From: Nostoc linckia FACHB-104
GTDB lineage: Bacteria; Cyanobacteriota; Cyanobacteriia; Cyanobacteriales; Nostocaceae
NCBI RefSeq assembly: GCF_014696615.1
Contig: NZ_JACJQJ010000077.1
Span: 1 to 38,354, forward strand
Direction: 5' to 3'
DNA length: 38,354 nucleotides
Shown here: piece by piece, positions 1 to 38,354 of the stretch
How positions within the stretch are numbered: position 1 is the first letter of the stretch
How the letters are laid out: every line of letters starts with the position of its first letter
Notes under the pieces: model-generated
What the model was told of the DNA's origin: nothing
The model's database searches: none
Seen by the model: the letters and a program-made list of their open reading frames with translations, nothing else
Translations under genes and position numbers: made by a program

Positions 1-60
1 ACTCTTGAACGCCAGTTGCTTCAAGTCGGCAAAGCCGCCCAACGCACTGGCTCCTTTTGA
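1..60 (+). CDS. C-terminal fragment of an unknown protein
   Basis: Frame 1 is open from the window edge to a TGA at 58-60 and encodes 19 residues ending in Q-R-T-G-S-F. The composition (Leu, Gln, Arg, Lys, Ala) looks like the tail of a soluble helical protein. The fragment is too short to assign a family. It could also be a chance open frame, but the AT-rich DNA that starts immediately after position 60 fits the end of a real gene. Confidence 0.35.
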   Translation, partial: TLERQLLQVGKAAQRTGSF

Positions 61-421
61 CAACCTGAGTGCGAAATACACAATTTAAATGCGTAACAGC
101 TGAGGAAACAGTTATGTATAGTAAATCAATAGGTTTTTTCTTTTAATCAAGAGTTTCTCTGCTGGAGATTAGCTAATATCAAATCTCAGAAAATAGTTTT
201 TTGTCATCTTTATATATCATCAAATATTGTGATGATTTTAAATCATTAGCGGTAGTTAATTAATTTTTGTAATTTATTAAAGTGTGTTTTTTGTGAAAAT
301 TTTAATCTTGAAAGTATAAATTAGGTCATGGGAAAAAGCAGATTCTCTGTGGGGAATCATGCAATTGAGCCTTGTCCTGATCTAGTTCAACGTTATTTGC
401 GGACATATTGGAGCTGCAATT
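61..421. other. AT-rich intergenic region upstream of glbN
   Basis: No credible ORF is seen on either strand. The stretch is very AT-rich and contains a possible sigma70-like promoter for glbN: TTGTGA at 291-296, an 18-nt spacer and TATAAA at 315-320, about 100 nt before the start codon. The last 20 nt carry a GGAG ribosome binding site. No other structure was recognised. Confidence 0.4.
291..320 (+). promoter_or_regulatory. candidate promoter of glbN
   Basis: TTGTGA (291-296) and TATAAA (315-320) are separated by 18 nt and face the haemoglobin gene. This is pattern matching in an AT-rich region, so false positives are likely. No transcript evidence is available. Confidence 0.3.
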
Positions 422-796
422 ATGACGACATTATTTGAAAAACTTGGTGGTGCTGCTGCTGTTAACTTAGCAGTTGACAAATTCTATGAACGAGTTATGC
501 AGGACGATCGCATCAAGCACTTTTTTGCTGATGTGGATATGGTGAAGCAACGGGAACACCAGAAAGCTTTTCTAACTTATGCTTTTGGTGGAACTGATAA
601 ATATGAGGGTCGCTATATGCGAGAAGCTCATAAAGATTTGGTGGAAAAGCAAGGTTTAAACAGCGAACACTTTGATGCAGTTGCAGAAGATTTGATGGAA
701 ACCTTAAAGGAATTGGGGGTTCCTGAGGAATTACTCGCAGAAGTTGCTGCGGTAGCTGCTGCACCACAACAGAGGAAAGAAGTTTTAAATCAATAA
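422..796 (+). CDS. glbN: group I truncated haemoglobin (cyanoglobin GlbN)
   Basis: This 124-residue 2/2 globin binds haem in the cytoplasm. In cyanobacteria the family is linked to protection from reactive nitrogen and oxygen species. From memory, length and sequence closely match Synechocystis GlbN. The motifs visible are F-F-A-D (35-38), the distal His46 in E-H-Q-K-A-F, and the proximal His70 in R-E-A-H-K. The C-terminus ends V-L-N-Q as in Synechocystis. One difference stands out: the position equal to Synechocystis His117, which forms a covalent link to the haem vinyl, is Gln117 here. The ATG is preceded by GGAG at a good distance. It appears monocistronic, with a likely terminator at 810-843. 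Confidence 0.96.
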   Translation: MTTLFEKLGGAAAVNLAVDKFYERVMQDDRIKHFFADVDMVKQREHQKAFLTYAFGGTDKYEGRYMREAHKDLVEKQGLNSEHFDAVAEDLMETLKELGVPEELLAEVAAVAAAPQQRKEVLNQ

Positions 797-809
797 GAGT
801 AATTGTCAA

Positions 810-843
810 ATGTCTCAGAGCCAAATTCTTGATTCTGAGGCAT
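810..843 (+). terminator. likely terminator hairpin after glbN
   Basis: A 10-bp stem pairs 810-819 with 834-843 through one G-U pair and a 14-nt loop. It starts 13 nt after the glbN stop and is followed by the T-rich stretch TATTTTC. Confidence 0.5.
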
Positions 844-946
844 TATTTTCATGTGCGATCGCTCAATTTCAGCAGCTAAATTGATGCGTCTGATAGTCAA
901 CTTGATGTTGAATCAGCAGTAAATCCACAATCGCAAATTTGCACAG

Positions 947-1261
947 TTAAGAAACAAGCCTCAGCCCCAACAAACCTGCAACAATCAAGCCAATACAAAA
1001 AAAGCGCTTCATCTCAGCAGGTTCTCCAAACAGAACTACACCCAGCAAAGCCGTACCTACTGCTCCGATACCAGTCCAAATTGCATAAGCAGTACCCACT
1101 GGTAAAGTGCGGAGCGCTTTTGATAGCAACACAAAACTGAGTATCATACAAGCAACAGTAACGATGCTAGGGGCCAGCTTGGTAAATCCTTGTGTATACT
1201 TCAGACCGATTGCCCATCCCATTTCTAGCAAACCAGCAATCAGAAGGTAAATCCAAGCCAT
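947..1261 (-). CDS. gdx: small multidrug resistance (SMR) transporter, Gdx/SugE subtype
   Basis: This 104-residue inner-membrane protein has four predicted transmembrane helices. It closely resembles Gdx (formerly SugE), a proton-coupled guanidinium exporter that works as a dual-topology dimer. Subtype residues are in place: Gly10, the central proton/substrate Glu13, Trp16, Ser42, Tyr59 and Trp62, plus the stretch P-V-G-T-A-Y-A in helix 3. These fit Gdx better than the promiscuous EmrE/Qac branch. It lies 136 nt downstream of an NmrA-like gene on the same strand. That gap contains two hairpins, but I see no guanidine-I, -II or -III riboswitch consensus. The guanidinium substrate is inferred from the subtype, not shown. 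Confidence 0.9.
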
Positions 1262-1323
1262 TGTTTTTTCCCTTACGCACCCAAAATCAGCAAGAAACTA
1301 ATTCTACTTCTGCTTGAATTATT

Positions 1324-1371
1324 ACAGGCAAAAGGTAATCAGCCTGTCTTTCATCAGGAAGAAATCTGATG
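1324..1371 (-). other. two consecutive hairpins between the NmrA-like gene and gdx
   Basis: Read on the minus strand, a 6-bp stem CATCAG/CTGATG (1352-1357 with 1366-1371) is followed by a 6-bp stem ACAGGC/GCCTGT (1324-1329 with 1342-1347). They lie after the NmrA-like stop codon and about 60 nt before the gdx start. They could be a leaky terminator or a leader structure. There is no long U-tract. Confidence 0.35.
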
Positions 1372-1397
1372 TCAGCTTTTTACAAAATAAAGAATAA

Positions 1398-2297
1398 TTA
1401 CCATAGACTTTCATAGGTAAACTCTACATTGTTCCAGTGAGTTTCTGCCAAAAATTCGCTGAATGTAGTCAAAAGTCCGGGGAATTCCATCCGCAATTTT
1501 TGAACATCAGCTTGATACCCTTGATGGCGATACCACTGAATTAAATTGAATAGTTCTTTTTGCCAAAGCAATAAGAAAATCCAAGCTGGTGTTTCTTTGT
1601 GGACAACTTTGATTCCTTGCACTTGCGAGAAAGCCTCAGACATTTGTTTGGGCGTTAGCACATCACCAGCTAACTCAAATTCTCGCCCAATATATTGAGC
1701 AGGATGTTGAATTACATAAGCTGCTACACGCCCCATATCTTTAGTAGTAATTAAATGTAGCGGTTTGTCAGGTTGAATGGAAAAGGGAAAAACACCCTTG
1801 AGGACAGAAGGACGGGTGTACTTTTTCCAAAACTCCTCCATAAATAAGCAAGCCCGCAACATAGTTGTAGCTAAACCAGCAGCTTTGAGAATTTGCTCAA
1901 CTTGATATTTTTGCTCAATATGGGGAATACCAGATTTCCTATCCGCCCCACCTGCGGAATTATATACAAAATGTTGGATATTAGCTTGTTTTGCTGCTTG
2001 TGCAACTTGCTTTGCTCTTTCCACTTCTTGAGGATTGGCCTTGCTACTATCTCCAGATGTAGCGTGACAGTAAACAGCAGCAACTCCTGTAAAGGCTGTG
2101 GTGAGGGAGTCTGCATCATCTAGGTTAGCTGCAACTAACTCCACTCCTGCATCATTCAATTTTGCTAGAGAAGGACGGTTAAGGTCGATTTTTCTAGTAA
2201 TGGCACGCAGGTTTGTTATACCCTGTTCGAGAAAGCCTTTGACAACATTCCCACCAGTTCCGCCAGTAACGCCGATGAGCAAGATTTTATCGGACAT
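1398..2297 (-). CDS. NmrA-like NAD(P)-binding protein (atypical SDR family)
   Basis: This 299-residue soluble protein has an N-terminal Rossmann fold. The dinucleotide-binding glycine motif G-V-T-G-G-T-G is at residues 9-15, followed by the NmrA/HSCARG-type pattern of a charged second strand (A-I-T-R-K) and a later Y-N-S-A-G segment. The canonical SDR Y-x-x-x-K catalytic pair is not obvious near the expected position. This is usual in NmrA-type members, which act as redox sensors or atypical reductases. Length is normal for the family. The start ATG is preceded by an imperfect AGGT-type site. gdx follows on the same strand 136 nt downstream. The substrate cannot be inferred. Confidence 0.85.
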   Translation of the reverse strand: MSDKILLIGVTGGTGGNVVKGFLEQGITNLRAITRKIDLNRPSLAKLNDAGVELVAANLDDADSLTTAFTGVAAVYCHATSGDSSKANPQEVERAKQVAQAAKQANIQHFVYNSAGGADRKSGIPHIEQKYQVEQILKAAGLATTMLRACLFMEEFWKKYTRPSVLKGVFPFSIQPDKPLHLITTKDMGRVAAYVIQHPAQYIGREFELAGDVLTPKQMSEAFSQVQGIKVVHKETPAWIFLLLWQKELFNLIQWYRHQGYQADVQKLRMEFPGLLTTFSEFLAETHWNNVEFTYESLW

Positions 2298-2371
2298 TCT
2301 TTTACCTAGAGTTCTGCGCTTAAATTAAGTGTATCGAAACGCAGCATAAAGCAAACTATGTTTGATCAGTT

Positions 2372-2647
2372 GTGGGATATCCCTCTCCTACAGAAGATGC
2401 TATCGAATTGATTCGCGCGATCGCTCATGAAATGTTGGATCGTTGGTTAGTGTGGGTTGCAGAAGCTGAATTTGTACCTGAAAATGCACGTATGGCTTTA
2501 GCTACTCGCGATTTATGGCTGCGTCGTAGCAGTGCGGAACGAGATCCAGATAACCAAATCGCTGTGCGGCTGTTAGGAGCAGAATTGACTGAGAAACTCG
2601 TGCGATCGCTCTGGGGTGGTGATCGTATTCTTAAAGGTGGTAGTTAA
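2372..2647 (+). CDS. small conserved-looking protein of unknown function, start uncertain
   Basis: The frame encodes about 91 residues if the GTG at 2372 is used. It is acidic to neutral and predicted alpha-helical, with a Trp/Ala/Glu-rich stretch (D-R-W-L-V-W-V-A-E-A-E-F) and no membrane segment or recognisable motif. Codon use looks coding, and the stop lies only 21 nt before the nitrilase-like gene, so the two are probably co-transcribed. No ribosome binding site precedes the GTG. An ATG at 2358, 14 nt upstream, is in another frame and stops after 17 codons. A single-base change between the two would join them, so the gene may start at 2358 and carry a frameshift, or may be 5'-truncated. 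I do not recognise the family. Confidence 0.5.
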   Translation: MGYPSPTEDAIELIRAIAHEMLDRWLVWVAEAEFVPENARMALATRDLWLRRSSAERDPDNQIAVRLLGAELTEKLVRSLWGGDRILKGGS

Positions 2648-2668
2648 AATTTCCACCCCGTAATCAGC

Positions 2669-3721
2669 ATGACAGCCCACACTGATAATACTGATCATAT
2701 ACACTCATACCGAGCTTTGGCACTGCAAGTTACTTGCCATGCAGTTAATCAAGCAAGCGATCGCACTGAAGCTCGTACTTTAATGCAAGCTACTATTAAC
2801 CGCTTGGCACAACAAATTGCAGCCAGTATTGCTTTTATCGGCTTTGACTGTCGGTTAATTGTTTTACCTGAATATTTCCTCACTGGTTTCCCATTGGGTG
2901 AATCTTTGGCAGTGTGGTCAGAAAAAGCCTGTTTGGAAATGCACGGTGCTGAGTATGAAGCTCTCGGTAAAATTGCTCAACAGTATCGTATATTTTTAGC
3001 TGGTAACGCCTACGAATTAGACCCAAATTTTCCCGGTTTATACTTTCAAACTTGCTTTGTCATTGACCCCTCGGGCACAATTGTATTGCGCTATCGGCGG
3101 TTAAATTCCATGTTTGCGCCCACACCCCATGATGTTTGGGATAAATATCTCGATTGCTACGGATTAGAAGGCGTTTTCCCCGTCGCGAAAACTGCGATCG
3201 GCAATTTAGCAGCCTTAGCATCAGAAGAAATATTGTATCCAGAAGTAGCGCGATGTTTAGCAATGCGCGGCGCAGAAATTTTTCTCCACTCCACATCCGA
3301 AGTTTATAGCAAAGCACTCACACCCAAAGACGCAGCTAAAATTAGCCGTGCCGTAGAAAATCAAGCTTATGTAGTGTCTGCCAATACAGCAGGCATCGCT
3401 AATAGCCCCATCCCTTTTGCTTCTGTCGATGGCGGTTCCAAAATTATTGACCATCGCGGCATAGTATTAGCAGAGACAACCACAGGCGAAAGCATGACAG
3501 CCTTCGCAGAGATAGACCTAGCCGCATTACGCCGCGATCGCCGCAGACCAGGGTTAAATAATTTACTTTCCCGCCAGCGATTTGAACTCTACGCCCAGAG
3601 TTATCTGCAGTCACAATTTTACCCACCAAACACTATGCTGGAAACAGAAGTAGACCGCAAACACTTTCTCCAAACCCAGCAAGCAACCATAGCGCGGCTA
3701 GCTGAATTAGGGGTGATTTGA
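2669..3721 (+). CDS. nitrilase-superfamily (carbon-nitrogen hydrolase) protein with degenerate catalytic triad
   Basis: This 350-residue protein has the nitrilase/aliphatic-amidase fold over residues 15-290. The first catalytic residue, Glu68, is present in L-P-E-Y-F. The Lys of the usual Y-R-K motif is Arg144 (R-Y-R-R-L). The nucleophilic Cys, six residues before the conserved Y-P-E, is Ser185 (A-S-E-E-I-L-Y-P-E). Downstream landmarks R-C-L-A-M-R-G-A-E and the E-N-Q-A-Y-V-V helix are intact, so the fold is probably kept. In active members Glu-Lys-Cys cleaves C-N bonds of nitriles or amides, so this protein may be inactive or use another chemistry. It sits between a small unknown gene and an aldehyde dehydrogenase on the same strand. 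No clear ribosome binding site precedes the ATG. Confidence 0.85.
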   Translation: MTAHTDNTDHIHSYRALALQVTCHAVNQASDRTEARTLMQATINRLAQQIAASIAFIGFDCRLIVLPEYFLTGFPLGESLAVWSEKACLEMHGAEYEALGKIAQQYRIFLAGNAYELDPNFPGLYFQTCFVIDPSGTIVLRYRRLNSMFAPTPHDVWDKYLDCYGLEGVFPVAKTAIGNLAALASEEILYPEVARCLAMRGAEIFLHSTSEVYSKALTPKDAAKISRAVENQAYVVSANTAGIANSPIPFASVDGGSKIIDHRGIVLAETTTGESMTAFAEIDLAALRRDRRRPGLNNLLSRQRFELYAQSYLQSQFYPPNTMLETEVDRKHFLQTQQATIARLAELGVI

Positions 3722-3730
3722 GGGGGATTG

Positions 3731-3765
3731 TTGATTGTTGACTGTTGACTGTTGATTGTTGACTG
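3731..3765 (+). repeat. heptanucleotide tandem repeat (STRR), TTGAYTG x5
   Basis: There are five perfect-phase heptamers: TTGATTG, TTGACTG, TTGACTG, TTGATTG, TTGACTG. Short tandemly repeated repetitive sequences of this kind are known from heterocystous cyanobacteria. It lies between the nitrilase-like and aldehyde dehydrogenase genes. Confidence 0.85.
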
Positions 3766-3809
3766 GGAGACAAGGGGACAAGGGGAAACACCAATTACCA
3801 AACCCCAAA

Positions 3810-3846
3810 CACCAAACACCAAACACCAAATGACCAAATGACCAAA
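3810..3846 (+). repeat. tandem repeat CACCAAA x3 then TGACCAAA x2 overlapping a start codon
   Basis: Three CACCAAA heptamers (3810-3830) are followed by two TGACCAAA octamers (3831-3846). The aldehyde dehydrogenase ATG at 3838-3840 straddles the two octamers, and a second, out-of-frame ATG from the preceding unit is at 3830-3832. Confidence 0.85.
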
Positions 3847-5256
3847 TCAATAGATGTTCGGAATCCTCGGACGGGAAAATTTGACTATGTGATTATACCG
3901 CCGCCGCCGAAGTTGCTGGCGCAGTTGTGTAATCGATTGCGACGGGCGCAAGTTCGTTGGCAACAGATAGGTATTGAAGGCAGAGTAGAAGCTTTACAGG
4001 AATGGAAACAAGCAATATTAGCAGGACGCGATCGCTTAACTGAAGCTTTGGTGAATGATACGGGAAGATTATCTGTCTCGGAATTAGAAATTGACTCGTT
4101 TATTTCTAACATTGACCGTTGGTGTCGGTTGGCACCAGAACTATTACAGGAAACTGCCAAAAATACATCGATCCCGTTTATCGCCCTGCAACAAACAGCT
4201 GTTCCCTATCCCCTGGTGGGGATAATCAGTCCCTGGAATTTGCCCTTGTTGCTGTCTACGATTGATGCTATTCCTGCATTGCTAGCGGGTTGTGCTGTTG
4301 TCGTTAAACCAAGTAAAAATGCTCCCCGCTTTGTCGCGCCATTAATATCAACCATCAATGCTGTGCCAAAATTGCGGGATGTGTTTACTTTTGTGGAAGG
4401 ATCTGGCGAAACAGGAACAGCTTTAATTGAACATGTGGATTTAATCTGCTTTACAGGTAGTACCAACACAGGACGCAAAATTGGCGAACTTGCCGCCAAA
4501 AAGTTTATTCCGGCTTTATTAGAATTAGGAGGAAAAGACCCGGCAATTGTTTTAGGATCGGCTAATTTAGACTTAGCAACTTCAGCACTTTTGTGGGGTT
4601 CAGTTGTTAATACAGGACAGTCTTGCCTTTCAATTGAGCGCATTTACGTTGCCGAAACTATATTTGAGAAATTTGTCGCCCAGTTAGTAGCTAAAGCCCA
4701 AAAAGTAAAATTAGCTCACCCCACATTAGAAAGTGGAGAAATCGGGCCGATTATTTCCGAAAAACAAGCAGCAGCAATAAGCGATCATCTTTTAGATGCA
4801 ATCGAAAAAGGTGCTGTAATTCACTGTGGTGGTAAAGTTGAAGAATTGGGCGGAGGCTGGTGGTGTCGCCCTACAGTGTTAACTCGGGTCAATCATTCCA
4901 TGAAAGTGATGACTGAAGAAACATTTGGCCCCATTATGCCTGTGATGCCATTTTCTAATATTGAGGAAGCGATTGAATTAGCCAATGACTCTGTATATGG
5001 ATTAAGCGCGGCTGTCTTTGCTCAACCAGAAGAATTAGCAATAGAAGTCGCCCAGCGCATAGATGCAGGCGCTATTAGTATTAATGATGCAGGGCTTACC
5101 TCAATCATGTACGAAGGAGAAAAAAATTCTTTCAAATTATCTGGTTTAGGTGGTTCACGCATGGGTGCAGCAGGGTTAAAAAGATTTATGAGGAAAAAAG
5201 CCTTTTTGATCAAAACTAATTCTGCAAATGACCCTTGGTGGTTCGAGAATAGTTAA
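3838..5256 (+). CDS. NAD(P)-dependent aldehyde dehydrogenase
   Basis: This 472-residue cytosolic enzyme of the ALDH superfamily oxidises an aldehyde to the acid. All hallmarks are visible: the P-W-N-L-P active-site loop (132-136), the Rossmann segment F-T-G-S-T-N-T-G (205-212), the general base Glu229 in L-E-L-G-G-K, the nucleophile Cys263 in G-Q-S-C, and E-E-T-F-G-P in the C-terminal half. Length is normal. The substrate is unknown. The start codon lies inside a TGACCAAA repeat and has no ribosome binding site, only the CACCAAA repeat upstream. The gene follows the nitrilase-like gene after 116 nt of repeats. Co-transcription is possible but not shown. Confidence 0.93.
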   Translation: MTKSIDVRNPRTGKFDYVIIPPPPKLLAQLCNRLRRAQVRWQQIGIEGRVEALQEWKQAILAGRDRLTEALVNDTGRLSVSELEIDSFISNIDRWCRLAPELLQETAKNTSIPFIALQQTAVPYPLVGIISPWNLPLLLSTIDAIPALLAGCAVVVKPSKNAPRFVAPLISTINAVPKLRDVFTFVEGSGETGTALIEHVDLICFTGSTNTGRKIGELAAKKFIPALLELGGKDPAIVLGSANLDLATSALLWGSVVNTGQSCLSIERIYVAETIFEKFVAQLVAKAQKVKLAHPTLESGEIGPIISEKQAAAISDHLLDAIEKGAVIHCGGKVEELGGGWWCRPTVLTRVNHSMKVMTEETFGPIMPVMPFSNIEEAIELANDSVYGLSAAVFAQPEELAIEVAQRIDAGAISINDAGLTSIMYEGEKNSFKLSGLGGSRMGAAGLKRFMRKKAFLIKTNSANDPWWFENS

Positions 5257-5366
5257 GAAAAAATTCAAATTTGGTAATTTAACATTCAAATCTGATAAGT
5301 GATATCAAGTCCGGTTAATTAATTATGATGCGGGCATCTATGCAAAAATTGGGAAACCGTCTTTCC

Positions 5367-5387
5367 CCCTGCTCCCTGCCCCCTGCG
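5367..5387 (+). repeat. heptanucleotide repeat CCCTGCN x3
   Basis: CCCTGCT, CCCTGCC and CCCTGCG lie in tandem in the gap between the aldehyde dehydrogenase and the DUF3598-like gene. This is a common cyanobacterial STRR type. Confidence 0.7.
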
Positions 5388-5453
5388 GTCTTCATTATAA
5401 GTCTTTAACCGAACACAATATGATTCCTAGCAGCTAATTTCAAGGAGTTTTGT

Positions 5454-5900
5454 ATGTCTACAATCCGAGAAGGAATGCCCGTGCTTGTCCGTCATGAAGG
5501 AGAATGGATAGGCACGTATACGCTAGTAGATAATGCGGGGAAAATTCTCGATCAGCATGAATCTCACCTCAGCTGCCAGTTTCCAGAAGATTCCACCTAT
5601 CCTTACTACCAAATTAATCGCTACAAATGGTCTAACGGCAAGCAAGAAGAACATCAATTTCCTGGCACATATAAAGATAAAACCCTGTTTTTTGATACTG
5701 AGCGAATTTTAGGCAAAGCCTGGGAAATAGATGATTCTACAGTGATTTTGTGGTTTGCTTATAAAACAGCACCAGACTTGAATTTATATGAAATGATTCA
5801 AATTAGCCCTGATAATAACTATCGTGCCCGTACCTGGCATTGGTTTAAAAATCATCAAATTTACCAACGCACTCTCATACAAGAAGAACGTTTACGGTAG
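5454..5900 (+). CDS. DUF3598-like (calycin-type) protein
   Basis: This 148-residue soluble protein is rich in aromatic and acidic residues and predicted to be beta-strand rich. The opening R-E-G-M-P-V-L-V-R-H-E-G-E-W-I-G-T-Y-T and later Y-P-Y-Y-Q-I-N-R-Y-K-W and A-R-T-W-H-W-F are the patterns I associate with cyanobacterial DUF3598 proteins, a lipocalin/calycin-like group of unknown function. No signal peptide is present. A strong AAGGAG site lies 7 nt before the ATG. The assignment rests on memory of the family, and no ligand or pathway can be named. Confidence 0.7.
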   Translation: MSTIREGMPVLVRHEGEWIGTYTLVDNAGKILDQHESHLSCQFPEDSTYPYYQINRYKWSNGKQEEHQFPGTYKDKTLFFDTERILGKAWEIDDSTVILWFAYKTAPDLNLYEMIQISPDNNYRARTWHWFKNHQIYQRTLIQEERLR

Positions 5901-6071
5901 GTAGGGCGGGGTAATAGATAATAAGTAATAGGTAATTAGAATTTTTCATTTCTTCTACAAATACCTGATTCAAAAGCGATCGCCTCTCAAGCCACCAAAA
6001 ATCCTTGGCAAAAAGATGCGATCGCCCACTATCCCCTAGATTTGTGTTTAAACAAAAATGCGACCGATGGG

Positions 6072-6098
6072 TAAGGATACAGCATTGCTGTACCCTTA
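6072..6098 (+). repeat. palindromic hairpin
   Basis: TAAGGATACAGC (6072-6083) pairs with GCTGTACCCTTA (6087-6098) with one mismatch and a 3-nt loop. No T-tract follows, so it is not a convincing terminator. It belongs with the family of small dispersed palindromes in this window. Confidence 0.6.
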
Positions 6099-6241
6099 TG
6101 AATCATCCATCTGCCGCAAACATGATTTGCATGGCTATGAGGTCGAGGAACTGTGCATCAAGAATCTAAAGCTACAGCATTAGATCTAGCGATGTTTTTT
6201 TGTGATGAATTCTATATTTTGTGAGGGTGGTGAATTTGTAA

Positions 6242-6424
6242 TTACTTGATCAATGTGGGATCACTACAAGAATTTTCGCTACTTTCTAGTGTTGACAAAT
6301 CATTGTCTACAACTCCATCCCATGAATAGTTACAGATTTTAGTGCGAAGTAATGTACCAAGTGTCGCGTTAATTGCTAGAGCAAAGGAATCAATAAAAAC
6401 GAGATTCACAAAGCGATTAATCAT
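6242..6424 (-). CDS. possible small protein, unknown
   Basis: An ORF of 60 codons starts with an ATG preceded by AGAGGG at about 4 nt, a plausible ribosome binding site. The N-terminal third is hydrophobic (V-N-L-V-F-I-D-S-F-A-L-A) and the remainder is polar, with two Cys. Codon choice looks ordinary for this genome. No family was recognised. It could be a chance ORF or a decayed gene. Confidence 0.3.
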   Translation of the reverse strand: MINRFVNLVFIDSFALAINATLGTLLRTKICNYSWDGVVDNDLSTLESSENSCSDPTLIK

Positions 6425-6682
6425 TTAACCCTCTTGAGGTAACGAAAGCATCCAGTGATACTTGTCATAGAACTACAAATGGTACAATCGCTTTTCCAGA
6501 AATATACTGATTAATTTTTTACATTGACAACATATCTTTGGGTACTATTACCAAGAATGACCTATAGCTCTTGTGTAGCACGTATCTTAGCCGCCAAAAA
6601 CACCAGACGGAAAATATACTCATTCTACAAGATAGTGAAATTGTGGAAATTATACCATTTTGAAAAAAACCACGACAGATCG

Positions 6683-6745
6683 GTAGGGGCACGGCATTCG
6701 CAATCTTTTGGCATATCAAATATCTTACTGGTGCCGTGCCCTTAC
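6683..6745 (+). repeat. 63-bp MITE-like element with 14-bp terminal inverted repeats
   Basis: GTAGGGGCACGGCA (6683-6696) and TGCCGTGCCCTTAC (6732-6745) are inverted repeats with a single mismatch. Shorter relatives occur at 10684-10712 and 36181-36205. There is no coding capacity. Confidence 0.65.
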
Positions 6746-6766
6746 AAAGAATTTATCTCAGCACTT

Positions 6767-8485
6767 TCAAGGTAATAAAGGCGAACGAATATAGCCCCAT
6801 TTCCCACCTTGAAATGTGTAGTCAATAATAGGAATATTAGAACTATCAAAGCCAATATTTTTTATCCATGTGCCAGCTATATTTACCATAGCCATACCAT
6901 CCTGAAAACTCAAAGCATTAGGCAGTTCTACCTTGATAATTGACTTGCCAGTTTTATCTATATAGCCAAATTTATTGCCAATTTTCACCAACGCTAACCC
7001 TGATGAAAATGAGCCTAATTCTGAGATAAAGTTACCCGCATTAGAGGCTAATTGACTACTCGAAATGACCAATTTCCCTGTTTTATCTATAAAACCAAAA
7101 CCTTGTTCTGAATATATGCACGCCAAGCCCTCAGAAAAATTCTTAGCATCATAAAATTGCGGTGCAATTACTGTTTTACCAGTAGAGTCAATATAACCCC
7201 AATTAGAAATGCCGTTTGTACTAAAATCTACTGCTGCCAAGCCTTCAGTAAATCGCTTGGCGTTATTAAATTGAGGGGGAATTACCACTTTACCAGTTTT
7301 ATCTATATAACCATATTTATTATTTACCTTAATAGCTGCCAACCCAGAGGCAAAATCTGCAATATTATAAGGTTGTGGTTCAATCACAAATTTACCAGTT
7401 TTATCAATAAATCCTGTTCTTTCGGAGTCAATTCGCACCGCCGCCAGCCCATCTGAAAAATTATTCACTTGTAATGAGTTAGCACCTGGATAGGTAACTG
7501 TGAATAAAAGCTTGCCAGTTTTATCAATAAATCCTATTTTTTCTTCTACCTGAACTTGTGCTACTTCCTCAATAAAATCTGCTGGTTGTTGGACAAATTG
7601 TGCTGGGATAACTAATTTACCTGTTTTGTCGATATAACCCCATTTATCCCCAATTTTGACAGGCGCTAACCCAGAAGAAAATTTCTGAATTCCATCAAAT
7701 TTAGCAGCTATCACTAATTCACCTATTTTATTAATAAATCCATACTTTCTATTAACTTCTGCACCTGCTAACCCTTCAGAAAAATTGGTAAATCCTCCCA
7801 TTTCTGGCGGAATTGTAAAAGGTTGCTTCCCACCAGCAATGTATTCTAAGGGTATAGTTCTGGCTAAATTTAAAGATTGGCAGATAATTGCTGCTACCTC
7901 ACCTCGAGTAGCACCTTTATTCGGTTGTAATTGTTTGATGTTGGGGTAGTTAACTACTATTCGCCCAATTGTTCCTGTAGCTAGAGATTTTCTTGCATAA
8001 TCTGGAATCTGTGCTTCATCATTAAAATGCTGTTTGAGTATGCTTTCTGGATTATCTGGAGTACTAAAATTGAGATGGTTGCTCAGAATTGCGATCGCCT
8101 GTACTCTGGGAATAGCTTGAGATGGTCTAAAAGTACGGTCTGGATAGCCAGTAAAAAATCTCCGTTGATAAGCAGCTTGAATGGCTTTATATGCCCAATG
8201 ACTATTAGGAACATCTTTAAATTCCATTCCTGGATTTTTTACTTCGCTATTAGGAAAGGCATTTAATAATAAAACTGCAAATTCAGCCCGATTAATAGTT
8301 GTCTGGGGGCGGAATGTTTGATCTGCATATCCTCTAATTATATTGCGTTCCGCCAGTTGAGTAATACAATCTTTGGCTATTTGATTTTTTATATCAGAAA
8401 ATGCTGAGGCTTTAGATATGAATATATGACCTAATAATGTAACGATTAGTGAAGTGTTTGCAATTAATTTTAAGCTGGTATTCAT
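6767..8485 (-). CDS. exported SLH-domain protein with WG repeats
   Basis: This 572-residue protein begins with a signal peptide (hydrophobic 11-23, cleavage near A-S-A at 26-28). Three SLH domains follow at about 28-75, 88-138 and 153-206; R-G-Y-A-D-Q-T-F-R-P and T-G-Y-P-D-R-T-F-R-P are typical. SLH domains anchor proteins to the cell envelope. From about 233 to the C-terminus there are eight WG repeats of the W-G-Y-I-D-K-T-G-K-x-V-I type plus a final partial one (K-W-G-Y-I-R). WG repeats are beta-rich modules of unsettled function. SLH plus WG suggests a peptidoglycan- or outer-membrane-associated surface or periplasmic protein. It appears monocistronic. Confidence 0.9.
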   Translation of the reverse strand: MNTSLKLIANTSLIVTLLGHIFISKASAFSDIKNQIAKDCITQLAERNIIRGYADQTFRPQTTINRAEFAVLLLNAFPNSEVKNPGMEFKDVPNSHWAYKAIQAAYQRRFFTGYPDRTFRPSQAIPRVQAIAILSNHLNFSTPDNPESILKQHFNDEAQIPDYARKSLATGTIGRIVVNYPNIKQLQPNKGATRGEVAAIICQSLNLARTIPLEYIAGGKQPFTIPPEMGGFTNFSEGLAGAEVNRKYGFINKIGELVIAAKFDGIQKFSSGLAPVKIGDKWGYIDKTGKLVIPAQFVQQPADFIEEVAQVQVEEKIGFIDKTGKLLFTVTYPGANSLQVNNFSDGLAAVRIDSERTGFIDKTGKFVIEPQPYNIADFASGLAAIKVNNKYGYIDKTGKVVIPPQFNNAKRFTEGLAAVDFSTNGISNWGYIDSTGKTVIAPQFYDAKNFSEGLACIYSEQGFGFIDKTGKLVISSSQLASNAGNFISELGSFSSGLALVKIGNKFGYIDKTGKSIIKVELPNALSFQDGMAMVNIAGTWIKNIGFDSSNIPIIDYTFQGGKWGYIRSPLLP

Positions 8486-8639
8486 CTAGTATTTTGTAAT
8501 AGCTAATATAAATGACATTGCTGGTTTACGCTTATGTGTGAAGTAACATCACAAGACAAGCTATTCTGCATTTAAGAAAATATATTTAACTTTGTCAATA
8601 GTCAACGAATTAAAGTAACGCACTTTTCCAAAGCTTTGA

Positions 8640-8670
8640 ATGCGTTAAGGCTAAGGCCTAACGCATCCTA
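8640..8670 (+). repeat. palindromic repeat of the GCGTTA/TAACGCATCCTAC type
   Basis: ATGCGTTA (8640-8647) and TAACGCAT (8659-8666) are perfect inverted repeats followed by CCTAC. The same TAACGCATCCTAC half recurs at 13243-13255, at the end of the LanM gene. Confidence 0.6.
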
Positions 8671-8713
8671 CTCGGCTGGAATTTTGTGAGCAATTAAATA
8701 ATATCTACAATTA

Positions 8714-9094
8714 TTAGCTTTTCCGCCTTTTGTTTCTACTAGTTTCTAGCCACAGTACTGTTGCGCTACCTATTGCATAAGCAATTATATCCTTCCAATC
8801 AAATGAACTGCCCAATACTACAACCGCAATCTTATATTTTCCTAATCCTAAAACATTTACAAAATTAAAATATTGCAGAATCTCGACAACACAAGCAAAG
8901 ATAAAAACTGATAAAGCCAAAATTGCTGGTTTTATCTGCCAAAAAGTTTTCACAAAGCAATAAATTAATATCACTACTAAAACATCACCGACAAAAGGAC
9001 GTATAAACCTGTCATCGATAAAAACAGCAATACATACCTCTACGACAAATAGTAGGAGCGTTAAATAGAAATATTTTTTATCAAACCTAAGCAT
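8714..9094 (-). CDS. DUF2809 family integral membrane protein
   Basis: The protein has 126 residues from the ATG at 9094. The frame stays open to a TTG at 9139, but that start has no ribosome binding site and would leave only 23 nt to the divergent gene. Four hydrophobic helices are predicted. The F-I-R-P-F-V-G-D-V-L-V-V-I-L-I-Y segment is the signature of DUF2809, and D-W-K-D-I-I-A-Y-A-I-G near the C-terminus is also typical. The end is basic (R-N-K-R-R-K), which suggests a cytoplasmic C-terminus. Function is unknown; the family resembles small VanZ-like membrane proteins. It is divergently arranged with the AAA gene at 9163. Confidence 0.8.
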   Translation of the reverse strand: MLRFDKKYFYLTLLLFVVEVCIAVFIDDRFIRPFVGDVLVVILIYCFVKTFWQIKPAILALSVFIFACVVEILQYFNFVNVLGLGKYKIAVVVLGSSFDWKDIIAYAIGSATVLWLETSRNKRRKS

Positions 9095-9162
9095 CTGAGT
9101 AGTGAAAAGTAAATCTGTAGTATTATATAAATAAAACAAATTTAATTCAAATCGAGATTGTT

Positions 9163-10539
9163 ATGGCAAATTTCGGTTTAGATGAAGCTATAAAAGTTGC
9201 AAATGATGCAATATTTAACAAATTAAATAGAAATTTAACAGATGTAGAAATAATAATTATTAAAGGTGCATGGCAGCGGCAGGAATATGATGAAATTGCT
9301 GCCAAAAATCAGTATGCAACTACTTATATTAGTCAAGATGTCGCACCAAAACTCTGGAAGAATTTAAGTGATGCTTTAGGAGAGAAAGTCAAGAAAAGTA
9401 ATTTTAAAGAAGCCCTAAAACGCCAATGGGAAAAGTTTATCTCTCCTGATTTTAATACATACTCTGTTAGCCAGCAGGATGAAGCCGAAGAAAATCTGCC
9501 AATTAAAAATCAGACAGCAAGTAAATCAGCATCTATAAATGAATTAAGTAATGATATTTATGTTAAGCGAACTGAAATCGAAACAGTTTGTTATGAAACT
9601 CTCCTACAACCTGGTGCGCTAATTAGAATTAAAGCTCCGAGTTTGATGGGTAAAACTTCATTGATAATACAGGTAATAAAACATTTAGATCAACAAGGAT
9701 ATCGCAATGTTATTTTAAGTTTTGAATTAGCAGATAGAAATACTCATTTTACCCAACTGAATAAATTTTTGCGTTGGTTTTGTAGCAATATTAGTCGCGA
9801 ACTAGGATTACCCAGCGAGTTAGATGAATATTGGGATGAAGAGGGTATGGGAGCAAAAGTAAGTTGTACGACTTACTTTGAAGAATATTTATTAGCTGCT
9901 ATCGATAGTCCTTTAGTTTTATGCTTAGATAATGTAGATTTACTCTTTCCATATCCTGAAATTTACGAAGATTTTTTTGGATTGTTACGTTCTTGGTATG
10001 AAAAGGCCAGAAGTAGACAAATTTGGAAGAAGTTACGATTAGTACTCATACATTCTACTGATGTTTATATTCGGCTAAATATTAATCAATCTCCTTTTAA
10101 TGTGGGATTACCTCTAGAATTGGCAGAGTTTACCCGTGAACAAGTCCAAGATTTAGCCCAACAACATCAACTTAATATTAATGTAGATGCAAATATTATA
10201 GATTCTCTGATGAATTTAGTAGGAGGACATCCTTATTTATTAGAAATGGCATTTTCTTACTTAAAAAATCATCCTAATGTTAACCTACAACAGATATTAA
10301 CAGAAGGAACTACAGAAACTGGTATTTATGCACATCATTTGCGAGAACATTGGTTGAATTTACAACAACATCATGAATTAGCAAGTGCTTTTAAAAAAGT
10401 TGTGGATTCTCAAATTTCTGTGTTATTAGAGCCGACTTTAGCTTATCAATTGCAAAGTATGGGGTTGGTAAAACTTGCTGGTAATTTGGTAGAGATTCGC
10501 TGCAGTTTATATCGGCAGTATTTTCGCATAAGGTTGTAG
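9163..10539 (+). CDS. vMAP-N/HTH-AAA-like (AAA_35) STAND-type ATPase
   Basis: This 458-residue cytosolic protein has two parts. Residues 5-85 resemble the helix-turn-helix-like N-terminal domain of vWA-MoxR-associated proteins (L-N-R-N-L-T-D-V-E, G-A-W-Q-R-Q-E-Y-D-E-I-A). Residues about 130-458 form an AAA-like (AAA_35) domain with Walker A A-P-S-L-M-G-K-T-S (158-166) and Walker B L-V-L-C-L-D-N-V-D (251-259). The segment G-G-H-P-Y-L-L-E is the conserved sensor region of this family. Such proteins are signal-transducing NTPases that usually carry a third effector domain. None is seen here, so it may work in trans. A linker at 95-128 is polar and low in complexity. No nearby effector gene is obvious. 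Confidence 0.85.
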   Translation: MANFGLDEAIKVANDAIFNKLNRNLTDVEIIIIKGAWQRQEYDEIAAKNQYATTYISQDVAPKLWKNLSDALGEKVKKSNFKEALKRQWEKFISPDFNTYSVSQQDEAEENLPIKNQTASKSASINELSNDIYVKRTEIETVCYETLLQPGALIRIKAPSLMGKTSLIIQVIKHLDQQGYRNVILSFELADRNTHFTQLNKFLRWFCSNISRELGLPSELDEYWDEEGMGAKVSCTTYFEEYLLAAIDSPLVLCLDNVDLLFPYPEIYEDFFGLLRSWYEKARSRQIWKKLRLVLIHSTDVYIRLNINQSPFNVGLPLELAEFTREQVQDLAQQHQLNINVDANIIDSLMNLVGGHPYLLEMAFSYLKNHPNVNLQQILTEGTTETGIYAHHLREHWLNLQQHHELASAFKKVVDSQISVLLEPTLAYQLQSMGLVKLAGNLVEIRCSLYRQYFRIRL

Positions 10540-10683
10540 TAGAAACGATAATAATTCGGAGTTAATAAATTTACTTAAAATCTTCAATTGGGTAGATTGG
10601 TTTTCATGAATTAAATCAATATTTCTGCAGCTAATTCGGATATAATACATATCAAATAATGTTGGCGATACATCAATATATTC

Positions 10684-10712
10684 TAGAGGGCACAGCAGTG
10701 CCATGCCCCTAC
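10684..10712 (+). repeat. dispersed palindrome (GGGCACAGCAGTGCCATGCCCCTAC type)
   Basis: An imperfect palindrome centred on GCAGTGC with GGGCA/TGCCC flanks and a terminal CTAC. It belongs to the same family as the ends of the 6683-6745 element. Confidence 0.55.
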
Positions 10713-10796
10713 AATCTGTCGCATTCTCTTTTCAAATTGCCTACAGTTACAAGATAGATGAAAATTTACGAAAACCTAGCTACAGATAGTTTTTTA

Positions 10797-10819
10797 GTAA
10801 AGGCAATGCTTTGCCTTTA
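10797..10819 (-). repeat. perfect 10-bp hairpin beyond the lipoprotein gene
   Basis: GTAAAGGCAA (10797-10806) pairs perfectly with TTGCCTTTAC (10810-10819) around a 3-nt loop. On the minus strand it lies 45 nt after the lipoprotein stop. It lacks a U-run, so termination is possible but not intrinsic by the usual rule. Confidence 0.5.
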
Positions 10820-10863
10820 CCTTACCAAAGTATTTGTATAAAAGCCAAATTTCAATAGAAACC

Positions 10864-11889
10864 CTAAAATGAACCCCATTTGACTGTTTGTTGGTCTTTT
10901 CTGGCAGTTTTGACTACTCGATAGCCTCTGGAAGTTGCCCAATCTTGAGCAGCTTTTTCTAATGTTGGTTCACCACAATTGAGATAGGCAAGAGCTAAAT
11001 TTTTATTGCCGTTTTCTTTCAAAACTTTAACTAAAGTTTCTGTGGTATCTTTACCACCAATACTAATAAAAGAATATAGGGCATAAGATAACGTCCGGGG
11101 GTCTTTTGATGCTAAATCTTTGAGCAAAACATCTTTCGTCATTTCCCAATTGTTGCGTAATTCTTCTCCTTTACTTTTAGCTATTAATAAATGCACTTTA
11201 TCTGCATCTGATACTGGTTGCCAGTTGAGTTTTTCTAAAGCTACACCAACCATTGGGCTAGATGCCCAATCAGTTAAATTTTTGGTTAATGGTTCAATCG
11301 CTTTGGGATCGCCAATATCTGCCAAAACACTAGCTGCATTCGTTCTCGTCCTCGCGTCGGGTTCTTTCAGTGCTGCTAGCATTGGTTCTAGCGCAGGTTT
11401 ACCCATCGCACCCATAGCAATTACAGATGCAGGATCATCCTTCTTAAAGCCAGGTAGCACCTGATCAACTATCTTGGGATTTGTGGCTGCAATATCCTTG
11501 AGTGCAGTTTTAGCGGCGTTGGCGATGCGGGAGTTGGGATGGTTGACATTAGCGACTAAAGGCTTAACAGCACGGGTATCTTTGAGTTTTCCCAGTGCGA
11601 TCGCAGCTGCTGCATGAGTTTTAATTTCTGCAGAAGATGCAGAGGCTTTCACGGGAGTATTTAGCACAGCAATTAAAGGTTCGACAGCTAGCTTATCTCC
11701 TAGATTTCCTAATGCTTCCGCTGCTTGATCTGTGCCAAAAGTCGGAGGCTTTTGGATGTAAGCGGCTATCAGTTCTTTGACATTTTTTTCATCTGCTAGA
11801 CGCTGAACTTTAGAATCTTTTACTGCGCCCAGATTGCAAGCGCTGAGAGTGAGGAAAAGTAGACAAGTTGCAATTATATGGTGTTTCAT
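10864..11889 (-). CDS. HEAT-repeat lipoprotein
   Basis: This 341-residue protein has a type II signal peptide: M-K-H-H then a hydrophobic stretch and lipobox L-S-A-C with Cys18. I therefore chose the ATG at 11889 over an upstream start at 11964, which would overlap the previous gene by 41 nt and hide the signal. The mature part is a series of HEAT-like repeats (A-x-x-A-L-G-x-L-x-D-x-x-A-V-x-P-L) through about residue 230. A less regular helical region follows, ending in K-W-G-S-F. HEAT lipoproteins are protein-binding scaffolds at a membrane face, and the partner here is unknown. It lies 34 nt downstream of the haem-oxygenase-fold gene on the same strand, so the two probably form one transcription unit. 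Confidence 0.87.
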   Translation of the reverse strand: MKHHIIATCLLFLTLSACNLGAVKDSKVQRLADEKNVKELIAAYIQKPPTFGTDQAAEALGNLGDKLAVEPLIAVLNTPVKASASSAEIKTHAAAAIALGKLKDTRAVKPLVANVNHPNSRIANAAKTALKDIAATNPKIVDQVLPGFKKDDPASVIAMGAMGKPALEPMLAALKEPDARTRTNAASVLADIGDPKAIEPLTKNLTDWASSPMVGVALEKLNWQPVSDADKVHLLIAKSKGEELRNNWEMTKDVLLKDLASKDPRTLSYALYSFISIGGKDTTETLVKVLKENGNKNLALAYLNCGEPTLEKAAQDWATSRGYRVVKTARKDQQTVKWGSF

Positions 11890-11923
11890 AATCAATAGTA
11901 TTTCGGTTATGCAGATATGATAT

Positions 11924-12733
11924 TTAAGCTTTTTTTGGCGAAACCTGCTTGGGAGAAAAGACAATGCAGAAGTCTAAAGATTTGACACCTGATACATCAA
12001 AATCTTTGGTTTCTTGGAGATGAGAAACTATCGTCTCATGCTCATAGTTGAGGTTTTCATAGGCATAAGCTAATAATTCTTCTGTCCATTCTTTAAATAA
12101 AGCAAATACCAAATTGACTTTTTTAATTGCCTCATTGCGTGTTTTTTCATCCATTTCGATATTTGCCAGCATTTTATGGTCGCTTGTCATCGCATGACCA
12201 GATTCTTTACTAAAATGGAACTCTCCACAGTAACGCAAATTAATCCCCATTTCTTGTTCAATTTGGACTGCGAGGTTTCCCATTAACTTAAATAATACGT
12301 TCCCAGTTTCTTCAATAGCTTCAATAATTGCTAGGCGGACAATACTGGATGAACTATAAATTATAGACGCTAGTTTGTGAGATAACATCCGGTTTACGGC
12401 AGTGCGATCGCTGTAGAAAAACTCTAAATATTCTGTAGGTGAAATTTTTTCGCGATCAAAGCCCAATTTGATATAGTCTTCTAAATACCAAGGCCAGTGA
12501 TGATCGTCTTCATAGGAATGTTCGTTTACCATAGCCTGATATGGGTCTGAGGTTGGTTCTTGACGCATAACATAGCGATTCAGGTCACCAAAGCTCATAA
12601 TAAAAGGAGCCATACAGGGATAAAATTCTAAACGCTGACGTGCTGATAAACTCTCATCCCGTAAAAACTCAAAAAATGGCAATTGGCTGTACTGTTTCTT
12701 GAGTTTGAAAATGTGAATTAATATAGATTTCAT
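11924..12733 (-). CDS. haem-oxygenase-fold, CADD/HDO-like candidate diiron protein
   Basis: This 269-residue, mostly helical soluble protein has the TENA/PqqC/haem-oxygenase pattern. Helix 1 reads L-P-F-F-E-F-L-R-D-E-S-L-S. A possible six-ligand metal site can be lined up: Glu71 and His78 (E-x6-H, the spacing in the chlamydial enzyme CADD), a Glu in E-A-I-E-E-T-G (138/141/142), and H-F-S-K-E-S-G-H giving His173, Glu177 and His180. The last matches the H-x3-D/E-x2-H motif of haem-oxygenase-like diiron oxygenases (UndA, SznF, CADD). If active it would use O2 to oxidise a substrate. The 518-nt gap behind the LanM gene carries a copy of the lanA upstream element, which hints at joint expression. 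The HEAT lipoprotein follows after 34 nt. Fold call fairly secure; reaction unknown. Confidence 0.72.
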   Translation of the reverse strand: MKSILIHIFKLKKQYSQLPFFEFLRDESLSARQRLEFYPCMAPFIMSFGDLNRYVMRQEPTSDPYQAMVNEHSYEDDHHWPWYLEDYIKLGFDREKISPTEYLEFFYSDRTAVNRMLSHKLASIIYSSSSIVRLAIIEAIEETGNVLFKLMGNLAVQIEQEMGINLRYCGEFHFSKESGHAMTSDHKMLANIEMDEKTRNEAIKKVNLVFALFKEWTEELLAYAYENLNYEHETIVSHLQETKDFDVSGVKSLDFCIVFSPKQVSPKKA

Positions 12734-13251
12734 GTTTAGTTTTCCCAGATTACAAGTAATAGTAATTCGTAGTTCGTAGTTAATTTGGATTTAGCAGGAA
12801 TTATTGGTACACTTTGATTTTTGGGAAAAGGCAGAAGAAAAAATTTTTCTCCTGCCTAATTCTGTAGTTAGGAAGCATGTTTTAACGCTAAGTACCGGAG
12901 CAATACTACTCGGTTAAGAGCTTTGAACTCAAAATTGGTTTTGAGTTAAAGGTTAAAGGTTCTTGATTTCCCTTTTACCATTCCCCTTTTTTCCCTTCAC
13001 CGACAAGTATTGAGTACCTGTCAATTCAGATAACACTATATGCATCTTGGGGCTAAAAAAGAATTGTGGTGATTAATATCATCACAATCACTTATTTCAG
13101 CTTATTTGTATTTTCTCTAATAAACTCATTCCATAGTTGAGTCTAAATCAGGGATATTTTCAGCATATTGAAATTGCTAGATTCAGTGTGATTGAGTGAA
13201 ACTCAGTTAAATTCAGGTAAATTCAGGTGTAGGATGCTTTACTAACGCATC
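12734..13251. other. 518-nt gap with regulatory-looking repeats between LanM and the CADD-like gene
   Basis: No ORF is supported on either strand. The gap contains an 8-bp hairpin ACTCAAAA/TTTTGAGT (12927-12934 with 12939-12946), the 19-mer at 12939-12957 that recurs at 17149-17167, and the motif plus decamer array described at 13133-13231. It also holds the repeat that overlaps the LanM stop. Confidence 0.6.
13133..13231 (-). promoter_or_regulatory. copy B of the lanA upstream element (19-bp motif plus decamer array)
   Basis: The motif ATAGTTGAGTCTAAATCAG (13133-13151) matches 17044-17062 at 18 of 19 positions. About 40 nt further on come four 10-bp units at 13192-13231 (TTGAGTGAAA, CTCAGTTAAA, TTCAGGTAAA, TTCAGGTGTA). 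The matching array lies upstream of lanA. On the minus strand this copy faces the CADD-like gene, 400 nt away. It is probably a regulator binding region. The 10-bp period is one helical turn. Confidence 0.55.
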
Positions 13252-13255
13252 CTAC
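13229..13255 (-). repeat. hairpin GTAGGATGC/GCATCCTAC overlapping the LanM stop codon
   Basis: GTAGGATGC (13229-13237) and GCATCCTAC (13247-13255) form a perfect 9-bp stem with a 9-nt loop. The LanM TAG stop lies in the arm nearest the gene. The sequence resembles the repeat at 8640-8670. No U-tract follows, so it is more likely a dispersed repeat than an intrinsic terminator. Confidence 0.6.
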
Positions 13256-16200
13256 TTTGGCGGTTCTAAAACTAGAACTGAAGGAACTTGATCAGGCGCG
13301 GCTAAACGTAGCAATCCATAACCAATACCTGCCAATCCAGTCATTAAACCGGGAGTTTCCACACCGGAGGGAACGCCACAAAGCCAACCATGTTGATTAA
13401 TACTTTCGAGAATAATTGCCGCAAAGCGATTAACTTGAGGTTGCCATTGGGAATGATTGAGAGTGAGGCTGGCTTGCAAAAGCAATTCTAAATTACCTAA
13501 ATCACCGTGACAGAGTGAGTGATTAGTACCAAATCCCTCAGCTATAGTTGTTTTCAAAGCTGTGTTGATTTCCGATCTCATTTTTGCATCATCAAGATAA
13601 GGCAGACTGCGTAGACGCGCTAAACCAATTCCTGTAGCACCGTGACACCAAGCACACATACAACTAAGCTGATTGTCTTTGTCTGCTAAGACTGTATTAC
13701 TAAAATTGCGTAAATCTAACCAATTTCCTACTTTTGGTAAAAAGAGACTGTTCTCGTATTCCAAAGCAGCTTTAGCTGCATTACTAAAACGCTGTTCTCC
13801 TGTGATTGATGCCAACTCCAATAGCGCCAAAGCTATCCCAGCTACACCATGAGAAAAACCTGTGAGTGGTTTTTCTGCAAACATCTGATTTTTCCATCTC
13901 CAACCAATGCCACGAGGCATTTTTTCGGCACAAGCAAGTAACCGATTGCCACATTGGATGGCGACAGCCAGGATATTATCGCTTGGTTGACAGCGATATA
14001 GTCCTAACAAGCTGACAATACATCCAGCTGCACCGCTAATAATATCAAATTCCTCATCTTGCTCAATGAGATTGGGGAGATGGTTAACTATCTTTTGGGC
14101 TTCTGTTAACAGTTCTGGTTGATCCCACAACACACCCAAATGTGTGAAAGTATAAATTATGCCTCCCCAGCCACCAAAAGCACCAATAGATTTGATATCT
14201 GAGCGAAACTTTTCCGCTAGGTATCGCATTGTTCTCAGCGCTGCTTGGGCGAGATTTGTATAACGTTGCTCGCCTGTGACAGCACCTAGATGAGCTAAGA
14301 ATAAAATTATTCCTGGTAAACCATCGTATAAATCTAATCTTAAAGATACTAGCGACCATTGACGCTCGTCTTTGAATGTCAAACCAATCCAGGAAGCATC
14401 TTTTTCGCCACGTATGGCTAAAAAATCTAAGCGATCGCCAATTTCACAAGCCGCCGCTAAGATTTGATCGCGGTTAACTGTTGTCTGGGGTTCTGCGATC
14501 GCGTAGCTGGGAAAAGAAGTGTCAGCTAATCCTAGATGCACTGTTGCTAAAGAAGCGCGGATAAACCACTGCTGTTGTGCCATATCCCAGTCGCTGAATT
14601 TTTCTAAGCGACGGTACACCAGATCAATGCTGGTTTTTTCTAGAAAATCAGGGATACATTGCCCAGAACTACCCCAAATATGCTGCGAGTTGGGACGCGT
14701 TACAAATAGAGGAATATCACCCCGCAACAAGTCTTCTCGCTCTACAGGTAGCGCTTGCTTTAATGAAGGTTCATGCTGTGCCTGAAGCCAAAGTAAATCA
14801 AAATGGCGATCGCGTTCTAGAGCATCCCGCAAGCGATCGGGATGAAAGCTTTCATCTAACAACAGACTATAGTTGCGCGTGAGATTGAGGATAACTCTAA
14901 TTTCATCCTCAGCAAAAGCTGCGATCGGGCCTGATTTTGCTAGTAACTCTGCTCGATATTTAACGAGTAACTGATAAATATTGGTAAATCCAGTCAGAAT
15001 TTCTGCTGTATAGTCGAGTAAATTGACATTAGCGCCATTCAAAGTTGGTAAATTTCCATCTGCTGGCATCTCTAGCCGCTTATGTGTTAGCCGCATCTCA
15101 TCAGTTCCCGTACCTTCCCAGTAAGGCAGCTGATGCGGCGTAAGTTGCCCTTGTTTTGAGCCTAAACCACTCAAATCAATGCCTTCAGCCTGATTGTTAC
15201 CCCAAACACGCTGCGGTAGTAAACCTATACCTAAAACTGAGTCAGCCATTTTATCGCTAACCACAACATTGGCTTGGGAGTCATTGGTTTTACCTATTTT
15301 GGGATGGAACAAAGCTTCTAAGTCAACCAAAATTGGATGTTCGCCAGCAGCAATTAAATTTTCTGAATGAAAATCAGTCGCTTGCAAGGCATAAAGTAAA
15401 GCTAGGTAGCCTCCTTGACGCTGATAAAAACGCTGAATTTCTGCTTCTGTTTGACAGGTTTGGGGTTTGACAAACTCAACCCAACCATAATCACCACCAT
15501 CTATAAGTTTTAAAATACCAAAAGGTGGATGATTGCCACGGGCATTCAGCCACATGAGAAGTTCTTGAAAATGGAAATCTACTGCCAAGGATCTTGGCTT
15601 ATAGACTAATTGCAAGCCAGAACTAAATTTAGCAATTAAAACAGAACGCCCACTTTTATGACTATCCCCAGCACCACCCTGTAACTCTATTAGTAACCCA
15701 GGTTTATCTTCAGGACTAAATTTAGCTTGAATTTTCTGCAAATCTGCACATAAATGTTGTAGAAACTCTAAACTAAATGTCAGCCAATGATTGATACAAA
15801 TAGTAATTTGGCGAGCCAATACCGGATATTCTTGCAAAATAGCAAGGGCAACATCTCGCTGGCGTAAACGCTCTCCAAAACTGCGAAATCGCTCTTGAGG
15901 TGTATCACCTGTAAGTAATCCTTGCAGTCGAGCTACATTTAATTCTAAAACTAGGGTGCGGTTTAAAATTTGACGCAACTGTATAATCAAATTTGTCAAA
16001 AGTATGTCTGTAACTGTTTCCTGTTCAAAGGGTAGTTCTGAATACTGTTGACTCAGATTCTGAATACCTGCATCTAAATGATTTAAAGCTTGGCAGATTA
16101 GCGGTTCAATTAAATATATAAATGAATTAGTTTCTACATTTTGTGTTGCATCTGGCAGATGCAGGGGCTCAAACTCAGAAGTAGTAGAAAATGCCTCGGC

Positions 16201-16497
16201 AATTTGTTTTAACCAAGTTGGAGTTTCAGGAAAACGTTGCTGTACTGCTTCTATGGGTTCACCCAGCAGTGATAAAAATTGCTCTTCATCTATCCCATCC
16301 ATTGCCAAACGTTCGGCAAAGAAAGATTTTTTCGTAAAAGGATCTTGATTGCGCCAGCGTTGCATCCGATTTTGAGCTAGATGCAGATTTACCTGCTGAT
16401 TTTGAATTTGATTTTCTCCAACAAAGAGCGATGCAATCCTTTCCTTTAAATCCATCGCACCATACCAAGCATCTGCTTGAAAGTATTCTTGATTCAC
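13252..16497 (-). CDS. lanM: class II lanthipeptide synthetase LanM
   Basis: This bifunctional cytosolic enzyme dehydrates Ser/Thr in a precursor and closes (methyl)lanthionine rings. With the GTG start at 16497, backed by AGGAG 9 nt upstream, it has 1081 residues, normal for LanM. The kinase-like dehydratase domain (DUF4135) spans about 160-640: Lys300 in Y-K-P-R, D-F-H-S-E-N (Asp375, His377, Asn380) and D-L-E (392-394). The LanC cyclase domain covers about 725-1070: D-G-L-P-G, F-S-H-G-V-A-G (His883), W-C-H-G (Cys951) and L-C-H-G-D (Cys996, His997). The two Cys and His997 are the zinc ligands, and all are intact. It lies 221 nt downstream of a mersacidin-type precursor, its likely substrate. 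No LanT transporter/protease is in the window. Confidence 0.95.
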   Translation of the reverse strand: MNQEYFQADAWYGAMDLKERIASLFVGENQIQNQQVNLHLAQNRMQRWRNQDPFTKKSFFAERLAMDGIDEEQFLSLLGEPIEAVQQRFPETPTWLKQIAEAFSTTSEFEPLHLPDATQNVETNSFIYLIEPLICQALNHLDAGIQNLSQQYSELPFEQETVTDILLTNLIIQLRQILNRTLVLELNVARLQGLLTGDTPQERFRSFGERLRQRDVALAILQEYPVLARQITICINHWLTFSLEFLQHLCADLQKIQAKFSPEDKPGLLIELQGGAGDSHKSGRSVLIAKFSSGLQLVYKPRSLAVDFHFQELLMWLNARGNHPPFGILKLIDGGDYGWVEFVKPQTCQTEAEIQRFYQRQGGYLALLYALQATDFHSENLIAAGEHPILVDLEALFHPKIGKTNDSQANVVVSDKMADSVLGIGLLPQRVWGNNQAEGIDLSGLGSKQGQLTPHQLPYWEGTGTDEMRLTHKRLEMPADGNLPTLNGANVNLLDYTAEILTGFTNIYQLLVKYRAELLAKSGPIAAFAEDEIRVILNLTRNYSLLLDESFHPDRLRDALERDRHFDLLWLQAQHEPSLKQALPVEREDLLRGDIPLFVTRPNSQHIWGSSGQCIPDFLEKTSIDLVYRRLEKFSDWDMAQQQWFIRASLATVHLGLADTSFPSYAIAEPQTTVNRDQILAAACEIGDRLDFLAIRGEKDASWIGLTFKDERQWSLVSLRLDLYDGLPGIILFLAHLGAVTGEQRYTNLAQAALRTMRYLAEKFRSDIKSIGAFGGWGGIIYTFTHLGVLWDQPELLTEAQKIVNHLPNLIEQDEEFDIISGAAGCIVSLLGLYRCQPSDNILAVAIQCGNRLLACAEKMPRGIGWRWKNQMFAEKPLTGFSHGVAGIALALLELASITGEQRFSNAAKAALEYENSLFLPKVGNWLDLRNFSNTVLADKDNQLSCMCAWCHGATGIGLARLRSLPYLDDAKMRSEINTALKTTIAEGFGTNHSLCHGDLGNLELLLQASLTLNHSQWQPQVNRFAAIILESINQHGWLCGVPSGVETPGLMTGLAGIGYGLLRLAAPDQVPSVLVLEPPK

Positions 16498-16555
16498 TTT
16501 AACTAACTCCTGCAAAGTGAGAGAGAAAGTTTTAAATATCTACAAATAAAAGGAG

Positions 16556-16580
16556 AAGAGAAGTTATTATTACTTCTCTT
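16556..16580 (-). terminator. hairpin between lanA and lanM, possible attenuator
   Basis: AAGAGAAGT (16556-16564) pairs perfectly with ACTTCTCTT (16572-16580) around a 7-nt loop. On the minus strand the stem is followed by CTCCTTTTATTT. It sits 138 nt after the lanA stop and 58 nt before the lanM start. It could lower lanM expression relative to lanA, as is common for precursor/synthetase pairs. Confidence 0.5.
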
Positions 16581-16718
16581 AACTCCCTGTGGTATATGCA
16601 CCGAATCCTGTAAATATTAATAATTTTATTTTTAAAAGATTCGGTTAAAGTTTATATTCCTAGGAAACAACTTTTAACTATTCCACTATTCAGATAATTA
16701 TCTAGCTAGCATTAACTA

Positions 16719-16955
16719 TTACTTTGGAGCACTACATGGGTTACATTTCGAGCAGTTACCACCAGTACCGCATCCTGTGCCGCCACCGCCACCGCCACCG
16801 TCACCGCCTCTACCGCCTGCAATAGTTTCTAGAACTTCATCTGATAACTCAGCAATACCTGCTGGATTTTCTGGTAGATTAGAGCGTTGTTCTTCACTCA
16901 GGCTTTCGCGATATTCTCTATCTTTCCAAGCGCGAATGATATCTTGTTGTGACAT
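16719..16955 (-). CDS. lanA: class II lanthipeptide precursor, mersacidin/lichenicidin-type leader
   Basis: The 78-residue peptide starts at the ATG at 16955, preceded by AAGGAG at about 9 nt; the frame is open further upstream but without a better start. The leader (1-48) has I-I-R-A-W-K-D-x-E-Y-R-x-S-L-S, L-P-E-N-P-A-G and E-L-S-D-E-V-L-E-T-I-A-G-G, the mersacidin/lichenicidin pattern, and ends at the double-glycine site Gly47-Gly48. The predicted core (49-78) opens with R-G-G-D and seven consecutive glycines. It then carries Thr60, Cys62, Thr64, Cys68, Ser69, Cys71, Cys74 and Ser75. LanM lies directly downstream. Processing needs a C39-type protease that must be encoded elsewhere. Up to three or four rings are possible; connectivity is unknown. 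Confidence 0.9.
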   Translation of the reverse strand: MSQQDIIRAWKDREYRESLSEEQRSNLPENPAGIAELSDEVLETIAGGRGGDGGGGGGGTGCGTGGNCSKCNPCSAPK

Positions 16956-17043
16956 AATTTTTCTCCTTGACAAAAGTTGTAATTGTTGATGAAGCAAGTT
17001 TGTTTTGCTTGCTGATTCATAGTATGTTCGATAATTTTGTTGT

Positions 17044-17132
17044 ATAGTTGAGTCGAAATCAGTTCTGTTTTCAGGCAATTAAATTTAGTGAGTTCAGGTG
17101 AATTCAGGTAAACTCAGTTAAATTCAGTTAAA
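17044..17132 (-). promoter_or_regulatory. copy A of the lanA upstream element (19-bp motif plus decamer array)
   Basis: ATAGTTGAGTCGAAATCAG (17044-17062) is followed by four tandem 10-bp units at 17093-17132: TTCAGGTGAA, TTCAGGTAAA, CTCAGTTAAA, TTCAGTTAAA. The element lies 89 nt upstream of lanA on the minus strand. A possible -10 hexamer TATACA lies at 17041-17046, with no clear -35, so an activator bound to the decamers is plausible. A second copy is at 13133-13231. Confidence 0.55.
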
Positions 17133-17255
17133 TAGATAAATTCTAGGTTTTTGAGTTAAAAGTTAAATAATAATGTTGAGTTAAGTAAGCATGGAAGAAT
17201 ACATCTATAGCGACTATGTAACCTGCATTTCTCACAAGCAGCAGATATAGCAGAT

Positions 17256-17348
17256 GTAGGTTGGGTTAAGCGCAGCGCAACCCAAAATGGATCTAGAAAG
17301 CTTAACCTATATTTTGGTGTTGGGTTTTCTTACGTCAACCCAACCTAC
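17256..17348 (+). repeat. 93-bp MITE-like element with 12-bp perfect terminal inverted repeats
   Basis: GTAGGTTGGGTT (17256-17267) and AACCCAACCTAC (17337-17348) are perfect inverted repeats. The interior contains further partial GGGTT/AACCC pairing and no coding capacity. It lies in the gap between the divergent lanA and AAA-CHASE2 genes. Confidence 0.7.
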
Positions 17349-17493
17349 TTGGTGAGAAATTCGTAGTAAAAGTTGTGAAATTAGTTATCAATAGAGGTCA
17401 CATTAAAGGAGTATTTACAAATGATTGAGGACTGCTAGATCTACATTGATCAATGACAAAATACTTAATAGCCTTATCCGTAATCCATCACTA

Positions 17494-19821
17494 ATGACTA
17501 ATGAAGAATCCCAAAGCTTTGCTCATCAACTAAGCTACAAATATCAAGCAGGAGGAAGCCTACCCCCTGAAGCTCCTACCTATATAGTTCGTGAAGCAGA
17601 CCACGAACTATACAATGCTTTATTAACTGGCGAATATTGTTATGTTCTCAATTCCCGACAAATGGGTAAATCCAGCTTGCGAATTAGAACTATGTGCAAA
17701 CTCCAAGCACAAAATATTCATTGTGTCGAAATTGAATTAAGCGGAATTGGTAGCCAACAAATTACAGCATCGCAATGGTATGGCGGGATTATTCAAGAAT
17801 TAATCAGTGGATTTGAGCTACAGGTAAATCGCCGGAATTGGTTGCGCGAAAGAGAGGATTTATCGCCTGTGCAACGCTTAGGAGGGTTTATTGAAAATGT
17901 CTTGCTAACGCAAATTCAGCCGAAAGTTGTCATTTTTATTGATGAGATTGATAGCGTTTTAAGTTTAAACTTTCCTACAGATGAATTTTTTGCTTTGATT
18001 CGTCACTGCTACGATAAAAGAGCCAGCAACCCAGAATATCAAAGACTGACTTTTGCATTATTAGGTGTAGCAACACCAGCAGATTTAATTCAAGATGATA
18101 ATGCAACTCCTTTTAATATTGGTCGAGCCATTGAATTAAAAGGGTTTCAACTGCACGAAAGTATGAGTTTAATGCAGGGTTTGGTAGACAAAGTTAGCAA
18201 TCCTGAAGCGGTTTTTCAAGAAGTGCTGTATTGGACTGGAGGACAACCATTTTTAACCCAAAAGCTTTGTTGGTTAATTTCCCAAGAATCAGGAGTGCAA
18301 ACACCCCAGTCTATCAAGCATTTGGTGAGAAAGCGCATCATTGAGAATTGGGAATCTCAGGACGAACCGGAGCATTTGCGGACAATTCGCGATCGCATTT
18401 TGCGAAATTCTCGTTCCAGTACATCCTTGTTATTGCTGTATAAAAAAATTTTAAAACACGGAAAAATAGCTGCAAGTAATGCTGATGTGTATTTAGAGCT
18501 ACGGCTTTCTGGCTTAGTAAAATTGCATCAGAGCAAATTAGTTGTAAAAAATAACATATATAAAACAGTTTTTGACTTAAATTGGCTAGAAAAACAGTTA
18601 AATAACCAAAATAATTACCAAAGTTTACTACCATTTTGGCAAGTCGCCGTTACCAGTTTGACTATCACCTGTATAATTATTGGCATGAGAAGCCTAGGCT
18701 TTTTACAAGCATGGGAACTGCAAGCTTACGATCAACTGATGCGATCGCGGCCTGATGAAGGCAGAGATCCACGGTTATTATTAGTTACCATCACAGAAGC
18801 AGATGTCCATTCCCAACCAATTGCAGAACGCAAAGCCGCTTCCTTATCTGAGCGTGCTTTTACACAATTACTCACAAAATTAGAACAGTCAAAACCAAGA
18901 GCCATTGGTTTAGATATCTATCGAGAATCGCCTTTAGGAGGCGAATACAAAAATTTAGCTCAAAAAATCAAAGATAGTAATAATCTCTTTATTATTTGTC
19001 GATATGGAAACCCGGGGATTAAACCGCCTCCGGAAATATCAAAACATGGTCAAGGCTTTAATAATGTCGAACTAGATTTTGATGGTGTTCTCCGCCGACA
19101 AATATTAGCTGTAGATGCTGCATCTCCTTGTCAAAGTAAATATTCTTTTGCTTGGAAACTAGCAGTTAGTTACTTAGAAACCAACGGAATTCAAACAGAT
19201 TTTACGCCAGATAATTACTTAAAACTGGGAAAAATCAAATTTAAAACCTTAAGCGCAAATTCAGGCGGTTACTACAATATTAATGCTAGCGGTCATCAAA
19301 TATTACTCAACTATCGCGCCTCAAAACAAATTGCTGAAGCAGTTACTCTACAACAAATTTTGAGTAATCAATTTAATCCTGAACTCGCGAAAAATCGCAT
19401 TATTCTCATTGGCACTATCGACCCTAGTTTTAACGATCATAATTGGCGGACACCTTACAGTACTGGTTCTTTCCCCGTTGAAACTATGACAGGTGTAGAA
19501 ATCCAAGCACATATGGTTAGCCATATTCTGAGTACAGTATTGGATCAGCGACCCTTAATTTGGACTTGGTCAAAACCAGTGGAAATGATGTGGATTTGGA
19601 GTTGGTCTTTAATCGGAGCTTTGCTAGCTTGGCGTTTGATTTCACTGCGTCTACTTTTATTAGGAAGTGGCGTAGCTTTAAGTGTTTTATATGCAATTTG
19701 TTGGGGGTTAATAACTTTCAATGGAGGTTGGATACCTTTATTTTCATCAGCTTTAGCTTTAGTGGCTGTGGAAATTAGTTTAGTTATTTATAGGTATAAA
19801 AGGTTGGAAACATATGAATAG
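17494..19821 (+). CDS. AAA-like (AAA_35) plus CHASE2 membrane sensor protein
   Basis: The protein has 775 residues from the ATG at 17494. The frame is open from 17425 through a TTG, but that start is weak. The N-terminal AAA-like ATPase domain has Walker A S-R-Q-M-G-K-S-S (Lys59) and Walker B V-V-I-F-I-D-E-I-D (145-153). A transmembrane helix near 390-410 leads to a CHASE2 extracytoplasmic sensory domain (about 415-655). Three C-terminal membrane helices follow. CHASE2 domains sense unknown external signals. Here the N-terminal AAA domain replaces the usual C-terminal kinase or cyclase output. A strong AAAGGAG at 17405-17411 serves an ATG at 17421 that stops after five codons, so the real start may be frameshifted. 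A TpsA-like gene follows after 53 nt, probably in the same operon. Confidence 0.86.
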   Translation: MTNEESQSFAHQLSYKYQAGGSLPPEAPTYIVREADHELYNALLTGEYCYVLNSRQMGKSSLRIRTMCKLQAQNIHCVEIELSGIGSQQITASQWYGGIIQELISGFELQVNRRNWLREREDLSPVQRLGGFIENVLLTQIQPKVVIFIDEIDSVLSLNFPTDEFFALIRHCYDKRASNPEYQRLTFALLGVATPADLIQDDNATPFNIGRAIELKGFQLHESMSLMQGLVDKVSNPEAVFQEVLYWTGGQPFLTQKLCWLISQESGVQTPQSIKHLVRKRIIENWESQDEPEHLRTIRDRILRNSRSSTSLLLLYKKILKHGKIAASNADVYLELRLSGLVKLHQSKLVVKNNIYKTVFDLNWLEKQLNNQNNYQSLLPFWQVAVTSLTITCIIIGMRSLGFLQAWELQAYDQLMRSRPDEGRDPRLLLVTITEADVHSQPIAERKAASLSERAFTQLLTKLEQSKPRAIGLDIYRESPLGGEYKNLAQKIKDSNNLFIICRYGNPGIKPPPEISKHGQGFNNVELDFDGVLRRQILAVDAASPCQSKYSFAWKLAVSYLETNGIQTDFTPDNYLKLGKIKFKTLSANSGGYYNINASGHQILLNYRASKQIAEAVTLQQILSNQFNPELAKNRIILIGTIDPSFNDHNWRTPYSTGSFPVETMTGVEIQAHMVSHILSTVLDQRPLIWTWSKPVEMMWIWSWSLIGALLAWRLISLRLLLLGSGVALSVLYAICWGLITFNGGWIPLFSSALALVAVEISLVIYRYKRLETYE

Positions 19822-19874
19822 AAGGGAAGACATGAAAAAACCTTGAGTCTCATTTAAGAATCAGAAGGAAAGTC

Positions 19875-22541
19875 ATGAACATCTATAAAAACACTTTTTT
19901 AGTATGTAGATATAGTGCTGTTAATATAGCAACTTTAGCTAGGTTGTTGACATTTTTGGGAGGATTAGCGATGCTTAGTATCGCACTTCCCCACACTAGC
20001 GCACTTGCTCAAATCACCCCCGATGAGACTTTGGGTGCGGAACGTTCAGTTATTACCCCCAATGTCAATATTAAAGGTGCTACGGCAGACCAAATTGAAG
20101 GTGGGGCAATTCGCGGCAGTAATCTGTTTCACAGTTTTAGCGAATTTAATATCCAAGATGGACAGCGAGTATATTTCGCAAATCCTGGGGGGATAAATAA
20201 TATCTTGAGTCGAGTTACAGGTAACAACCCCTCGAATATTTTGGGAACCTTGGGTGTTAATGGTAGTGCCAATTTATTTTTAATCAATCCCAACGGCATA
20301 ATTTTTGGGCAGAATGCACGCTTGGATCTTGGGGGTTCGTTTGTAGGGAGTACAGCGAATGCGATTAAGTTTGGTGATAGTACAAAGTTTAGTGCCACTG
20401 CATCCCAAACTAAACCCTTATTAACAATAACGGCTCCCATTGGCTTGCAATTTGCAGGTAATACAGGCAGTATTCAGGTGCAAGGGGATGGTCAAGGTCA
20501 AAGGTCAACGTCTGAACTTATTGATACTAATACTGCTTTGCGTGTGCAGCCAAATCAAACCTTAGCTTTGGTAGGCGGTAATCTAGCCCTAGAAGGTGGA
20601 ACTCTGAAGACAGGCGGGGGACGGATTGAATTAGGTAGTGTTGCTGGCTCCGGTATAGTTAGTTTAACCTCAATAGACTCTGGTTTTGCTCTCGGATATT
20701 CAGACGTACCAACTTTTGGAGACATTCAACTATCAGGTGGAGCGGTAGTAGATGCAAGTGGCGCTGGTGGTGGTGATATCCAAGTCCAGGGAAGAAGGTT
20801 AACTTTACGGGATGGTTCTCAAATTGAAGCCAGTACTTTGGGAGCGGGAGCGGGAGGAACATTAAATGTCACCACTTCAGAATCCATAGAACTTATAGGA
20901 GCAACACCTGATGGTGAGTCTTTTAGCGCTTTGTTTACCAAAGTCTATCAGGGAGCCACAGGTGCCGGAGGAAATTTAACTGTGAAAACGGAGCAGTTGA
21001 GCTTTCGAGATGGGCTGATATCGACTTCTGTCGAAGAAGGGGCGATCGGTAATGGGGGCAATTTAACTGTGGAAACAGGGCAGTTAATTGTTCGAGATGG
21101 CGGACAAATACAAGCTAATACTTTTGGTGAGGGGAATGCAGGGAACTTAACAGTTTCGGCTCGCGAGTTCGTGGAATTGCTTGGAAGGACAGCAGATGAT
21201 CAATTTTCCAGTGCCTTACTAACTTCTTCCGAAGATGGCGCAACAGGTGACGGGGGCAATTTAACTGTGGAAACGGGACGGTTAATCCTTCGAGATGGCT
21301 CACAGATAGGAGCTGGAACCTTAGGTAACGGAAATGGGGGAAGCTTGAAAGTTTTGGCTAGGGAATCTGTAGAACTGATAGGAGACTTTAGTGGTTTATT
21401 TACTTCAGTCAATCCAAACGCGCTCGGTAATGGCGGCGATTTAACTGTGGAAACAGGGCGGTTAATCCTTCGCGATCGCGCACTAATATCATCTGCGACA
21501 AATGGTGAGGGGAATGCAGGTAACTTGAAAGTTTCGGCTCGTGAGTCGGTGGAACTGATGGGAGACTTTAGTGGTTTATTGACTTCAGTCAATCCAGGAG
21601 CAACAGGTAATGGTGGCAATTTAACTGTGGAAACGAAGCAGTTAATTGTTCGAGATGGCGCACGCATATTAACTGGGATGTTTGGTGAGGGGGAAGCAGG
21701 AAGTTTGACAGTCTCAGCTCGCTCCGTTGAGTTGGACAACCAAGCAAGCATCAACACCATAGCCACAACTGGGAATGGTGGCAATATTACACTGCAACTT
21801 CAGGATTTATTGTTGCTACGTCGTAACAGTCAAATCTCTGCAACGGCTGGAACTGCTCAACAAAATGGCAATGGTGGTAACATCACCATCAATGCACCCA
21901 AAGGTTTTATAGTCGCAGCCCCAAACGAAAACAGCGACATTACCGCTAATGCTTTTGAAGGTAGCGGTGGCAAGGTGAATATTAATGCTGCGGGTATTTT
22001 TGGAATAGAACCCCGCAGTCGCCAAGAACTCGAAGGATTACTGCAAACAACTGACCCCACAAAACTAGACCCCAGTCAGTTAAGTACAAATGACATTACT
22101 GCTATTTCCCAAACGAACCCGTTCTTAAATGGTGAAATCAATCTCAACACGCCTGATACTGACCCCAGCAAAGGCTTAGAAGAATTACCACTGAATATTG
22201 TCGATGTTTCTGGATTAATTAATCAAAATCTCTGTGTTGCAGCGCAAGGGAGCGAGTTTATTATGACTGGTAGAGGTGGTTTACCTCCTTCTCCCTATGA
22301 CACAATCAGCGCAAATACAGCTTGGGAAGATTGGTCAATATTACCGCAGACTTCAACTCAAGCAACAACAGCCAACTCATCACCCCAACAACCAACAGCA
22401 CCTCCAAAAATTGTTGAAGCCCAAGGATTGGTAAAAGACGTAAATGGTAATCTCATACTGACGGCTCAACCAGTCACGGTGACACCTAAAGGTACGTGGC
22501 TGCATCCCCAAGATTGTCAGATGCTAAGGGGGAACTCATGA
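19875..22541 (+). CDS. filamentous haemagglutinin N-terminal (TpsA-like) secreted protein
   Basis: This 888-residue protein starts with a long signal peptide (to about 45, ending A-L-A-Q). A haemagglutination-activity/TPS domain (about 47-190) carries the N-P-N-G-I motif (138-142). This domain directs export through a TpsB outer-membrane pore in two-partner secretion. Residues about 220-700 are a beta-helix of repeats such as G-N-G-G-N-L-T-V-E-T and R-D-G-x-x-I, alternating with A-R-E-S-V-E-L. The DNA from about 20960 to 21720 is visibly repetitive. The C-terminal 120 residues contain G-L-P-P-S-P and a Thr/Gln/Pro-rich linker, as in many cyanobacterial members. AAGGAAAG precedes the ATG. The stop overlaps the CHAT gene start by 4 nt, so translation is probably coupled. 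No TpsB gene is in the window. Confidence 0.92.
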   Translation: MNIYKNTFLVCRYSAVNIATLARLLTFLGGLAMLSIALPHTSALAQITPDETLGAERSVITPNVNIKGATADQIEGGAIRGSNLFHSFSEFNIQDGQRVYFANPGGINNILSRVTGNNPSNILGTLGVNGSANLFLINPNGIIFGQNARLDLGGSFVGSTANAIKFGDSTKFSATASQTKPLLTITAPIGLQFAGNTGSIQVQGDGQGQRSTSELIDTNTALRVQPNQTLALVGGNLALEGGTLKTGGGRIELGSVAGSGIVSLTSIDSGFALGYSDVPTFGDIQLSGGAVVDASGAGGGDIQVQGRRLTLRDGSQIEASTLGAGAGGTLNVTTSESIELIGATPDGESFSALFTKVYQGATGAGGNLTVKTEQLSFRDGLISTSVEEGAIGNGGNLTVETGQLIVRDGGQIQANTFGEGNAGNLTVSAREFVELLGRTADDQFSSALLTSSEDGATGDGGNLTVETGRLILRDGSQIGAGTLGNGNGGSLKVLARESVELIGDFSGLFTSVNPNALGNGGDLTVETGRLILRDRALISSATNGEGNAGNLKVSARESVELMGDFSGLLTSVNPGATGNGGNLTVETKQLIVRDGARILTGMFGEGEAGSLTVSARSVELDNQASINTIATTGNGGNITLQLQDLLLLRRNSQISATAGTAQQNGNGGNITINAPKGFIVAAPNENSDITANAFEGSGGKVNINAAGIFGIEPRSRQELEGLLQTTDPTKLDPSQLSTNDITAISQTNPFLNGEINLNTPDTDPSKGLEELPLNIVDVSGLINQNLCVAAQGSEFIMTGRGGLPPSPYDTISANTAWEDWSILPQTSTQATTANSSPQQPTAPPKIVEAQGLVKDVNGNLILTAQPVTVTPKGTWLHPQDCQMLRGNS

Positions 22542-25168
22542 AACGTTTGGTGAGATTAATTCTGCTGGGAATTTTCGGGTTAATCTTTAGCCTAGGTATG
22601 CCAATAATATTGCCTGTGATTGCCCAAAATCCCCCAAGTCAAATTCAACCTAAATCAGCTTTATCGCTCATACAATCTGCAAAACAATATTATGATGCGG
22701 GACAATTCTCAACTGCTGCCCAATTTTTACAACAAGCACTGCAAATTTATCAAGCTTCCGCAGATATACCACACCAAGCGCAAGCATTGAGTTTAATGTC
22801 TCTAGTGCAGCAAAAATTGGGAAATTGGCAAGCAGCAAAGGCTGCAATTGACAAGAGTGTGAATTTATTAGAGAAATTACCGTCTGATCAAGAGTTCAAT
22901 CGCCTTCGTGCCCAAGTATTGAATAGTTTAGGGCATTGGCAATTGGCACAGGGGCAAACAGAAGCGGCTGTTTCCATCTGGGAGAAAGCAGAAAAATTGT
23001 ATGTTGCATCGGGCGATCGCGTTAGTATTATCGGTATCCAAATCAATCAAGCTTTAGCATTGCAAGCTTTGGGACTATATCGCCGCGCCGAGAAACTGCT
23101 AACCCAACTAGAACAGCAGCTTTACCAACAACCAGACTCTCCACTCAAAGCCACTGGCTTGCTGAATCTTGGTAATATCCGCCGATTTAATGGCGATTTA
23201 GACAAATCTGCAGAAATTTTAACCCAGAGTTTAGCTATTGCCCAAAAATTGCACCTACCCCCAGAACAAAGTACAGCTTTGCTCAATTTAGGAAATACAG
23301 AATTAGCGATCGCCAAAAGAAGCGCAGAATTAAAAGATACACAACGCTCTGACCAATATAGGCAAAAAGCTTTAGAACGCTATCAACAAGCCATTGAGAT
23401 AGCTACTTTACCCACAACCAAAATTCAAGCGCAACTTAATTATCTAACAGTAGTAATTGATACTAAGCAATCGGCATTAGCTACACCAATAATTTCACAA
23501 ATCAAAGCAGAACTTAATCAATTACCCGCAAGTCGAGTATCTATTTATGCTCGGGTCAATTTTGCCAAAAGTTTGCTGAAAATGGCGGGAAAAAGCAATT
23601 TTGCAGATATTATCAAAATCCTGGAAACAGGAATTGCCCAAGCTAGAAATTTAGGCGATCAACGGGCAGAATCTTACGCCCTTGGCACTCTTGGCGCTCT
23701 GTATGAACAAGCTGGAGATGGGAAAAATGCTAGAAAAAATACTCAGTTGGCTTTAGTCATTGCCCAATCAATTAATGCATCCGATATCAGCTATCAATGG
23801 CAATGGCAGATGGGGCGATCGCTTTTGGCAGAAAATGCGATTGATAAAGCCATTAAATATTATACAGAAGCTTTTAAAAATCTCAGTGATTTACGCAGCG
23901 ATTTAGTTGCTCTCAATCCAGAAGTGCAGTTTGACTTTAGAGAAAGTGCAGAACCAGTATATCGGCAATTAGTTGATTTACTCTTGCGATCGCCACAAGC
24001 AAGCCGCGATCGTCTCATTCAAGCTCGTCAGGTAATGGAAGCACTGCAACTAGCAGAATTAGACAACTTTTTTGGTGATGCTTGCGCTCAGGCAAAACAA
24101 GTCAATATTGACCAATTAGACCCAACAGCAGCCGTTATTTATCCAATTATCTTACCAAATCGCTTAGAAGTAATTGTTAAATTGCCAGGCTCAGATAATT
24201 TACGTCACTATTCCCATACCAATATTTCCGAAACCCAAGTTGATATCGCAGTCTCACATCTGCAAAATTCCCTGAAGCAGCGTAGTACCAGTTTAGGCCT
24301 CATTAAAAAAGAAGCAAAACAGTTATATGACTGGCTGATTAAACCTTTTGCAGATGAACTGGAAACCACAAAAACGCGAGAGCAAAGCCAGATTAAAACC
24401 TTAGTATTTGTTCTTGATGGTTCATTGCGAAACCTACCTATGGCAGTTTTGCATGATGGACAAAAATATTTGATCGAAAGGTATGCTGTGAGTGTAACCC
24501 CTTCATTACAACTACTTGAACCCAAACCCCTACAGAAGGAAGTACTCAGCGTCTTAATAGCTGGAGCAACCGACGCTCCCAGCTTTCAAAAAGAAGGATT
24601 AAATGCCATCGATAATGTGGCTGTAGAATTAGCAGGAATTAAGGAGCATATTCAACGGAATAAAATTCTAGAAAATCAGGAATTTAGCAAGAAAAATGTT
24701 CAAATTAATATTAATAATACACCTTTCAATATTCTTCACTTAGCAACTCATGGTAAATTTAGTTCTAACCCAGAAAGAACATTCATTCTAGATTGGAATG
24801 AACGCATCAATGTTAAAGATTTAGATAACTTACTACGTTTAAATTACCAAAGAATTGCTAATCCTATTGAGTTACTAATTTTGAGTGCTTGTGAAACAGC
24901 AACAGGCGATAATCGAGCCGCTTTGGGATTAGCAGGGGTAGCAATTCGTGCAGGTGCGCGAACTACTCTAGCAAGCTTGTGGCAGATTAACGATGCTTCT
25001 ACTGCTGAATTTATGATTCAGTTTTACCAAGAACTGAATCGTGGACAAGTGACAAAAGCAGAGGCTTTAAGAAACACTCAACTTGCATTTTTACAACAAT
25101 CTACCGACAGCGATTACAATCGGCCTTACCATTGGTCTGCATTTATTTTAGTGGGCAATTGGTTGTAG
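22538..25168 (+). CDS. exported TPR-CHAT protease-like protein
   Basis: The protein has 876 residues from the ATG at 22538, which has an AAGGGGG-type ribosome binding site and overlaps the upstream stop as ATGA. An open frame extends to 22496, but that start hides the signal. A basic, hydrophobic signal peptide (K-R-L-V-R-L-I-L-L-G-I-F) ends near I-A-Q at 28-30. TPR-like helical repeats fill about 35-460. The C-terminal CHAT domain (about 580-876), a caspase-like fold, keeps its dyad: His738 in H-L-A-T-H-G and Cys785 in L-S-A-C-E-T. The end P-Y-H-W-S-A-F-I-L-V-G is typical. CHAT proteins act as proteases or activation modules. Here export places it in the periplasm, next to a secreted TpsA-like protein that is an obvious candidate partner or substrate. 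Confidence 0.93.
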   Translation: MKRLVRLILLGIFGLIFSLGMPIILPVIAQNPPSQIQPKSALSLIQSAKQYYDAGQFSTAAQFLQQALQIYQASADIPHQAQALSLMSLVQQKLGNWQAAKAAIDKSVNLLEKLPSDQEFNRLRAQVLNSLGHWQLAQGQTEAAVSIWEKAEKLYVASGDRVSIIGIQINQALALQALGLYRRAEKLLTQLEQQLYQQPDSPLKATGLLNLGNIRRFNGDLDKSAEILTQSLAIAQKLHLPPEQSTALLNLGNTELAIAKRSAELKDTQRSDQYRQKALERYQQAIEIATLPTTKIQAQLNYLTVVIDTKQSALATPIISQIKAELNQLPASRVSIYARVNFAKSLLKMAGKSNFADIIKILETGIAQARNLGDQRAESYALGTLGALYEQAGDGKNARKNTQLALVIAQSINASDISYQWQWQMGRSLLAENAIDKAIKYYTEAFKNLSDLRSDLVALNPEVQFDFRESAEPVYRQLVDLLLRSPQASRDRLIQARQVMEALQLAELDNFFGDACAQAKQVNIDQLDPTAAVIYPIILPNRLEVIVKLPGSDNLRHYSHTNISETQVDIAVSHLQNSLKQRSTSLGLIKKEAKQLYDWLIKPFADELETTKTREQSQIKTLVFVLDGSLRNLPMAVLHDGQKYLIERYAVSVTPSLQLLEPKPLQKEVLSVLIAGATDAPSFQKEGLNAIDNVAVELAGIKEHIQRNKILENQEFSKKNVQININNTPFNILHLATHGKFSSNPERTFILDWNERINVKDLDNLLRLNYQRIANPIELLILSACETATGDNRAALGLAGVAIRAGARTTLASLWQINDASTAEFMIQFYQELNRGQVTKAEALRNTQLAFLQQSTDSDYNRPYHWSAFILVGNWL

Positions 25169-25228
25169 TCAGCTACATTTCATCATTATTAATCATAAAA
25201 TTTAATTATTGTTGCCAGAATTGCCTCC

Positions 25229-25276
25229 TAGTTGCGCTTTAGCGGCGTTTGATCTGGGTGCAATAAAGCGCAACTA
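25229..25276 (+). repeat. 13-bp perfect inverted repeat after the CHAT gene, possible terminator
   Basis: TAGTTGCGCTTTA (25229-25241) and TAAAGCGCAACTA (25264-25276) pair perfectly across 22 nt. A short TTTTTT run begins 8 nt beyond (AGAACATTTTTTG). It lies between the convergent CHAT and DUF928 genes and could end transcription, or be a dispersed repeat. Confidence 0.55.
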
Positions 25277-25369
25277 AGAACATTTTTTGTGGCGTATTCA
25301 TCAAATTGTTTAATTTCATTGTTTGGTGATCTCAAATGCCTTGCTATAAGTAGCAAATCCCGGTAATGA

Positions 25370-26173
25370 TTATTGACTAATATTTAAAGTCATATTCACA
25401 ATAATTGGCTCCTGAGCAATGTTTCCTAAACTAAATTTTTTAGTATTTAAAAAATCTATCCAAACTTTCTTAAAATTAGAATTATTTGGTTCATGTAAAC
25501 GTAATTGAGCCAGTTCAGTAATTGCTTCATACCAAATATCATGTTTAGCATAAACAAAAATTTTGTCTAAGGGAGTTCTTGCTGTTTTTAAATCCCTGTC
25601 AAGTTCTACTGATATTAATTTCTTCTGCACAACTCCTGTGATAGAAGCAGTTGTCAATGAATTATTGGGCGAGATAGGAGAAGTACAATTAATGTCAACA
25701 TACCATCGATACTTTTTGTCAACTTTTAAAGCGGGAATACTCGAAGGTAATGTAATACCCATAATTCCAGATTTGCTGGGTAAATTTAAGCGAGTACGAT
25801 ACACTTCAGTATCCCCATCCTGTAAAGAGAATTCTGCATGAGTAACTTCCTGAGCACTATAAGGAAGATAAACCCAAATAGTAGGGTAATCCTTAACAGA
25901 AAGATGAGATTGATTACCACCTACTATATGAGTCAGTGGTGGTTTATTCTGCTGATAATTACACTCTCCTCGGCTTCCTGTTCCCTCTTTTCCTGGGGGT
26001 GTTCCGCGCTTGGGAGGATCTTTTTCTACTGAAGCCAAATTCATTTTTGTTGCAGATAGTTGCTTATTGCTAACTTCTGTGTGTGCCCATGCTAGCAAAT
26101 TTATTGAGTAGGTATGCCAGCTAACTAAGATGGACATCAATAAAAATAAACCTTTTCCACGATTTAACAACAT
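25370..26173 (-). CDS. DUF928 family exported protein
   Basis: This 267-residue protein has a hydrophobic N-terminal segment (L-F-L-L-M-S-I-L-V) that fits a signal peptide cleaved near A-W-A. The P-P-K-R-G-T-P-P-G-K-E-G-T-G-S-R-G-E stretch, then P-T-I-W-V-Y-L-P-Y and E-F-S-L-Q-D-G-D, are the marks of DUF928, a cyanobacterial family of unknown function. It is probably beta-rich in the middle and helical at the end (D-I-W-Y-E-A-I-T-E-L-A). It is convergent with the CHAT gene. DUF928 genes are, to my knowledge, often found near CHASE2, CHAT and haemagglutinin-domain genes, which supports a shared envelope role. Confidence 0.85.
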   Translation of the reverse strand: MLLNRGKGLFLLMSILVSWHTYSINLLAWAHTEVSNKQLSATKMNLASVEKDPPKRGTPPGKEGTGSRGECNYQQNKPPLTHIVGGNQSHLSVKDYPTIWVYLPYSAQEVTHAEFSLQDGDTEVYRTRLNLPSKSGIMGITLPSSIPALKVDKKYRWYVDINCTSPISPNNSLTTASITGVVQKKLISVELDRDLKTARTPLDKIFVYAKHDIWYEAITELAQLRLHEPNNSNFKKVWIDFLNTKKFSLGNIAQEPIIVNMTLNISQ

Positions 26174-26449
26174 TGGCTACATTTTTGATTTATTTTCAGA
26201 TAAATGTAACTACAATATCTGACGGCATTTTTTCGGAAACCAAATTCGCTAGATTGAAGTTAATTGGATTTGAGATTTTTTATACTCTTGCAAATAGGCT
26301 ATACGCATCTATCTCAAAGCAGTTACTAACCTGCTCAGTAACTTGGTGCCAATCACCGGAACTATATTAAGCAATGTAAAAATTCTGGAATTAATTAATG
26401 TAGTATAATTAGTATAATTTTGTAGTATATTTATTTTAGTCACAATCAC

Positions 26450-26995
26450 ATGAACAATTCTCGTCTGCTCAAAATTAGTAAGTTTCTTAGCAAATATCTG
26501 CGGCACCAACCCGAAGATATTGGCATAAAACTTGCCCCTGGTGGCTGGGTTGCTATTAGCGAGCTACTGACTGCTTGCGCTCAAAACAAGTTTCCCATTA
26601 CCCGTCAGGAATTACAGCTAGTAGTAGAAAATAACGATAAACAACGCTTTTCTTTTGACTCTACAGGTACTTTAATCCGTGCTAACCAAGGGCACAGTGT
26701 AGAAGTTGATTTGCAGTTAGAAGCTATTGTGCCGCCAGATGTACTTTATCACGGTACAAGCAAAAAATCTGTAGAGTTAATTTTAGAAGCTGGACTTAGT
26801 AAAATGTCTCGACATCATGTGCATTTATCAACAGATATTGCTACAGCCAAGAATGTGGGTGCAAGGCATGGAAAGCCTGTAGTGTTTGCTGTTGATGCTG
26901 CTGCAATGCATCAAGCTGGTTACAGCTTCTACTGTTCTGATAATGGTGTTTGGTTAGTAGATAATGTTCCATCTGAATATTTACGTCGTATTTAG
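26450..26995 (+). CDS. kptA: RNA 2'-phosphotransferase (Tpt1/KptA family)
   Basis: This 181-residue cytosolic enzyme of the Tpt1/KptA family transfers a 2'-phosphate from RNA to NAD+, giving ADP-ribose 1'',2''-cyclic phosphate. In fungi and plants this finishes tRNA splicing; the bacterial role is unclear. The N-terminal winged-helix lobe begins S-K-F-L-S-K-Y-L-R-H-Q-P with Arg18-His19. Other family residues are Arg77 in L-I-R-A-N-Q-G-H-S, Y-H-G-T (100-103), H-V-H-L-S and Arg139 in G-A-R-H-G-K-P. These give the R-H-R-R core expected for activity. Length is typical. No ribosome binding site is evident. It is a single gene in an AT-rich surrounding. Confidence 0.92.
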   Translation: MNNSRLLKISKFLSKYLRHQPEDIGIKLAPGGWVAISELLTACAQNKFPITRQELQLVVENNDKQRFSFDSTGTLIRANQGHSVEVDLQLEAIVPPDVLYHGTSKKSVELILEAGLSKMSRHHVHLSTDIATAKNVGARHGKPVVFAVDAAAMHQAGYSFYCSDNGVWLVDNVPSEYLRRI

Positions 26996-27525
26996 TATTT
27001 GATGTTTTAATTTATTGATGATTTTGTTACTTATTTTTTTTAAATAGCAACAAATAATATCAGTATGTTTAGTATTGTTTTCATGGCATTATTAACAAAT
27101 AATCTGCTAATGTATGGGTTATAAATAAAGAGTATTATTAGCTTTTATTTTTTATAAAATTGAATATCTAAATTTTTAATTACCGGATGTATGAATTACT
27201 CACTCTGCAAAAAGCTGTAATTGCAATACTAGCAATAAAGCCAGATCAATAACATAAAAATGATTTTAGACAATATATATACGCAAATATTAGGGCTAAT
27301 TTAGCAATTACTGCTAGTAAAAATATTTGTACACTTGATTGATGCAGGGTATATTATGTAAAATATAGCAATCTTAAGTGATTTGTGAAATATCGTATAA
27401 AGGTGTGTTGCATTTTGACTGTCAACAGTTGACAGCCAAAACAGATATTATTCATAGCCGAAATAGGATTGCTATATAGGATTAGTAATCAGTTAGATAT
27501 TACCTAATTGAAAGAGAAATATTTT
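26996..27525. other. AT-rich gap with one palindrome
   Basis: About 530 nt with no supported ORF. The only structure seen is a perfect 8-bp palindrome CTGTCAAC-A-GTTGACAG at 27419-27435, related to the TTGACTG-type heptamer repeats elsewhere in the window. Confidence 0.6.
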
Positions 27526-27738
27526 ATGACTCCAGAACAGCAAGAAACAACAATATGGATAGATTTAATGCGTAAAAGACTCAGATATGTAGCTAATTAC
27601 TCATATGCATTAGAAATTGAGTATTTTTTAAAGAGAATTGAGGACAATTTGGATGATGAAAGGCTAATTGATGATTGTCTGTATAACATTCAAATGTTAC
27701 GCATTCAAAGACAATGGGAAAATTCGGTATTGAATTAG
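27526..27738 (+). CDS. small hypothetical protein
   Basis: The protein has 70 residues from the ATG at 27526; a TTG six codons upstream is possible but less likely. It is highly charged, predicted fully alpha-helical, with no Cys, no signal and no membrane segment. The pattern R-K-R-L-R-Y-V-A-N-Y-S-Y-A-L-E-I-E-Y suggests a small cytosolic helical bundle. A weak AAAGAG lies about 9 nt upstream. No family was recognised, and the neighbours offer no clue. Confidence 0.55.
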   Translation: MTPEQQETTIWIDLMRKRLRYVANYSYALEIEYFLKRIEDNLDDERLIDDCLYNIQMLRIQRQWENSVLN

Positions 27739-27798
27739 CTTTAAACGCACAAAACTGTGCGATTAAGCAGAAGTACAGTTTATTTACGCCTTGCCGTA

Positions 27799-28749
27799 CT
27801 AAGGGCTTGAAATGCTTAATACAGCTTTACCTAGATACTGTCTATCAAGCAGCTTTTGTGCCACATCAGCAATTTGTGTCCAATCAGCTGCAATATTAAT
27901 GTGAGGACGCAATTGGCCTGCTTCTACTAAACGCAATAATCTTTGCAATCCAACTGCTGCAGACTCCCATTGTAATTCATGAAATAATATTAAACCGTAT
28001 AAACTTGCGCCACCTGTGCCATAAAAACGCTGGGCATTAAATGTGACCTCTGTACCGCCAGATGTACCAAATAGCACAACAGTACCGTTTGGTGCTAACC
28101 AACCAAGAGATGTTCCCAAAATATCGCTACCAACTGACTCAACAATTAAGTGATAGGAACCATATTCACTCTCTGATGGCAGCTTTTCCCCAATAATTAC
28201 AGCATGGGCACCAGCGCTTTTGACAAAAGATTCGTATTCTGGACGGCGAATGTGTGCTACTACTTGTGCGCCACTGAGATGTGCTAGTTGAATGGCGAAG
28301 TAGCCCACACCACCTGATGCACCTGTAATTAACACTGAGCGTCCTAAAAGTGAACCGCCTTTAAGTAGAGCATGATAGGCAGTTAGACCTGCTACTGGTA
28401 AAGTGGCAGCTTGTTCAAAGGATACTGACGCAGGTAATTCTGCTAGTGAGTGAGTTGGTACTGAGACTAATTCCCCCCAAGCACCAGAACGAAGTAAGCC
28501 GACAACCCTTGTTCCTGCTGCTGGCCCTGAACCATCAGCCGCAGAAGTTTCTACGACACCAGCCAAATCCCAACCAGGCCGCCAACCAGCCGCTGCGGTC
28601 ATGGAACGTCTGATTTCTCCTCGGTTAAGAGAAATTGCTGCTACCCGAATTACTGCTTCATTAGCAGCTGGGATGGGTGCATCAACATCACGCAGTACTA
28701 AACGTCCTGATACATTGGGGTCAACAACAACGGCACGTATTTTGTTCAT
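27799..28749 (-). CDS. MDR superfamily NADPH:quinone oxidoreductase-like protein
   Basis: This 316-residue cytosolic protein of the zinc-independent quinone oxidoreductase branch has a GroES-like N-terminal domain (L-N-R-G-E at 41-45, P-G-W-D-L-A-G-V-V at 58-66). A Rossmann domain follows with G-A-S-G-G-V-G (143-149), the NADPH-binding loop. The catalytic- and structural-zinc Cys ligands of alcohol dehydrogenases are absent. Members reduce quinones, enones or similar electrophiles with NADPH. The substrate here is unknown. Length is typical. It is a single gene, convergent with the small unknown ORF. Confidence 0.9.
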   Translation of the reverse strand: MNKIRAVVVDPNVSGRLVLRDVDAPIPAANEAVIRVAAISLNRGEIRRSMTAAAGWRPGWDLAGVVETSAADGSGPAAGTRVVGLLRSGAWGELVSVPTHSLAELPASVSFEQAATLPVAGLTAYHALLKGGSLLGRSVLITGASGGVGYFAIQLAHLSGAQVVAHIRRPEYESFVKSAGAHAVIIGEKLPSESEYGSYHLIVESVGSDILGTSLGWLAPNGTVVLFGTSGGTEVTFNAQRFYGTGGASLYGLILFHELQWESAAVGLQRLLRLVEAGQLRPHINIAADWTQIADVAQKLLDRQYLGKAVLSISSP

Positions 28750-29185
28750 ATTGGGTTTAGTGTTGGTAATGGGAAAGAATTAAATCTTGACTCTTGGGAA
28801 AATTTGCTCTGTTAATTTTAACGCTTCATAGGTTTTCAGCTGTTCTACATTTAACTTGCACGTTGACTCGATTAGGCTATTGACCGTTGACAGTCAACAG
28901 TTAACAGTCAACAATCACCACAAACAAGTAGTTATGCAATTTAAAGGTGTATTAGCTTAGTAATCTCTTCTATTTCCCTACTCCACGGATATGGTACAGC
29001 TGCACCTCATGTCATCTGAACTAAAAAATATCTATCTTGTATGAATTTATGTAAAACTAATGATTAGTTTTGCTAAATAAAATTTGGTTTGTATCAACTT
29101 CAGCAAGTAGAACGCCAAAACACCATCCTACAACAAGAGCATGAAAATTAACCTTTTGTAGCCCCTAATCCCAGGTATAAAGATA
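28750..29185. other. gap between divergent MDR and hydrolase genes
   Basis: About 436 nt without a supported ORF. It holds the heptamer repeat at 28886-28913 and AT-rich sequence that presumably carries both promoters. No clear promoter boxes were picked out. Confidence 0.55.
28886..28913 (+). repeat. heptanucleotide repeat GTYRACA x4
   Basis: GTTGACA, GTCAACA, GTTAACA and GTCAACA in tandem. Because alternate units are near reverse complements, the array can also fold as a hairpin. Same STRR family as 3731-3765. Confidence 0.75.
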
Positions 29186-30016
29186 ATGAAAGAGATAACA
29201 CGCCGCAACTTTATCGCAACTGCTACCCTTGCTACAGGCTTTGCTTTAGCAGTACAGCCTGTGACTGCAAAAGTAATTACCACCGATACTCAAGGATTAG
29301 TTGCAGGTGCAGTAAAAATCCCTGTACAAGATGGTGAAATTCCGGCTTATAGAGCACAGCCAGCAAAAGGTAGCAATTTTCCGATTGTGCTCGTAATTCA
29401 AGAAATTTTTGGTGTACATGAGCATATTCAAGATGTTACCCGTCGTTTTGCCAAATTGGGATATTTAGCGATCGCACCCGAATTATTTATTCGTCAGGGT
29501 GATGTTTCAAAATTAAGCAATATTGATGAAATACGCCCCATAGTAGCAAAAGTTCCCGATGCTCAGGTACTATCTGACCTTGATGCTACTGTAGCTTGGG
29601 CTGTAAAATCTGCAAAGGGAAATGCTAATAGACTGGGAATTACGGGTTTTTGCTGGGGTGGTCGCATTACTTGGTTATATGCAGCACATAATCCCACAGT
29701 TAAGGCAGGTGTAGCGTGGTATGGCAGATTAGTTGGTGAAGGAACAGAACTTCAACCCAAGTATCCTGTAGATATTGCCTCAACCCTAACAGTTCCCGTA
29801 CTAGGATTGTATGGGGGTAAAGATACAGGCATTCCTTTAGATACAGTTGAAAAAATGCGCGATCGCCTTAAGTCTAACACCAGCAAATCGAAAATCATCG
29901 TTTATCCCGACGCACCCCATGCCTTTTATGCCGATTACCGCCCCTCCTACCGCGAAAAGGAAGCAAAAGAAGGCTGGAAGCAGCTCCAAGCTTGGTTTAA
30001 ACAGCATGGTGTCTGA
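29186..30016 (+). CDS. Tat-exported dienelactone hydrolase family protein
   Basis: This 276-residue alpha/beta hydrolase has a twin-arginine signal at the N-terminus (T-R-R-N-F-I then a hydrophobic run, cleavage near V-T-A at 26-28), so it probably acts in the periplasm. The catalytic triad of the dienelactone hydrolase family is complete: Cys156 in G-F-C-W-G-G, Asp213 in G-K-D and His245 in A-P-H-A-F. An E-I-F-G-V-H-E-H-I motif lies at 73-81. Characterised members open cyclic enol-lactones; the bacterial exported group has mostly unknown substrates. It is monocistronic and followed by a hairpin at 30049-30069. Confidence 0.92.
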
Positions 30017-30044
30017 TTTCCATTGATGGAATAACACATTTTTC

Positions 30045-30072
30045 GTAGGGGTTTAGCACTGCTAAACCCTGC
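30045..30072 (+). repeat. palindrome GTAGGGGTTTAGCACTGCTAAACCCTGC
   Basis: GGGTTTAGCA (30049-30058) and TGCTAAACCC (30060-30069) form a perfect 10-bp palindrome with one central base. It starts 29 nt after the hydrolase stop. It resembles a dispersed cyanobacterial repeat and lacks a T-tract. Confidence 0.6.
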
Positions 30073-30143
30073 ATTGTGCTTTGATTATTTAATCATCGAC
30101 AGTAACAAGAGCGATCGCAAACATATTTGCATATCTGTGAATA

Positions 30144-30584
30144 TTAACCTTCTGGTGTCCATTTACGAGTGCATTTCAAGACATCGCCTTGGATTGTGTA
30201 ATCACATTTTGCCAAAAAGCTTTGTCCTAAAAGACCAATGGGAATTTCTGGTGCGATCGCTACGTTAACATTTTCAACTTGAGCGCCACCAACTTCCACC
30301 GAATTTACCATACTCACAGGCCAAACCACTACTTGGTTATTTGCTACCGTAATCGGTATTGCACCCATTGCCTTTACTTTCAAAGTATTGGCCATTTTTT
30401 GGGTAATGATTGTTATATCTGCTCCTGTATCCAAAATCATTGGAAACGTCTGATTTTGATTGAATGTGACATTAACCATTATTCCTCCATACCCCGATCT
30501 GTCAATTTTTGCTGGCCCTCTTTGGGGAAGATGGATAGTTAGTGCCATCAATATCAGAAATAAAGGAAGTGCAAGAGCTTCCAT
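30144..30584 (-). CDS. retropepsin-like aspartyl protease family protein
   Basis: This 146-residue protein has a hydrophobic N-terminal segment (A-L-P-L-F-L-I-L-M-A-L), an anchor or signal. A single retropepsin-like domain follows with catalytic Asp52 in I-L-D-T-G-A-D and the later hydrophobic-Gly motif I-G-L-L-G-Q-S-F-L. Single-domain enzymes of this kind must dimerise to form the active site. It resembles the TIGR02281-like group of membrane-anchored aspartyl proteases. GAGGT lies 5 nt before the ATG. It follows kdpC on the same strand but is 292 nt away, so co-transcription is doubtful. Confidence 0.85.
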   Translation of the reverse strand: MEALALPLFLILMALTIHLPQRGPAKIDRSGYGGIMVNVTFNQNQTFPMILDTGADITIITQKMANTLKVKAMGAIPITVANNQVVVWPVSMVNSVEVGGAQVENVNVAIAPEIPIGLLGQSFLAKCDYTIQGDVLKCTRKWTPEG

Positions 30585-30876
30585 ATATTTACCTCAATTT
30601 GACTGAAAATGAGGTTTGTAGATTATCATTTTTTCTCAGAAAACACACGAAGTTTTAAGTAAAATTTTCATCCACCCTAGGTTATAAATTCTTAACAGCA
30701 TAGAGGAGAAGGAGAGGAACAGGGGCTGGGGGCAGTAAGATTCATATTAAGTCTAGAAATGGGAATGTCGATTTTGGCGATCGCACAGGAGGTGTAGCCG
30801 CCGCCGCTGCTAGACGCAATCAAAAAAAGGAGTTTCAAAAGATTTTTTCGGGCGTAACCATCACAATTGATAGGAT

Positions 30877-31521
30877 TTAACTGGCAGATTTTAAAGCATC
30901 TAAAGCGAGATTTAATTGCAAGACATTGACCCCAGGCTCACCAAAGATTCCCAGAAACCGACCATCAGTATTTTGATTAATTAAAGTTTCTAACTCTTGG
31001 GATGATATTCCTCGCGCTTTAGCGACACGGGCAATTTGTGCTTTAGCGGCTTCTGGGGTAATGTGGGGGTCAAGGCTGGAACCAGAGGTGTAAACTAAAT
31101 CTGCGGTAGGTTGGACATTCGCTTTTTTCAAACGGTTTAAATCACCTTCAACCCGTTTGCTGGGATCGGGATCGTCTTTACCTTTGATGCGTTCTAGTAA
31201 GGCGGAATTGCTGGGAGCGAGGTTACTAGCACCAGAAACTCCTGTTTGTAAGACTTTAGCATCATCTTTTTTGGGGTTGGCGGTGCTGTAGCTGGTGGTG
31301 CTGGGGCGAGAGTTAAAATAGCGATCGCTACTAAAGGGTTGTCCAATTAAGGCAGAACCGACAACTTGACCTTGGTTATCTTTGATTAAACTACCATTGG
31401 CTTGATAGGGAAATACAATCTGTCCCACAGCAATCATCATAAATGGATAGATAATTGCGCCAATAATCCAAAGTACAAAGGTAGAACGAATTGCTCTGCT
31501 GGCTTCTCTGGTAAAACTCAT
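30877..31521 (-). CDS. kdpC: potassium-transporting ATPase subunit KdpC
   Basis: This 214-residue single-span membrane subunit of the Kdp high-affinity K+ pump is needed for assembly with KdpB. An N-terminal helix (F-V-L-W-I-I-G-A-I-I-Y-P-F) leads to a periplasmic domain with G-S-A-L-I-G-Q-P-F, F-N-S-R-P-S and, near the end, S-G-S-S-L-D-P-H-I-T-P-E-A-A, all KdpC hallmarks. The ATG overlaps the stop of the kdpF-like gene by one base (TAATG), indicating translational coupling. No kdpD or kdpE follows it. Confidence 0.96.
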   Translation of the reverse strand: MSFTREASRAIRSTFVLWIIGAIIYPFMMIAVGQIVFPYQANGSLIKDNQGQVVGSALIGQPFSSDRYFNSRPSTTSYSTANPKKDDAKVLQTGVSGASNLAPSNSALLERIKGKDDPDPSKRVEGDLNRLKKANVQPTADLVYTSGSSLDPHITPEAAKAQIARVAKARGISSQELETLINQNTDGRFLGIFGEPGVNVLQLNLALDALKSAS

Positions 31522-31775
31522 TAGAATTTCTCCGGTACAAACATCACAAAAAATAAATAGATGGAAAGACTTAGGGTTACTAGTCCTAACAATCCTAAAG
31601 CCCAGGCTTGTGTGCGAGAAAATTCCTCACCTGTGGCTGCATACACAACAGGCGCAACCACAAGGTTGAAGCACATTCCCAGAAATATGTATAAAGGCAG
31701 TTTTTGTTTGCGCCAGTCTGAGAATATTTCGGTAATGTCTGCAATTATTTGGGTAGAGTTTTGGAGGGATTTCAT
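31521..31775 (-). CDS. kdpF: KdpF-like subunit with N-terminal extension (KdpG position)
   Basis: This 84-residue protein lies between kdpB and kdpC. Its C-terminal third (L-G-L-L-G-L-V-T-L-S-L-S-I-Y-L-F-F-V-M-F) looks like the single helix of KdpF, the small stabilising subunit. An extra hydrophobic segment (L-P-L-Y-I-F-L-G-M-C-F-N-L-V-V-A-P-V) and a charged N-terminus precede it. Standalone KdpF is about 29 residues. Anabaena kdp operons are reported to carry an extra gene, kdpG, at this position, and this is probably its counterpart. It overlaps kdpC by 1 nt and lies 19 nt after kdpB. Confidence 0.8.
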   Translation of the reverse strand: MKSLQNSTQIIADITEIFSDWRKQKLPLYIFLGMCFNLVVAPVVYAATGEEFSRTQAWALGLLGLVTLSLSIYLFFVMFVPEKF

Positions 31776-31794
31776 GGCAATTGGTAATTTGTAA

Positions 31795-33948
31795 TTAAGA
31801 CAAAGGTAAAATTACATCGATGAGCTTAATGGCGATGAAAGGTGCAATAATTCCCCCCACACCATATATGAAAATGTTGCGTTTCAATAGTTGATCGGCT
31901 GTGAGAGGGCGAAACTTCACGCCTTTGAGTGCTAGGGGAATGAGTACAGGGATAATTAAAGCGTTATAAATCAACGCTGAGATAATTGCCGATTGAGCAC
32001 TTTTTAACGCCATAATATTCAATGCGCCAATCCCAGCCGCCGCAAAGATAGTGGGGATAATGGCGAAGTATTTAGCAATATCGTTGGCGATAGAGAAAGT
32101 AGTTAACGCCCCACGGGTAATCAGCAACTGTTTACCAATAGTCACCAAATCAATTAACTTGGTGGGGTCAGAATCTAAGTCCACCATGTTTGCAGCTTCT
32201 TTGGCGGCTTGAGTTCCAGAGTTCATGGCTAACCCGACGTTAGCTTGCGCTAATGCAGGCGCATCGTTAGTACCATCTCCTGTCATTGCCACCAGCTTAC
32301 CTTGAGACTGTTCAGAGCGAATCACGCTAATCTTGTCTTCTGGTGTAGCTTCAGCGATGAAGTCATCTACTCCGGCTTCTTGAGCAATTACACTAGCAGT
32401 AATGCGGTTATCACCAGTCAGCATGATAGTTTTCACACCCATACGCCGCAGTTGGTCAAATCTTTCCCGTAAGCCAGGTTTGACGATATCTTTGAGATAG
32501 ATTACGCCAAAAATTTGGTCATCTTGGCAGACTGCTAAGGGTGTACCACCTAAGCGAGAAACTCGCTCGTAGGCTGCATCGACATCATCAGGAATGCGAC
32601 CACCACGAGAACGGACAAAGCCTTTAATTGCATCGACTGCACCTTTACGGACTTCCTTCCCGTTGGGTAAATTAGTACCACTCATCCGGGTTTTGGCAGA
32701 AAATTCTACACCTTCGGCTTGTTTAGAGTCGAAATCAACCTTGACTCCCAAACTGTCGGCTAATTTAATAATTGATCTACCTTCGGGTGTTTCATCAAAT
32801 ACACTAGCAGCTAAAGCAACTCTGGCTACATCTTCAAGAGTGTAACTATTTACAGGGATAAACTCATCAGCCATGCGGTTACCCAAGGTAATTGTCCCAG
32901 TTTTATCTAGCACTAAGGTGTTAATGTCACCGCAAGCTTCTACTGCGCGCCCAGAGGTGGCAATTACATTAAATTGGGCAACTCTATCCATCCCAGCAAT
33001 CCCGATCGCACTCAGTAAACCACCGATGGTTGTGGGTATTAAAGCTACCAACAGCGAAATTAAGATAGCAACGCTAGCACCTGCACGTAAACTGTTGCTG
33101 GCTTCCGCCCCAAACACAGTACTAATAAAGTTAGCAATGTAGTTAACAAAAGGCGGCATGGTTGCCACGACAATTAAGAAGACTTGAGTAAGTACGGCTA
33201 ATAATACTGTCAGAGCAATTTCGTTCGGAGTTTTTGTCCTTTCTGCCCCTTCCACGAGAGAAATCATCCGGTCAATAAAGCCCTGACCGGGATCGGCGGT
33301 GATGCGAATTGTTAATTCATCTGAAAGTAAACGTGTACCTCCAGTTACGGAACTAGCAATATCTGTACCCGGTTGCTTGAGTACGGGCGCAGATTCCCCC
33401 GTAATTGCCGACTCATCCACCGAACCGATGCCTTGAAGGACTTCGCCATCGGCAGGAATCATGTCATTAGCAATGACTTTCACTAAATCATTGCGGCGTA
33501 ATTCTGTAGAATTAACTTGTTGAATCGTACCATCGGGAAGAACTTTCCGAGCGATCGTATCAGAACGTGTTGACCTTAAAGAATCTGCTTGGGCTTTACC
33601 TCTTCCTTCCGCAACAGCTTCCGCAAAGTTAGCAAACACCACTGTAAAAAACAGAATTAAGGTAATTAACCCGTTTAACAAGCGTTGCTGATTGACATCT
33701 ACCTGTAAAGTACCGAATAAACTGGGATTCAGAGTCACTAAGAAAGTAACAATTGTCCCCACCCACACCACAAACATCACTGGGTTCTTGACAGCAATTC
33801 GGGGGTGCAGCTTGACAAATGATTCTTTAATTGCTCTTTGATAAAGCCCCCGCATATCTGCTTTAGGCGTGTGTCTGCGCGAGTCACGTGTTCCCTGGGG
33901 AACACGAGGCGGGCGCGGTGAAGGGGATGAGTCGATATTAGTTGTCAT
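31795..33948 (-). CDS. kdpB: potassium-transporting P-type ATPase subunit KdpB
   Basis: This 717-residue catalytic subunit couples ATP hydrolysis to K+ uptake through KdpA. P-type ATPase motifs are complete: T-G-E-S (183-186), the phosphorylated Asp348 in D-K-T-G-T, and M-L-T-G-D-N and G-D-G-T-N-D-A-P-A in the C-terminal half. The N-terminal 45 residues are longer than in E. coli KdpB and rich in Pro, Arg and Ser. The gene is 411 nt downstream of kdpA, an unusually long gap filled with a 21-bp minisatellite. Confidence 0.97.
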
Positions 33949-34057
33949 AAATTATGGGAACTGAGGAGATAAGGAAGACAACAGGAGTAGAAAAGAAACT
34001 GGTAAAACAAACTGTGTGATAAATTTATGAGGTCTTTTGCTGCCTTGAGGTTGACAG

Positions 34058-34330
34058 TTGAGCCTTAGAACCTGAACGTCGAGCCTTTGAGGCTGACAGT
34101 TGAGCCTTTGAGCCTGAACATTGAGCCTTAGAACCTGAACGTTGAGCCTTTGAGGCTGACAGTTGAGCCTTAGAACCTGAACATTGAGCCTTTGAGCCTG
34201 AACATTGAGCCTTGAAACCTGAAAGTTGCACCTTTGAGCCTGAAAGTTGCACCTTTGAGCCTGAAAGTTGCACCTTTGAGCTTGAACATTGCGGCTTTGA
34301 TGTCGGAAGTTGCACCTTTGAGCCTGAAAG
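34058..34330 (-). repeat. 21-bp minisatellite, 13 units, between kdpA and kdpB
   Basis: Thirteen full 21-bp units (consensus TTGAGCCTTTGAGCCTGAACA on the plus strand) run without gaps, with a partial degenerate unit at each end. Two sub-types alternate: TTGAGCC... and TTGCACC.... Because 21 is a multiple of 3, several frames on both strands stay open; for example, the minus strand reads as S-K-A-Q-C-S-G heptads. I therefore do not call a gene. It sits inside the kdp transcript, so it will be transcribed. Confidence 0.92.
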
Positions 34331-34359
34331 TTACACCTTTAAAACCAATGCCCAATGCC

Positions 34360-36102
34360 CTATCCCCCATGCCCCAAATAAAAAGCTTCACCGATGGGGC
34401 CGAATGCTAGAACTGGGAAGAATGTCAGTGCGCCGAGGATTAAAATTACGCCTGCGGTTACGCCTGTAAATAGTCCGGTGTCAGTTCGTAATGTGCCGAC
34501 GTTGAAAGGAACTTGCTTTTTGCGGGACATACTATCTGCTAGCAACAGCAAACCGATAATGGGGATGTAGCGTCCAGCAAGGAGACTGAAGCAAGTACTC
34601 AGGTTCCACCACAAAGCAGTTGCGGTAGTTTTTGCACCAGCTGCAATAGCCAACGGTGAGGGTTGAGAATCTCCTAAGCCTTCAAATCCCGAACCATTAT
34701 TAGCCGCTGCGGAGGCGTATTCGTAAATGACTTGGGCAAAACCATGAAAACCGGGGTTGCTGATTCCTGCTAGTTGGTCAGGAAATGCTAAAGCAATGCC
34801 GGCTGGTATCATAATGGCGATCGGGTGAACTAAGAGAATGAGAAAACTCGCCAGTACCACCTCACGCTTTTCGATTTTGCGTCCCAGAAATTCTGGTGTG
34901 CGTCCTACCATTAAACCTGTAGCAAATACTGCCAAAATTAAATAAGCAAATAAGTAAGCTGTGCCTGTACCTTGTCCACCCCAAATGATTTGCAGAAACA
35001 TATTTGACAGGGTGACAAAACCACCGTTGGGCATAAAGGAGTCATGCATACTGTTAACAGCACCAGTCATTGTCCCTGTTGTCACTGTGGCAAACAGCGC
35101 CGACTGTGCCCAACCAAACCGCACTTCTTTACCTTCTAGATTCGGTTGCGTACTTCCCAGCAGTGCATTTACTGCGGGATTACCGTTGTATTCTCCAATA
35201 GCATTAATAATTACAAATGCTATGAAGATTACAGCCACCATCCCGTAGACTAACTGAGCTTGTTTGGTGTTGTTAGCAAACAAGCCATAGGTATAAATCA
35301 GAGATGTGGGTATAGAAATCATCGCCACAATCTCAATTAGGTTAGAAAACCCGTTGGGATTTTCAAAGGGATGTGCTGAGTTAATAGCAAAAAAGCCGCC
35401 GCCGTTTTCTCCTAATTGTTTGATGATTTCAAAATGAGCCACCGGGCCGCGTGCGATCGCCTGACTAATGTTAGGGTCTTCTAAGGTGGGTAATACAACT
35501 GCCCCTGCTAAGGTTTCGGGAACACCCGCCGCCATCAAAGCAATACCGCCGACAATACAAATAGGTAGTAAAATCCGCGTAATTGAGCGAATTAAATCTA
35601 CATAGAAATTGCCCAAAGGTCTACCAGTCAACCCCCGAATAAAGGCAATTCCTACCGCCAACCCTGTGGCGGCTGAGGTGAACATATGATATCCCAGCCC
35701 CCACATTTGACTGGCATAGCTAAGATAAGTTTCACCAGAATAATGCTGCTGGTTGGTATTGGTAATAAAGGATATGGTTGTGTGTAATGCTGTATCCCAA
35801 GTTGGCGCACCTATCTTAGTAGGATTGAAGGGCAACCATCCTTGACTCATAATAATGAAGAATATCAGCGACCCCATCACCACATTGCTGTACAGAATAG
35901 CTCTTGTATACTGCCATCCTGTCATATCTTCTTTAGTTGCAACACCAACCAAAGAATAAAGTATTCGTTCAATTGGGTTTAAAATTGAGTCGAGAAAAGT
36001 GCGCTGTTCTTGATAGACACGCGCTATATATCGACCAAAAAATGGAGTAATTGCTACCACAATTAGTAGCGTTAATGCTATTTGAATCCATCCTTGTAGC
36101 AT
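34360..36102 (-). CDS. kdpA: potassium-transporting ATPase subunit KdpA
   Basis: This 580-residue polytopic inner-membrane subunit forms the K+ channel part of the Kdp pump. Family segments are present in order: an N-terminal helix ([16 protein letters not shown]), [17 protein letters not shown] in the first selectivity loop, and [18 protein letters not shown] in the second. The third is M-P-N-G-G-F, and the last [12 protein letters not shown]. Length is normal. It is the first gene of the kdp operon, and its promoter must lie in the 661-nt gap shared with the divergent histidine kinase. Confidence 0.97.
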
Positions 36103-36180
36103 GAGTTATACCAATTGGTAATTCATAATTTAAAAATGTTGAACACTAGACCTAAAGCAGGTAAATGAGGTACAGGGTTC

Positions 36181-36205
36181 GGGGCAAGGCACTGCCGTGT
36201 CCTTA
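36181..36205 (+). repeat. dispersed palindrome (GGGCAAGGCACTGCCGTGTCC type)
   Basis: A GC-rich imperfect palindrome centred on GGCACTGCC. It is related to the ends of the 6683-6745 element and to 10684-10712. Confidence 0.5.
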
Positions 36206-36431
36206 TAATTATCTGTATCTCGGAACAGATAGCCAAATAACAGTTTCAATTAAACTTTTGAACTTTCCCGACTAACAGCATAGTATTCCTAATGAGCCTA
36301 TTTTTAGGCTCGTGTGTTTTCCATCAATTTAATTACAAATTGCTAAATGTTAATTTACTTACATCATCAATTTATTTTGTCAGAAAAACAAGAGATAGAA
36401 GATATAAAATTAGGACTATTTTTGATGTGTA

Positions 36432-36513
36432 TAGCGTTTATTTTTTCTATATCTAGCGTTTATTTGCAGATATATATCTAACGTTTAGTGCGTTTATGTG
36501 TCTTCTAAACGCT
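36432..36513 (+). promoter_or_regulatory. cluster of TAGCGTTTA-like motifs, candidate operator
   Basis: TAGCGTTTA occurs at 36432-36440 and 36454-36462, TAACGTTTA at 36479-36487, GTGCGTTTA at 36488-36496, and the inverted TAAACGCT at 36506-36513. Five near-identical 8-9-mers within 82 nt is unlikely by chance in this AT-rich DNA. The cluster lies between the divergent kdpA and kinase starts and may bind a regulator of either. Confidence 0.45.
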
Positions 36514-36763
36514 GACTTGGAACGTAAGAAGTTTATATGTGTTTATAAAGATTAATTGCATGTTTTATCAGTCAAATCAATTGTTTTACGTCAAGTATTC
36601 ATCTAAAAGATACTTGCTTATAGTAGTCTCTAAACTAAATATATATTTTTGAGATAAACGCAATCTCGAGTCGTGCAAATCAAGTAAATTTCACTAACAT
36701 GAAGGTAAGAATTTAATATTCGTTATATAGTTAACAGCTTGGATGACCAGAAATATATACTAA

Positions 36764-37867
36764 ATGATTTTATTTCCAGCTAAATTACTCACTAAGAATT
36801 TAAACTTGAGCAGATTGACAGTTATATCAAGTCTGTTTGCTGTTGTCATGCTGATGGAGTTTGAAACACCCACTGAATATGTGTTTGGATATCTTTATAC
36901 AGGCCCAATATTATTGACAAACTCATGGTTTGGGAGGATTGCAACCTTTCAGGCAACATTGATTGCTGTGTGCTTAACGATTTTAAATCTTTTCTTGCCA
37001 GGGGGTGAAGTTGTGAAAGTATCCACAATTGCCAGTCGTGCGATCGCTTCAATGGCTTTGGTTGTGACTGGTATTTTAAGCGATCGCCTGCGTCGTTCCC
37101 AAGATGCGATCGCCCTCACCCATGCCAAGCTAGAATCGCAAGAGGAATTAGTCAAACTCCGAGAAGATTTCGCCTCAACGCTTACCCATGATTTAAAAAC
37201 ACCATTGCTAGGTGCAATTGAAACTATCAAAGCCTTTCAACAAGAAAAATTTGGCCCAGTATTACCAACCCAGCAACAAGTCTTAGCAACAATGGCGCGC
37301 AGCCACAAAACTTCCCTACAACTTTTAGAAACTTTATTAGATATCTATCGCAACGATACTGAAGGCTTAAAGCTGGACTTAGCACCTGTAGATTTAACCA
37401 ACTTAGCAGAAGAAGTGGCTGCTAGTTTAATTGAATTAGCTGCCAATCGTCGCGTTCATCTTTCGGTGAGTTATGGTGATTCTGATTGGCGAAGTGCATT
37501 ATGGGTTCAAGGTGATGCACTGCAATTACAAAGAGTTTTGAATAATCTTTTAGTGAATGCAATTAATCATTCCCGGCGGGGTGCAAGGGTGGAAGTATTC
37601 TTAGAACCCCAAGCCTCTTACCAAGTAGTAAAAATTTTGGATACAGGTGCAGGTATTGCGCCAGAAGAGTTTTCTCATTTATTTGAACGATTTTATCAAG
37701 GACATAGCGATCGCCAAGCCAAAGGTTCAGGATTGGGGCTTTACCTATCTCGGCAAATTATTGAAGCTCACGGAGGTATAATTTGGGCAGAGAACAGAGT
37801 ACCCACTGGTGCGATATTTGCTTTCAAACTGCCTGTTTACCCCTTTCAATCTGCTGTAACTGTGTGA
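36764..37867 (+). CDS. membrane sensor histidine kinase
   Basis: This 367-residue protein has three predicted N-terminal membrane helices (about 18-32, 45-78, 88-106) with little external loop, then a coiled segment and a transmitter. The HisKA box L-T-H-D-L-K-T-P places the phospho-acceptor at His142. The N box N-L-L-V-N-A-I-N-H-S, G1 D-T-G-A-G-I and G2 G-S-G-L-G-L-Y are intact. KdpD's USP-like cytoplasmic part is absent, so this is not a full KdpD, though it is divergent from kdpA. The response regulator gene begins 1 nt after its stop, but that gene is truncated, so the kinase may lack its cognate partner here. Confidence 0.92.
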   Translation: MILFPAKLLTKNLNLSRLTVISSLFAVVMLMEFETPTEYVFGYLYTGPILLTNSWFGRIATFQATLIAVCLTILNLFLPGGEVVKVSTIASRAIASMALVVTGILSDRLRRSQDAIALTHAKLESQEELVKLREDFASTLTHDLKTPLLGAIETIKAFQQEKFGPVLPTQQQVLATMARSHKTSLQLLETLLDIYRNDTEGLKLDLAPVDLTNLAEEVAASLIELAANRRVHLSVSYGDSDWRSALWVQGDALQLQRVLNNLLVNAINHSRRGARVEVFLEPQASYQVVKILDTGAGIAPEEFSHLFERFYQGHSDRQAKGSGLGLYLSRQIIEAHGGIIWAENRVPTGAIFAFKLPVYPFQSAVTV

Positions 37868-37868
37868 A

Positions 37869-38063
37869 ATGTCCTCTACCCCAATCAAAATTCTGCTTGT
37901 CGAGGACGATGAACTCTTTCGCTTGGGTTTGCGCGTGCGATTGCAACAAGAACCAGGATTAGAGATTGTCGCTGAGGCTGAAGATGGTGAAACAGCTATC
38001 GAATTAGTTACGCAAACATTTTATTTCATCGGTGTCAATCTTTACTCCAACAGCCAGATTTAA
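37869..38063 (+). pseudogene. response regulator broken inside the receiver domain
   Basis: The frame encodes 64 residues. The first 46 or so are a clear receiver-domain start (I-L-L-V-E-D-D-E-L-F-R-L-G-L at 8-21, then A-E-A-E-D-G-E-T-A-I-E-L-V). The match then stops and an unrelated tail (T-F-Y-F-I-G-V-N-L-Y) leads to a stop. The phospho-acceptor Asp strand (D-x-x-L-P), the rest of the receiver and any output domain are missing, so it cannot be phosphorylated normally. It starts 1 nt after the kinase stop, so it was once its partner. The break lies near 38008-38030. A rearrangement, or an assembly junction close to the rRNA operon, are both possible. Confidence 0.75.
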
Positions 38064-38209
38064 TCCGTGGCTTAACGGGTTTTCATTGGTGGCTTCAAAC
38101 TGCTGCTTAATCGTAAGTTATTCCCCGGACATAATATTAATCTTTGTTAAATAAATTTCACACCATACAAAAGATGGAGGTTTGTGAAAAGCAACAGAAA
38201 GAATAAAAA
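38064..38209. other. sequence beyond the response-regulator break
   Basis: A short open stretch of about 34 codons in another frame ends at a TAA near 38110. It contains Q-Q-P-D-L-I-R-G-L-T-G-F-H-W-W and has no start codon. It reads like the C-terminal remnant of another gene, but I do not recognise it. The remaining sequence up to the terminator holds nothing further. Confidence 0.35.
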
Positions 38210-38248
38210 CCAAAAGCCTCTCCAAATATTTATTGGAGAGGCTTTTGG
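38210..38248 (-). terminator. intrinsic terminator of the rRNA operon
   Basis: CCAAAAGCCTCTCCAA (38210-38225) and its exact complement (38233-38248) form a 16-bp stem with a 7-nt loop. On the minus strand it is followed by TTTTTATTC. It begins about 10 nt after the 5S rRNA 3' end. This is a textbook rho-independent terminator. Confidence 0.93.
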
Positions 38249-38258
38249 ATGAAAAATA

Positions 38259-38354
38259 GACCTGGCATCGAGCTATTGTGGCGTAGGGCAACCCCTAGAC
38301 TATCGTGGCCGCAGCAGCGTTTCACCTCTGAGTTCGGGATGGGGTCAGTGTGGT
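38259..38354 (-). rRNA. rrf: 5S ribosomal RNA, partial (5' end beyond the window)
   Basis: The reverse complement shows the conserved 5S core, including C-C-C-A-T-C-C-C-G-A-A-C-T-C and G-T-G-A-A-A-C. It ends in the 3' strand A-G-C-T-C-G-A-T-G-C-C-A-G-G-T-C that closes helix I. About 96 of the expected 118 or so nucleotides are present. 23S and 16S rRNA should follow to the right of the window. Confidence 0.95.

What the first reader, a model, noticed from the sequence alone, without database searches (positions are those of the whole stretch)
11924..12733. Candidate CADD/HDO-type diiron enzyme in a lanthipeptide neighbourhood
The protein reads as a haem-oxygenase-fold protein with a complete possible six-ligand site: Glu71, His78, a Glu at 138-142, His173, Glu177, His180. 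E-x6-H and H-x3-E-x2-H are the spacings I recall for CADD and other haem-oxygenase-like diiron oxygenases. It lies downstream of LanM on the same strand, and its upstream gap holds a copy of the lanA control element. If it acts on the peptide it would be an unusual O2-dependent lanthipeptide tailoring enzyme. The link to the peptide is inference from context.
Basis: partly seen in the sequence, partly recalled or inferred. Interest (0 to 1): 0.75.

Follow-up and report, generated by a model that had tools for sequence, protein, structure and literature searches.

The report
AetD-like diiron enzyme beside lanthipeptide genes
This cyanobacterial gene encodes a relative of AetD, an iron enzyme that breaks down the free amino acid tryptophan with oxygen, and it appears to sit next to a lanthipeptide gene pair without being part of that peptide's manufacture.

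Summary

The lanthipeptide link is weak. LanM was found near the gene only here and in two same-genus relatives (2 of 57 related loci). HDO lies beside 3 of 30 fetched LanM loci, the same three genomes. The core peptide has no Trp, Tyr or Phe. Pocket residues match sister enzymes away from lanM. lanM and HDO have discordant histories. One lead survives: a duplicate of the lanA upstream element, found nowhere else in the 9.4-Mb genome, lies upstream of HDO, though a terminator-like hairpin intervenes. The enzyme belongs to a large clade (51 of 93 tree rows) in whose loci I found no halogenase.

The parts
11924..12733 (-). AetD/SktA-like haem-oxygenase-fold diiron enzyme (HDO), 269 aa; predicted ligands D76, H79, E141, H173, E177, H180; residues 233-269 low confidence
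12829..12857 (-). 13-pair terminator-like hairpin followed by a run of four T, between the promoter-like element and the HDO start
   Evidence: fold -18.4 kcal/mol, z -4.6, 0 of 200 shuffles as good; a similar palindrome is visible in L034 (by eye); not listed by the consensus terminator scan
13133..13226 (-). second copy of the lanA upstream element (CTGA tandem repeats plus CTGATTTnGACTCAACTAT) in the lanM-HDO gap
13252..16515 (-). LanM, class II lanthipeptide synthetase, 1087 aa
   Evidence: TIGR03897
16719..16955 (-). lanA precursor, 78 aa, mersacidin-type leader; core after GG contains no Trp, Tyr or Phe
   Evidence: (TIGR03898)
17044..17127 (-). lanA upstream element (first copy)
10864..11889 (-). 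HEAT-repeat (PBS-lyase-like) protein, lipoprotein-like N-terminus by eye; ORF opens at 11964 but the likely ATG is at 11889, about 35 nt after the HDO stop; among the fetched HDO loci found beside the HDO only in the three lan-linked genomes

Best explanation
The protein is a substrate-triggered non-haem diiron oxygenase of the AetD/SktA family. It belongs to a clade ('clade II') that branches apart from the one that holds the halogenase-linked enzymes. It most likely binds a free L-tryptophan, or a similar aromatic amino acid, through its alpha-amine and carboxylate at Fe1, activates O2 as a peroxo-diferric species, and cleaves the amino-acid side chain to an indole product. Whether the product is a nitrile (as with AetD), skatole plus cyanide (as with SktA) or something else is not resolved. 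The lanthipeptide genes upstream are a neighbour that three close cyanobacteria share, not a dedicated partner. Shown: sequence family, predicted fold, ligand and pocket conservation, distribution in the fetched loci, discordant gene histories. Inferred: substrate, chemistry, independence from the peptide.
Against: No activity can be shown here. Clade II has I140/T143 where AetD has M139/A142, so the reaction may differ. No tryptophan halogenase was found in the genome, so the brominated substrates of AetD and SktA are unlikely. The duplicated lanA element upstream of HDO is a real argument for a link with the lanthipeptide.
Confidence: 0.68

Rival explanations
1. The HDO is a tailoring enzyme of the lanthipeptide: it oxidises a residue of LanA before or after LanM acts.
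For: It lies directly downstream of lanA-lanM on the same strand. A lanA-element copy found at no third site in the genome lies in front of it. The arrangement is kept in L033 and L034.
Against: The AetD-type site binds a free amino acid by amine and carboxylate, and the core peptide lacks Trp, Tyr and Phe in all three genomes. LanM was found in 2 of 57 HDO loci and HDO beside 3 of 30 fetched LanM loci; it is absent beside the next closest LanMs, 87% (L127) and 79% (L128) identical. 28 of 47 other clade II sequences have identical residues at the 19 positions checked. By dS, lanA and lanM place the window nearer L034 and HDO places it nearer L033.
Confidence: 0.06
2. The HDO is not a peptide modifier but is co-regulated with the lanthipeptide through the duplicated lanA promoter, so that a tryptophan-derived small molecule and the lanthipeptide are made together.
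For: Element copy found at no third site in the genome; it persists in L034 although HDO there has diverged to dS about 0.5; homology runs into the lanA 5' leader. A weaker hairpin also lies between lanA and lanM (z -2.6), so a hairpin need not block expression.
Against: A strong hairpin with a T run lies between the element and the HDO start (z -4.6). The element ends 399 nt upstream of the ATG. It may be a relic of a second lanA unit; tandem lanA genes occur in L128.
Confidence: 0.22
3. Neighbourhood by chance: the HDO paralogue came to lie beside a recombining lanA-lanM cassette and has its own promoter and unrelated role. (This concerns the linkage only and is compatible with the best explanation.)
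For: Discordant dS for lanM, HDO and HEAT across three genomes. Closely related HDOs sit in unrelated contexts, including a second copy in this genome with a TIM-barrel protein and an MFS transporter.
Against: It does not explain why the lanA element copy was kept.
Confidence: 0.5
4. A CADD-type self-sacrificing p-aminobenzoate synthase.
Confidence: 0.02

Closest known systems
AetD, nitrile synthase of aetokthonotoxin biosynthesis (PDB 8JI3, 8TWW)
   Same: Fold, six ligands, F44/F48/Tyr pocket; 32-34% identity; AetD also converts unhalogenated L-Trp (PMC10654658 section 8)
   Different: I140/T143 in place of M139/A142; no halogenase found in the genome; lower score to AetD than the likely SktA has (AetD itself was not in the tree)
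SktA, 5-bromoskatole synthase (described in review PMC13108848, passages and section 9 read; original paper not held)
   Same: Same ligand set; T143 matches SktA T142; 38% identity to a likely SktA (L107/L113) and 40% to its Nostoc carneum counterpart (L108). The SktA assignment rests on T139, T142 and F214 and on a three-gene halogenase cluster; the source organism and cluster are recalled
   Different: I140 instead of T139; no halogenase partner; the likely SktA scores 180 bits against AetD whereas P0001 scores 137
CADD (PDB 1RCW)
   Same: Haem-oxygenase-like bundle; H-x3-E-x2-H motif (the CADD motif is recalled)
Class II lanthipeptide clusters of Nostocales (lanA-lanM, in many followed by a C39-peptidase ABC exporter)
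   Same: lanA and LanM of the window belong here
   Different: 16 of 30 fetched LanM loci have a C39/ABC exporter in the flank, while HDO is in 3 of 30, the window and its two relatives

Membership tests
AetD/SktA-like HDO | significant sequence similarity to AetD | tested here: met
   E 7e-39, profile E 1e-71
AetD/SktA-like HDO | haem-oxygenase-like helical bundle superposing on AetD well above other HDOs | tested here: met
AetD/SktA-like HDO | ligands D76, H79 / E140 / H172, E176, H179 | tested here: met
   D76, H79, E141, H173, E177, H180 by alignment, 62 or 63 of 63; distances in the model not measured
AetD/SktA-like HDO | hydrophobic residue (F48), not Glu, on auxiliary helix 2; F44 and Tyr at substrate | tested here: met
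   F44, F48 63 of 63; Y168 61 of 63
AetD/SktA-like HDO | O2-dependent C-C cleavage of a free tryptophan | not testable with these tools
   needs enzyme assay
AetD/SktA-like HDO | genetic linkage to a tryptophan halogenase (feature of the known pathways, not of the fold) | tested here: not met
   no PF04820 match in the genome; search with a putative AetF-like protein (label recalled; Pfam says Pyr_redox_3) gave only 22 bits; three halogenase queries matched none of the 57 loci L033-L089
CADD (pABA synthase) | E-x6-H ligand pair on core helix 1 (recalled spacing) | tested here: not met
   E71 is Glu in 22 of 63, H78 is His in 55 of 63
SznF/RohS-type N-oxygenase HDO | extra Glu ligand on auxiliary helix 2 | tested here: not met
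   F48 in 63 of 63; position from PMC11611611 section 6
Dedicated lanthipeptide tailoring enzyme | recurrent linkage to lanM | tested here: not met
   2 of 57 HDO loci, 41 of them with both 10-kb flanks; 3 of 30 fetched LanM loci, about 1.5-kb flanks
Dedicated lanthipeptide tailoring enzyme | co-regulation with lanA | tested here: inconclusive
   duplicated element but intervening hairpin
Dedicated lanthipeptide tailoring enzyme | a residue in the core peptide suited to the active site | tested here: not met
   no W, Y or F in the core in three genomes

The most novel reading that the evidence does not exclude
A halogenase-independent tryptophan-cleaving diiron enzyme has been captured by a lanthipeptide locus through duplication of the lanA promoter, so that one signal triggers both a lanthipeptide and an indole nitrile, skatole or cyanide as a two-part chemical output.
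Probability: 0.1. Interest if true: 0.72.

Novelty: new member of a known kind. Interest (0 to 1): 0.4.

Why it matters
AetD and SktA are the two characterised enzymes of this family that I know of, and both have brominated tryptophan as their natural substrate. This protein belongs to a large, separately branching clade found in Cyanobacteriota, Pseudomonadota, Myxococcota, Actinomycetota and Planctomycetota, with no halogenase found in its loci. It is therefore a good candidate for family chemistry on plain tryptophan, and a clean contrast (I140/T143) for asking what decides between nitrile and skatole plus cyanide. It also corrects a plausible but unsupported claim of a new lanthipeptide tailoring enzyme.

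Tried and rejected

The AetD S214 / SktA F214 position could not be mapped safely: the phmmer alignment pairs AetD S214 with T217, while by eye the helix of the likely SktA pairs its F214 with F213. It was not used. A MAFFT alignment of the three lanM-HDO gaps misplaced the L034 hairpin, so no covariation count was made on it; its conservation was seen by eye. The FMO next to the likely SktA also matched one clade II locus (L036, 4.5e-49), about 6 kb from its HDO; not taken as linkage. Tandem HDO pairs and contexts with Patatin, TonB receptor, O-methyltransferase, glycosyltransferase and the unnamed c60 protein were looked at but gave no common pathway.

Limits: the 57 loci come from a scan with short peptide patterns of P0001, so they favour close relatives; 16 of 57 have a flank cut short. 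The LanM comparison used the 30 fetched loci out of matches in 114 of 217 genomes. dS values are Nei-Gojobori estimates without a significance test.

Rows left out: two L080 fragments were left out of A1 (62 of 64 relatives' ORFs kept). The tree left out L001-L007 and pieces under 200 aa. L001-L003 are the window and the C60 copy; L004, L005 and L007 lie on contigs of the same length as L044, L055 and L087; L006 was dropped without such a reason.

That no clade II enzyme is characterised is as far as I know, and rests on the word searches in an open-access library that lacks most subscription papers; the SktA paper itself is not held.

Full report
What is there. The ORF lies on the minus strand, 11924-12733, 269 aa. 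Reading along that strand the order is lanA (16719-16955), lanM (13252-16515), the HDO, then a HEAT-repeat protein whose likely start is 11889, about 35 nt after the HDO stop. lanA matches the mersacidin/lichenicidin leader family and LanM matches TIGR03897 with 1058 bits. The window is a whole contig (C157) of a 9.39-Mb genome; its HDO is 98% identical to a protein of Nostoc carneum NIES-2107.

Metal site. The AetD structure papers name D76, H79, E140, H172, E176 and H179 (PMC10654658, passages and section 7; PMC11611611 section 6). The first paper says that the order of the Fe1 ligands in AetD differs from other HDOs and complicates assignment by sequence alignment. The equivalents here are D76, H79, E141, H173, E177 and H180. 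In 63 sequences these are invariant except E177 (62 of 63). I could not measure distances in the model; clustering is inferred from the superposition and the alignment.

Substrate site. F44 and F48 are invariant and Y168 is 61 of 63. In AetD the two Phe stack on the substrate and the Tyr binds its carboxylate, while the substrate amine and carboxylate bind Fe1 directly. That arrangement fits a free amino acid, and AetD also converts unbrominated L-Trp, at about 35% conversion against 100% for the brominated forms (PMC10654658 section 8). I infer a free aromatic amino acid, most likely L-Trp. The positions that differ between AetD (M139, A142) and SktA (T139, T142) in the 2026 review PMC13108848 (passages) are I140 and T143 here, so the reaction outcome cannot be read off.

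Phylogeny. A 93-row maximum-likelihood tree (drawn from the midpoint) splits the family into two groups at a 100/100 branch. One (42 rows) holds the halogenase-linked enzymes, among them a likely SktA in Nostoc punctiforme NIES-2108 (L113: T139, T142, F214; next to a tryptophan halogenase and an FMO). The other (51 rows, 'clade II') holds the window protein together with proteins of Cyanobacteriota, Pseudomonadota, Myxococcota, Actinomycetota and Planctomycetota. AetD itself was not in the tree; the likely SktA is closer to AetD (180 bits) than the window protein is (137 bits). Three halogenase queries matched none of the 57 loci L033-L089. The window's genome has no PF04820 match and only a 22-bit match to a putative AetF-like protein (the label is recalled).

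Is it tied to the lanthipeptide? For: adjacency, same strand, and a duplicated lanA upstream element. The element's 19-base core (up to 2 mismatches) and its CTGA tandem repeat (up to 1 mismatch) were found in the whole genome only upstream of lanA and in the lanM-HDO gap; the reversed controls give 1 and 0 matches. Homology extends into the lanA 5' leader, and the copy is retained in L033 and L034.

Against: (1) LanM was found in 2 of 57 related loci, both in genomes of the same genus; 41 of the 57 have both 10-kb flanks. It was found in 0 of 29 further hits (L004-L032, about 1.5-kb flanks, at least three of them duplicates of the 57). (2) Of 30 fetched LanM loci only the three lan-linked ones carry HDO, and one of these is the window; the next closest LanMs, 87% and 79% identical, lack it. 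16 of 30 carry a C39-peptidase/ABC exporter in the flank. (3) The three lan-linked HDOs form one clade but differ consistently from 47 other clade II proteins at only I4 and N165 under my filter, and 28 of those 47 are identical to the window protein at the 19 ligand and pocket positions checked. (4) The core peptide has no Trp, Tyr or Phe in any of the three genomes. (5) Histories disagree: dS window-L034 is 0.020 for lanA, 0.076 for lanM, 0.494 for HDO and 0.259 for HEAT, while dS window-L033 is 0.146, 0.118, 0.051 and 0.274. I read this as recombination between lanM and HDO. dN/dS of 0.13-0.18 for HDO suggests purifying selection. (6) A 13-pair hairpin followed by a run of four T (z -4.6) lies between the element and the HDO start; but a weaker hairpin (z -2.6) also lies between lanA and lanM, so this point is not decisive.

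Second copy. The same genome has a paralogue (about 80% identical, C60) next to a xylose-isomerase-like TIM-barrel protein and an MFS transporter. The same trio occurs in L035 and L036. MFS genes also lie near clade II HDOs in a Cupriavidus and a Serratia locus. This fits an exported small molecule, not a peptide; it is inference.

Verdict. A new, uncharacterised member of the AetD/SktA-like HDOs. It probably acts on free tryptophan. It sits beside, and may at most be co-regulated with, a class II lanthipeptide gene pair.

Noticed in passing
L092 (G000:C60) 3939-6948: A second AetD-like HDO of the same genome, in an apparent operon with a TIM-barrel isomerase-like protein and an MFS transporter; the same trio occurs in L035 and L036.
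   Followed up: partly
L113 2295-6288 and L114 5815-9789: HDO + tryptophan halogenase + FMO clusters in Nostoc punctiforme NIES-2108 (likely SktA) and Nostoc carneum NIES-2107; no PF04820 match was found in the window's genome.
   Followed up: partly
L075, L078, L084, L087, L088 around 10000-11740: Tandem pairs of diverged AetD-like HDOs in Rivularia, Calothrix and relatives; in four of the five (not L078) a gene of cluster c5, an O-methyltransferase in the two tested, lies nearby.
   Followed up: partly
window 12829-13133: About 300 nt between a lanA-type promoter copy and a terminator-like hairpin with no evident gene: a relic of a second lanA unit, an attenuating leader, or a small RNA.
   Followed up: partly
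window 13252-17044: No C39/ABC exporter was found beside the lanA-lanM pair, unlike 16 of 30 fetched LanM loci.
   Followed up: partly
G000:C163, C155, C72: Three more LanM matches in the genome, the one on C72 covering only profile positions 2-528 on a 5.7-kb contig.
   Followed up: no
L050 9024-9980 and L047 4357-5316: A conserved protein of about 318 aa with no Pfam match, just upstream of clade II HDOs in two Pseudomonadota MAGs; it contains a possible ferritin-like E-x2-H stretch (by eye).
   Followed up: no
window 26450-26995: A Tpt1/KptA RNA 2'-phosphotransferase (PF01885).
   Followed up: no
window 30877-36102: A kdp potassium-transporter operon (KdpA, an E1-E2 ATPase, KdpF, KdpC), with a histidine kinase at 36764-37867.
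   Followed up: no
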